NCBI GenBank assembly: GCA_014904985.1
Contig: MU128924.1
Span: forward strand, 69,958-133,957
Length of the DNA stretch: 64,000 nt
Origin: Hydnum rufescens UP504
Lineage: Eukaryota > Basidiomycota > Agaricomycetes > Cantharellales > Hydnaceae
Reading direction: 5' to 3'
Shown: positions 1 to 64,000 of the stretch, one piece after another
How positions within the stretch are numbered: position 1 is the first letter of the stretch
Layout of the letters: every line of letters starts with the position of its first letter
Position numbers and translations under genes: made by a program
Notes under the pieces: generated by a model
Database searches by the model: none
What the model saw: only the letters and a program-made list of their open reading frames with translations
Told to the model about the DNA's origin: nothing

Positions 1-76
1 TGATGCCCATGCGACGGTACGTTGCATTTCAATGTGTCTTGATGGCTTTCTCATCTTTCCTGGAGATCAGCCCAGC

Positions 77-2278
77 ATGCCCATTGCTACGGAGCCTATC
101 TATACCACACCTGCAGACGCCACACCGTCGAGATCTCACTCCACTACGGAATCCATCAGGAGTACCACAAGGATTCCCTCGAGATCTAATTTCTTTCTTC
201 CCGAGGCACTCCCGACAGACCTAGATCGAGTGCCCTCCCCTTCCGTAGCATTCTCGCATAGCCCCCGCGGTCGACCCGAGGCAAGCACAAGTTCGAACTC
301 CATCCCCTCAGACATAAAGGAACCTTCAATACCTTCGTCAACGAGTCGATTAGGGTCCCCGATATCGTTCGACATGTATCAACACAGCCCAAATAGTTCT
401 CATGGCCGCCGGGGGCAGCCATCATTCTCGCCTCCCACCGAGGATATGAGCCCTGTCGATTCTCCACGGAACCCGTCGCTGCACAATGTGCGGTCTTCCC
501 TGTCCCGACGGTCGAGCGCATCTCGGCCACGTGCGAAGTCGGGTTCGGAAGTGGCAAGGATACCGTCTGAGCCATCTATTCCCCCACTTCCCACAAGTGC
601 TTCCACTGCAACTCATTTCCCTCGTCCGCCTACTGCATTCTCACATTCGCGATCCGTTGCATCCTCGTCGTCTCGACCACATTTGTTCTTTGCTCTGGCC
701 TCGGACTCTCCCAAACAGGTGTCAAAGCTGTTAAACAGCGGTCAGGCAGATGCAAATGATACTGCAGGGCCGTTTGACCTTCCCGCACTCATCTTTAGTC
801 TTTCTAATGACCAACTGGTAAACAAAACCGAAATAGTCAAGACTCTACTCGGGCATGGAGCTGATCCGTCTGTGGTGGAACATCTGGTTCCGTCACGATC
901 CTCTGCTGACGCTGTTGATCCTGATAATGAGGAACCGGATGAATCTCCCCTTGCGGAGAAAATTCGTAGCGCGATGAATCCAGCCATTCGGTGGGTTATT
1001 CGTTCACGCTTCAATCGATCATGTATGTACCAATCATTTCGACTCTCGACTTGATAGGTATTATCTCGGGAGGCAGGGTGCCCCTACTCAGAGCCAGGTT
1101 GAAGCACTACAGGCTAGCCGTTTTGACCCTCTATTGCGAGCACGTTTCTGTTTGGTTGGACAAGATCTTGCTCTGGCCGAGCTGATGCGTGCGGTAGCGA
1201 GCCATTCACGTCGGAAGAACGATACTGCTTCACTATCGCTTGTGCTTGCTGGTAACGTGGCTGTTTTATGTATTGCTATCGCATTTCTTCATGTTCTTTT
1301 GTAGGTCCCAGCGGTCACGGCAAGAGTTATTTGGCGTCCAGAAGTGAGATATCCTGCTTGTAGTTGACAACAACTGACGGGAATGATTTATAGTCGGATT
1401 CCTGCTCGAGGCACCCCAATATATCGTCAATATGACAAATTTGCGGTCACAGGAAGACCTCATGCGAGCCAAGTCCCTTGCCGTGGAGTCCGACGTAAGA
1501 CGCATTCCTAACTTTGCCATTCTCGCGCTTTATCTCCGATTCTGGCCCATCAGGACTCGGAAAATCTTCTACACTTCCTCTCGCGTCACCAAGGTTCCCG
1601 ATGTGTCGTCATTCTTGAGGTTTGTCCAACCATCCGCCTTGAATGCTGGGATGTGGACTTATATCCGCACGTCTCACAACCACACAGGAGATCGAGAAAA
1701 CAGCAGAAAAACAGGCCCTGCACACACTTCTGATGCCATGGGAACTGGGAAAATTACCAGCTGCTTCCTCTCATGAGGTTATTGAGACATCGAAGGTGAT
1801 CTGGGTGTGCACATCCAATGCAGGGGAGGAACATGTATTCGAATTCAGTCATTCAAAAGACATCAATACGCCTTCCACCCGAAATGAATATGCGAAACTG
1901 ATGGTCCGCATGCGTGGGCGACTAGCGGATGAACTCGGGGTATGTTGATACCACGCGGAATTAGCCTGGAGAAGGCATTTCTGATTTCGAGTCTCATGAT
2001 TTCTGAGCGGGTCTTGATTTATATAGGCATCGATCGTATCCCGCGTCAACGCAGTATTGCCTTTCCTTCCATTCACATTGGACGAACAGCGAGCTCTGGC
2101 ATCCGAAACACTATCGGAACTTGTATCGCGAGAAGATACACCTCCCGCCTGGCTCAGCCAGAACCGTGTGGCAGACGAGCTTGTTGATCGAGCGGTTGAA
2201 GAATATATGGAGAGAGAAGGTGCACGGTCTATACATCGTGCAGTACAGATGCTTTATGAGGAAGGGATGTATCAATAA
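77..2278 (+). CDS. Ankyrin-region + ClpB-type AAA+ ATPase, multi-exon, 5' end uncertain
   Basis: Splicing by eye joins at least seven exons. Introns lie near 991-1057, 1252-1304, 1344-1393, 1495-1553, 1620-1687 and 1940-2036. The N-terminal part is Ser/Pro-rich and low in complexity. An ankyrin-like stretch follows near 680-900 (HLFFALASDS, LLGHGADPS). The C-terminal part is a ClpB/Hsp100-type AAA+ module: LVGQDLAL upstream of the core, Walker A GPSGHGKS at 1305-1328, Walker B VVILEEIEKTA at about 1599-1702, and sensor-1-like VCTSNAGEE near 1807. A ClpB-like C-terminal segment (VNAVLPFLPFTLDEQ) ends at TAA 2276-2278. Only one AAA+ module is present, unlike the two of ClpB. The usual Walker B D-E reads E-E, which keeps the catalytic Glu. 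A protein-remodelling ATPase is inferred. The ATG at 77 is the first good Met in frame, but an intron donor at 17 suggests that the gene starts outside the window. Confidence 0.75.
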
Positions 2279-2602
2279 TCTCAGAGGTATGGTGGGTATC
2301 TTCTAATCATTTCCGAGGTTGCACCCCGCAAGAGTGGATGGGGTGAGTTGATTGTATTCTACAGCAATATTTTTGGCGGGCTTCGTGATGGACATTCACA
2401 ATGACGAATCTGAATGACACCACAGCTTCGTGTTTGATGAGGATATAAACGCCTGAACAGGGAATTTATTTTGAGAGGGTTCAGTAAAGCAAAAAGTGAG
2501 AACGATGGACTGTATTCGAGTACATTCGAAGGAGGCGAGATAAATCCACCGGGTGAACTAGGACGATGGCACGGTGGAAGAGGAGCACAGATCAGGTACT
2601 TG

Positions 2603-5231
2603 TCACCTTCCATTCGTGGTGCTGGCCTCTTGGATCCGTTGATCGCATGGACGACGTGGTCGCGGAGGTACCGGTAATGGAGGTCGTTTTGTCGCGTCCA
2701 CGATTGGGGTTGATGATGGAGGGGATACCGTTCCACGATAGGCTGATCGTGAGATTGTATGCGAAGAAAGGGAGGGGTCAGTTGAGGGGCGTGACGGGAT
2801 TGACAACGGCGATGGCTGAGGTGCTCTTGATGGGGGAAAGTTGCGCGAAGACGTTTCAGACATCCATTTCCTGATCTGTTCTGGACTGGCGGTGGGACTG
2901 CTCATCTTAAGTGGGGAAGGGAGCATATTCACTGGTAGATCGTGTGAATTGACTAGAGATACAGCGTTGTTGGTTGATTGTGGATCGGGATTCAGAGTAG
3001 ATGATTGCCGCCCCTGCCGACCAGGACGTTCGATGGTCGAATGCGGCAGGTATGGAGCGGTTCGTGGCTCAGCTGTGGCCGGGCGAAGATGCTCGGTGTT
3101 GGAAGGCGATCGAAGGGATGGCCCAGAAGTCCGAGTTTGCGTTTGGTCTGCAGACGTTTCGGGTCGACGAGGTAATTTACCATTCCGGGCCTGTCGCAGA
3201 ATCGAGGAAGTATGCCCCTTTCCAAAAAGGGGGAGGCCTTTTTTAAAGCTCTGCGAGACGTTTGTTTCGCGGGAGTGAGGCGGAGCGGCTGAATCGGTAG
3301 GTGCTAGGTCGAAGTTGAATTCAGGGGACCCAGCCTTCGTCCCCCACATCGTTGTAGATGCGATAGCTCCACTGCTTGGAGGCGAGGAAGTTACGACCGT
3401 AGTTTGCACCACCAGCGGAAGTATCGTGCGGTCCAATGTTGAGGGATTGGGGGGCTTTGTGTTCGATATCTTTGGCACCACGGGGATCGGAAGAGATGTG
3501 TAGCTTAACTTATCCACTTTGGAAGCGGAGATTTTTGGGGAGACGGACTTCTTAACGACCTGGAGTAGCCCTATTTTCTTTCCACATTCTGGATTGAGCA
3601 ATTTGGGGGAGCACATAAAGCACAGTGGAGTAAACATCTAAACATGAATGATCGGTGTGCTCGTCCTGGCATGTTATTTGATCTGCTCACTTTTTCACCG
3701 GTCATCTTTTCACCATTCGATGTCAGGCGGTCTTCAATCGAGTACCTGAATTCCCAGGGTGCTAGACCTTTGCCTTCGGATCCTTTAACGGCATATGTAC
3801 CGTTATTTTTGACCGTAAGTGACGATTCTCGGGACATGTAATCGTAGGTAGTGTCACCATTGAGTGACATGCGCCGCAGAGTAGGTGCACTGTCAAAAGC
3901 CTGGATGATATCCGATAAGGATCTCAAATGAGAGTGTGTGAGGGGAACTGCATACCGAGTAATGAAAACACCATGACTGGGTCTCAATCAGCCGATATTC
4001 GGCAATGCCTCCAGGGAACATTACGGAAGGCATGAAAGTCGATGGTACATGGGGCGATATCTCGGCACCACCAGAAGCGCTGGACTCTGGCGCCGTCTCC
4101 GAGAGCTGATCCCCACGTGTGTAGTGATTAAACACGAATTGGGGGTTTATTTCCCTGAACCTCTCCTGTAATATATTGATTCATTAGATTAGTTGTGCGA
4201 ACCCAGAAAAGGCTCCTCACCTGATCGATGTACAACTCGACCACCAAATCCTTTAGATGACGGAGGGAGGGCTCGAGGTCAGACGCATCCGAAGTCCTGG
4301 CGTCTGTCGAGCTCGATGCTTCTTTCGCAGGGCCAAAGACAGGTCCAGATAGAATCGCATTGCTTCCACGAGCAGTGCTTGTCGGATTTACCATATTTTC
4401 CTGACTGTGGCCACTGCTACTCCCCAGTCTGCGATAATTGGCACGAGGATGCCTTGATGCGAGTTGCTCTTGATACAAGGCACCAGGGTGAGAAGGGGTG
4501 CGGTTGGCTAGAGCAGCAACAATTTCAGGATGGTGAACGTGGGAGAGGCGTGGGAATGCGGAAGGCAGATTATTTCCGGCGTTCCCAACTGGCACATGGA
4601 GAGAAGCACAAGAATCACTCCCTTCGAGTGCGAAACTCTCGTGGATGGGACTCCGAAACGATGGATGTTGTACACGTACATCATCCTTGGGCTGCCTCAG
4701 CAGTGGGACCCCGTCGGAGGCAAAACTACTGCGAATCTCGCTACGATCATCAATCGAGGGAGCATAATCGCTACAAGCCACCGAAAGGGCGAACATGGAG
4801 CGTCCAGCAGGTATTGCAATGCCATTTCTAGATGAGGGTCGGGCGGAGAAGGGTGTGCAATGACTAGGGGTATTTTCGGAAGGAGAAAGAAGAAGAGGTG
4901 ATGATTGGAAGGAATACTGGGATGCGGTGTCGGCGACGGCAGGCGGCTGTGGTCCACTGTCATATGGTGATCGTAACCTCTCTTCGCTATCCGCCGCGGG
5001 GGCATCGGAGAATTGATCGATCGTAATGGGAGAGAAGTGGGAGAAATTCGGTCGAGTCAGGAAAGCGCTAGGGGTACTACCTGTGCTGAGCTCAAGAAAA
5101 TCCTCTCTACAGTCTGCAAGCCCCACCGCAGAATCTGCTGCAGGGGCGGGACGAGTATCAATCAAGGACGGGACAGTGGTGGAAGTTATTGACGAGGTAT
5201 CTGCGGAGGTACGTGTTCCAGAAATCCCCAA
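2603..5231 (-). CDS. Ser/Pro-rich conserved fungal protein of unknown function
   Basis: Three open blocks on the minus strand join through short introns. Block 1 (5231-4160) is Ser/Pro-rich and ends in a short helix (LRHLKDLVVELYIDQ). Block 2 (about 4160-3965) contains an acidic low-complexity segment, then GGIAEYRLIETQSW. Block 3 (about 3900-3690) reads MSLNGDTTYDYMSRESSLTV and continues to PWEFRYSIEDRL. After an intron with a GTGAGC donor and a TTTAG acceptor, block 4 (3637-2603) begins MFTPLCFMCSPKLLNPECGK, followed by a long disordered Ser/Pro tail. The ordered core (Gly-Asp-Thr-Thr-Tyr-Asp-Tyr; Trp-Glu-Phe-Arg-Tyr; Cys-Ser-Pro; KKS-SPK) looks like a conserved domain, but I cannot assign a function. 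The start is uncertain: another frame is open from 5389 to 5186, so an upstream exon is possible. Confidence 0.6.
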
Positions 5232-6429
5232 GGCGTGGCCGAAGAGGGGACGGGTGAGTTTGGGCTGCTCTTGTCTGAATCAAAAGATATCGGAATGATT
5301 TCCTCATTCCGCGAATTGGGAAGGGGAGACACGCTGAGGACAGGCGAGGACGTAGTGACGGAACTTGGTTCAGCAACCGGACCAAGCATTCCAGTGCGAC
5401 ACAGCGACAGAAAGCACTAGAGAATGCCGGATGGTTGTGCGAATCGAAGAAGGTGCAGATGCACAAGAAATGCTGTTCAATTACACAGATATAGTATAGA
5501 GCCAGCGAAACCGAATAAAAAGCGCGGATGAAGTGGTACGAGCCTACCAGGAAACTGCAGGCAAAGGACTAACAGACACGTTGTCGGTCGCCGCCAGGTG
5601 CGTTGGCCCCGGGTAGCAGCTGGAGGGAAAGAACACACCCTCACAGATCATTGGAATAGTAGAGCCGAAGTGGTAGTTAATTTTGATAAAGTTGCACCCA
5701 TGTGGGCTTGTTCTCTTGGTAACAAGATCTAAGCCAGCACCCCCGAAAGTATAGAGGGCCTAAAAAGGGGCAGCTCAGGATTTCTGGCGATTTGGGTTGG
5801 GGCCTAGAACGCTCCTGAATGGTTTTGGTCCATGCTCGGGAGCTTTGATGGGTGAACTGACCTTGGGGCGGATCCAGAGGCAAGCCAATATTGGCAACTA
5901 GTGACTTTGGAGACCGCCTCGATCGTGACAAACGTGTTGTCAAGTTGGCAGTCACAATCGGCTGGGGAACAGGTGAGGAGTAAATACAATCTAGGTCGAT
6001 CTTTACACATGCAGACTAGGGTCCCTCCTTTCTTGGGACGATTAATAAACCCCCATCAGCATAGCATTCATTATGTCTTTGGTTGCCCACCAAGTTGCGT
6101 TGTCAAGCCCAGTGCATTTTGCCCTCGACGACTACACTATTTTAATTGTATGTAGGATGTCAAAAAAATACGCTATAAATGATGGAGATCCAGACGAAGT
6201 ACATAATCATGGGGTGCAAACACTGTGTGCGGTTTCGTTGCAAACGAATCAAGCCTTCGGCAGCACTGAGCTCTCCGACGTATCACACCTCCTAGCAATT
6301 GACCCAAAATTTCGCCTGATAAACTATCTCCCTGATCATTACGTTAACAGGGCGATATACTTCAGCTCGCTGCGCGGTTTTCGCGTAGAAAAGGAAGTCA
6401 GTGCCCGTGGGGGAGGGGGAGACCCGAAC
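5232..6429. other. Intergenic stretch, no gene supported
   Basis: Only short overlapping frames occur here and none resembles a known domain. The part just above 5231 may hold the promoter or a first exon of the minus-strand gene. The frame open at 6073-6534 overlaps the 3' end of the oxygenase gene on the other strand and has no recognisable content. Confidence 0.5.
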
Positions 6430-7992
6430 TCACTTCTGCACTTGCTGTCCTACCAACATGCTTGGATATATGGTGACCGGCTCTTCTTCAGTGCGTGCTC
6501 GGGCAGCCGATTGCAGGGACTCTATTGGAGATAGCTCACTGACAACCATACTCAGAGACGTTTCCATGGGAAGATGGCAAGAGAACCTACTAGTCCGAGG
6601 ACAAGTGCCAAAAAAAGGTACTCGATATTCGGATCAATGGCCTTTCGACCTTGCTTCGTTCACAGCCTGTCACGGTCACTTAAGTAATCCTTCTCTCCCG
6701 GACAGTCGAGTACCTACCGATATCGTATCATCATTGACCACAACTTCGTGAAATCCCGCGCATATTAGACCGCCAGTCAAGTGCTGAGGAGATAACGTGA
6801 ACCGAAGTGAATAGAATATGAAAAATTACGCGCGCTTACTTCCAATTGTTTCCCGGCCTGGACCAATAAATATCTACCCGGAGGAACCTAAACAATCAAG
6901 CGACCACGTGCCCATCAAGCCGACGGCAGCAGAAATGACCAATGATTCGTACTCTAACTGCAATTCTGTTCCCACTGTTGCGTCCCCAGATGTGCAACCC
7001 TGGATATCTTGAGCGTCCGTGAATCGTACTTCGAAAGAAGTCAGTCAAAGACGTATAACTTGAACAACGAAGCACGATGCTCACAGAAATTGAGATCAGT
7101 ATGGAAGCCGGCCAGAATAGTGTTCTTCTGGCCATATTTTCGCAAGTCTGATGCAGTAGGCGCTAACAAGTGCGGTCTGTGCGTATGTCAAAGGGTTTTG
7201 TGGGGAGTCGGACCATGCAATACCGAAGAAGTAGCACTTACCCGTACTTTCCTGCGTCCGTGAAAGAAGCTCTATCAAGACCAAGCCCAAGGGCAGTCAT
7301 CTCAGCTACACCTTCCACTCTGCAATGGGGTCAATCATCTGAGGAAGAATTCATGGGAGAATCACTCACGCTGTCTTCATGGACTTCCCCCAAGTTTCCA
7401 ATCTCGATTCCCATACATCTGCCAACGTTCTGGAATGACATTGGGCATATTCAACGATGGGAACTTGGTTTCATATGGGGGAGGAGTAGACATCTTCCAG
7501 AAAAAGCGACATTTGGGATCAGCGCCATGGCCCGTAATGTCAAGGGGTCGCTCCGACGGGGCCAGTCTCTCGATAATGTGGAGACAGGACTCGTCAGATG
7601 CACACTTCGGTCTTTCGGTTCCCTCGAGAGTCACACCGACTTGATAGCGAATTCCTTGCGCTCGTCTTTTCTAGAATGTGATAAGTGTTAGGCCATGCGT
7701 GCGTTGCATTGAGGTAGGATGCACTTGAGCTCCTCCTCAGGAAGATTAAAGTAATCCTCCATCAGATCGAGGAATTGTTCATTGTCCGCTTCTGCAACAC
7801 GAGAGTCCTTCACCACCAGAGCACCGTAGTGTATCAATGCATCAGCGGCCTGCGATAGCAATTAATACTGGTCATTAGTCGTATGTAGACACAAGGGGTC
7901 ATCGACCGCACATTCTGAGCTTCTTGTATGGCGGCCTGTGAAAAAGGATCTTGAAGAAATATATCAAGATCGATCACTGGCAAAGAATCCAT
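6430..7992 (-). pseudogene. 2OG-Fe(II) oxygenase (clavaminate/IPNS-like), 3' end disrupted
   Basis: Many small exons can be followed from ATG 7992: MDSLPVIDLDIFLQ, a helical segment at 7850-7700, then VTLEGTERPKCASDES...PSERPLDITGHG at 7634-7500, and VEGVAEMTALGLGLDRASF near 7320. The iron-binding H-x-D is visible in ILAGFHTDLNF near 7100, followed by IHGRSRYPGLHIWGRN (about 7040-6990), VPPGRYLLVQAGKQLE, and the second metal-ligand His in LTGGLICAGFHEVVV near 6770. These are hallmarks of the isopenicillin-N-synthase/clavaminate-synthase-like fold, which uses 2-oxoglutarate and O2. Two defects show. The join after HTDLNF does not keep frame with the next exon by canonical sites. After SSTFFWHLSSD (about 6582) come two TAG codons and a frame change before the C-terminal piece ending YPSMLVGQQVQK at 6430. 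It may be a recent pseudogene, or may contain assembly errors. Confidence 0.7.
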
Positions 7993-8530
7993 CGTGATCT
8001 GTACGTTTTGGCTGGTATGCAGAAGTCGACTTGAAGTGATTGAACGGAAAATGCCGAGGCTTAGCATGCACAAGCCAGGCGAATATATCGGGGATGGTGG
8101 ATCGTTTAACCCTGCCCTCGCCTGCTCAGGGTCAGCGGTTGCGTCCCGGTGGTTTCGGCGCGTCTGCGAGATAAATCTTCGTCCTTTGGCCCTCCATCTC
8201 CGGGTACCTCATGGCACAAACTCCAAATGTACATGGATATAAGAGTATTTTGACGTTGGTCATGTTCCTGCTGACCAGTAAGTATTCTAGGTTTTCTCGT
8301 GCTTTTCTTTGAAGGGCTTCTGCAGATAAGTACTGACCAATCACTGGCCAGATCTTATGGTCGTCTTTCCGTTTCATGTTTCGGTGCGAATCCCAGGATT
8401 TATTGTTTATCGCTTGCGGCGGTTTCTCGTCAGTGCACGGATTCTCTCTGTGGAGCCAACCCGGCAAACGATATCCCGAGGAGACCTCCAGAAATCCGCC
8501 AAGGTGTTGGTTCCGTTCAACTTCATTACG
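7993..8530. promoter_or_regulatory. Divergent intergenic region between oxygenase and permease
   Basis: The oxygenase starts at 7992 (-) and the permease at 8531 (+), so this stretch of about 540 bp would hold both promoters. I see no clear TATA box. A frame open across 8357-8953 runs into the permease exon and is mostly non-coding upstream of 8531. Confidence 0.35.
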
Positions 8531-10520
8531 ATGCCCCCGATTGTGGTGCTGCTTCTCCTTGGTATTGGTACCATTGGAAGGAAGGAGCTCCACGATGGGA
8601 TCATTGGCGCCGGAGGGTATGCCCGACGGGTCTGTAATATTGCCTCCACGAATCGATCTCTGGTTTGCAGAATTAAACCCATCGATATTATGGCGCTGTT
8701 TTTGTCTCTCGCTTACATATCCCTTTCCCTGGATGCCTCGGGCCTCCTACGATTCCTCGCTTTCTGGGTTCTCAAGAAGGGGGGTTCCCAAGGCCGCAGA
8801 TTATATTTCCTCTTGTACACATTCTTTTTCGTATCGGGTCTCCTCATCGGTAATGTGAGGGATCAAGTGAATAACCCTCCGTGGTACATCTCACATATCC
8901 ATGCAGGATCCCGTTATTTTGTCGGGAACAGCGTTTCTAGCCTATATGACTAGAGTGGCGGGCATCATACCTCCAACGGCTTGGATATACGCTCAATTTG
9001 CGGTTGCGAACATATGTGAGTCAGCCAGTAAACAGTGTTTATCATTTGCATGTACTTCTACCAAACGATTCCCATAAGCTTCGGCCGTTCTTGTCTCCTC
9101 AAATCCCACGAATCTGGTATTGGCAGGGGCATTCAATATCTCCTTCATTATTTACGCCGTCAATGTTATCATTCCGGTTCTTTTCACGGCAGCCATCCTA
9201 TTCCCCTTTCTCCTGTACTTCACTTTCGCGTCAAGTACCCTTATCCCCCGCTCTATCAATATTGGCTCGCGTGGGCATGACAGTGATGGCAATGATCAGG
9301 CGGACTTGAGGTCCGCTCTCATAGACAAACGCGGGGCGATCTTCGGCTGTATCCTCCTTGTCATCACGCTCGCCATTCTGCTCGTCACGAGTGCAACTGG
9401 CCTCCACGTCGGTGTGTACGCCATAACCGTCCCCGCAGCAACGATAATGCTCGTGCGAGACACCATTCATGATTATACGTTGCATTTGGAGCGGCGCGAT
9501 AGTTCTGACGAGGGTATAAAGGCACAAGGCACTCCTGATGATGCAGCCACGGCTCTCGCAATGACGTCAACTGGTATGAGAAAGATGTCACATGGAACAC
9601 AACCTCCAAGGGAGGATGTTGAGATGTCTATCGACGCCTTTCGGTCTGACAATCCCAATGAGATCCCAGGTCCCAGTACGAGGATAGACACAGCAATCAG
9701 GATGTTGTGCGGATGATAGACCCTTGTCATGATATTCATTCTCTTAGTCCCGCCCCTCTCTTGTCGTATCCCCCCACTATTGGATTGGCTACGAAACCGC
9801 TGGCAGTCAGCGGCGACCTCTCCTCGTTCATTCAGCACTGGTTACGCGCCCTCTCCGATACGTTCCCGACTGTGAGCTCAGTGATGGTTCACATCCCATT
9901 TGCTCTTTTGCTCTTCGCCTTTTCTATGTTTGTCCTTGTCCAGGGCCTTTCCTCCCAAGGTTGGGTCGAGATTTTGGCTCAATGGTGGAGTGCTTGGGTT
10001 CACAAAACGGGTTCAATTGGGGCGGTCGCAGGCATGGCTTCCTTTCCGTCTGTCTGTGCAACGTTGGTGTCGCTATTCGATCTCAAACTGCATGCCTCTA
10101 CATTGACCTTCACATGGGGCGCATAGTTTGCTGGGACAAATATAGGTGCTACGATCCTCCTCTGCCGGGTCCTGCAATTATGGGACGTTGCACAAAAGCC
10201 TACTCTTCGGACCCGAGACGGAGCGGTAGGCACCCTCATTCGGCTGTACGGGGCCCCAGATCAGGTGGTTCTCAACCATTTCTTGTTGGGTAGATATATG
10301 CTCTGGCCTTAGGTGCCAATTATGGGCGTTCAGTGCCTCCTTTTCAGCGTCCCTGGCTGGTCTCCTTTGGCGCGACATCTTGCGCCGTAAACAGATCTAC
10401 ATCCGTCGACGTGATTTTGGTCGGTTGAACATCCCTATCGTCACCATCGCGATGTCGGTCGGGTGTAGCATCCTGGTGGGGCAGATATACATTATCAAGA
10501 GCAACAGTCCTCGGACGTGA
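8531..10520 (+). CDS. ArsB/NhaD/CitMHS-type ion transporter, copy 1 (late frameshift)
   Basis: A polytopic membrane permease of the ion-transporter superfamily. It starts MPPIVVLLLLGIG at 8531. Introns at 8617-8670, 8855-8906 and 9016-9078 join IKPIDIMALFLSLAYISLS, DPVILSGTAFLAYMTRVAG and the signature SSNPTNLVLAGAFNIS. Downstream come hydrophobic segments near 9130-9230 and 9330-9480 and a hydrophilic loop at 9490-9800. A second half follows (IPFALLLFAFSMFVLVQG), then, after an intron ending at about 10126, AGTNIGATILLCRVLQLWD. The two Asn-Pro-Thr-Asn and Gly-Thr-Asn motifs are typical of substrate-binding hairpins in this superfamily (arsenite, Na+/H+ or dicarboxylate). The substrate is not determined. 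Near 10319, in the last exon, one base is missing relative to copy 2, so the final transmembrane stretch to TGA 10518-10520 is out of frame. The loop frame near 9690 is also uncertain. Confidence 0.7.
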
Positions 10521-11765
10521 TGCACCCTAAGATCACATCTTCGATCTCCTGGGGGGGTGTGAGACTATCTTGGGCGAAGTGGAAAGCCACTGTGAGAGAA
10601 GATGGGGGGTGGTTGGGCACGTGCCTGCCGTTACGAGGAAGAGAAAGTCATTCCCGAGTATGCCACTCTAGGCCCGCGAAGGCTTTTCCGGTATTGAACT
10701 TCCCCACCTTGAGGTACGTCCCGTCATCTATGCACTGCAGCCATTGGACAATATTTGTCAATATACTACCCGGACGCCCTCGAGACCTGGAGTGATAAGT
10801 TTTCACGACTAATATGGTAGCAGGCTTCATCGACGCAAAGAACCAGCCAAAGTTCTATCGACCACAACATCGAGCATTGTAGAATTGATATGAACGCTCG
10901 GGTCCTCTTGCAATTGACGCGGAATAGGTGGAAGATGGTGCGTCTTACAGAGAAACACATACATATGCTAGAAAAATCATACCTACCCTCTCGATTGATT
11001 CGCCACACCATTGTACCTTAGTCGGGAGCCTAAGGAAGATGCGGGGCCCCCACTAATGGAATCCGAAATATTTCTGAGAATTTGACCTTGAGGTTCTTCG
11101 GTATTTGCTATGAAGAACATGAAACGCAGTAGATGAGGTAGGGGGAGAATGCTTGGAAATCAAATCGCCAGCAGAGTTGACTGCAATGTCCCAAGACCTG
11201 CGATCATTGTCCCACCTGGGCTCTTGGGATACTGTAAGAGACATGTTATCGAATGCAGGCTCAAGTGGAGTCCCGGAAAATACGTTCGTAATCCTGGCTC
11301 TCGTCCCCGGGGGATGAACGCACTCGTTGGGGTAGTTGCACCTTCTACCTTCTGTCTCACTGCCTGGTTCGAGACGCCGCTGCTCCGCTGCTCCGTGGGC
11401 GAAAAGCCCTAGCAAATGGAGGCTGATGGACACAGGTGGGCAGCATTGATTCTAAATATAGTAATTCGCGCTCACTGACCTCTCCGTCCACCCGTGGCTT
11501 TCCTTGTCTTCAATAATCATTCTCACTCCTTCCCACTGCCTTCCGCCCTTCGGCCACGAGAGTCCGGTCCGTTTTAAATCACCACATCCCCCATCATTGC
11601 TGGTTCTGCCATTTGCACTGCACCTATTGAATCATGTATCGTAATCGCGCTCTCATTCAGCCTGAACGAGATCACTGCCTCGTGGTCGCCTCCTTGCCAC
11701 TAGGACTCGCACCCCAATCCCTCATCTTTAAACAATCCAACAGTTATATTCCTCTCTAGGACATC
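10521..11765. other. Spacer between permease and NLR, duplicated at 40,226-41,415
   Basis: No gene is supported. Matching runs show that this spacer is the diverged paralogue of 40,226-41,415, for example around the permease stop and the pyrimidine-rich stretch near 11,480-11,760 that precedes the NLR start. The last 200 bp probably contain the NLR promoter and 5' UTR. Confidence 0.5.
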
Positions 11766-14700
11766 ATGACGTCCAAAGACCCGCCGAACCCTGCAGAAAT
11801 GCGACATGTCCATATCTCAGGTATCCCATCCCGTTCCATGCACAATTTGCATCTAACAAACCTATTTGGCCCTCGCGACAGAGGCCAGATGCAACAGTCC
11901 TCTTCTACGTATATCGAAACGTTATCGTCTTGACATTCCAAGTCAATCTCGTCCTAATATCATTGGCCTTCGTTCGCCGAAGTCAGAATACATCAAGGCA
12001 ACACAGGATGGCGTGACATGGAAAAATCCCTTTAGGGATCAGTTGTAGGTCTACTTCACGCAGATATGCAGCATCACTGCTGATGACAGCCACTACGCAG
12101 TACGGTTATTCCAACCTCTACTGATTACAGCCTGGATATAGCTTTACTCGAGCACCGTCGTGTCCATCGGGGGCGATTCGTTGCATCCTGTAGTTTGGAT
12201 CCCTCCCCTGCCACAGACGAAGGTGAACCTGCTGATATTTTGTGTGAGGATTGGGCCATGCTCACACACGGTGTTTATTCCTGCAGAGATACACCTCGAT
12301 TTGAAAGATGGCGCGAACAAAAAGGTCGGGGACCTTACACTACTTCTTACATCCTCTCTTGTATCCACTAGAGATGCTGTCGAGAATGTAAACCAGGCTG
12401 TCGAGCAGCTAGGTCCCGGACTAGCTGTCGTCAATAATCTCGTCCAAGCTGCCGCCCCACTTGCAGCACAGGTCACAACCGAATTCAATGCTTGGCATAC
12501 GTTGTTGAGTCGCGTCGGGGCCCTCGTAAAAGTTGTTGATATAGTCGCCGAGGCACGTTTCATCATGAATCACCTATCCCCCGCGAGCACTAAAAAGTAT
12601 TTACAAACAGGTTCACCCCTGGATCAAGGGAGCATGGGGAGTCGTCTCAGTAGCATATGGGGTATGACTTGAAGCAAGTTTCGTATCTGTGTGCTTCCTC
12701 ACTGGAGTTCCATCAGATCGCTTCCCAGCAGAGCGACCGAGACGCGGAAGTAATGGGTTTAGTGCAGACTATGGCGGATACGTGCTCTTTGGCCGACAAA
12801 GCTGAGGAGTTGAAGAAACGCTCTGAAACGGGTCAAGACATCATTATCCAAATCCTGCGACAAGTAATGGAATGCGCGTATTTCATTCAGGCCTATTGCA
12901 GACACAAGTCCTTTAGTACGTGGAAACCCGCACATTCTACTTACTTCAAGACTGATTAGTATGGGCCGCAGTCACCCGCGTTGGGAAGTACACGGTTTCT
13001 CTTGTTGACGCCCAGATCAAGAACTACAAGGATAACCTTGATAAACTCCGACGGAATCTGATTGACCATGCGAACATACAATGCTCTGTGATTACGTATC
13101 GCGTCTTAGACGTCGTAATTGAAGCTCGTGAGTGCATCTCGCGTCTTTGGTCACAACCTGTGTTCTAAGATAGTTCACAGATGAGTGGGGAGTGCTCAGC
13201 GATCTAAAATATGCCTCGGATGCCCATCACGATCTGGATAAAGCGTGCTTAGCGGGCACGCGTACAGAGATCATCGACGCTATAGTGCGTTGGGCTGTCG
13301 GAGGGGAACTGCCGTCGTCTGATCCCACTGGCTCAATGCCGTTGAGATTCAACGAATCATCTCGCATACTTTGGTTGTGTGGCATGGCCGGTGCGGGGAA
13401 ATCGTCAATCCTTCGCTCATGCGCAAAATGCCTTGATGACCTTAAACGCAAGGGGTCGTACTATGGCTTCGATAAAAATACACCTGGTGTAAACCTCACA
13501 AACCTCTTCAGTACGATCGCCCGAGATCTCGCCGACCTCGATAGGTCCCGGAAGCAGCGCCTTGTCGATATTGTCAAGGATGACACCGCGATACGAACAA
13601 CCGGCAACTGCAAATTGCAGTTCCAGCACTTTATTATTGCGTCATTCGAGGGTGACGAGGCGGTGGGGAAGACCGTTGTTTTCATCGATGCATTCGATGA
13701 GTCCGGGAACGAAGCAGTTCGCGCCGACGCCCTCGACATTCTAACAAAGCGAGCATCAGAGTTCCCCCAGGGTCTTCGAGTCGTAGTCACTTCGAGATAT
13801 GAACCTGATATTCAGGATGCGTTGCAGTCGCGGCCACGTGGGGTTGATGTCCTACTTGTCGACGACATCCCGGCTGATCAGACCTCGCGCGACATTGCGA
13901 AGTATGTGTACCATGAACTTCGCAATGTGAATGAATTCCGAGAGGCAGAGTACCAGACGCATCTGGGTGCGCTCATTCGGAAGGCTGGAACATCATTTCA
14001 GTGGGCTGCTACTGCCTGTCGCTTCATTTGCAGCCGTTATGCTGGGGTCGACCCACGGGATCAGATTAGGACAATGCTGCGTGCTGATACAGAGCTGTAT
14101 GGGCTGTATAGCACCGTCATGAAAGAGCACTGCAATCCATCCGATGACATGGCCGTACGACGAGTCAAGTCAATCCTAGGCCGAATCATATGTGCTCAGG
14201 AGCCTTTATCATTGCATGCTCTTGTCCACCTAGGTCCGCCCGATTCTATCCTCAGTCCACATGACATGGGAATACAGCGGGAAATTGTGAAACATCTTGC
14301 CTCACTCCTTAGTGGTACGCGCAGTGACCATGAGCCAATTACACCTCTCCACTCGTCTTATCGCGACTTCTTGTGTAACCCGGAGCATAACAAAGATTTC
14401 TACATTGATGAAGGAGAAGCAAATGAGCATATGGTCCTGGCATGCTTCCGAGTGATGGACGAGAGCTTGAAATTCAATATCTGTGAACTCCCGACGTCAT
14501 TCCTTCGCAATGCTGACATCCCGGACATTTCTGGTCTCATAGACAAACACATCTCTAATCATCTGTCTTATGCTTGTCGATACTGGTGTTTCCACATATC
14601 CGCGATACCTGCCGGGGTTCCTGGGAAACATGTGGAATCATTCTTCCGGAAGGATTTCCTACACTGGTTGGAAGTGATGAGCCTCACACGGAGCTCCCCT

Positions 14701-16136
14701 CAAGATGCATTAGCCTCACTTAACATCTCTCATGTAAGCACAGATGCTGAAGCTGTCTGCCAATTCCTAACATGGATTCCCCAGATTGCTGAAAACTTAG
14801 TTAAAGTGCGACATGATGCAATAGAATTCATCTCCATGTTTGGGGTTGCCATCACAACAAGTGCACCTCATATCTACCTCTCTGGTCTCACATTTGCTCC
14901 CACATCATCACTCCTATATCAGCAGTGGCAAGGTCAATTCCCAGGAATTGCAAAACTGATTCATGGGCAACTTCACCACTGGCCACACATTAGGCTGATC
15001 CTAAAAGGACATCACAATGGGGTAACATGTGTTGCTTTCTCCCCTGATGGCAAGCAGGTTGCTTCCAGCTCCTGGGATAAGAGCATACAACTCTGGAATG
15101 CAGAGACAGGTGTCAGCATTGGTCCACCAATGGAGGGGCATGATGGTCCCATCTACTCCATTGCTTTCTCACCTGATGGCAAGCAGATTGCTTCTGGCTC
15201 TGAGGACAAGACCATACAACTCTGGAGTGTGGAGACAGGTGCAAGCATTGACCAGCCAATGCAGGGACATTCTCGCTCACTCTCTGCCATCTTATCCATT
15301 GCTTCTCACCTGATGGCAAGCAGATTGCTTCTGGCTCTGAAGACAAAACCATGCAACTCTGGAATGTGGAGACAGGTGCAAGCATTGGCCAGCCAATGCA
15401 AGGGCACCATGATACCATTTGGTCCATTGCTTTCTCACCTGATGGCAAGCAGATTGCTTCAGGTTCTGAGGACAACACCATACAACTCTGGAACACAGAG
15501 ACAGGTGCAAGAATTGGCCAACCAATGGAAGGGCATAATGATCTCATCTTTTCCATTGCTTTCTCACCTGATGGCCAGCAGATTGGCTTCTGGCTCCAGA
15601 GATGGACCATACAACTTTGAATGCAGAGACAGGTGTAAGCATTGGTGAGCCAATGGAAGGACATGATGTAGGCATCAGATCCATTGCCTTCTCACCTGAT
15701 GGCAGGCATATTGCTTCAGGCTCTCATGACAAGACCATACAACTCTGGAATGTGGAGACAGGTGCAAGCATTGGCCAGCCAATGCAGGGGCAATGATGAT
15801 GGCATCTGGTCTATTGCTTTCTCAACCTGATGGCACACAGATCACTTCTGGCTCCTTAGACAAGACCATATGCCTCTGGAATGTGGGGATAGGTGCAAGC
15901 ATTGGCCAGCTAAAGGAGGGGCATAACTCTGCCATCAACTCTATTGCTTCTCACCTTGATGGCAAGCAGATTGCTTCTGGCTTCTAACACAACCATACAA
16001 CTCTGGAATGTGGAGACTGAATGGAGATTGCCGCAGCCAATTGGAGGGCCATTGAATGATGTTGGTCCAATGTGCATTGCTTTCTTACCTGGATGGCAAG
16101 CAGATTGCTTCTGGCTCTAACATCCAATCTCTCTCT
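11766..16136 (+). CDS. NACHT-WD40 NLR-like (STAND) receptor, copy 1; WD40 part broken
   Basis: The start [15 protein letters not shown] is conserved in copy 2. Short exons (11,766-11,819; about 11,881-12,048; about 12,131-12,250) give a C2-like beta-rich region ([25 protein letters not shown]). A helical N-terminal domain follows (12,300-12,660; HPWIKGAWGVVSVAYG), then a further helical segment (12,710-13,127). After an intron at 13,128-13,180 comes NACHT: Walker A GMAGAGKSS at 13,381-13,407, Walker [11 protein letters not shown] near 13,675 and RVVVTSR near 13,778. A helical linker runs to about 14,990. WD40 repeats start with [17 protein letters not shown]. The frame is open from 13,192 to 15,285, then breaks repeatedly (missing T at about 15,300; indels near 15,590, 15,615, 15,795 and 15,830), although seven to eight repeats remain recognisable to 16,120. 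A role in non-self recognition is inferred from the fungal NWD/HET-E family. Confidence 0.8.
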
Positions 16137-17228
16137 TATTCGAGACTGATCGGCGTGGGCGGTAGTCAACCGGGTTGGGAAGCACACGGTTTCTCTTGTA
16201 GACGCGAAGATCGAGGATTACAAGACGACCCTTGATACACTCCGACGGAATCTGATTGATCATGCGAACATACAATGCTCTGTCATCACGTCTCGCGTCT
16301 TGGACGTCGTAACCGAAGCCCGTAAGTGCATTTTGTGTCTTCGGACACAACCTGTGTTCTAAGATCGTCCACAGGCGAGTGGGAAGTGCTCAGCGATCTA
16401 AGATATGCCCGGGACGCCCATCACGATCTGGACAAAGCGTGCTTAGCGGGTACGCGTACTGAGATCATCGACGCCATAATGCGTTGGGCCGTTGGAGCGG
16501 ATACACCGTTGTCTGATCCCAGCAGCTCAATGCCATTGAGGCCCAACGAATCGTCCCGTGTGCTTTGGTTATGTGGCACAGCGGGTGCGGGGAAATCGTC
16601 GATCCTTCGCTCATGCGCGAAACGCATTCAAGACCTTGAACGCATGGGATCATACTATGGCTTCGATAAAAGTACCCCTCTCGTAGACCTTACAAACCTC
16701 TTCAGTACGATCGCTCGAGATCTCGCCGACCTCGATAAGTCTCGGAAGCAGCGCCTTGTGGATGCTGTCAAGAATGAAACCCCGATACGAACAACCGGCA
16801 ACTGCAAATTACAGTTTCAGCACTTTATTGTGGCATCCTTCAGGAATGACAATGCTGTGGGCGAGACCATTGTTTTCATCGACGCATTTGACGAGTCCGG
16901 GAACGCTACGGATCGCGCGGATGCGCTTGCCATCCTCACAAAACGAGCCTCAGAACTTCCTTCCTCTCTTCGAGTCGTAGTCACTTCGAGATATGAGCGC
17001 GATATTCAAGACATGTTGCAGTCTCCTCTCCGGCCCGGGGTTGACGTCATGCTTGTGGACGACATCCCAGCTGCTCAGACCTCGCGCGATATTGCGACAT
17101 ATGTGTACAACGAACTCCGTAATCTGAACGGATTGCGGGCGCAGAAATACCAGAACGATGTGGATACGCTCATTCGGATGGCCGGAACTTCATTTCAGTG
17201 GGCTGCTACCGCCTGTCGCTTCATTTCT
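16137..17228 (+). pseudogene. Partial NACHT module, copy 3 (no N-terminus)
   Basis: At 16,137 the WD40 sequence of copy 1 jumps into a segment nearly identical to 42,598-43,690 of copy 2. It starts inside the intron before the helical exon ([17 protein letters not shown] near 16,180). The intron at about 16,321-16,373 joins EA to [19 protein letters not shown] is intact: GTAGAGKSS near 16,576, [10 protein letters not shown] near 16,870 and RVVVTSR near 16,970. The open frame continues to ATACRFIS at about 17,228, where it switches abruptly into a WD40 fragment. Unlike copy 2, this copy keeps the CCC and CCCC runs, so it has no frameshift in NACHT. Without N-terminal effector or complete linker it is probably a non-functional fragment or half of a chimeric rearrangement. 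Confidence 0.75.
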
Positions 17229-19190
17229 ACAGGGAATATCTCTGCCCATAACTATATCGCAATTCGGCTTTCTCCACTGATGGCAAGCAGATTTGCTTCT
17301 GGCTCCCTGAAAGACAAACACCTGCAACCTCTGGAATTGGAGACAGGTGCGAAAGGCATAATGGCCAGCAACTGCAAGGGCACGCATGATAACCATTTGA
17401 CTCCATTGCTTTTCCTCACCTGATGGCTAAGCAGATTGCTTCAGGTCTGAGGACAACCAACCATACAACCGTGGAACACAGAGACTACGGATTGCAAGAA
17501 TTGGCCCACCAATGGAAGAGGCATAATGAATACTCATCTTTTCCATTGCTTTCTCATCCTGATGGCCAGGCAAGATTGCGATCTGGCTCCAGAGATGGGG
17601 AGAGCTGCCATAACAGGATTGAATGCAGAGACACGGGTGTAAGCAATTGGTAGAGCCAAATGGATGATTGGACATTGCATTGGATGGCAAACTCAGGATC
17701 TCATGGGGTGCCAATTCTCAAGAGATCTGATGAACTAGTGCTCCTATATTATTGCTTCAGGCTCCATCATGCGACAGAGCGCAGGTATTATGAGACTGAC
17801 CGGAGGCATATATCCCAACTCTGTGATATGCTAGAATAGAGCAGACGAGTGGCAGTGACATACAGTCGTGCCAGGCCAGCCGAATGCAGGCATCCAGATG
17901 AATGCAAGGCGCGGGACATGTATCGTGGGTTGATACTACTTGCTTTCTGCGAGGGACTGAGCGGTATCACAGATGGCACTGTGCGAGTGCAGCGATTAGG
18001 CATTCTGGCTCAGATGTAGACCAAGTACCTATGTGGAACTGAGTGCCTGAGATCTAGGACATCGGGGACGATAAGGCTGCAACCATAAGCGACAGGAAGG
18101 TTAGAGCGAGCATTGCAGCATAAAGGAAGGGGCATAACTCTGCCATCACTCTTATTAGCAATTTCTCCCCTGATGGCAAGCCAGATTGCTTCTGGCTCTA
18201 ACAACACACATGGACAACTCTGGAATTGGAGAACATGAAACTCGAATAGATTGCCAGCAATGGAGGAGCATGGATGATGTATGTCATGTCATGTGCTTTC
18301 ATTACCTGATGGCAAGAGGCAGATTGCTTCTGGCTCTAGACACAACCATAACAAACTCTGGAACAGGTGGAGACAGGAAAGAGCAATGTACCGGCATTCA
18401 TGGAGGGCGGCAAGATGATCTTGTCATCAGTGCATGTGCATTTCTCACCTGATGGCAAGCAGGATTGCTCTCTGGCTCTCGTAATGATCAAAACCATATC
18501 AATCTGAATCATGAAGACAGGAATGACCATTCACCAGATGTTGCCTCAGCCAACTCGGAGGGGCATGATGATTGTTGTACATATGCATTTGCTTGATCAT
18601 CACCGATGGACAAGCAGATTGCTTCTGGCTCTGAGCAAGACCATTCGACTTCTGAATCGATGGGACAGGTGGCAAACATGGCCGCAGCCAATGGCCTCAT
18701 TCAAGTATTGGCGATTCTGTCCATGATGCTTCTCACCTGATGGCAGCAGATTGCCTTCTGGCTCTAAGAATGCGAAGTGCTATACGTGGGGAGGAGTCAG
18801 GATCTCAAGAGATAGGTGCAGTAGACCGAGAGCATGTGGGGCAGTAGAGATGGCCAGCCAATGGAGGGCATTACCTTCCATAGGAATCTTCGATCGTGGT
18901 GTTCTCACCTGATCGGCACGAAATCTGCATCTGGGTCCTGGCACAATACCATACAACTTTGCCGATAATTCAGCTGAGAAACACCAGGTAACAAGGATGA
19001 AATGGGCGCCAAAATGCAGAGGGCACACGAGTAGGGGGAGCCATTATGTTCCTTGCTTTTCTCACCTGATGGCCAAGCAATTGCTTTCATAGGCTCGTGA
19101 GGATCACACGAACTATTAGCGCGGCTGTTGGAATGTGAGTATCAGGGTGCGGGTGCTGACTTCCAATGGATAGGACATGATGGTGGAACA
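17229..19190 (+). pseudogene. Indel-saturated WD40 repeat stretch
   Basis: Recognisable WD40-repeat DNA (phrases like GATGGCAAGCAGATTGCTTC and TGGAGACAGGTGCAAGC) is interrupted every 10-30 bases by small, mostly inserted bases, so no frame stays open. The order of repeats at 17,420-17,660 matches 15,450-15,660 in copy 1, including the rare variants ACACAGAGAC and GGCTCCAGAGATGG. The density and insertion bias of the errors differ sharply from the clean sequence on both sides. Decay or uncorrected long-read sequence are both possible. Confidence 0.75.
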
Positions 19191-19248
19191 CTGACCCACT
19201 GCCTACCCTTGCCTAATAGTTTATTTAATTCAATCCACAAAAAAACAT
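19191..19248. other. Junction of NLR remnant and transposon island
   Basis: Between the last WD40-like words (about 19,190) and the first GTGTGTGG hairpin (19,249) is an AT-rich stretch of about 60 bp. I found no matching terminal inverted repeat at the far side of the array. Confidence 0.35.
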
Positions 19249-20773
19249 ACCACACACCCACCCTAGTGGGTGTGTGGTACCATCCATAGGAATCCAAAAA
19301 AAGAAAAACTACTTAGTAGTACCACACACCCACAGGTGGGTGTGTGGTACTGTCTATAGAAATAAAAATCAAAAACCAACTTAGTAGCACCACACCCACT
19401 AGGGCAGGTGGGTGTGGTACTGTCCATAGAAATATAAAAAAAAAGAAAGAAAAAAAACTACTTAGTAGCACCAAGGGTGGGTGTGTGGTACCATGGCATG
19501 GCTTGTGCACTTCACTGTTAGGTAGGTCATTTGGATGGGTTGCAGGTTGCCATTGGGGGTTGTCATTTTGGGAGCTCCAGTTTGGAGTCTAGAATAATAT
19601 CATACATTAGTAAAAAAATTGAGGTGACACAAAAGGAGCAGCTTGTGCTGCTCCTTTTGCACTGCTATATGTATAGAGATTTTTTTTTAAAACATACCTT
19701 GTAGTACCACACACCCACTTTGGTGGGTGTGTGGTCCTTGTTTTCTACTGCAGTCACACATTTGTCCTCAGTTTTGTGTATGGGGACTTGTCATCATTGG
19801 GGTGGGTGGGTTGCCATTCTCACAGGGGTCTTTGGCAGGGTCGCGGGTCTTGATTTGGGGGTCAGTTGGGGTTGTAGGCTGGGATGGAAACCTAGGAACA
19901 AATAATGTGTTAGTAAAAGAAAGAAGAAAAGAAACCCATGCAAAGGAGCAGTGTATGCTGCTCCTTCTGTGTGGTTGTACTTACCTTAAGATTACCACAC
20001 ACCCACTGAAGCAGGTGTGTGGTTCATTTGGGGTCCCCACAGCCTTGTGTACTCACCTTGAGATTGCCACATGCCCACTTCAGCAGGTGTGGTTTGTCTG
20101 GGGGTTCTGCAGTCTTGTGTCATGTGTTCCTGTTCCCAGGTTTGGTCTGGTGGGCATTCCTTGGCCAGATGTATTTGTGGTTTTCATTTGGCGGGGGTGG
20201 CGGGTGTTTATATGGTGGGTTTTCATTGGGCAGGTGTTCATATGTTGGGTTTTGGTCAGGCAGGTGTTTGTTCATCAGGTTTGGGGTTGGGGGCTCATGC
20301 AGGTTTGAGTTCAAAATCTAGAAGAATAAGGAATGTTAGTTAAACCATTAAAACATTGCAAGAAGAGCAGCCTGTGCTGCTCTTCTTGTGCTACAAAATA
20401 AAAAAATAAAACTCATCTTGTAGTACCACACACCCACCATGGCAGGAGTGTGGTACCTTCATTGTTCATGCAGGTTTTGTTTGGCATGGGTTCTTCAGTG
20501 GGTCAATGTTTGTGGGTATCACTTGGCAGGTTGGTGTTTCTGGGGGGTGTTCATTTTGTGGGCATGTGTTCCATTTGTTCTCGTTTAGTGGATCTTTGTG
20601 TTGCAGGGTGATAATATAGTAGGCTATTGCATGGGGTCCCCATGGGGGAATTTAGGACCTCCCACCCTGTGGGGTTGAAAACCTGCCCCTGTGACTCACA
20701 GGAGTAAAAGCTGCAGGATACAAGGCAGGGTTGAAAAACCCAGGGGGACCCCGTGGGGTTCCCTGTGGGGACC

Positions 20774-20900
20774 ACCTTGGTCAGTCATCTAAGCCTACCT
20801 AGTTAGGTACCACTTCCAGGGCAGATAATGGTACCTAAGTAGGTCTCATCACTATTTCGGCTGAAATGGCCATTTTTATGATTTCACCTCCTGGCCCAGA
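20774..20900 (+). repeat. Terminal inverted repeat-like end (CACCTTGGTCAG)
   Basis: The sequence CACCTTGGTCAGTCATCTAA and the next roughly 80 bp reappear inverted at about 33,700-33,802, with few changes. The first bases resemble the ends of element B (CACCTTAGGCAG). The flanking bases do not give a matching target duplication, so the two ends may belong to different insertions or a rearranged element. Confidence 0.55.
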
Positions 20901-21326
20901 ATTGGCCGAAATGGCCAAAAATTGGCTGAAACTGGGACTTAGAGAATCTCAGACTTGCAGTGGGTCATACGGGCATACTGGGGATAGTTCCATTTATAAT
21001 TATTTATATTATACATATACCCCCACTCAGTGTTTCCTTCAGTGGTCAGTCCTGTTATTGACTTGGTTATTTATTGATTTATTTATTTAAAAAATTCAAT
21101 TAATATACTACACACCCACTTGGGCAGGTGTGGTACCATCCCTCAAAATTAAAAAAAAAATAAGTAGCACCACACCACCCTAGCGGGTGTGGTACTGTCC
21201 ATACAAATCAAAAGAAAAAAAAGCACTACTTAGTAGCACCACACACCTGCTTGGGTGGGTGTGTGGTACTGTCCCTCAAAATTTAAAAAAGAAAAAAACT
21301 AAGTGGCACCACACCCACTTGGGTGG

Positions 21327-22701
21327 TGTTGGAGGGATAAATCCCTACACCATAGAATCCTCATCTGAGGCCCATTTTCCCTACAAACGAATCAATTATA
21401 TGTCACTGCGCTCATTTAATTTAATTGTCATTTGTTTATTCAAGAAATCAATTGGATTCCTACCCCTTTCCAACCCATAATATTGCCTCATTCCTTTACC
21501 ATGTCCACCAGTCAATTTATTGACTATCCATTGGACTTCAACAGTCCTCATTAAAAAGGGGCAGTTTATGCCCTACTTCAAGTCCATTTTCTTTGGACAA
21601 GGCAATTCAACTTGCCATCTTTCTTCAAGACTGGATGACTTGCCTGCTCTTCCAAGCCATCCTATTGCCTTAAGGGCGATGAATTGTGATTATGTAACAA
21701 TGCAGACTGGGCCTAGTTCCGATTCTGGACTCGCAGATCCATCACATGATCCAGATAGGGGCTGCACTACTCTGAAGGAGTATTTTTCGAATTACTCCGT
21801 CATTTTTGATCGGATCGACTCGAAACGACCGCGCCCAGAAAGATACGAATAGTACCTATCGAATGGTACCAAACACGAAACGAATGGATTAAAAATGCAG
21901 TCCCTGTAACAGTATCTTGCCATGATTCATACTCTGAAGGAGTATTTCTTGATTTTTGAAGCCAATTCTTATTGGATTCGTTCGTAAGTACCACGCCCTG
22001 AGAGCTGTTAAAAATGCGCATCGAACGGTACCAAGGGAAAAACGAGCGGACGCGAACTCCATTTTTCACAAGACAACTCCCCCCCATGACTCCCCCTTTG
22101 CTCCACCATTCAAAATAGCGAATTACTTCCGGCCCTCTTATGTCCGATGGAGAAGACCCTCAGGGCAACCTATTCCACTTTTCCTTAAGGGAACTTGTCC
22201 AGGTTTGAAGGAGGAATAGCATGTAATGTGTCAATCTCCCCTTGAAATTGGAATATCTCCATCAGTTTTGAATATTTTAACTTCATTTCTTTTTCTCTGT
22301 GTGTCCCTTCAGTCCGACTTTTTTACTTTCTATTGAGTCGAAGTCTGGATTGTATATTAGGTGCAGCTAGCACACAAATTCATTAGTTCTCCCCCTCCCT
22401 CCAGTTTGAAGCTTCTTGAACAGCTGCTGGTCCCTGGGTGACTTCTCACTACAAAAAGCGAATTCTAACTACACTTTGACTAAGGTCTCAAGAAGGGATT
22501 CTTAGGGTGTGGTAATTTGACTGAAACACACATTCTCACTTAATTGCTTGGGCTTTGCTGGCTCACTGCAATTTCCCCTGTTCAAAAGACTTTCCCCCAC
22601 TCGGACCTGAACATCCAGATTAGATCTGTGATCCCCTCTTTCATCCCCGGCTCAACATCATGGACAGTGGTTGGATTGGCATCATAACCATCCTGCTTAC
22701 A
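21327..22701. mobile_element. TG...CA insertion with 4-bp target duplication (LTR-like)
   Basis: The insertion begins TGTTGGAGGGATAAATCCC and ends CTTACA. It is flanked by GTGG at 21,323-21,326 and 22,702-22,705, and it splits a type 1 hairpin whose halves rejoin once it is removed. About 140 bp at its start is related to 62,436-62,580. The length of 1,375 bp and TG...CA ends suit a solo LTR or a non-autonomous LTR element. No coding domain is visible. An internal stretch (21,690-22,150) is richer in CpG than its surroundings. Confidence 0.6.
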
Positions 22702-23250
22702 GTGGGTGTCTGGTTTGGGTCAGTTCTTTGGTGGGGTGTTCGTTGGGTTTTCACTTGGCACAGTTTCAGTTGGGGCTCATATGGATGTTGGTCAGTGGGG
22801 GCTTGTAGGGTGTTGGTGCAGCTTGAGACCTAGAATATTAAAATATTATTTAGAAATTCGAAGCAGCGCAAAAGGAGCAGCTATCGCTGCTCCTTTTGCA
22901 CAGCTGTATCTATTGGGGGGGGAAACTCACATTAAACAGGGCCACACACCTGCTGTGGTGGGTGTGTGGTTCCTGGGCTACCCATTGGGTGGTCCATTGT
23001 TTTTTTGGGTATGGCTCTTGCCATTTGGACCCTCATCATGTGGCGGGTTTTTGTCTCTGGCCGCAGACCATAATCTAAAATAATAAAAGCTATATTAGTA
23101 TAAGAATTCAAAGTGGTGCAAAAAGAGTAGCTTGCACTACTCTTTTTGCGCCATTGTCTCTACTAAGACAAAAACTTACCTTATGACCACACACCCGCAG
23201 CAGCAGGTGTGTGGTTGTGTGGTTGTGGTCATGCGGTCATGGTCATGCAC

Positions 23251-23283
23251 TGTTGCTGCTGCTGTTGCTGCTGTTGCTGCTGT

Positions 23284-23315
<32 letters not shown>

Positions 23316-23485
23316 CTGTTGCTGCTGTTGCTGCTGCTGTTGCTGCTGTTGCTGCTGTTGCTGCTGTTGCTGCTGTTGCTGCTGTTGCTGCTGTTGCTGC
23401 TGTTGCTGCTGTTGCTGCTGTTGCTGCTGTTGCTGCTGTTGCTGCTGTTGTTGCTGTTGTTGCTGTTGTTGCTGTTGCTGTTGTG
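23251..23485 (-). repeat. CTG/CAG repeat, polyglutamine-like on minus strand
   Basis: An interrupted (GCTGTTGCT)n tract of about 230 bp. On the minus strand it reads as one long CAG/CAA run that would encode some 75 Gln, followed by CMTMT and then the type 1 hairpin and a GTAAGT donor. The same order (CAG run, tgcatgaccatgacc, hairpin, donor) recurs at 59,944-60,100 on the plus strand. Confidence 0.85.
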
Positions 23486-23534
23486 TTGTGGTTGTGTGGT
23501 CACTTGCTGGGTGTGGCTGCATAGAGTTGCAAAA

Positions 23535-24182
23535 TTCAATGCCGGCAATTGCCAATACTCAAGAAGTGCCCAAGCGCTGGTGCTGCAAGCACAGTACACA
23601 ATAGTACCAAGCATGTATATTATAAATAAATACTATATAATAAAAATGTGTCCAGGAAAACCTGAAGAAGATGATGGTAATGAGTCAGAGCTCAATAAGG
23701 CATGAGATTGCTAATTACAGAGTGGATTGGGCCACTTCTACACATCAGAATTGGCCCAAATTTAACTATAGTAGTGTTATACATACACTCTACATGGGTG
23801 ATTAATTATCTTGGACAATTTTCGCATTTTTCAATTTTTCACACCTTCAATTCCCTATTTAGGGAATTGAAGGTGTGAAAAATTGAAAAATGCAAGAATC
23901 ATCCGAGATAGTCAATCGCCCATGTAGAGTGTATATATAACATTACTATATTTAAATTTGGGCCAATTCTGATGTGTAGAAGTGGCCCAATCCACTCTGC
24001 AATTAGCAATCTCATGCCTTATTGAGCTCTAACTCATTATCATTGTCTTCTTCGGGTTTTCCTGGACAAATATTTATTATATAGTATCTATTTCACATAT
24101 ACATGCTTGCTACTATTGTGTACTGTGTTTGCAGTGCCAGCACTTGGGCACTTCTTGAGTATCAGCAATTGCCGGTGTTGAA
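23535..24182. repeat. Palindromic centre of element A
   Basis: Two inverted arms of about 323 bp meet at 23,858 (TTCCCTATTTAGGGAA). The arms match well, with scattered substitutions and short indels; the left arm continues into the CAG tract and the right does not. Arrays of opposite orientation leave from both sides, so the centre could act as a bidirectional promoter. That is an inference. Confidence 0.8.
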
Positions 24183-24239
24183 TCTCCATCTTGCTTCCCA
24201 TCTCTGCAACCACAACAAGGAACCGCCTGAAAAGGCAAG

Positions 24240-26665
24240 TGCATGACCACGCACCCACTGCTGTGGGTGTGTGGTCACAAGGTGAGTATTTTTTCTAGTA
24301 GATACAATGGCACAAAAAGAGCAGTGAAAGCTGCTCTTTTTGTGCTGCTTTAAACTTTTTTACTAACAACCCTTTATTATTCTAGGTCATAGCCTGGTCC
24401 TGGGTGCCAAAGGATGAGGCCCAGCCAGTCAGACCCCATACGGTAATATGTGAACTGAAAACATGCCAAACGAAACGACATGACCCAACAACACAACACC
24501 ATGCGATGCAACACCACGCAACATGACACCATGTGATGCGAAACCCAACGAGACCAAACCCAACCCAACAACATGAAACCCAGCAACACAAAACCCAGTG
24601 ACATGCAACCCAGCAACACAAAACCCAGTGACATGAAACCCAGCAATGCAAAACCCAGCGACATGCAACCCAGCAACACAAAACCCAGTGACATGAAACC
24701 CAGCGACATGAAACCCAGCAATGCAAAACCCAGCAACACAAAACCCAACAAAACAACACCCAGCCAACTGAGCCTGAATGAAAACATGAGAGGTGGTGAT
24801 ACACCGCCCAAGTGGCCAAGTGAACCACACACCCACTGTGGCGGGTGTGTGGTTCTATATAAGCTAAGTCCATGTTCCCACCTGGCACAAAAAGAGCAGC
24901 ACTTGCTGCTCTTTTTGTGCTGTTTTTAAATTTTTAACCAATGTTTTATTTCCCATTCTAGGCCAGGATATCCCCCCACAACTGAAAGCCCCCATGTCAT
25001 GCAAATTGGAATGCCTGAACAGGTGAATAAATGAATGAAGGCAGGCACACAACACCACCAAGACAAAAGTAGGGAGCCACACACCTGCTGTGGTGGGTGT
25101 GTGGCAATATTAGCTATGTTTTTTTTTAATAACTGCAAACATGCAAAAAGAGCAGCAGTCACTGCTCTTTTTGTGCAAGTTTTGATATAACTAATGTTTT
25201 ATTTCTATTCTAGGTCAAGCTGTCCAACCTCAATGTGCGGACCCCCAAGCCAATGAGTACACCACCAACCCAACCCCACCCATATGAAACCATGAACCAG
25301 GAGGGCAGGAGAATAGGGCCACACACCTGCCATGGCAGGTGTGTGGCCATATAATGTATGTATTCTTTTAATTTTAGCTAACACATGAAACTTACACCAC
25401 CAAGCCCAAATCTGCCAACCCACCAACAAAACCCAGTGTGACCCCAGACAACAAACCTGCTGAATGACATGCTGTGAACAAAAACCAGGAACAAAACCCT
25501 GCACAACTGCACAAATGAAAACCATGAACACCCATATGAATAAAAACTGCAAACACTCCCTTGGGAGTCTGCCCAAATGGAGCCCAGGCCCCCGACTGGG
25601 ACATATGAGCCACACACCCACTGCAGCAGGTGTGGTGGATTTAAGGTACTTTTCTTCTACTAATGTGTTATTTATTAACCTGGCCCACCACCTGCAAACC
25701 TGCAACCTGCATGAACTGCCCCCCTGTGGTGGCAGACCCTGGGGGGGGGGGATAATATGTTACATTAGTCTAGGGTACAATCAACATAATGGTGAGACAA
25801 TGACCCAGCCAAACTGTGACCTGGCAAAATACCAAACAAGGACCCAGCCAGCCCATAACCCACCCAATCCACGACCCACCAAAACAACAAATGACACACC
25901 AACCTGTAACACCAACAAAACACAAGAGCACACAGCCACCTCTATACCCTGACCCTCGATTTTCCATAATGACAAAACAAATATATGCCACACACCTGCT
26001 TCAGTGGGTGTGTGGCACTATCAGGTGAGTTTCTTTGATTACAGGGTGTATGATGACGCCAAAAGAGCAGCACCAGCTGCTCTTTTGGCATTACCTTTGA
26101 ATTTTTTTTTCTTTTACTGACATACTGTTATTCTAGGGACTTATACCCAACCCGACGAATGTACAGATAATGCCCAGGACAAAACATGGGAGCATGCAGC
26201 CACCTCTATCCCCTGACCCTTGATTTTACACAACAACAAAACAAATACATGCCACACACCCACTGAAGCAGGTGTGTGGCACTATCAGGTGAGTTTCTTT
26301 GATTACAGGGGGGTATGACAATGCCAAAAGAGCAGCACCAGCTGCTCTTTTGGTGTTACCTTTGAATTTTTTTCTTTTACTGACATATTATTATTCTAGG
26401 GACTTATACCCAACCTGACAAATGTACAGACAATGCTCAGGACAAAATGTGGGAGCACGCAGTCACCTATATCCCCTGACCCTCAATTTTACACAATGAT
26501 GAAACAAATATGTGCCACACACCCACTGAAGCAAGTGTGTGGCAATATTAGGTCAGTTTTTTTGATTATGGGGTGTATGACAATGCCAAAGGAGCAGCAT
26601 CAGCTGCTCTTTGGGTGTTACCTTTGAATTTTTTTCCTTTACTGACATGTTATTCTAGGGACTTA
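24240..26665 (+). repeat. Hairpin exon/intron-like array A, right (plus-oriented)
   Basis: This is the mirror of the left array. Type 1 hairpins lie at about 24,244, 24,823, 25,075, 25,318, 25,609, 25,985, 26,250 and 26,512. Type 2 hairpins lie at 24,310, 24,884, 25,141, 26,058, 26,322 and 26,583. Good donors (AAG|GTGAGT, CAG|GTGAGT) and acceptors (TTATTCTAG) flank several type 2 hairpins, with ACTAAC or ACTGAC about 15-25 bases before the acceptor. Two units have CT in place of GT at the donor (near 24,860 and 25,110). The last three units (25,900-26,665) form a near-perfect tandem repeat of about 265 bp. Confidence 0.7.
24570..24760 (+). repeat. 15-bp minisatellite encoding KPSNT/KPSDM pentapeptides
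   Basis: Units of 15 bp (AAACCCAGYRACAYR) repeat about a dozen times. In the plus frame, the direction of the surrounding array, they read as alternating KPSNT and KPSDM/QPSNT pentapeptides. The tract lies in an exon-like module between intron-like modules, in the same kind of place as the CAG and GAC tracts of the other arrays. Confidence 0.75.
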
Positions 26666-28799
26666 TACCCAACCCAACAAATGCAGTGAACCTGTTATAC
26701 AATGTGTATATAATAATAAATAATAATATAGTAATCACAAAGGGTCAGTGAAATAGGAAAGTGAGGGAAGCCAATAATCCCAACCATAGGCCTCAGATAT
26801 TTAAACCTGCCTCCATATCCCCAGGGATGGTGGGTTCTTGGTGGGTTTTGGCCACAGCCTGGTCAGGCATATAGAGGGGCCTTAAAAGGAGGGACACATT
26901 GATAATTTAAGTAGGCCTAAATGGCTGGAATCGAGGTTGATGTCAAGTGATGATCAAACAATTGAATGTTGATGACAGTAAACCACAATTTGACAATCTT
27001 CTGACATCAAGCATTGTCAAGTGCCTCATTTATTGGGACTTGTGCAAAATGTCTGTTTATAAACCACATATGGGCTAAGCACCTCAGTGAACTACTGAGG
27101 CTGACCTCAAAAGGAGTACCAGCAGAGGTTGTTTAGCTGGACTAATGAGGCATAATTTTCTGGGATGTCAATTGACAATCCTCAAATTGACCTTACAGGA
27201 AAGTGGATGGGACTCAATATCAATACTACATGTATCATACAGTGGGGAATGCCCAGATCATGGCATGAATGGGCTTGATGAATTTGGGTGAATGAGATGA
27301 ATCTAACAAGCCTGCAAACATCCCAAATGGACAAGATTTGATGATCCCAGGCAATGTTGAGTGGGAGCAGGGGACAAGATGAGGAGCACTGAGGCCAAAA
27401 GGTATCAGAATGTCTTGAAAGTGGGAGCGTTGGAACGCTGAAATTCAGGCACACAGAATGCACCCACACACAGTGGTCCCAACAACCCCCATCCCCCTGG
27501 AGGACCACATGGGGGGATTGGGACAAGATTGAAGATAACAAAATGAGAAGTGCTCGGATCATGGCATGAATAGGCTTGACGGAACCGGGTGAACGAGACG
27601 AATCTAATGAGCCTACGAACATCCTGAACGGACAAGATTTGATGATCCCAGGTGATGTTGAGTGGGAGCAGGGGAGCAGATGAGGAGCACTGAGGCCAAA
27701 AGGCATCAGAATGTCTTGCAAGTGGAGGCATTGGAAAGCTGTGATTCAGGCGCACAGAATGCACCCACACACAGCTGTCCCAGCAACCCCCATCCCCTTG
27801 GAGGACCACATGGGGGGATTGGGACAAGATTAAGGATAACAAAATGAGAAGTGCTCAGATCACTGCATGAATAGGCTTGACAGATTTGGGTGAACGAGAT
27901 GAATCTAATGAGCCTACAAACATCCCAAACAGACAAGATTTGATGATCCCAGGCAATGTTGAGTGGGAGTAGGGGAGGAGATGAGGAGCACTGAGGCCAA
28001 AAGGTATCAGAATTTCTGGAAAGTGGGGGCATTGGAAGGCTGCAATTCAGGCACACAGAATACACCCACACACAGCTGGACCAACAACCCCCATCCCCCT
28101 GGAGGACCACCTGGGGGATTGGGACAAGATTGAGGATAATGAAGTGAAAAATGCTCGGATAGTGGTGTAAATAGGCTTGGCAGATTCGGACGAATGAGAT
28201 GGATCCAACGAGCCTAAGAATGGCCCGGACGGACAAGATTTGATGCTCCCAGGAGATGTTGAGTGGATGAAAGCAGGAGATGAAGAGCACTGAGGCCATC
28301 CACTGAGGGTGGGGGCATTGAAAAACTGTGATTCAGGCACCTATCAGGCACCCACACACAGCCCTAGCAACAACCCTCATTCCCCTGGAGGATCACATGA
28401 GGTGATTGGGAAAGGTTTGAGCTGTTGAGTTGAAGTTGTCTTGCATTCTTTTGAAGTAAGCTTGTTGGAGAGCTGAGCTTTGGGCACACAGAGTGTGCCC
28501 ACACTCAGCTTCTCCAACAAAGCCATGGTCCCAGTGGGAGCTGGGACCATTTCATTTGAAATGAGGTGTGTGTTAACAGTGGACTCAATGCCAGCAGTTT
28601 CCATAATTAGCAAAGTGCCCATGTACACAATTGAACAGCAATTTTGCTGCCACTCATGTCCATAATTTCATCATATCTTTCTTTCTCCCCTTTATGTCCA
28701 TATTTTGATGTGCAGTATTCCTGTGTACATATTCCATACTACCACATATGTATGTACAGTATTAGCCTCCTGACCTCTCCCTCAGCTCTTTTTCCAATG
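26666..28799. repeat. Left outer arm of palindrome A2 with roughly 300-bp tandem units
   Basis: About four units of roughly 300 bp run through 27,240-28,340, each containing the word GATCCCAGG(C/T)(A/G)ATGTTGAGTGG. They are mirrored by units of the opposite orientation at 30,270-31,640. Flanking words (TCAATTGACAATCCTC near 27,170) recur inverted near 31,900. Long open frames on the minus strand come from the repeat period and resemble no protein I know. Confidence 0.7.
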
Positions 28800-30200
28800 T
28801 CCATTTAAATATGTCCCTGCAGCCAGGGGCATGGACACTATTCAAAATGAGATATATATGTATGAGAAGATGGGAGGCCACTGGCAGCAGTTAGGACTCC
28901 ACTCAGTGGTGAAGGGCCTTGTCACATGTCATACAATCCCATGACTGACTTTTGGATGGTTGTGACACATGGGGACCCAATATTAAAGCACATTTTAATC
29001 TGAGTGCCTCTAACCAATAGGAAAATTTCAACAGTTCTTATATTGGATTTCTGGCATCCACATAGGGATGTTCCTTTGGGTGCTGAATATTCCAGAAATT
29101 AACAATTTCCTCCCCAGAGCCTTCCATGCATCCAATTGCCCTGCACCTGCACACATAGGATATCCAGATACATTTATAACATCCCCCCAAATTTCATATT
29201 CATTACTGCAACATCTGAGTTTCCATAATATTTTCAAGTTTCACTGAAATAGACCCTCCAGTTTGAGCACTTCCACAGTTCCAATCACTCTGATTTTTTG
29301 TAGGCCACACCTGATCACCATTTGAGGCTCAACCTTGAAATTCCACTCCATTCCAAGGACTTTTGACATGGGTCATGTGATCAAGGTTTCCCTCTTCCCC
29401 TCCTTCACTCAGTGATCCCATGTCTACAGAGTTAGGTGTCACCAGGAGTAGTAGTATGTGACAGTGCATGATTCAAATTTCAGGACATTCAATGAATATT
29501 CCATTGAATGTCCTGAAATTTGAATCATGCACTGTCACATACTACTACTCCTGGTGACACCTAACTCTGTAGACATGGGATCACTGAGTGAAGGAGGGGA
29601 AGAGGGAAACCTTGATCACATGACCCATGTCAAAAGTCCTTGGAATGGAGTGGAATTTCAAGGTTGAGCCTCAAATGGTGATCAGGTGTGGCCTACAAAA
29701 AATCAGAGTGATTGGAACTGTGGAAGTGCTCAAACTGGAGGGTCTATTTCAGTGAAACTTGAAAATATTATGGAAACTCAGATGTTGCAGTAATGAATAT
29801 GAAATTTGGGGGGATGTTATAAATGTATCTGGATATCCTATGTGTGCAGGTGCAGGGCAATTGGATGCATGGAAGGCTCTGGGGAGGAAATTGTTAATTT
29901 CTGGAATATTCAGCACCCAAAGGAACATCCCTATGTGGATGCCAGAAATCCAATATAAGAACTGTTGAAATTTTCCTATTGGTTAGAGGCACTCAGATTA
30001 AAATGTGCTTTTAATATTGGGTCCCCATGTGTCCACAACCATCCAAAAGTCAGTCATGGGATTGTATGACATGTGACAAGGCCCTTCACCACTGAGTGGA
30101 GTCCTAACTGCGCCAGTGGCCTCCCATCTTCTGATACATTATATATCCTCATTTTGAATAGTGTCCATCCCCTGGCTGCAGAACATATTTAAATGGACAT
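28800..30200. repeat. Core of palindrome A2, arms about 700 bp, centre 29,498
   Basis: Arms 28,800-29,494 and 29,502-30,200 meet over a 7 bp spacer. The innermost 450 bp or so appear identical: the same 69-residue frame is encoded at 29,237-29,028 (-) and 29,759-29,968 (+). Further out, single-base indels in homopolymers appear (near 28,965 and 28,995), then substitutions near 28,850. Confidence 0.85.
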
Positions 30201-32080
30201 TGGAAAAAGAGCTGAAGGGAGAGGTCAGGAGGGATGGCTATATCTCTCTCTTCCGAATCTGCCAAGCCTATTTACACCACTATCCGAGCATTTTTCACTT
30301 CATTATCCTCAATCTTGTCCCAATCCCCCAGGTGGTCCTCCAGGGGGATGGGGGTTGTTGGTCCAGCTGTGTGTGGGTGTATTCTGTGCGCCTGAATTGC
30401 AGCCTTCCAATGCCCCCACTTTCCAGAAATTCCAATACCTTTTGACCTCAGTGCTCCTCATCTCCTCCCCTGCTCCCACTCAACATTGCCTGGGATCATC
30501 AAATCTTGTCTGTTTGGGACGTTCGTAGGCTCGTTAGATTCATCTCATTCACCTGGTTCCATCAAGCCTATTCACGCCATGATCTGAGCACTTCTCATTT
30601 CATTATCCTCAATCTTGTCCCAATCCCCCCATGTGGTCCTCCAGGGGGATGGGGGTTGCTGGGACAGCTGTGTGTGGGTGAATTGCACCTGAATCACAGC
30701 TTTCCAATTCCCCCACTTGCAAGACATTCTGATACCTTTTGGCCTCAGTGCTCCTCATCTCGTCCCCTGCTCACACTCAACATTGCCTGGGATCATCAAA
30801 TCTTGTCCGTTTGGGATGTTTGTGGGCTCGTTAGATTTGTCTCATTCACCCAGTTCCGTCAAGCCTATTCACACCATGATCTGAGCACTTCTCATTTCAT
30901 TATCCTCAATCTTGTCCCAATCCCCCCATGTGGTCCTCCAGGGGGATGGGGGTTGCTGGGACAGCTGTGTGTGGGTGCATTGCGCCTGAATCGCAGCTTT
31001 CCAATTCCCCCACTTGCAAGACATTCTGATACCTTTTGGCCTCAGTGCTCCTCATCTGCTCCCCTGCTCACACTCAACATTGCCTGGGATCATCAAATCT
31101 TGTCCATTCAGGACATTCATGCACTCGTTATATTTGTCTCATTCACTCAAATCCATCAAGCCTATTCACACTGTGATCTGAGCACTTCTCATTTTGTTAT
31201 CCTCAATCTTGTCCCAATCCCCCCATGTGGTCCTCCAGGGGGATGGGGGTTTCTGGGACAGCTGTGTGTGGGTGCATTCTGTGCACCTGAATCACAGCTT
31301 TCCAATGCCCCCACTTGCAAGACATTCTGATGCCTTTTGGCCTCAGTGCTCCTCATCTGCTCCCCTGCTCCCACTCAACATTGCCTGGGATCATCAAATC
31401 TTGTCCATTCAGGACATTCGTGTACTCGTTAGATTTGTCTTGTTCACTCGGTTCCATCAAGCCTATTTACACTGTGATCTGAGCATGTCTCATTTTGTTA
31501 TCCTCAATCTTGTCCCAATCCCCCCATGTGGTCCTCCAGGGGGATGGGGGTTGTTGATCCAGCTGTGTGTGGGTGCATTCTGTGCGCCTGAATCACAGCT
31601 TTCCAACACCCCCACTCCCAAGGACTTCTGATGCTTTTGGTTTCTGTGCTCTTCTTGGAGTGCAGACCATCAGTCTATTTTACTTGTATTCCCTTGAATT
31701 GTGCCCAGTCATGTATGCATCCACATGAACAGTAAATAGTTCATTATACATAATTGTGACTATCACTGATAATCCCATATTGCCTGCTGACCCTCTAAAT
31801 GGCATCCTCCAGGTTCTCCAACACCTTCCTGATCAGCCATTCAGTGATCCATGTAGCATTGATATTAGGTCCCATCCAATTTCCTGTAAGGTCCATTTGA
31901 GGATTGTCAATTGACATCAAAGAAAAAACAGGCCTCTTAGGCTGACTAGATGAGGGATTTGTCCTGCCTATTAAGGTCAGCCCAAGTGGCTGACCGAGGT
32001 GTTTGGCCAAGGGTCCACATTAACACTCCCACCCCATGGGGCCAAAACCCACAGGTTTCAAAACCCCATGCAATAGCCTA
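30201..32080. repeat. Right outer arm of palindrome A2 with roughly 300-bp tandem units
   Basis: Units of the same family as 27,240-28,340, inverted, at about 30,270, 30,570, 30,870, 31,170 and 31,470 (last partial). The plus-strand open frame over 30,506-31,330 follows the repeat period. 31,800-32,040 mirrors 27,000-27,200. Confidence 0.7.
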
Positions 32081-32572
32081 CATGATATAGGGCTTGTTTG
32101 AAAGAGGTGATTCAGGGCTTTCTACTGGGCATACAAACACAACAAATGCAAGAATTGTGCTACTCCCTGAAACCACACAGAGGTGATAAAGGGACATGGC
32201 AATGATTAAGGACCCTGGTATGCCACCCTCCAGAAACCTCACAGAGGTGGTTTCTGGGTGTTGCAGTGGTCCATCCCCCCCTCCTACTGGATCCAGAGTG
32301 AATGTGCTCAAGTCACTATCCACCTCTGAGTGGATAGTGACTTGAGCACATTCACTCTGGATCCAGTAGGAGGGGGGGATGGACCACTGCAACACCCAGA
32401 AACCACCTCTGTGAGGTTTCTGGAGGGTGGCATACCAGGGTCCTTAATCATTGCCATGTCCCTTTATCACCTCTGTGTGGTTTCAGGGAGTAGCACAATT
32501 CTTGCATTTGTTGTGTTTGTATGCCCAGTAGAAAGCCCTAAATCACCTCTTTCAAACAAGCCCTATATCATG
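32081..32572. repeat. Small near-perfect palindrome
   Basis: Arms of 243 bp (32,081-32,323 and 32,330-32,572) flank a 6 bp loop. I see one C/T difference between arms (near 32,113 and 32,540). No target duplication is evident. It sits just outside the A2 palindrome. Confidence 0.85.
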
Positions 32573-33699
32573 CATTTTGGGGGGGTATTGGGGGCACAGT
32601 GGCTTCATCTTTCCTATGGCCCTGTTTCCCACCTTTCCCCCATATCTCTGTGGGTTCATGTCCAATTGTCCTCATAATAGGCTTAACATGGAGCTGTAAA
32701 TAACAGCTTTCCATCAGTGCTATCTTCGAGATTATTGGAGGCAAATTGCATGCTCAGGAGCAAGATGAGTGGTGATCTCCTTATACACCTCTGTACTCCT
32801 CCTGCCTCTTCATCACCAAATCCCCACCAAAATGTGTGATATTGTGCTCAATCAAATGCTGTGATTTAAGGCTTTACAACAGTACTATTTTTGAGCCAAT
32901 CTGTGGTGAATTGCCTCTTCAGGAGCCAAATAGGAACCCTCCATATCCTCATCATTCCTCCACCTCTTTCACCACCAATTGCTCACCAAATCACTCAATC
33001 CTAGCCTTGAATAAAAGTACAGACTCAGGTAATTCCAATGATGCACTTTATGGGCATATTTGAGCCAAACTGCATGCTCAGGAGTCCCCAAAGCACTTGG
33101 GGGCTGATATGTCATTCCTACCCCCACTTTGTCATGGAATCTACATGACTCCCCTCATACATGGGCTTGGAAGAAAGGCCTTAATCATGGATTTCTAATG
33201 CTGGTACATTCAGGATGATCCAATAAGAACTCAAGGCTCAGGAGGGTTTTGAGTGCTGGGACTTAAGGCATCCATCTGCCTTGTCCTGCTCTCATGTTGT
33301 GATGGAAGCTTGATATGATGGAGGGCTACTGGGCTTGATAGAAATCCCTTGTTTAGGGATTTCCATCAAGATTATTTTCAGGGGGATTGGATGGTGAGGA
33401 CTTCAGGGCTTGCTCAAGTGTATTCTCTCCCTCCCCTCTTCTCCTGAACTGTGTCTGAAGAAGCAGTTGAATAGTACCATATGGTTATTATATCTGATGT
33501 ATATAGTGCTGTTTAGTTCTAAAAAAACTCTAAGAATGTCTAAGCTTTGAGTTTGATTCATTAAAGGCAGGCTTGAAGCCATCCTTAATGACCTTCTAAT
33601 TAAATTTTCCAAAGGCTTGAACTCTAAGTCATAATTCTGGCCAATTTTGGCCAATTCTGGGCTGGAAGGTTGAGTGAGAGTTTTGAAGTCAAGGCCATA
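32573..33699. other. CpG-poor transposon-like filler
   Basis: No gene is recognised. The stretch is CpG-poor like its neighbours and contains loosely repeated phrases, such as GAGCCAAATTGCATGCTCAGGAG at about 32,740 and variants near 32,900 and 33,060, each spaced about 160 bp. They may be decayed tandem units. Confidence 0.4.
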
Positions 33700-33802
33700 A
33701 AAAGACTGAATTTGGCCAAAATAGTGATGGGACCTACTTAGGTACCATTATCTGCCCTGGAAGTGGTACCTAACTGGGTAGGCTTAGATGACTGACCAAG
33801 GT
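33700..33802 (-). repeat. Inverted partner of the CACCTTGGTCAG end
   Basis: The reverse complement of 20,774-20,880. On the minus strand it starts CACCTTGGTCAGTCATCTAA at 33,802. Immediately outside, the flanking sequence does not match the other end. Confidence 0.6.
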
Positions 33803-34960
33803 GAGTATTCCCTGCAGCCACCCCTCACTGCACAACCAGCAGCAGCTCCCAAATCAGCCCCACCCAAAGCCCCACTTTACCTCTTCTCTATCAGTAACTG
33901 CAGCACTGCTGCCAGTACTCAATGGGCTTGGTCATTTGGAAAATGTGAACATTGACTTGGGTTCTGGGTTTCTTGATCACTGGACAGAGGAAGAACTTGA
34001 TGTGGTGGCTGGACAGATTGGTTATCAAGGGTTTGGGGACAGCTCATGTATGAACTTGAATGGGCAACCCACATATTCTGGAGAGCAACCTGGCTATTAG
34101 GAACCCTTTACTCTGCTTTCAACTTCTGGTCCAAGTGTCCCTGCCTTGATGGGTCAACACCTTGGGCATTAATACTATGGTCTCCTTCCATTGATTTCTT
34201 CTCTTGTCCTTCAACAGACATGTTCTTGTTTCATTACAGTCCTTCAACATGCATCTTGCATCTCAAAAAACCATGCTAACTATGTGTTTCCCTCATCTTT
34301 GCTTTGTCTTTACCATAGTTAATATTACAATAGAACTGATGTGCAGAGCACATGTATGAGGTTCCAAAACTGTGCAAGTGCATCAGTTGAACCCCAATTA
34401 GGCCCTAATTGAGCTGTAATCAGGACCCAAGTTGAAACCAGAATAGTGGATTGGGGCCCCAATAGTGTCTGGTACCTACTTAGGTACCAAATCATGCCCC
34501 AGAATAGATACCTAAGTCACATACAGCTGTCTGAGGTGTTAAAATCAGTGTTCACCTCAGATATTTTTCATGTCTGAAAGGGCTCATGATTTCAGGTTTG
34601 AACTTGGGTTAAACCTGAACCTAACCTAACATAGGTTTTCTTCAGGTTAGGTTCAGGTTTTAGTTAAGTTCAGGTTTTGTCCAAATGGGGCAAAACCTGA
34701 CCTGAACCTGACTTTGGCAACCATACTTGGGCTTTGAAGTTGTTTACAATGGCACAGATCTCAATGATGATTCCTCATCATAGCCCAACTGTGGGAAAAT
34801 AATCCGACAACTTTACAATAATCCTGTGATGGTGCCCATATCATTACAGGACCCCTGAATGGGTGTGGCAAATGGGACAAGATAGCCAGTTAACACTCTC
34901 ATTACCATACAATTTACCAACCCCTATTATCCCTATTATTTAGGGGTTTCTTTTAGACTG
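33803..34960. other. Transposon remnants, including one arm of a GGTTCAGGTT-rich MITE
   Basis: A 99-codon frame at 33,801-34,100 is unrecognised. 34,470-34,545 resembles another CACCT-type terminus (inverted CACCTCAGACAGCTGT). 34,550-34,725 is one arm of the same family as the MITE at 57,337, ending ACTTTGGCAACCATA; its other end is missing here. Sequence with normal CpG content resumes near 35,000. Confidence 0.5.
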
Positions 34961-36196
34961 CAAGAAACAAAATCATTATCTGCCATAATATGGCAGGAAA
35001 AATTCTACTCCATGACTTGACTTGGTTCAGTGGATCCCCGAGGGAACACAATGCTAGCAAACATAACAGGCTCCACATAGCGGAATCGGTGTGGGATGAC
35101 ACTGAAACAATCCTGGAAAGCCCTCTGGCCATCAGCAATATCAGTTTGGCTGAATCACCACGGCCAAGGTCTTGGGGGGCCCCAAGATGAGGCTTTGACA
35201 GATCCAGATAGGGGAAAATCTTCGGTAATTAAAATACGGGTCATGCGCAGCGAAGCCGGACGCAGGGGTACCTGCAACGAGCCCTGTTCTGCGTCCTGGG
35301 TCCAGAGGGGATCCCCACAAAATGACAGTCTGCACGGGATTTCGCACATTTCTTCACTATATCTGATCTGATGTGGCAGAAAGGTTGGGGACGAGCTCGT
35401 GTGCCAGGCACCCGCTCTCCCGCCGCAATTCGCTGTCGGCCTCAGTAGTGCGCCCTGGCCACGTGATGGCGATGAATAGACGCTCCAAGAAGACGCATTG
35501 GCAAGTTCTGACCCAACCTATGGACATACAGGGCCGATGCAAGGTCACTTCATCCCGACGACTTGCGGAAACCGGAGCCTGCTCTGGTCTGCGATTTGCG
35601 ATTAGCCCCCGACTCCAGGGTCGAATGATTGCTTCCAATTCGTGTAGAAAGAGTGCGATTAGTAATGTCCCATCTGGTGCAGAGTATGACGCCGGCCAAC
35701 TATATATTATCTCTGTGGTTCCTCTTGGAGATGATCCGTTATCTGAGATGATTCTGGATTACGCTGTTTGCATAGGATCTTGTGTGGTGACGTACCCACG
35801 GAGACGTGACCTTGTCTCCGTTGGACTGGTGCAAGGCCCCGAGTCATCATTCAGTCAGTTTTGGTGAATTCATGGACGTGTGTACCTATAGTTCAGTCGA
35901 GAACCATTCCAACAGCAGAGCCTACTGTGGCCAGAAAGCATTATACTTTACCAACGCCACGTTCGCGCATTTGTGTCAAAATGAATCCTTCGACGGATAT
36001 AATTAGGGGCAAGTGAGTGTTCCTTCCAGCGTGTGGAATCCATGATGGTCTTCCCGATCCAACCGCGAAAATAGCCTGGGATATAAAAATGCCATTTGGG
36101 TGGTTCGGTCTGCCAGTATAGTATACAACAAAATCCCCTCCGTCAGACAACAAATTCTAGAAAAGTTCCCTGCATGGGCGATAAGGCCCTGAGCGC
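34961..36196. other. Unique sequence, no gene assigned
   Basis: CpG content rises again and repeats stop. Open frames of up to 164 codons (35,373-35,867, +) have no domain I recognise and no clear splice structure. The end adjacent to 36,197 should contain the terminator of the TauD gene. Confidence 0.4.
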
Positions 36197-37849
36197 TCAA
36201 GCAGGAACTGGAATTTCGCCCTGAGGGGTAAGCCGAACTGCATGGCGGCGCAGTTTGCTCGGAAAGTCATTCGTGGCTGAGCGCACAGTAACACGATTAT
36301 CCTGTAAGGATAAACGTTGTTACCAACCAATCATCATCAGTTGAAGCACATGGCCATCATAATTATGAGGGAATTCGCACCCAGACCACGACCGTGTTAG
36401 GCTTGTATGTTGCGCGGATCTGGAAGTCAGCTCCTCGCGCAATATGATCTTGGGGGGCGGGGCAAGTCAACGTGCGCAAGGCTGGCGGACTCGACACGTG
36501 ACAATGGAGCCTCACCGAAGAGGAATCTAAGGAGATTATCACTTTCTTCTTGCTTGTAGCCTTCGATGTATCTAGTAAACCCCGGATTGACGAACAACGC
36601 CTTCTCCCCCGTAACTGGATGCTTCCGCACAACAGGATGCTACATAGCGCATGAGTGTACGCACGTACGCCATAGTAACACGTAACTACATACAGAGGTT
36701 TCAATAGGCTCGCGTCTCACTGGGCCGTTGCGTTTGCGAGAGAAATCCGCTTGATGCACTGCGGAGTGGACGGCTCGAAGTCCCTCCAAACGCTGTTGGA
36801 ATCCCGGTGAGAGGCGATTATACGCCTCAACTTGGGAAGCGAAGAGGGTATCGCCTCCAGAGTTTGGTGGCTAGCATGGCGAGTGATGTCAAGATACAGA
36901 CCCCGTCGCGAAGGTAGAAACCAACCTGCTCGAGGGAGAAGAAGAAAGTAGTGCATGATGGCTGCTTCTCGTATGTGACATCCGAGTGCCATTGAGTCTT
37001 CGAGAGCCTATTCGAGCCCCGAACCGATTGTGCTGGCCATCGCGATACACTAACGAATGGGATAGGGATTCGTGACCTATAGAGGAGAGAATAAGAGATC
37101 AAGACGTCTTACCTACGTGGAATTCAGGATAGCCTTTGACGTTGTCCGAGGTAGGGTGCAGCTGAATAGGGCCGAAGTGTCTAGAAGTGTCAAACAGCCT
37201 CTTCAGTAAACATCCCCAGATTTGGCTTGCGTGAACTCGCTTTGCAATTTCCACTTGACGATCGTGGCCAAGATCCTTAAAATCCTGGTCTCTGAAGACG
37301 AGAACCTTCCTCTCAGCGGCATACAAGGCGAGCTCGTCGAGACCCTCTTGATTAAGCTGACTAATCTGCACACCCTTGATCTCAATGCCAATGTATGGGG
37401 TGAGGTTCTTGGTGGTAGCGTTTGCGAGCAAGTGAGGCTTTGCGGGATCGGCCCGGCTTCCAGCATCGACGTGTTCTATGCCAGGTCAACTTCAAGTCAG
37501 TTCACCGCGTCTCGCATAGAGTTCGGAGGTTGTGCTTACCAAAAATCTCAGTTGGAGGGAACTTTTCGGTGTTATCAAAGTGTGGATAATAGAACGGAAA
37601 CAGAGGTCCATCCTGTGCGATGTTGTTAGTTGGAATGTGTAGTGAATACAAAGATTGAAATTAGACTACCCACATCCTTCTTCAGCTCGGCCGACACAAC
37701 AGGGGACTTGTCAAGGGAGTGCTTCTTCAACAATGTGACATCGTCAACACTAGTATCTGAATCGATCGTCACAGGAACGATTTTAGCGACAGAGGGGGCC
37801 GTGGGTGTGTTGATGTGAACCAGGTCACTAGGTCCGCCGCTTTATCCAT
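36197..37849 (-). CDS. TauD/TfdA-family 2OG-dependent dioxygenase, distal His replaced
   Basis: The exons read in order: a Lys-rich N-terminus (37,800-37,670), [20 protein letters not shown] (about 37,610-37,545), [11 protein letters not shown] into [18 protein letters not shown] (37,480-37,350), [12 protein letters not shown] (near 37,170) and the metal-binding [17 protein letters not shown] near 36,990-36,935. Later exons give [20 protein letters not shown] (36,620-36,560), [20 protein letters not shown] (about 36,460-36,390), and [13 protein letters not shown] (36,295-36,255), ending at TGA 36,199-36,197. The order matches fungal alpha-ketoglutarate-dependent sulfonate/taurine dioxygenases. 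H-x-D is present. The second Fe-ligand His, expected as DNRxxxH, reads Arg (CGC) here. The N-terminus is uncertain: ATG 37,849 is one base out of frame with the next exon. Confidence 0.8.
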
Positions 37850-38682
37850 AGAAAGGGTCGGGAGCAAAAATTTATCAGTGTACGCGATGAGCGAATTGTA
37901 CGACGTCCTATGTGTTTATTGTGCGAGCGCACAGCATATAATTCAACTTGGGAGGATCGTCGGCCACCAACCAGTAACACGGATGTGAGATAAGGAATAC
38001 TTAATCTCTGCGGAGAGACTGGAAGCCGATTGGTGCCCTCGATATTCAGGGTGAGGGCTTCAACCTAGATGCCAGCCCACAACTAATTCTGAAGATGCAT
38101 TCGGCAAGGACCATTGGATGAGTCAATTTTCACCAACCTGACGAGCTGTGCATTGACGGAAATAGACCAGATGAAGCAGGGGGGTGTCTGTTGACTTATG
38201 CAAGGGTGATTTCGAGGCGCGCTTCGGCCACACGACATGGAAAGTGCCGAAGCTCTTGGCGCCCCACAATTCACACCAGCTCAAGAACCCTTTCGCGAAC
38301 TTTTGAAGAGGTTGCCTTGCGTTGATCGGAATCAAGCAGACTTAACATACGGATTAGGGTGCTCAAGTCTTGAGAATTCGCCCGACTCTATGCATTCGCC
38401 AGACGATATTGCCGCCTTTTCCAGGCGAAACGCATTCAGTTACATGTGGTACATGTGGAGCGACGATCTACCCCGCACACGTTGTGGAGTTGGATTGCAA
38501 GTTACTATTGACAAATTCCGGCTATTCACAATAGGCGTGTAGAAAGAAGTCCGTCTTGGCTCTGATAAATCACTCAGAGGGCCGGCGACCGGCATCTACT
38601 CAGTACAGCCGCGTTGTCGACTGACACATCTTCAGATCACAGCCACTCCAAGCTGAGCGTTTTGAGATTTGCTTCACTTTAT
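37850..38682. other. Intergenic, no gene supported
   Basis: Upstream region of the TauD gene (its promoter is expected here). Short frames only. The segment ends where homology to the permease exon of copy 1 starts abruptly. Confidence 0.5.
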
Positions 38683-40225
38683 GGGGAACAGCGTTTCTCG
38701 TATGCATGACTAGAGCGGTGGGCATCCTACTCCCAACGGCTTAGATATATATACACCCAATTCGCGGTAGCAAATATATGTGAGTAAACAGTGGTTATCC
38801 TTTCCATGTACTATCAACTCATTCCAATGAGCTGCTGCCGTCCTTGCCTTCTCAAATCCCACAAATCTGGTATTGGCAAGGGCATTAAATCACACCTTAT
38901 TTATACCGTCAACGTTATCATCCCTGGTCCTTTCACCGCAGCCATCCTGTTCTCCTTTCTCACATACTTCGTCTTCGCGTCAAGTACCCTTATCCCCCGC
39001 TCTATCGACTTTGGCTCGGGTGGGCATGACGGTGGTGGCAATGATCAGATGGACCTGAGATCCGCTCTCATAGATAAACCCAGGGCGATCTTTGGCTGTA
39101 CCCTCCTTTCCGTCGCGCCCAGCATTCTTCTCGCCATGAGTGCAACTGGCCTCCACATCGGCGTGTACGCCATAGCCGTCCCCGAACCAACCATAACGCT
39201 TGTGCGAGAAGCCATTCATGATTATATGCTTCATTCGAGACGGCGCGACCAGGGTGCGAAGGCACGAGCCACTACTAGTAGTGCAGCCACGGCTCTCACA
39301 AGGACATGGACTGGTAAGAGAACGGTGTCAGATGGCTTCGTCCCTACACACCCTTCAAAGGAGGATGTTCAGACACCTATCGACACTTTTCGCTCGTGCA
39401 ATCCTGATGAGACACCAGGTTCCAGTACCAGGATAGATCATAATCATGATGTTCTGCGGAATACGACCGCTTGTCATCGTATTCTTTCTCTTGGCCCCGC
39501 CCCTCTACCGTCGTATCCTCCAACTATAGAACTTCACTCATTCAGCTCTGGTTACGCGTCTTCTCAGATGTGTTCCCAATTGTGATCTCATCAATCGCTC
39601 GCCTGCCATTTGCTCATTTGCCCTTTGCCTTTTCCCTGTTTATCCTTGTCCAGGGCCTTTCCTCTCAAGGTGGGGTCGAGGTTTTGGTTCAATGGTGGAC
39701 TGTTTGGATTCACAAACGGGGTCCATTGGTGCGGTCGGAGGCATGGGCTTCCTTTTTGTCTGCCTGTGCAATGTTTGCGCCGCTATTCAATCTCAAACCG
39801 CTTTACATTGACCGTCACGCGCGCGCATAGTTTGCTGGGACAAATATAGGAGCTACAATCGTCCTGTGCCTGGTCCTGCAATTATGGGACGTTGCACAAA
39901 AGCCTACTTTTCGGACCCGAGACGGGGCGGTAAGCGCCCTCATTGATCTTTAAGTGAGCCCAAATCAGGCGGTTCTCATCCATTTCTTGTCGAATAGATA
40001 CATGCTCTCGCCTTGGGTGCCAATGATGGTGCGTTCAGCGCGTCCGTTTCAGCGTCCCTAGCTGGTCTCCTTTGGTGCGACATCTTGCGCCGTAAATTGT
40101 TCTACATCGACCGACGTGATTTTGGTCGAGTGAACGTCCCTATCGTCACCATCGCGATGTTGGTGGGGTGTAGCATCCTGGTGGGGCAGATATACATTAT
40201 CAAGAGCAACAGTCCTCGGACGTGA
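38683..40225 (+). pseudogene. ArsB/NhaD-type permease, copy 2, 5'-truncated
   Basis: Homology to copy 1 begins inside its third coding exon (GGGAACAGCGTTTCT, near 8,922) and continues to the stop codon. The first two exons are absent. TGG in PPTAWIY of copy 1 reads TAG here, near 38,742. The transporter signature survives in DNA (CCCACAAATCTGGTATTGGC near 38,858), but several frames are needed to read through it. The last exon (about 40,005-40,225; SASLAGLLWCDILRRK) is intact and shows that copy 1 lacks one base at this place. A deletion in the central loop (near 39,530) also differs from copy 1. Confidence 0.8.
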
Positions 40226-41415
40226 TGCACTCTAAGATAGCACCCTACATATCCTAGGGAAGTGTGGGATGTCCAGACATGTATTGTTATCATGAGCAAA
40301 GCCGAGAGCGAGTGTGAGAGAAGATCGGTTGTGGTTGCATACATATTTGTCGCTGCGAGAAAGAAAAATTACTCCCGGGGGCCATTCCTTATGGCTAGGC
40401 CTGCGACGGCTTTAACTTAGCGGTGGTTTGCCGAGTACTACATCCTGTCATATATGTGCTCCAGACATCGCATAACCTCTGTCCGGACGTCCTCGAGACT
40501 AGACCTGATGATGGTGTGTTTCCACGTGCACGTCTGATATGGCAGGAGACTTGATCGACGCGAAGAGGAGCCAGTAAAATTTTTACAGAACATCGGGATC
40601 TCAAGAATCGAGAACTGCAGAATTACTAATATGAATGGTACTCGATTCTTCCTCTTGACGCAGAGTGATGATAGTGGAAATCGCATTCATACACCGCGGC
40701 GGGCTCTCTATGGGTAGTAATATGACGCAGAGGGGTGGACGATAGGATGTGTGTTACAGAGAAACGCGTAGACACATGCCGGGGAAACGATGCGAGACCA
40801 AGGAAGATGCGGCCCCGTAGATCCCCTTAATTGAAGTGGCTGCGAAGGTCCGGAGGCCTGCGCTTATTCTATCTTGAGCCCCCAAAACAATAGCGATGCC
40901 ATCGAATCCAAGCTCGACAGTTTCTAGTAGAGTCCAGGAAAATATTTTCGTAATCCTGGCTCTGATCCCGTGGTAGTCGTTAGATCTGTACTTGTGCCTT
41001 TCCCCTCGCTCCGGTTCGAGGGTCCGACAAATGAGAAGCGCGCGTGGGTCATGGTCATAGGTCACGGTGGGGCGGTCACGAGGTGAATGACACTAATTCG
41101 CGCTCACCTCTCCATCCACCTGAAGTTCTCCCTACTCGAATAATCATTCGCAGCCACTCCTGCAGCCCTCCACCCTTCGGCCACGAGAGTCCGGCCCATT
41201 TGAACCAATACCAACCCCTTATTCTTCCTGGTTCTGCCATTTTCGTTGCGCCAATTGAATGTACCATCCTGGAACAAACACAGGTTTTTTGAATCCCGGT
41301 GTGACTAAGCTGGAAACGAGATCGCTGCCTCGTGGTCGTCTCCTTGGGGTCTACCACCGTCCTTCATCTTCAAACACCTGGGCCATCCAACAGTTAGATT
41401 GCTCTCTGGCACATC
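40226..41415. other. Spacer of duplication copy 2
   Basis: Diverged counterpart of 10,521-11,765, with the same landmarks in the same order. No gene is supported. The pyrimidine-rich stretch at 41,100-41,410 precedes the NLR ATG, as in copy 1. Confidence 0.5.
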
Positions 41416-44400
41416 ATGACCTCCAAAGACCCGCCGAACCCACCGGAAATGCGCCACGTTTATATCTCAGGTATCCCATCCGGTTTCATGCCAACAAGCC
41501 CCATCTCACCAACCTATTTGGCCCTCGCCACACAGAGGCCAGATGCAGCAGTCACCTTCTACGTCCATCGAAGCGATATCGTCTTGACATCCCAATCCAG
41601 TCTCGTCCTAACATCATCGGACTTCGTTCACCAAAGTCAAAATACGTCCAAGCAACACAGGATGTCGTGACATGGAAAGATCCCTTTGGCGATCAGTTGT
41701 AGGTCTACTTTACCCATATGCACCTCATCATCGCTGATTACAGCCACTTGGCAGCACGGTTGTTCCAACACTTATTGCACCTAATAATCATAGCTTGAAT
41801 ATAGCTTTGCTCAAGCGCCGTCTCGGTCACCCGGGGCGGTTCGTTGCATCGTGTAATGTGGAGCTCTCCTCCGCAACAGACAAAGGTGAACCTGGTGATG
41901 TTTAGGCAAGGATGGGGCCACGCTCACACGGTCTTTATTCATGCAGAGATACGCCTCGATTTGACAGATGGGGCGAATAAAAAAGTCGGGGAGCTTACAA
42001 TATTTGTGGCTTCTTCTCTTGCATCCACTAGGGATGCTGTCGAGAACGTAAACCAAGATGTCGAGCAGCTAGGTCCCGGTCTAGCTGTTCTCAACAACCC
42101 GATTCAAGCTGCCGCCCCACTTACAGCAGAAATCACAACCCAATCCAATGCTTGGCAGCCGTTGTTGAGCCGCCTGGGTGCCCTTGTAAAAGTTGCTGAT
42201 ACAGTCGCCGAGGCACGTTTCATTCTCGATTGTCCAGCCCCCTCGACCACTAAGCAATATTTCCAAACAGGCTCACCCTTGGATCAAGTTAGCATGGGGT
42301 GTGGTGTCAGCAGCCTATAGGGTACAGCAATCAAGGTTTGTATCTGGATGTTCTCTGACTGGTGTTCCATTAGATCGCTTCTGCGCAGAGTGAGCGAGAT
42401 GCGAGGGTGATGGATTTAGTGCGGACGATGGCGACAGCTGCTCCTTCGGCGACGAAGCCAAGGAGTTGAAGGATCGCTCGGAGATCGATCGAGACATCGT
42501 CAACCAAATCCTGCGACAAGTAATGGAATGCGCCTATTTCATTCGGGACTATTGCAGGGACACATCCTTCAGTATGTGGGAACCTGCTTGTTCTACTTAT
42601 TCGAGACTGATCGGCGTGGGCGGTAGTCAACCGGGTTGGGAAGCACACGGTTTCTCTTGTGGACACAAAGATCGAGGATTACAAGACAACCCTTGATACA
42701 CTCCGACGGAATCTGATTGATCATGCGAACATACAATGCTCTGTCATCACGTCTCGCGTCTTGGACGTCGTAACAGAAGCCCGTAAGTGCATTTTGTGTC
42801 TTCAGACACAACCTGTGTTCTGAGATCGTCGACAGGCGAGTGGGAAGTGCTCAGCGATCTAAGATATGCCCGGGACGCCCATCACGATCTGGACAACGCG
42901 TGCTTAGCGGGTACGCGTACTGAGATCATCGACGCTATAGTGCGTTGGGCCGTTGGAGCGGATACACCGTTGTCTGATCCCAGGAGCTCAATGCCATTGA
43001 GGCCAACGAATCGTCCCGTGTGCTTTGGTTATGTGGGACAGCGGGTGCGGGGAAATCGTCGATCCTTCGCTCATGCGCGAAACGCATTCGTGACCTTGAA
43101 CGCATGGGATCATACTATGGCTTCGATAAAAGTACCCTCTCGTAGACCTTACAAACCTCTTCGGTACGATCGCTCGAGATCTCGCCGACCTCGATAAGTC
43201 TCGGCAGCAGCGCCTCGTGGATGCTGTCAAGAATGAGACCGCGATACGAACAACCGGCAACTGCAAATTGCAGTTTCAGCACTTTATTGTGGCATCCTTC
43301 AGGAATGACAAGGCTGTGGGCGAGACCATTGTTTTCATCGACGCATTTGACGAGTCCGGAGACGTTACGGATCGCGCGGATGCGCTTGCCATTCTAACAA
43401 AACGAGCCTCAGAACTTCCTTCCTCTCTTCGAGTCGTAGTCACTTCGAGATATGAGCGCGATATTCAAGACATGTTGCAGTCTCCTCTCCCGCTTGGGGT
43501 TGACGTCATGCTTGTGGACGACATCCCAGCTGCTCAGACCTCGCGAGATATTGCGACATATGTGTATAACGAACTCCGTAATGTGAATGGATTGCGGGCA
43601 CAGAAATACCAGAACGATGTGGATACGCTCATTCGGATGGCCGGAACTTCCTTTCAGTGGGCTGCTACCGCCTGTCGCTTCATTTCGAGCGATAAAGCTG
43701 GCGTCGACCCACGGGATCAGATTAGGACAATGCTGCGTGCTGATACAGGGCTGTATGGGCTGTATAGCACCGTCATGAAAGAGCACTGCAATCCATCCGA
43801 TGACATGGCCGTACAACGAGTCAAGTCATCCTCGGCGAATCATATGCGCTCAGGAGCCTTTATCATTGCATACTCTTGTCCACCTAGTTCCGTCCGACTC
43901 TATCATCACTCCAGATGACATGGAGATACAAGGACGAATTGTGAAGCATCTTGCCTCCCTCCTTAGCGGTACACACAATGACCATGAGCCGATTGTGCTC
44001 TCCACTCGTCTTATCGCGACTTCTTGTGTAACCCGGAGCATAACAAAGATTTCTACATCGATAAAGGAAAGCGAATGAGCGAACGAATGGATGCCCTGGC
44101 ATGCTTCCGAGTGATGGACGAGAGCTTGAAATTTAATATCTGTGAACTCCCGACGTCATTCCTTCGCAATGCTGACATCCCAGACATTAGGGGTCTCATA
44201 GACAAATACATCTCTGATCATCTGTCTTATGCTTGTCGATACTGGTGTTTTCACGTGTCCACGACGCCTCCCGGCAGGGTTCCTGGGAAACACATGGAGT
44301 CATTCTTTCAGAAGGATTTCCTACACTGGTTGGAAGTGATGAGCCTTACAGAGAGCTCCCCTCAAAGTCATTGGCACTTATGCCTCCCATGTAAGCATAG

Positions 44401-46815
44401 TCATGCAGGTCCATATGCTGAAGCTGCAGGCCAATTCTTAACATGGATTCCCCAGATTGCTGAAGACCTTGTTGGAGTGCACTATGATGCAATAGAATTC
44501 ATCTCCATGTTTAGAGTGGCCATCAGAACAAGTGCACCTCATATCTACCTCTCTGGTCTCACATTTGCTCCCACATCATCCCTTGTATATCAGCAGTGGC
44601 AAGGTCAATTCCCAGGAGTTGGAAAACTTGTTCATGGGCAACTTCAGCACTGGCCACAGATTAGGCTGATCTTAAAAGGCCATGATAATTGTGTAACATG
44701 TGTTGCTTTCTCCCCTGATGGCAAGCAGATTGCTTCCAGCTCCTGGGATGAGACCATACGACTCTGGAATGCAGAGACAGGTGCAAGCATTGGCAAGCCA
44801 ATGGAGGGGCATGGTGGTAAAGTCCACTCCATTGCTTTCTCACCTGATGGCAAGCAGATTGCTTCTGGCTCAGAGAATACCATACAACTCTGGAATGTGG
44901 AGACAGGTGCAGGTGTTGGCCAGCCAATGCAGGGCATAATGACTTCATCTTTTCCATTGCTTTCTCACCTGATGGCATGCAGATTGCTTCTGGCTCTCAG
45001 GACAAAACCATCCGGCTCTGGAATGTGGAGGCAGGTACAAGCATTGGCCAGCCAATGGAGGGGCATGGTGATGGCATCTGGTCCATTGCTTTCTCCCCTG
45101 ATGGCAAGCAGATTGCATCAGGCTCCAAGGACAAGACCATAGGACTCTGGAATGCAGAGACAGGTGCAAGAATTGGCCAACCAATGCAGGGGCATAATGA
45201 GATGATCTTTTCCATTGCTTTCTCACCTGATGGCAAGCAGATTGCCTCTGGCTCTGGAGATGGAACCATACAACTCTGGAGTGCAGCAACAGGTGTAAGC
45301 ATTGGTGAGCTGGAAGGATCTGATGTGGATGTCAGATCCATTGCCTTCTCACCTGATGGCAAGCAGATTGCTAGCTGTGATTACAAGTTCATACGCCTCT
45401 GGAATGTGGAGACAGGTGCAAGCATTGGCCAGCCAATGCAGGGGCATAATGAATTAGTCTGGTCCATTGTCTTCTCACCTGATGGCACACAGATTGCTTC
45501 TGGGTCCTTAGACCACACCATATGCCTCTGGAATGTGGACATAGGTGAAAGCATTGGCCAGCCAACAAGGGGGCATTCTAGGGGCATCACATCCATTGCT
45601 TTCTCCCCTGATGGCAAGCAGATTGCTTCTGGCTCTGAGGACCAGACTATACAACTCTGGGATGCAGAGACAGGTGCAAGCATTGGCCAGCCAATGCTAG
45701 GGCATTCTGCTCCCATTGAATCCATTGCTTTCTCACCTGATGGTGCACAGATTGCTTCTGGCTCTGGTGACTGGACCCTACAACTCTGGAGTGTGGAGAC
45801 ATGTAGAAGTATTGGCCAGCCAATGGAGGGGCATGATGGTGAAGTCTACTCCATTGCTTTCTCACCTGATGGCAAGCAGATTGCTTCTGGCTCTAATGAC
45901 AAGACCATACAACTCTGGAATGCAGAGACAGGTGAAAGCATTGGCCAGCCAATGGAGGGGCATCATAAGCGCATCAAGTGCATTGCTTTCTTGCCAGATG
46001 GCAAGCAGATTGCTTCTGGCTCTGATGATCAGACCATACAACTCTGGAATGTGGAGACATGCACAAGCATTATCCAGCCCATACAGCAGCATAATGATGG
46101 CATACAGTCCATTGCTTTCTCCCCTGATGGCAAACAGATTGCTTCCAGCTCCTGGGATGAGACCATACGACTCTGGAATGCAGAGACAGGTGCAAGCATT
46201 GGTCAGCCAATGGAGGGGCATTCCTATAGCATCCCATCCATTGCTTTCTCACCTGATGGCAAGCAGATTGCTTCTGGCTCTGCTGATGCGACTGTACGAC
46301 TCTGGAATGTGGACACAGGTGCAAGCATTGGCCAGCCAATGGAGGGGCACCATGACACCATTTGGTCAATTGCTTTCTCACCTGATGGAAAGCAGATTGC
46401 TTCTGGCTCTGAGGACCAGACCATACGACTCTGGAGTCTGGAGATGTATTCAAGTGTTGGCCAGGAGCATGACAGTGATATCTATTCCACTGCTTTCTTA
46501 CCTAATGGGAAACAGATTACTTCTGGCTCTGATGACAATACTGTCAAAATTTCACAGTTGCCCATTGCAATGTCCAAACACATCCTCCAATATCCTATCC
46601 ATCTATTCCCACTCCCACCACACTCCTTTCATCTTGAGGGTGGGTGGATTTTGGGACCTAGTGATGAGCTTATCCTCTGGGTCCCTCCTGCATACACCCA
46701 ATTCCTGGAGCATCCTAACTGCCACCTTGTGGGATCTACCAAAAAAACCCAGATTGATTTTCAGCACCTTAAATGTGGTGAAGACTGGGCACAATGTCAA
46801 GAACTGGAATGTTAG
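41416..46815 (+). CDS. NACHT-WD40 NLR-like receptor, copy 2, long WD40 domain (frameshifted)
   Basis: It starts [19 protein letters not shown]. The C2-like exon (KRYRLDIP), helical domain (41,950-42,320), second helical exon and NACHT follow as in copy 1; FIDAFDES is near 43,340 and VVVTSR near 43,435. The NACHT frame is broken by one-base losses near 43,003 (CC for CCC) and 43,137 (CCC for CCCC), with further losses near 43,830, 43,996 and 44,935. All lie in short runs or near them. From 44,690 there are 14-15 WD40 repeats of about 43 residues (two seven-bladed propellers would fit), uninterrupted from 44,977 to TAG 46,813-46,815. The tail after the last repeat ([35 protein letters not shown]) resembles the C-terminus usual for agaricomycete NWD proteins. 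It is either a pseudogene or a functional gene with uncorrected homopolymer errors. Confidence 0.8.
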
Positions 46816-48539
46816 GCAGCAGACATTAGTATTTTCCTCTTAGTCCCAAGGAATGATGATGGAGAGGAGAGGCTAGTGAATGGGGGAGTGAGTGAGTTGG
46901 CAGAAGCCATGTTTTGCTTCCAATGACTGAGGGACATGACAGCCAGGATGTTTGCTCATCCAGATAGCTTTCCAGACATCTGTTTCTGCTTGTCACCAAG
47001 TTCCCAGTTTTGTTGTGAGTCTCACAATACACCAGCTAGTCTTCTCTTGCTAAAGCTAAACATGGTTAATGGGATCATGAGACCAAACACCCAGACTGCT
47101 ATCCTGCCAGTACTGCCAGAGATGCCACTGAACCCCCCTGGCCCAACTCCAAGGGAGACCAGCTTGTCCCCAGGGGAGGAAAGGGGGAATAGTGGTGGGG
47201 AGTCTGCAGAGGATTGCATAAAGCAGCTGGAGGCTCAGCTGAGAGATTTCCAAATCAAGATCACAAGCAAGCAGAACTGGGAGAAAGAGACAGAGAAAGT
47301 TTTCCAGCAGGAGAGGGAGGCCCTGAATGAGAGTATTTCCATCTTGGAAGCCAAGCTGGCCAGTGGTAGCCTGGGAGACACAACAGCCCCACAGAAGCAC
47401 TCTTCTTGAGAATTGCTGCTGAGTCTATTGCTGCTGCAACAGTGGCAGCACTTGCCTCCCTTACACTGATTTCATTGCCCACAAGAAGCATAAGAAGCAT
47501 GCCTTGTCTGTGACCAACTATGTCTTGGCCCAAACTGTCAAGCATTCTGGCATTATACCAGAGATCATGTTGCAGACAGCCCATAAAGGTTTCTTCATTC
47601 CTTTTGCCAATCTCACTGCAGCCCAGTATTGTGATTATGCCCTGAATGATACAATGACCAAGAAAGTCACACATGCAGTGGAGAGCAGCACCAGGCTCAT
47701 TACAGCAGAGTATGTGGATGACACAAATGTGTGGAAGCACAGACCTGATTCACTCAACTCCTTCAGATGGAAGGCATGGCCAATGAAATGATGATTCAGA
47801 ACTTTGGCCACCTTTATTGTTTCATCAAAGGCCATGCCCTCTGGGACTTCAACTTTCCTGTGCTCACCAGGGCAGAGCACACATTGTGAAAAAGGTTCTT
47901 TATGAGCCCATACCTATTTTCTGATGCAAATATTGAGCATGGGGTCCACACAGAACACACAGCATACAACCAAGACAGGTTCCAGGCCTTGGCCCAGAAT
48001 ATAGCCAGAGGGTCAGAACCCAGCCAACAGTCCCAGCTGTGAGCATCAACAGATCAGATCTCCAGCCCAGGGAAACAAGTTTTGAACTCTTAGGCTGGCT
48101 TTCACTATGCAGGAATGGACCTAAGAGGTCTAGCACTGATATCCAGCAGCTCCTGCAATCACTAGCACTCAGCTGCTATCAGGCTTTCTTCTAGCACCTG
48201 CTGTCATACTGAGAGCCAGCTGCTCTAATCCATTCTATAGTAGCTGCTATATCATCAGAAGAGCTCTTCACAGGTCCCAATCAGTGGCTGTGTGGCTGTG
48301 CTTACAGCAGCAGCTGCTACCCTCAGAGCTAGCAGCTCCTATAATGAACAACAATCAGCTGCTATGTGCCCATGCAGCTACTAAGACTCAGAGTCAGCAC
48401 CTCCTATCCATCCCAAAGTAGCTGATATATCATCAGAAAAGCATAACAGGGCAACTACAAATACCCTTCAAGGCCCTATTTTAATGTATGAAACCCCCCT
48501 TGAAGGGTCTGGGGATATCAGGTTATTACCTACTACAGA
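46816..48539. other. Decayed transposon-like sequence with coiled-coil fragment
   Basis: The frame 46,936-47,409 (+) encodes a Pro-rich part, then a coiled-coil-like segment (QLEAQLRDFQIK, EREALNESISILEAKLA). A second fragment at 47,504-47,791 (TNYVLAQTVKHSG; FFIPFANLTAAQYCDYALND) is interrupted on both sides. Both may come from a gag-like or accessory ORF, but I recognise no zinc knuckle. Repeated AGCTGCTAT words fill 48,150-48,420. A direct repeat (GAGAGGCTAGTGAAT) at about 46,870 and 49,477 may delimit an inserted segment. Confidence 0.35.
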
Positions 48540-49415
48540 GAATCCAGAATTACCTGCTACAAAATGCAGATCACCTACTATGAGATGCACATTATCTACT
48601 ATGGGGGATCCAGATCACCTACCATGAGAGGCACATTACCTACTATGGGGGATCCAGATCACCTACTACAAGATGGAAGTTATCTGCTATACAGGATTCA
48701 GATCACCTACTACAGCAGGCAAATCACCTGCTATGGGATGCAGGTTACCTACTATGGGATGTGAGTTACCTACTACAGTATGTGGATCACCTACTACAGA
48801 ATGCTGATCACCTACTACAAAAAGCATAATCACCTGCTACAAAAAGTGGATCACCCACTACACAAAGGATTTCACCTACTACAAGAAATGAAACACTACT
48901 ACAAAAATGGGTTACCTACTACAAAAGCATATTACCTGCTATGAAACACATATTACTGCTACCAAGTGCATATTACCTGCTACCAAATGCATATTACCTG
49001 CTATGAAACACATATTACCTGCTACAAAATGTATATTACCTGCTACAAAACACATATTACCTGGTACAAAATGTATATTACCTGGTACAAAATGCATATT
49101 ACCTGCTACAAAACACATATTACCTGCTATGAGATGCATATTACCTGCTATGAAACACATATTACCTGCTACCAAATGCATATTACCTGCTATGAAACAT
49201 ATATTACCTGCTATGAAACATATATTACCTGCTACCAAATGCATATTACCTGCTACCAAATGCATTACCTGCAACCAGCTACATATTACCTACTACCAAC
49301 CATGTATTACCTGCTGCCAACCACATATTACCTGATACCAAACACATATCACCTACTACCAAACACATGTTACCTACTACCAAGGGCATATCACCTGCTA
49401 CCAAAAACATATCAC
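48540..49415 (+). repeat. 21-bp minisatellite (CATATTACCTGCTAYNAAAYR)
   Basis: From about 48,900 the unit is 21 bp and repeats some 20 times; upstream, looser CACCTACTACA-type units begin at 48,540. All three frames stay open on both strands because the period is a multiple of three, so the long open frames here are by-products. It lies just upstream of the gypsy protease. Confidence 0.85.
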
Positions 49416-49577
49416 TGGCCATAAAAAATGGATTATCTACCTGCAATCCTTTTAGTCCAAAGGAACAATGACACAGAGAGGCTAGTGAATAGAGTAGTCA
49501 GCAGTCAGCAAAGCTCACATCTGCTTCTGTAGGCTGAGCAAAACTCTAACAGTGATGTTCATGTTCACCAGCATGGG

Positions 49578-50027
49578 ATGTGTGAGACTCCCCCTTCCCC
49601 CCCCCCACCCACACAGTCAGAGATCAAGGTGAAAATCCAATCACTGCAGACTGGAGAGATCTGTGCTGGAAAGGCCCTACTGGACTCTGGAGCAACCAGA
49701 ATGTTCATGGACCCAACCTTTGCAAAGGAGAATGGCCTAGACATACAACCCCTTGCATGCCCAATCCTGGTCTACAATGTTGATGGAACACTGAATGAAA
49801 TGTGGTCAGTACATGAAGAGGTTGAGGTCATCCTCCAAATCAATGATCACTCCGAGTGGGTAGTGTTCTCTGTGATCAGACTGGGGACAACCAAGCTGAT
49901 CATAGGGCACACATGGCTTCACCATCACAACCCAGAGATTGACTGGACAACTGGGGAAGTCACACTGACCCAGTGCCCATCTGACTGTTGTGTAGCAATC
50001 TGGAAGATGCGGAATGTGGAGTGTTGA
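49578..50027 (+). pseudogene. Gypsy aspartic protease segment
   Basis: The retropepsin active site reads LLDSGATRMF, with the flap-side IIGHTWLHHHNPEIDW. The frame is open for 149 codons and then continues in another frame towards the RT, so at least one frameshift separates them. It lies downstream of the minisatellite. No gag or zinc knuckle precedes it. Confidence 0.8.
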
Positions 50028-50300
50028 TGAGGGAGAACCTCCAGGAAAACACTGGAAGAACCCCAGACACCTCCCACTCCTATGGAGGATGATGCCAACA
50101 ACATTAATGAGCCCCTGACACTGGAAAAAGGAGATGCCATCTTCACAGCTTACTTCACCAGTGACACTGAGCACTCCGAGATTGTCTGAGAAATGAGCAC
50201 CCCTTCTCAGAGACTGGCAGAGGCTGCAAAAGCCAAAGCAAATGAGCCAGTGAGGTTGTTTGTGGAGCTTGTCCCAGAGGAATTCTGTGACTTCTGAGAT

Positions 50301-51599
50301 GTGTTTTCCAAGGACTCCTTTGATCAGCTCCCCAGCTGGAAACCATGGGATCACCACATTGAGTTTAACAAGGGAGTCCAGCTACCTCCCCCAGCCAAAC
50401 TCTTCCCACTCTCCCCAGCTGAGCAAAAGGAGCTCGATGACTTCCTGAAGGAAGACCTGGCCTCTGGTCAGATCTGCCCTTCCAAATCCCCTATGGCTGC
50501 CCCAGTGTTCTTTGTGAAGAAAAAAGATGGAGGTTTTTGGCTGGTCCACGACTACTGGAAACTCAATGACATCACTGTTAAGAATGCATACCCCTTACCT
50601 CTGATCTCCAATGTCATTGACTGACTCCAACAAGCCAAAGTGTTTGGGAAACTGGACTTGCAGTGGGGCTTCCAGAATATCCAGATGGCTGATGGAGAAG
50701 AATGGAAAGCAGCTTTCCATTCTAACCAAGGACTGTTTGAACCCTTGGTCATGTTCTTTGGACTTTGCAACTCTCCAGGCACCTTCCAAAACATGATCAA
50801 CAATGTCCTCCAAGAGTGGATTGAAAATGGAGTGTGTATCGTATATCTGGATGACATCCTGAGCTTCACCAAGACATGAGAGGAGTATGTCCATGGAGTC
50901 CATGGGATCTTACAGACACTCCAGGAGAACAAACTCTTCCTGAAGCCAGAGAAGTATGAGTTCTTCCAGGACCAGATCAAGTATCTGGGGCTGGTATTCA
51001 CTCCAGATCATGTGGAGATGGACCCAATCAAGGTTGCAGGTGTGGTGGAGTGGCCAGAGCCCAAAAGCTTGAAGGAGACACAACCATTCCTGGGGTTCAT
51101 CAACGTCTACCACTGGTTCATTCAGGACTTTGCTAAAGTTGCCAGGCCTTTGAATGACCTCACCCAGAAAGACACCCCCTTCCAATGGGCCGATGCTGAA
51201 TGCAATGCCTTTGTCAAGTTGAAAACCCTTGTCACCTCTGCACTGATCCTAGTCTTCTGATCTGAGTCTGGATGCTTCTGAGTAGAAGGTGATGCCTCTG
51301 GATATGTGACTGGAGCAGTACTCTCACAACTCCAAGAGGATGGGAAGTGGCATCCAGTAGGTTTCCTGTTGAAGAGTTTGTCAGAAGCTGAAAGGAATTA
51401 TGACATCTATGACAAGGAACTCCTGGCCATTGTCAGAGCTCTAGAGGCATGGAGACACTACTTAGAGGGTTCCCCACATCCAGTCAAGATCCTGATGGAC
51501 CACCAGAACCTTCAGTACTTCTGGACTGCACAGAAGCTGAATCAGAGACAAGCCTGGTGGAATATTTTCCTCTCCCAGTTCAACTTCACCCTCCAGCAC
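50301..51599 (+). pseudogene. Gypsy reverse transcriptase-RNase H segment
   Basis: RT fingers and palm: LPPPAKLFPLSPAEQKELD, PVFFVKKKDGGFW, AYPLPLISNVID, FGLCNSPGTFQNMIN and the catalytic YLDDIL. RNase H: GDASGYVTGAVLSQLQ and DKELLAIVRALEAWRHYLEG. Stops at 50,296, 50,622, 50,877, 51,258 and 51,280 are all TGA in positions where CGA (Arg) is expected. It ends with LQH at element B's target duplication. Confidence 0.85.
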
Positions 51600-52343
51600 C
51601 ACCTTAGGCAGCCCTATTTCCGTATCTAATTAGGTAGTCTTTTTCTGGTAAAATAGTATGTCTAATAGACCCATAGGCGCATGGCCCCACATGTCTTAAG
51701 AACCTACCATGGCCCCCTGAATATTAGGGCCCATGGACCCATGCCAGGGGATTTTTGAGACACTGGCCCCATGAAAAACCCCCCTCAGCTCTTTGACAAG
51801 CTGGCATCATTCTGGCATTCACCTTCATGTCCATCGGGGTTCGGGGTTACTGCATCGGTCATCGCCCATTCAAATAAATGATTTGGATCCGCTGCATCCA
51901 AAAAACTCAGCAGCATCCATCGGTATGTGCCCCCTCTGGCAGCAGGATCACTGGCAGGACAGTGGGCAGCCCCAAATGATGGCCATGCACCAGAAATCAG
52001 CCTGCTGGGGCTGCTCATTTAAAGGCGGAAGAATTTCCTTATTTGGAAATCACATGTTCACTCGAACTCTATCTTCATTGCACATTCCAGCCTGCTACAG
52101 GGCTTTGTTGGCTGCTAATTGGACAGCAGACTATCTCTATTGTATAGTACAAAGAAAGGACTACAAATATATACAAAATTGAATTCACAAAACAAATATT
52201 ACATGCGCCCGGTGCCTACAGGTGTAGGGCATGTGACCTGAAGGGGAAATATGTTGGAGAGAACCTAGGAGCCCATGCACAGAAATTTTCGTGTGCATGG
52301 GTGCCCTGGTTCCTCCGTTATTCTCCATTTCATGGGGGTCTTC

Positions 52344-53434
52344 CTAAATTAATGTAGTGCGAAAAGGGCAGCTTAAAGCAGCCCTGTTTGCGCTATAGGA
52401 GAGGTAAGAATGAAGGGACTTACCTTATCACCACACCCCAGCAATGCTGGGGTGTGGTGTCCTGCTGATCGTGTGGCAGTTTGGATCTTCGGGATCTTCA
52501 GTTGTATGGGGTCGTAAGACCCGCGGTCATTCGCAATGACAACAACGGCATTGCCGTCATTGTCATCATGTGAAGTGGGGGTGGAGGGTACAGTTAGGAC
52601 TAGTGTAGTCCCTGAAATGAAAACGAAGTATTAGTATGTGATTAAAGCAGCACAAAAAGGGTAGCCTGAAGCTGCCCTTTTTGCGCAAGATGAGATAAAG
52701 GACAAATAAACTTACCTTATTACCACACCCCAGCTTTGCTGGGGTGTGGTTTCCTGTTTCAGGTGCTTTATCGTCGGTTTCTTTCATCATGCGGGGTCAT
52801 ATGACCCATGTCGCCCATCGGTGGCGACGGGATCGTCATTTGTCAGGCATCCATACCGTCAGTTGAAGCGCATGAGGAGGGGGGATAGCAGAGAGAGACC
52901 CTGTAATGAAACAAGTGCAATAGTTAGTAAAGAAGCAAAGCTACGCAAAAAGGGCAGCTTAAGAGCTGCCCTCTTTGCGAAAGGTGAGATAGATAATATA
53001 ACACATACCTTATCACCGCACCCCAGCGAGGCTGGGGTGTGGTGTCTTGCTCATGGCGACTCGTCGTTGATTTCTTCAGCTGCGCAGGGGGCATGAGACT
53101 GGTCAATCGTGCGGATGACCACCGCATTGTCCCCATCAATGGCGACGATGCGATCTTGATCATTGTTTGGCGTGCGGGGGGCGGTTGGGTGGGTGCAATA
53201 GTCCCTACAACGAAGACGGTTCTCAAAGTATTAGTAAAAATAAGAAAAGGGGCAGCTGAAAGCTGCCCCACTCGTGCCAGAGGGGATGTATGAAATATAC
53301 GTACTTTGTCATCACACCCCAGCGAGGCCGGGGTTGGTCATGCGCGGGATACAGAAGCGCATTGTGTGCGATGCCGATGATAGCACCATTGTCGCCATCG
53401 TCATCGCCGTCGTCGTCGTCATCATCATCATCAT

Positions 53435-53465
<31 letters not shown>

Positions 53466-53660
53466 ATCGTCATCGTCATTGTCATTTGATGTGCAGGGGG
53501 TGCGCAGGCGAGTGATAGTCCCTATGATGAAAAGAATTCAAGATGTAAGTAAATAACGAAAGGAGTGCAAAAGGAGCGGCTTGGAACTGCTGCTTTTGCA
53601 CAGAACTGAATGAAAATCGATACCTTATTCACCACACCCAGCATTGTCACTGGGTGTGGT
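52344..53660 (-). repeat. Element B left array: five intron-like and five hairpin exon-like modules
   Basis: On the minus strand the intron-like modules are 53,522-53,623, 53,215-53,304, 52,901-53,008, 52,612-52,715 and 52,344-52,423 (102, 90, 108, 104 and 80 bp). Each starts GTA(C/T/A)G-like, contains a GGGCAGC...GCTGCCC-type hairpin, and ends TAG or CAG. Each preceding exon-like module ends in ACCACACCCCAGC...GCTGGGGTGTGGT followed by AATAAG or GATAAG. The first full exon-like module carries a GAC/GAT tract of about 75 bp and is open to its end (LYPAHDQPRPRWGVM). The module at about 53,009-53,214 is open except for one TGA shortly before its hairpin. Confidence 0.8.
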
Positions 53661-54788
53661 GCTTGCTGCGCTCAACGGGTCGCTTTGTCAGGCGTTGGAT
53701 GAAGCCATGACTCAACGCTGGCAAGTGCCGGATTTAAAAAAGCGCCGAACATCCAGCAGAAAAGACACCACATAGCAGTGCTTCAGCCTGCGTACTAAAA
53801 CAATTATGCACAACATTTTATTTTATAGTTATTCTGGTGATAATATTGAAGATAAAGACAAGAATGAGCAAGATCTGAGTAAGGCAATATATTATGACCC
53901 TAAACAGGGGATTGGGTCGCATGTATACATCAGAGTGCCCCCAAAATTAAATATTGTGGCCATATGTATGTATACTATGTGATAGATACGTCAAAATGGA
54001 TGTCAGATATGCATAAGAGTATAATTTCCTTATTTGGGTATGTGTATTTCCTCATTAGTTCAGTCACATCCTAGTATTAGGGCCTATAAATTGACGATTG
54101 GAACTTGACCCAGCATGCGCACAAAGAAGTATTTTTTTCATAATTTCTGACGCAAATGCTATGTCACGGGTTCCGCACAATCAGAGTAGTTGCATGCTGG
54201 GTCAAGTTCCAATCGTCAATTTATATAAATTGACGATTGGAACTTGACCCAGCATGCAACTACTCTGATTGTGCGGAACCCGTGACATAGCATTTGCGTC
54301 AGAAATTATGAAAAAAATACTTCTTTGTGCGCATGCTGGGTCAAGTTCCAATCGTCAATTTATAGGCCCTAATACTAGGATGTGACTGAACTAATGAGGA
54401 AATACACATACCCAAATAAGGAAATTATACTCTTATGCATATCTGACATCCATTTTGACGTATCTATCACATAGTATACATACATATGGCCACAATATTT
54501 AATTTTGGGGGCACTCTGATGTATACATGCGACCCAATCCCCTGTTTAGGGTCATAATATATTGCCTTACTCAGATCTTGCTCATTCTTGTCTTTATCTT
54601 CAATATTATCACCAGAATAACTATAAAATAAAATGTTGTGCATAATTGTTTTAGTACGCAGGCTGAAGCACTGCTATGTGGTGTCTTTTCTGCTGGATGT
54701 TCGGCGCTTTTTTAAATCCGGCACTTGCCAGCGTTGAGTCATGGCTTCATCCAACGCCTGACAAAGCGACCCGTTGAGCGCGAGCAAG
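53661..54788. repeat. Palindromic centre of element B
   Basis: Perfect or nearly perfect inverted arms meet at 54,224 (TCAATTTATATAAATTGA). Each arm holds a smaller foldback: 27-bp inverted copies of AAATTGACGATTGGAACTTG at about 54,090 and 54,198 (left) and mirrored at 54,225 and 54,336 (right). The centre is AT-rich and separates divergent arrays, so it is a candidate bidirectional promoter. Confidence 0.85.
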
Positions 54789-56121
54789 CACCACACCCAG
54801 TGACAATGCTGGGTGTGGTGAATAAGGTACGATTTTCATTCAGTTCTGTGCAAAAGCAGCGGTTCCAAGCCGCTCCTTTTGCACTCCTTTCGTTAGTTAT
54901 TTACATCTTGAATTCTTTTCATCATAGGGACTATCACTTGCCTGTGCACCCCCTGCACATCAAACGACAATGATGATGACAATGACAATGATGATGACAA
55001 TGACAATGATGATGACAATGATGATGACGACGATGATGATGATGATGATGACGACAACAACAGCGATGACAATGGCGACAATGGTGCCATCATCGGCATC
55101 GCACACAATGCGCTTCTGTATCCCGCGTGACCAACCCCGGCCTCGCTGGGGTGTGATGACAAAGTATGTATATTCCATACATCCCCTCTGGCATGAGTGG
55201 GGCAGCTTTCAGCTGCCCCTTTTCTTATTTTTACTAATACTTTGAGAACTGTCTTCGTTGTAGGGACTATTGCACCCACCCAACTGCCCCCTGCATGCCA
55301 AACAATGATCAAGATCGCGTCGTCGCCATCGGTGGGGACGATGCGGTGGTCGTCTGCACGATTGCCAGTCTCATGCCCCCATGCAGCTGAAGAAATCAAC
55401 GACGAGTCGCCATGAGCAAGACACCACACCCCAGCCTCGCTGGGGTGTGGTGATAAGGTATGTGTTATATTATCTATCTTGCCTTTCGCAAAGAGGGCAG
55501 CTCTTAAGCTGCCCTTTTTGTGTAGCTTTGCTTCTTTACTAACTATTTGCACTTGTTTCATTACAGGGTCTCTCTCTGCTATCCCCCCTCCTCGCGCGCT
55601 TCAACCAATGGTACGGATGCCGACAAATGACGATCCTGTCACCACCGTGGGCGACGTGGGTCATATGACCCCGCATGATGAAAGAAACCGACGATAAAGC
55701 ACCTGAAACAGGAAACCACACCCCAGCAAAGCTGGGGTGTGGTAATAAGGTAAGTTTATTTGTCCTTTATCTCATCTTGCGCAAAAAGGGCAGCTTCAGG
55801 CTACCCTTTTTGTGCTGCTTTAATCACATACTAATACTTCGTTTTCATTTCAGGGACTACACTAGTCCTAACTGTACCCTCCGCCCCCACTTCACATGAT
55901 GACAATGACGGCAATGCCGTTGTTGTCATTGTGAACGACTGCGGGTCTTACGACCCCATACAACTGAAGATCCCGAAGATCCAAACTGCTGCACGATCAG
56001 CAGGACACCACACCCCAGCATTGCTGGGGTGTGGTGATAAGGTAAGTCCCTTCATTCTTACCTCTCCTTTAGCGCGAACAGGGCTGCTTTAAGCTGCCCT
56101 TTTCGCACTACATTAATTTAG
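54789..56121 (+). repeat. Element B right array: five intron-like and five hairpin exon-like modules
   Basis: The intron-like modules are 54,827-54,927, 55,164-55,263, 55,458-55,566, 55,750-55,853 and 56,042-56,121 (101, 100, 109, 104 and 80 bp). They have donors GTACGA, GTATGT, GTATGT, GTAAGT and GTAAGT and branch-like GTTAGTTA, ACTAATA, ACTAACT and ACTAATA. Four of the five acceptors are followed by GGACTA or GGTCTC; the last is followed by GAAGAC. The exon-like modules between them are 236, 194, 183 and 188 bp. The last (55,854-56,041) is open for 62 codons, ending GHHTPALLGCGDK. The 183 bp one (55,567-55,749) has a single TGA and ends GNHTPAKLGCGNK. The first carries the GAT/GAC tract and, compared with the left arm, has a 2 bp loss near 55,128 that creates TGA. 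The modules do not all join in one frame. Confidence 0.8.
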
Positions 56122-56872
56122 GAAGACCCCCATGAAATGGAGAATAACGGAGGAACCAGGGCACCCATGCACACGAAAATTTCTGTGCATGGGCTCCTAG
56201 GTTCTCTCCAACATATTTCCCCTTCAGGTCACGTGCCCTACACCTGTAGGCACCGGCTCATGTAATATTTGTTTTGTGAATTCAATTTTGTATATATTTG
56301 TACTCCTTTCTTTGTACTATACAATAGAGATAGTCTGCTGTCCAATTAGCAGCCAACAAAGCCCTGTAGCAGGCTGGAATGTGCAATGAAGATAGAGTTC
56401 GAGTGAACATGTGATTTCCAAATAAGGAAATTCTTCCGCCTTTAAATGAGCAGCCCCAGCAGGCTGATTTCTGGTGCATGGCCATCATTTGGGGCTGCCC
56501 ACTGTCCTGCCCAGTGATCCTGCTGCCAGAGGGGGCATGTACCAATGGATGCTGCTGAGTTTTTTGGATGCAGCGGATCCAAATCATTTATTTGAATGGG
56601 CAATGACTGATGCAGTAACCCCAAACCCCAATGGACATGAAGGTGAATGCCGGAATGATGCCAGCTTGTCAAAGAGCTGAGGGGGGTTTTTCATGGGGCC
56701 AGTGTCTCAAAAATCCCCTGGCATGGGTCCATGGGCCCTAATATTCAGGGGGCCATGGTAGGTTCTTAAGACATGTGGGGCCATGCGCCTATGGGTCTAT
56801 TAGACATACTATTTTACCAGAAAAAGACTACCTAATTAGATACAGAAATAGGGCTGCCTAAGGTGCCAGCAC

Positions 56873-58957
56873 TGCTCTGGATCCCAGTCTGGGAAGCTGG
56901 ATGCCCTCTCACAATGAGCAGATCACCCACAGGGAGACTCTGACAACTCTGATGTAGTCCTACTGAAGCCCATGGCCTTCCAGTCCTGGGCTCTGGACAC
57001 CTTGGAGGTTGTGGCAGTGGAAGGACCTAGCCAGAGCTTGATGGCTTGGATCAAGAGGGCAACAGAGATTGATGAAAAAGTCATGCAGGTCATCAAGGAG
57101 TTAAATGAAGATGGACCAAAGGCACACCTGAAGGATTGGGAACTCCAAGGATCTCTGGTTCTCTTCCACAGACATGTCTATGTTCCACTGGACTCCAAAC
57201 TCCATCATGACTTAGTCCATAAACACCATGACACTCCAACCATGGGCCACCCTGGACAATGGAAGACATATGAACTTGTATCTCAGCACTACTGGTGGCA
57301 TCACAATATGTTGCAACCTATGTTTCGACCTGTGACTATGGTTGCCAAAGTCAGGTTCAGGTCAGGTTTTGCCCCATTTGGGCAAAACCTGAACTTAACC
57401 AAAACCTGAATCTTCTCAATTGGCAAAACCTGAACCTAACCTGAAGAAAACCTATCTTAGGTTAGGTTCAGGTTAGGTTCAGGTTTAACCAAGGTTCAAA
57501 CCTGAAATCATGAGCCCCTTCAGACAGGAGAAATATCTGAGCTCAACACTGATTTTAACCATAATCCAGAATGAGTCATCAATTCTGGCAAGTTCCAGAA
57601 TTATGTAAGCAGGTTCCTTGGTGGAGAAATATGTTACTTTGAAGTGAAGTTATACACAAAACCTCATGAATAGTTTATATTGACTATACATAGTCTATGT
57701 ACAGTCAATATAAACTTTGTATGAGGTTTTATGTTTAACTTCACTTCAAAGTAACCTATTTCTCCACCAAGGAACCTGCTTACATAACTCTGGAACTTGC
57801 CAGAATTGATGACTCATTCTGGATTATGGTTAAAATCAGTGTTCAGCTCAGATATTTCTCCTGTCTGAAGGGGCTCATGATTTCAGGTTTGAACCTTGGT
57901 TAAACCTGAACCTAACCTGAACCTGAAAACATGGGGGCCCAAAACCTGAACCTGACCTGAGGAAAATTACATGAAACCTGACCCCAATGGAACCTGACTT
58001 GGGTCAGGTTCAGGTTCAAACTCAGGTTTTCCAGGTTTGTAACCTAACTTCAGCAACCATACCTGTGACACCTGTAACTGAACCAAGACTTTCCCATCCA
58101 AACTGTCCAGAACACTCCATCCCAATCCAGTCCCAGACTGCTGATGGCAAGCCATATCTGTGGACATCATCACAGAGCTCCCAGAGTCCCATGGATTTGA
58201 AAGCATCATGATTGTAGTCAACCATCTCTCCAAACGAATTCACACCATGCCCACCACCACAACAGTTGACTCTGTCAGTGTTGCTTGCCTCTTCCAGGAA
58301 AATGTATGGAGACATCATGGACTCCCAGAGACAATCATTAGTGACTGGGGTATGACCTTCACCTCCAAGTTCATGAAGGGACTAAATTCCCTCCTTGGAA
58401 TCATAGCAAATGTGTTGACAGCATACCACCCACAGACAGATGGACAGACAGAGTGAGTCAACCAGGAGATTGAGCAGTACCTCTGGATCTTTGTCAACCA
58501 CCGACAAAATGATTGGGCAGACTGGCTCCCTATGGCAGAATTTGCATACAACAACCAGATTCACTCCTCCACCCATGAGACCCCATTCTGCCTTGACTCT
58601 GGCCAAGACCCTCACCTCGGCACTGAATCAATCCACTGTGGAGTTGTTGAGGCAGCCACAGACTTTGTCACATGGATGCAGAAAACCTCCAAGGAAGCCC
58701 AGTCTGCCCTCTGCCAAGCAGCTGAGGACATGGCTTGTCACTATGATGCTCACCAGATGGAAGCCCCAGAGTATGCAGTCAGAGACTCAGTATGGCTGGA
58801 TGCCCACAACATCTCCATTGACAGCCCAGCCCAGAAACTTTCAGACAAGTGGTTAGGCCCATACAAGGTAGATAAGGTGATCTCCTGCTCTGCTGTCTGG
58901 CTCAAACTCCCCTCCTCCATGCGAGTCCACCCAGTATTCCATGTCTCCAAGCTCTGA
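56873..58957 (+). pseudogene. Gypsy RNase H tail and integrase segment
   Basis: After element B: the RNase H end (SGKLDALSQ) then TGA-ADHPQGDSDNSDVVLL, the integrase N-terminus (YVPLDSKLHHDLVHKHHDTP) and, after the MITE, CDTCN-TGA-TKTFPSK. The catalytic core shows D in SVDIITELP, D in ISDWGMTF (the usual RG is WG) and E in the WLPMAEFAYNNQIH region. The C-terminal part reads LGPYKVDKVISCSAVWLKLP. Stops at 57,340 (through the MITE), 58,094 and 58,454 correspond to CGA to TGA changes. Confidence 0.8.
57337..58061. mobile_element. MITE/foldback element with 8-bp TSD (hAT-like)
   Basis: It begins TATGGTTGCCAAAGTCAGG and ends CTTCAGCAACCATA. CCTGTGAC flanks both sides (57,329-57,336 and 58,062-58,069). 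Removing it restores the gypsy CDTCN motif. Arms rich in GGTTCAGGTT meet near 57,690 (TTATATTGACTATACATAGTC). An 8 bp TSD and short TIRs suit a non-autonomous hAT element. A related single arm is at 34,550-34,725. Confidence 0.85.
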
Positions 58958-59317
58958 CCCTTCCAACTGGACCCAATTGGAGATCATGTTGCACATCCTC
59001 CACCCCCTCCGGTCCTGCAAGGTGGGGAGGAAGAGTGTGAAGTCGAATGGATTGAAAACTCCCACTATTTCCAGGGTCAACTCAAGGTTACCACCCTCAG
59101 AAAATCAGTAGCTGCCAGAGACTGACTTAGGTAATGCCTGGGAAGTTGTTATGCAGTATCATCATGACCATCTGGAAGCTCCAAGATGGATCAGCACCAT
59201 TGAATTCTCCTCCATTGGGTTCTGGCCATGCCCACTTTTAACAGAACTGCCTCCACACCTCCTGGACTGGTCAGCCCATTGAGCCCTGCTCCTACCACCA
59301 ATTGGGATGATTGGTCC

Positions 59318-59331
59318 TAAGAGGGGGGTGA
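59318..59331 (+). promoter_or_regulatory. Polypurine tract of the gypsy element
   Basis: AAGAGGGGGGTGA lies directly before the 3' LTR, the place where plus-strand DNA synthesis is primed in LTR retrotransposons. Confidence 0.75.
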
Positions 59332-59943
59332 TGTCAGGGCTCCACCCTTTTTCTGATCTACTCCAGTCAACTCTGATCCACTCCTCCCTCTGTCTGCTCC
59401 ACTCCACCCCTGCTTCCCCTGAGTTTGGTTTGCTTCCAGTTGGCTTCCAATTTAATTTAATTTCCTTTTCATTTCCTGTTGCTTCCAGTGTGCTCCCATG
59501 CATTCCTGTTCCTGTCCACTTTCCCCCTGCCTGCATCCCTGTTCCTGCCCCCTGTAACCATCTCCCATTTAGAGATCACTCCCCTGTAGTATAGCAATCA
59601 TGTATAAGTAGTCTGGCAGTGAAGTCCAGAGACCTCAGCTTTGGTCTCTCAGGATTTCTGCTGTTACTCCAGACTACAGGTCAGCCTTGTATTCCTTGTT
59701 CATATTACATAATCTCAGGATTTCCGCTGTTACTCCGGACTACAGCTCTGAGTATTTTCCAGTTGACTCCATGAGCTTAAGGACCACTGTGCTCATTTCT
59801 GCCTAGTCCCTTCCAGGCTGCAGGACTGCTCCTCTGACATCTCTGACCTTCTTATCTCCTTCTTGCCCAGATTCTTGTGGACTTAGCCAGAATTATTTGT
59901 GTTTATATTTGTTTGGTGCCCTCATCACAGCATGGCCCTGACA
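59332..59943 (+). mobile_element. Gypsy 3' LTR
   Basis: 612 bp beginning TGTCAGGGC and ending GGCCCTGACA, inverted at the ends. A TATAAGTA box at about 59,604 could mark U3/R, followed by repeated AGGATTTC(T/C)GCTGTTACTCC words. It abuts the CAG tract of array C directly. No matching 5' LTR was found in the window. Confidence 0.8.
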
Positions 59944-59955
59944 CAACAGCAGCAG

Positions 59956-60033
<78 letters not shown>

Positions 60034-61455
60034 TGCATGACCATGACCACATGACCACACACCTGCCGATGCAGGTGTGTGGTCATAAGGTAAGTTTTAT
60101 CTCAATAGATACAATAGCACAAAAAGAGTAGCACAAGCTACTCTTTTTGCACTGCTGTGAATTTGTATACTAATGTAGCCCTTATTATTCCAGATCAAAA
60201 CCAAAACAAATGACAGGCTTCCCAATGAGTGGGCCCAGGAACCACACCCACTGCAGTGGGTGTGGTACAATTTAAGGTGAGTCTCCTCCCCCCAATAGAT
60301 GCAGCTGCACAAAAAGAGCAGTGAAAGCTGCTCTTTTTGCATCACTTTATATTTTTTAACTAATAATATTTTATTCTAGGTATTGCCACAACTGAAGACC
60401 TGCAAAGCAACCCCCCCAGGATGATAACATGCCCACAAATGGGATCCACAAATGACAACATGTCACATGAAGAGATGAACCACACACCTGCAGTAGTGGG
60501 TGTGTGGTTCTATACTTGGTATGTACTCCCAATGACACAAAAAGAGCAGCAAAAGCTGCTCTTTTTGCATCACTTTTAATTTTTTCACTAATCATATTTT
60601 ATTTTAGGTATTGGGACACATGAAGACCACAAGGAAACCCCCCCAGAATGATAACATGCCCACAAACTGGACCTGAAAATGATGACATGCCACATGAGGA
60701 GACAAACCACACACTTGCAGTAGTGGGTGTGTGGTTCTATACTTGGTGTTAATTCGGTAGTATCCAAATTAAGGAATGGGGAGGGACTGAGAGGTGGAGG
60801 AGGTTCCAGATCCAAGGGATCAGTCCAGTCCATGGGACTAAGGCTATTCCATCTAGCCTCACTGGCTAGGAGCTCCTGGTGGGGTGGAGTTGCTATACCC
60901 ATGAGGGCAAAGTGAGAAGACTTAGTCATAGGACTGGGGGTTGCACAGTGTGTAGTGCATAATCAACAAGTCCACAACTTCATGAGCTGGACAGTTGAAG
61001 GTGGTGGAAAAGATAGATTTTCCCAGGCATTGCCATGGCTCCTTCCATACAAGTTGTGTAAGTGTAACTAAGGAAGGCTTAAGTAAGAAGGGGCAAGTCC
61101 TGGGGCAGCACCAAACTCCTCTGTGAGGAGAAGCTTCCCACCAGTTTAGGTTTAGAAGTTATAGTAAAAGCAATCTAAAGGATGAAGTAGCCACATGGCC
61201 TAAGGGACTCATAATACCACTAACACTCAGTATGTAATGCACCAATGGTGCAAAAAGAGCAGCTTTTGCTGCTCTTTTTGTGTTGCTTTTAATTTTTTAA
61301 CTTATAAATCTTTATTCTAGGTATCACCACAAATACAAATGAAGACCCACAGTGCAACCCCCCACCCCCCTCCCCCCTGAATGATAACATGCCTGCAAAT
61401 GACAACACACCAAATGAAGACATGGGACAATGCCAAAACTGGTACAAACCACACC
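59944..61455 (+). repeat. Hairpin exon/intron-like array C
   Basis: It starts with a CAG/CAA tract (59,944-60,031), then a type 1 hairpin at 60,052. Clear intron-like modules are 60,090-60,193, 60,277-60,379 and 60,519-60,607 (104, 103 and 89 bp), with donors GTAAGT, GTGAGT and GTATGT, type 2 hairpins (60,118, 60,308, 60,535), ACTAAT and TTATTCTAG-type acceptors. Exon-like modules share GATGATAACATGCC and end NHTPAVVGVW or NHTLAVVGVW. After 60,740 an unrelated stretch of about 490 bp interrupts the array; a type 2 hairpin and acceptor resume at 61,247-61,320 with another module to about 61,455. No opposite-strand partner lies in the window; the gypsy LTR occupies its place. Confidence 0.75.
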
Positions 61456-62435
61456 CACCATTGCAGTATAGAAGAAGGGTTGGGAGCTCCAATGACTGTC
61501 AAATCAAAATCTGGTTCAGCCAGTGTGTAGATGGGAGACTGTATTTCTGTTGTTATTCATTGGGTTGGTTTGCTTCAATGGTTGATCACACTCTGCAAGA
61601 TGTGTATAGTGTTCAGTGGAGAATAGGATGGGATATGGACTAGCTGTAGTCAATTATATACCATCTGGGATGCTTATGGAAAGGCTTATATGTAGGGGAT
61701 GCTTGTAGGAAGGCTTATACATTGTGTGGGATGCTTGTGGAAAGGCTTATATGTTGTTCGTGTTGTGTTGGTTTGTTTACTGATATTTGTGTATTCTTGT
61801 TTATGTTCTCCTGGTCAAAATGTGGATATCTGTGGGCTACAGACTGGTCAGTGCTTGGTTAGTCTTGTTAGTGTCTTTCTTTCTTCTTTCTTCAAAACCT
61901 GATTTGTATTTCATCATGCTTACTTTTCCTTGGATGTCCAGCAACTCTAACCTTAGGTCCTGCAACTATCCTTGGCTTTAGTGATTCACATAGAAGGCTT
62001 CCAGTGGCTTTGTCTGAACAACCTTGAAGATGACTTAGCTCCAGATGGCTTATAGATAGACTGTTCTTTAGAGGCAAGCAGAAAAGTTGACAGTGGTTGA
62101 CAGTGATGATTTCCAGAGAGGAGATGATTGTGTGTGGATACAGGAAATCTACCAGCTTTTATACCTTTCTGGAGGTGGCTGTGTTTAAAGAAAATGACTC
62201 CCTCATGGGTGAGAACAAAAGAAAAGTGAAGATATGAGTCATAGATGAGTCATGCATAAAGAGAACAAAAGAAATCATGGGAGGGTGATGTCATAGTGAT
62301 GTCATTCATAAAGAGAACAAAAGAAATCATGGAAGGGGTGATGTCACCAATTTGTTGAGCATGTGGAATGCCTGGAGCATGAGGTCACTGACCATGTGGA
62401 GGATTCTGGGAGGTGAAATGAAAGGATATCTCTGG
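61456..62435. other. No gene recognised
   Basis: CpG-poor DNA with minor repeats, such as GGGATGCTTGT(A/G)G(G/A)AAAGGCTTATA three times at 61,670-61,750 and AGAGAACAAAAGAAATCATGG twice near 62,260-62,330. No domain is seen. Confidence 0.4.
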
Positions 62436-62590
62436 TGTTGGAGGGATGAATCCCTACACCATAGAATCCTCACCTGAGGCCTAATTCCCTTTCAAATGAA
62501 TCAATTATATGTCACTGCACTCATTTAATTTTATTGTCATTTGTTTATTCATGAATCTATTGGATTCCTACCCCCTTCAAATCCCACCTA
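62436..62590 (+). mobile_element. Partial relative of the TG...CA element at 21,327
   Basis: TGTTGGAGGGATGAATCCCTA and about 140 further bases match the start of the 21,327-22,701 insertion with moderate divergence; the match then ends. The remainder is replaced by other repeats, so this is a truncated LTR-like copy. Confidence 0.6.
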
Positions 62591-62795
62591 ATGCACCCTC
62601 AAAAAGGTACCTCTTAGGTGGGTTCCGGTTGCATTGGCCTTTGACCTAAGAGGTGGTTTTTATATAGGCACATCTAGGCGGTGTCTAAAGGTGTTCAAAA
62701 GATGAAAAATTTCTAAGTCCCTATAATAGGTGCGCCTATCTGTGCCCACCGCAGGCGCCACTCCCAGGCTTTTTAACTATTTGATAGGCATTCTG

Positions 62796-63195
62796 GGGTT
62801 GATTTAGGCATGCCTAAATCAGTTGTGTCTAATGATGTCTAGAGCTTAATTATTGACTTTGAAGAGGCCTACCAAGGGTTAATTTAGGCATGTCTAAATC
62901 AGTTGTGTCTAGTGATGTCTAGAGCTTAATTATTGATTTTGAAGAGGCATATCAAGGGTTGATTTGGGTGTGTCTAAATCAGTTGTGTCTAGTCATGTCT
63001 AGAGCTTAATTATTGACTTTGAAGATGTGTCTCAATGGTTGATTTAGGCATGTCTAAATCAGTTGTGCCTAGTCATGTCTAGAGCTTAATTATTGACTTT
63101 GAAGAGGTGTCCCAAAGTTTGATTTAGGCATGTCTAAATCAGTTGTGTCTTGTCATCTCTAGACCTTGATTATTGACTTTGACAAGGCCTATCAA
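62796..63195 (+). repeat. 80-bp tandem repeat, about five copies
   Basis: Units run GATTTAGGCATGTCTAAATC, then AGTTGTGTCTAGT, AGAGCTTAATTATTGACTTT and GAAGAGG. Copies start near 62,796, 62,876, 62,956, 63,037 and 63,117. Each contains its own foldback (GATTTAGGCATGYCTAAATC). Confidence 0.85.
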
Positions 63196-64000
63196 GGTTG
63201 TCTCATTCAGGTGCATTGATTGGTGTCTAAATCCTAAATTAAACTTGTAATTGCCCTGGAATCATGGTGGTGCCTATTGGTGTCCACTGGTGTCTAAGCT
63301 TGCAATTAAAGTTGGAGTTGCCTTGGCACCATGGGAGTGTCTATCAGTGTCCACCAGTGGTTCCCAAGTCCTCAATGAAAATTATAGTCACCTTTGCATC
63401 ACAGTGGAGTCTATTTGGTGTCTAGTGGTGTCTAGTGATGTCTAGTGATGTCTACACTTTCCTTCCCTTCAGCCCACTCTCCAGGACAGTCCCCAGAATC
63501 AAAGGACATCATGTGAATGTGAAACATGGTGTGGCCTGCAATGCTCACTTATCCACAAGTATGAACAGCTGGGTAGCAGTGTTCTTATCAAGTGTGTGGT
63601 TGAATTGTCCAGTGGCAGGGGGCCTTTGACCTCCTAGACACACTCTCCAGAGCAGTACTCTGGCACCAAAGGACATGATTCAAATGTAAAGCATTGGCCT
63701 GGAGAGTTGAGTAGTGGTGTTCTTGTCAATGGTGTGGCTGAATTGCCAAATAGCAGAGTTCTTGAATTTCAAGTGGGAGAATAACTTTTTCCCTTTCAAG
63801 TGGGCAATATTGGGGCTATTTGATGAACTTGGTTAGTAACAGGTTGAATGTCCCCTGATCTGCCAAGAAAACCACAATGTAAAATGTGTAATGCTAGGTC
63901 TACATACTGAATAAGCATGTCTACTGAGGGAGACACAGTGTCAATAGACATGTCTATATAGTGAATAGACATGTCTAATATCAATAAAGCACTATTAGAT
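63196..64000. other. Repeat-rich filler to window end
   Basis: Degenerate GGTGTCTA(G/C)TGGTGTC words (63,270-63,450) and two related blocks sharing CACTCTCCAG...CAAAGGACAT at 63,472 and 63,642. No gene is supported. The last 120 bp have ATAGACATGTCTA foldbacks. Confidence 0.45.

Follow-up and report, generated by a model that had tools for sequence, protein, structure and literature searches.

Foldback, or long-inverted-repeat, transposons have long inverted arms and are flanked by a target-site duplication (TSD). For the KDZ (Kyakuja-Dileera-Zisupton) transposons, the available text of PMC12730594 gives TSDs of 7 bp for Kyakuja and of 8 bp for Zisupton and the Dileera element Zisupton-1_PGr, and describes Kyakuja-1_LB and -2_LB as being without inverted ends. 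Symmetric stwintrons and the introner-like elements of fungi are present in high copy number, with inverted repeats or a predicted structure (PMC8469720 and PMC9860276, in excerpt). They are introns at new gene positions, and the excerpt of PMC9860276 names only Pezizomycotina among the fungi. Titles and abstract openings in the open-licence literature yielded no account of a mobile element that carries a mirrored pair of non-coding exon-intron arrays as cargo, and the accessible part of a survey of Laccaria transposable elements (PMC3411680) does not mention mirrored arrays; both are weak evidence of absence.

The window, a stretch of 64,000 nucleotides from Hydnum rufescens UP504, contains at positions 51600-56865 a 5,266-bp element that forms a near-perfect palindrome, with CACCTTAGGCAGCCC at both termini (Table 1). 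The original prediction of perfect termini, a 7-bp TSD and an inverted repeat across the full 5.27 kb was borne out: the complement of the left terminus ends at 56865, CCAGCAC flanks the element on both sides, and 2549 of 2649 aligned columns match between the arms. The insertion lies in a reverse-transcriptase/RNase H gene of a retroelement. In all seven other copies of the flanking retroelement that were compared, drawn from at least 39 other places (best 40 of 103 candidates), the two flanks abut and overlap by exactly 7 bp, and these copies thus represent the uninterrupted, empty site. The further suggestion, that the element relies on splicing for its tolerance within genes, was not supported, because a palindrome with outward-facing arms cannot be spliced whole from a host gene and because this copy is itself inserted in a retrotransposon.

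The genome search with the termini that had been proposed returned 79 exact ends, a total in agreement with the list of positions, compared with one in the reversed control. A 12.7-kb element (C48:47258-59968) has the same ends and an 8-bp duplication, and it encodes a KDZ domain (PF18758, E 2e-16) together with a CxC1 match just under the cut-off. In a scan of eight of its open frames, KDZ and CxC1 were the sole matches at E 0.01, with no TET/JBP dioxygenase among them, and the element contains no array units of the kind described below. Eight elements were fetched with both ends, the KDZ-coding one included; six have a TSD (7 bp in two, 8 bp in four) and two have none. The same-ended relative with a KDZ transposase and the duplications of 7 or 8 bp identify the 51600-56865 element as a KDZ DNA transposon belonging to a multi-copy family. 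Among its listed open frames of at least 150 aa there is a single one, of 222 aa, which runs antisense to the right array and has no Pfam match. As the element carries no transposase of its own, we call it non-autonomous. The KDZ transposase, the retroelements and STAND-WD40 genes are in keeping with a mushroom-forming fungus; a search for 5.8S rRNA gave no match.

Each arm holds five outward-reading units, in which a hairpin at the end of the exon is followed by the GT donor, the intron hairpin, the branch site and lastly the AG acceptor. A covariance model (R1), trained on 51 sequences, two of them taken from this element and others from related ones, detected all ten units, those of the left arm on the minus strand and those of the right arm on the plus strand. 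Together with the TSD and the empty sites, this agrees with the predicted mobile palindromic element, whose hairpin exons and hairpin introns form mirror-image arrays that face outward. Intron sizes and their order are likewise mirrored between the arms, as foreseen; the 80-bp length of the intron 5 pair reflects borders placed by eye, and a scripted call took a later acceptor (118 bp). The claim that all five segments of each arm have donor, branch-like and acceptor sequences stood for introns 2-4 but only in part for the others, the branch site being altered or lost in intron 1 and no consensus branch site being present in intron 5. Given these defects, only three introns in each arm appear to be fully competent.

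Table 1. Features of the palindromic element and its flanks (window positions)
Feature	Position	Strand	Hairpins
Left target-site duplication, CCAGCAC	51593..51599		
Terminus CACCTTAGGCAGCCC, 15 bp, outermost stretch of inverted arm	51600..51614	+	
Left subterminal region / proposed last exon of left arm, no array unit	51600..52343	-	
Left-arm intron 5, 80 bp (borders by eye), GTAAGT donor, consensus branch site absent	52344..52423	-	exon 52429-52459
Left-arm intron 4, 104 bp	52612..52715	-	exon 52722-52750
Left-arm intron 3, 108 bp	52901..53008	-	exon 53019-53039
Left-arm intron 2, 100 bp	53205..53304	-	
Left-arm intron 1, 102 bp, branch site altered	53522..53623	-	exon 53630-53661
Palindromic centre of two 557-bp arms, 100% complementary and without spacer	53668..54781		
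Right-arm intron 1, 101 bp, branch site lost	54827..54927	+	exon 54789-54820
Right-arm intron 2, 100 bp	55164..55263	+	intron 55199-55219
Right-arm intron 3, 109 bp	55458..55566	+	exon 55422-55452, intron 55494-55515
Right-arm intron 4, 104 bp	55750..55853	+	exon 55715-55743
Right-arm intron 5, 80 bp (borders by eye), consensus branch site absent	56042..56121	+	exon 56006-56036
Right subterminal region / proposed last exon of right arm	56122..56865	+	
Terminus, inverted CACCTTAGGCAGCCC copy	56851..56865	-	
Right target-site duplication, CCAGCAC	56866..56872		

The GT donor, branch site and AG acceptor are kept in introns 2-4 of both arms and in most copies of subfamilies A-C, with individual losses, and the donor of intron 5 is CT, not GT, in the three copies of subfamily B shown. 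Splice borders are preserved across subfamilies A, B and C, between which whole arms are 65-82% identical. A unit grammar, whose rules were drawn up after inspection of the same sequence, gave 87 matches in 218 kb of loci and none in one first-order Markov shuffle of each; it superseded an earlier structure-only detector, which returned 39 units and missed most of those in the 51600-56865 element. Fold z-scores ranged from -5.2 to -8.8 in the four units tested. In Rfam, 13 matches were obtained at E up to 1, none of them reaching the gathering score.

Covariation was scored in an alignment (A1) of 51 of 56 non-redundant units, the 56 having been thinned by similarity from the 82 of 87 units that passed length and score filters. 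Three of the five units left out are without an evident exon hairpin, one has a misplaced acceptor and one an imperfect exon hairpin. Both stems covary, with two-sided changes in 16 of 28 pairs. Cells with two-sided changes number 95, compared with a shuffled mean of 29 and with at most 27 when the partner is slid by 1-3 columns, and none of 500 column shuffles, a control that ignores the relatedness of the units, reached the observed covariation. With the intron stem trimmed by its two outermost pairs, as in all headline counts, G-U and A-C mismatches in the unfitted A1 stand at 23:3 in the intron stem and 27:21 in the exon stem. Among model-fitted units thinned by similarity (64 of 173), the corresponding counts are 32:8 (bootstrap share 0.65-0.93) and 35:24 (0.45-0.75). 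When the two outer pairs are included, the intron stem gives 39:22 in A1 and 111:49 in A2, which consists of the best 150 of 284 model matches, weak opposite-strand matches being among the 284. A cruder one-column measure leans more weakly (39:27 in the intron stem, 54:48 in the exon stem and 139:270 in unpaired columns) in A3, which has 70 units from 12 sources; the union comprises 173 units. The intron stem's preference for G-U over A-C, about 4:1 or more against about 3:2 in the exon stem, fits selection acting on RNA. This stem lies between donor and branch site and covaries in its inner part in the manner of RNA (G-U over A-C), as in a structured, zipper-stem-like intron. Splice-site conservation between subfamilies and the RNA-type covariation of the intron stem support, but do not prove, that the array units are spliced.

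The arrays are widespread. As whole pattern totals for the 63-Mb genome, the exact intron hairpin has 2,112 occurrences, and the succession of exon hairpin, donor and intron hairpin has 983, with none in controls; DNA-query searches of the genome scored the best 40 of 93, 594 or 103 candidates, and their counts are lower bounds. Arrays elsewhere are also divergent and surround a palindromic centre partly homologous to the one described here. Of 79 listed matches to the centre (best 40 of 594 candidates), 76 pair into 38 inverted pairs lying 1-4 bp apart. Within 5 kb of a centre, the position of which was assigned by the investigator, 107 of 117 units read outward; eight of the ten inward-reading units were attributed to a neighbouring element through homology to locus L036, and two lie in L013. 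Locus L013 is a copy with an assembly gap. Another locus, L009, has its own flanks inverted (98% over 295 bp) without a duplication; it was set aside as evidence of palindrome formation in place, because an assembly U-turn between haplotypes would explain it just as well. Contigs C1-C5, from which the exact 15-bp ends are absent, hold frequent arrays, and the array cargo is thus not tied to the transposon at 51600-56865. Element ends were sought for the CAG-type arrays and none were defined. The idea of a one-off packaging of introners was not supported, given that the array type is genome-wide and that all five loci fetched as apparently isolated hairpins (L029-L033) carry two or more units.

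We consider it probable, reasoning from sequence, that the locus is a non-autonomous KDZ element carrying two near-identical, divergent and spliced non-coding transcription units. A KDZ transposase would act in trans on the CACCTTAGGCARCCC ends, and the cargo would be two near-identical non-coding transcription units that read outward from a palindromic centre, itself a putative bidirectional promoter. Each arm would form a tandem array of units of about 290 bp, comprising a hairpin-ending exon, a GT donor, a hairpin intron and an AG acceptor, with the intron hairpin placed between donor and branch site. Its covariation and position suggest that this hairpin, as RNA, may shorten the path from donor to branch site in the manner of yeast zipper stems. 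The arrays probably expand via tandem duplication, and the likeness of the arms could be maintained by inter-arm conversion or template switching.

Alternatively, the arrays may be palindromes at the DNA level only, their symmetry arising from replication template switching or cruciform repair, with the splice motifs as passengers and the RNA functionless. Exon-stem loops do occur in both orientations between copies (AAA/TTT, AAG/CTT), the exon stem also shows two-sided changes without a clear G-U bias, and other kinds of large palindromes are present in the same window. We nevertheless regard this reading as unlikely in view of the G-U bias of the inner intron stem and the retention of donor, branch and acceptor between subfamilies whose arms have diverged to 65-82% identity. 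Decayed protein-coding genes, in which the arrays would be tandem exon duplications of a repeat-protein gene with a degraded frame, are more improbable still: no phase is favoured (8, 7 and 11 of 37 exons open), stops occur in all phases, indels between subfamilies break the frame, antisense-open exons (28 of 37) exceed sense-open ones (20 of 37), and the longest joined frame among 11 chains is 130 aa. A protein-coding array was rejected as the main reading on this phase and stop evidence, with weak signs remaining in a peptide-like run in some exons (for example DDDDPVIAMYDYGAFDPARPKKPTTSHHEQDTTPQ), in exon lengths that are multiples of three in 17 of 37 non-redundant exons (38 of 80 overall), and in the 20 exons with an open frame, where shuffling gives 15 on average (range 9-22). 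An introner burst, with the hairpin intron itself as the repeatedly inserted mobile unit, is very improbable despite the very high copy number and the resemblance to the inverted-repeat or stably structured introns of fungal introner-like elements (PMC8469720, in excerpt), as exon and intron duplicate jointly, the five loci selected as isolated each hold two or more units, and no single hairpin intron was seen within a host gene among the loci fetched.

Under the preferred reading of a KDZ element with divergent, spliced non-coding units, the array units apparently belong to a family of spliced, non-coding transcription units that has not been described so far. Should the arrays be spliced, a single genome would contain roughly a thousand or more structured introns of near-uniform type that lie outside protein genes, providing a natural experiment on how intron structure relates to splicing and on why transposons carry introns. 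More tentatively, and with considerable doubt, we propose a selfish RNA gene or genomic parasite of a new class, in which hundreds of palindrome-centred bidirectional units, carried by several transposon families, would produce long, multiply spliced non-coding RNAs out of tandem hairpin-exon/hairpin-intron units, and efficient structure-assisted splicing (or released hairpin RNAs) would be selected, for instance through evasion of splicing-coupled RNA interference. In Cryptococcus, according to the available part of PMC5851062, inefficiently spliced transposon RNAs feed RNA interference, which would make well-spliced parasites a testable counter-strategy.

In comparison with known systems, the element resembles the fungal KDZ transposons Kyakuja and Zisupton in its CA..TG ends, in TSDs of 7 or 8 bp and in having a same-ended relative with a KDZ transposase. 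It differs from them in that this copy has no recognised coding content, forms a palindrome along its whole length and bears arrays that look spliced, and both TSD sizes occur here within one family. Long inverted arms and a TSD are shared with foldback transposons, but here there is no unpaired middle, splice signals are conserved and the central module is common to other arrays. Unlike introner-like elements and stwintrons, exons and introns occur together here, in tandem arrays that diverge from a palindrome, with the hairpin lying inside the intron. In contrast to yeast zipper stems, one near-uniform hairpin recurs in at least hundreds of introns, within apparently non-coding arrays.

The element at 51600–56865 is a single insertion whose ends are CACCTTAGGCAGCCC and its complement, with CCAGCAC flanking it on each side. 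On its left (51300–51599) it is bordered by an open frame that codes for a reverse-transcriptase RNase H domain (PF17917, 1.2e-30). In all seven other copies of the flanking sequence that were fetched, from at least 39 other places among the matches listed, the flanks abut with a 7-bp overlap, which makes insertion with target duplication as good as certain. Aligned to each other, the two arms match in 2549 of 2649 columns, and their central 557 bp are identical, without a spacer; the full 100-column block of lowest similarity falls within the exon-2 repeat of GAT/GAC type. The termini, the 7-bp duplication and the full-length inverted repeat of the original prediction are thereby borne out. 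At 54085–54364, a pair of 34-bp inverted repeats opens each half of the centre and resembles a small TA-flanked element. Among 44 loci counted, a 24-base core has exact matches only in L009 and L015, although L001 and L037, which overlap the window, are missing from that list as well.

Each arm is organized into outward-reading units with conserved splice sites, in which an exon ending in a hairpin is followed by a GT donor, an intron with its own hairpin, a branch site and an AG acceptor. The left-arm introns mirror the right-arm set. All ten units are recovered by R1, a covariance model trained on 51 units (two from this element), each in the outward orientation that had been claimed. The predicted five donor, branch and acceptor segments per arm hold for the five mirrored introns and for the full signals of introns 2–4, but not for the branch sites of introns 1 and 5, whose alteration and absence indicate that the unit array in this copy is partly decayed. 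For intron 5, the scripted search picked a later AG than the 56121 border, and donor 5 reads CT instead of GT in the three subfamily-B copies shown.

Right-arm introns of the element at 51600–56865
Intron	Window position	Strand	Signals
1	54827–54927	+	altered branch site
2	55164–55263	+	donor, TACTAAY branch site, acceptor present
3	55458–55566	+	donor, TACTAAY branch site, acceptor present
4	55750–55853	+	donor, TACTAAY branch site, acceptor present
5	56042–56121	+	no consensus branch site

The terminal inverted repeat proved to be multi-copy: the genome contains 79 exact copies of the 15-bp end (42 + 37; R at position 12) against one in the control, and a 200-bp end probe gave at least 41 matches, with mirrored pairs 3.6–12.7 kb apart. 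The palindromic layout is common to three subfamilies, A (this copy and loci L009, L015, L016 and L020), B (L012, L013, L014, L023 and C317) and C (L021 and L022), some members being partial or gap-containing. Arm identity within an element is 97.4% in this copy, 97.9% in L009 and 99.5% in L012; A copies are 95.5–96.7% identical to one another, and L012 is 98.6–99.3% identical to its nearest B relatives, L013 and L014. The arms of L021 come from two subfamilies and are 66% identical to each other, which suggests arm exchange at its palindromic centre. We infer that mild within-element homogenisation with occasional arm exchange fits these arm identities. The outside flanks of L009 (C204:7111–12893) are inverted copies (98% over 295 bp) and a target duplication is absent, reflecting either an inverted duplication or an assembly U-turn.

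Genome-wide, the intron hairpin CAAAAAGAGCAGC-N4-GCTGCTCTTTTTG is found exactly at 2,112 places, each reading on both strands, and the exon hairpin 3' arm, donor and intron hairpin 5' arm follow in order 983 times (475 + 508), with a control count of 0 for both. Motif rules yielded 87 units in 218 kb of fetched loci, against 0 in one Markov shuffle per source, and all five fetched places with seemingly isolated hairpins hold at least two units. A palindromic-centre probe (about 330 bp per arm) gave at least 79 matches from the best 40 of 594 candidates; 76 of the 79 listed form 38 inverted pairs, 1–4 bp apart. The probed centre is partly homologous to that of the element at 51600–56865 (69% over 114 bp, E 6e-8). 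Outward orientation is seen in 107 of the 117 units that lie close to an assigned centre. Homology to L036 assigns eight of the ten exceptions to a neighbouring element with its centre beyond the locus, and the remaining two lie in L013, a locus with an assembly gap. Contigs C1–C5 yielded no exact match to the 15-bp end, though unit arrays are frequent there, which indicates that such arrays are also carried by other elements.

Within the window, these hairpin units recur in a second divergent array at 19205–26661 (minus strand left, plus strand right), with a 90% complementary palindromic centre at 23534–24183; its element ends were not found. Plus-strand units at 60050, 60235, 60475 and 61210 (60050–61323) follow a CAG repeat (59947–60033), and no left arm was seen for them. 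A large palindrome of a different kind (27234–31638) consists of tandemly repeated units of about 300 bp, mirrored around a 510-bp inverted repeat (28985–30011, 100% complementary), and 32081–32572 holds a 243-bp inverted repeat, 100% complementary, with a 6-bp spacer. Open frames at 13192–15648 combine a STAND-type NTPase domain with WD40 repeats, and those at 44977–46815 carry WD40 repeats; such frames are common in mushroom-forming fungi.

Both stems covary strongly across 51 units, with two-sided change in 16 of 28 pairs and 95 two-sided cells against 29 in shuffles, which ignore relatedness; the signal is lost when the partner column is slid. DNA template switching can also be a source of stem symmetry, as the loops found in both orientations among copies would allow, but the inner intron stem shows an excess of GU over AC. 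G-U is tolerated in RNA and A-C is not, and at the DNA level the two are equivalent. In the unfitted alignment, GU:AC is 23:3 in the intron stem once its two outer pairs are set aside and 27:21 in the exon stem, and model-fitted units after similarity thinning (n = 64) give 32:8 (share 0.80, bootstrap 0.65–0.93) and 35:24 (share 0.59, bootstrap 0.45–0.75), respectively. With all intron-stem pairs counted the ratio is 39:22, and in the model-matched set (95 distinct stems) 111:49. A one-column transition measure on A3, a 70-unit alignment from 12 sources, leans weakly the same way (intron stem 39:27, exon stem 54:48), and unpaired columns lean the opposite way (139:270). We read the intron-stem bias, which is drawn from related sequences, as probable selection on the inner stem as RNA, which would imply outward transcription.

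Protein-coding arrays are made unlikely by phase, frame and joined-frame tests: exon phase preference is absent (8, 7 and 11 of 37 open in the three phases), reading frames are broken between subfamilies, and the longest joined-exon frame among 11 chains is 130 aa. Counting against a non-coding reading, 17 of 37 non-redundant exons and 38 of all 80 have lengths that are multiples of three, and some open frame occurs in 20 of 37 against 15 in shuffles (range 9–22). A coding ancestor of the exons is possible.

We propose that the central palindrome acts as a bidirectional promoter, which would yield two near-identical transcripts that are not complementary. The introns would be spliced with the aid of their internal stem, much like the zipper stems that assist splicing in yeast introns according to excerpts of PMC12350175, and arrays would grow via tandem duplication. 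Splicing-coupled RNA interference is reported in Cryptococcus in excerpts of PMC5851062, and its evasion is one testable idea, no more, for why selection might keep splicing.

Mobility would most likely be provided by a KDZ transposase acting in trans. An element on contig C48 (C48:47258–59968) carries the same ends as the one at 51600–56865, with an 8-bp duplication, and encodes fragments with a KDZ domain (PF18758, 2.2e-16) and a CxC1 match just below threshold. It contains no array units and, within its first 6.5 kb, no long inverted repeat. The element at 51600–56865 is a new non-autonomous transposon in the known KDZ superfamily; a mirrored exon–intron cargo layout is described neither in the titles and abstract openings listed by the literature searches nor in the excerpts consulted. 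Target duplications among eight elements with both ends are 7 bp in two, 8 bp in four and absent in two. The duplications published for KDZ families, in excerpts of PMC12730594, are 7 bp for Kyakuja and 8 bp for Zisupton and Dileera, whereas both lengths are present among the elements described here.
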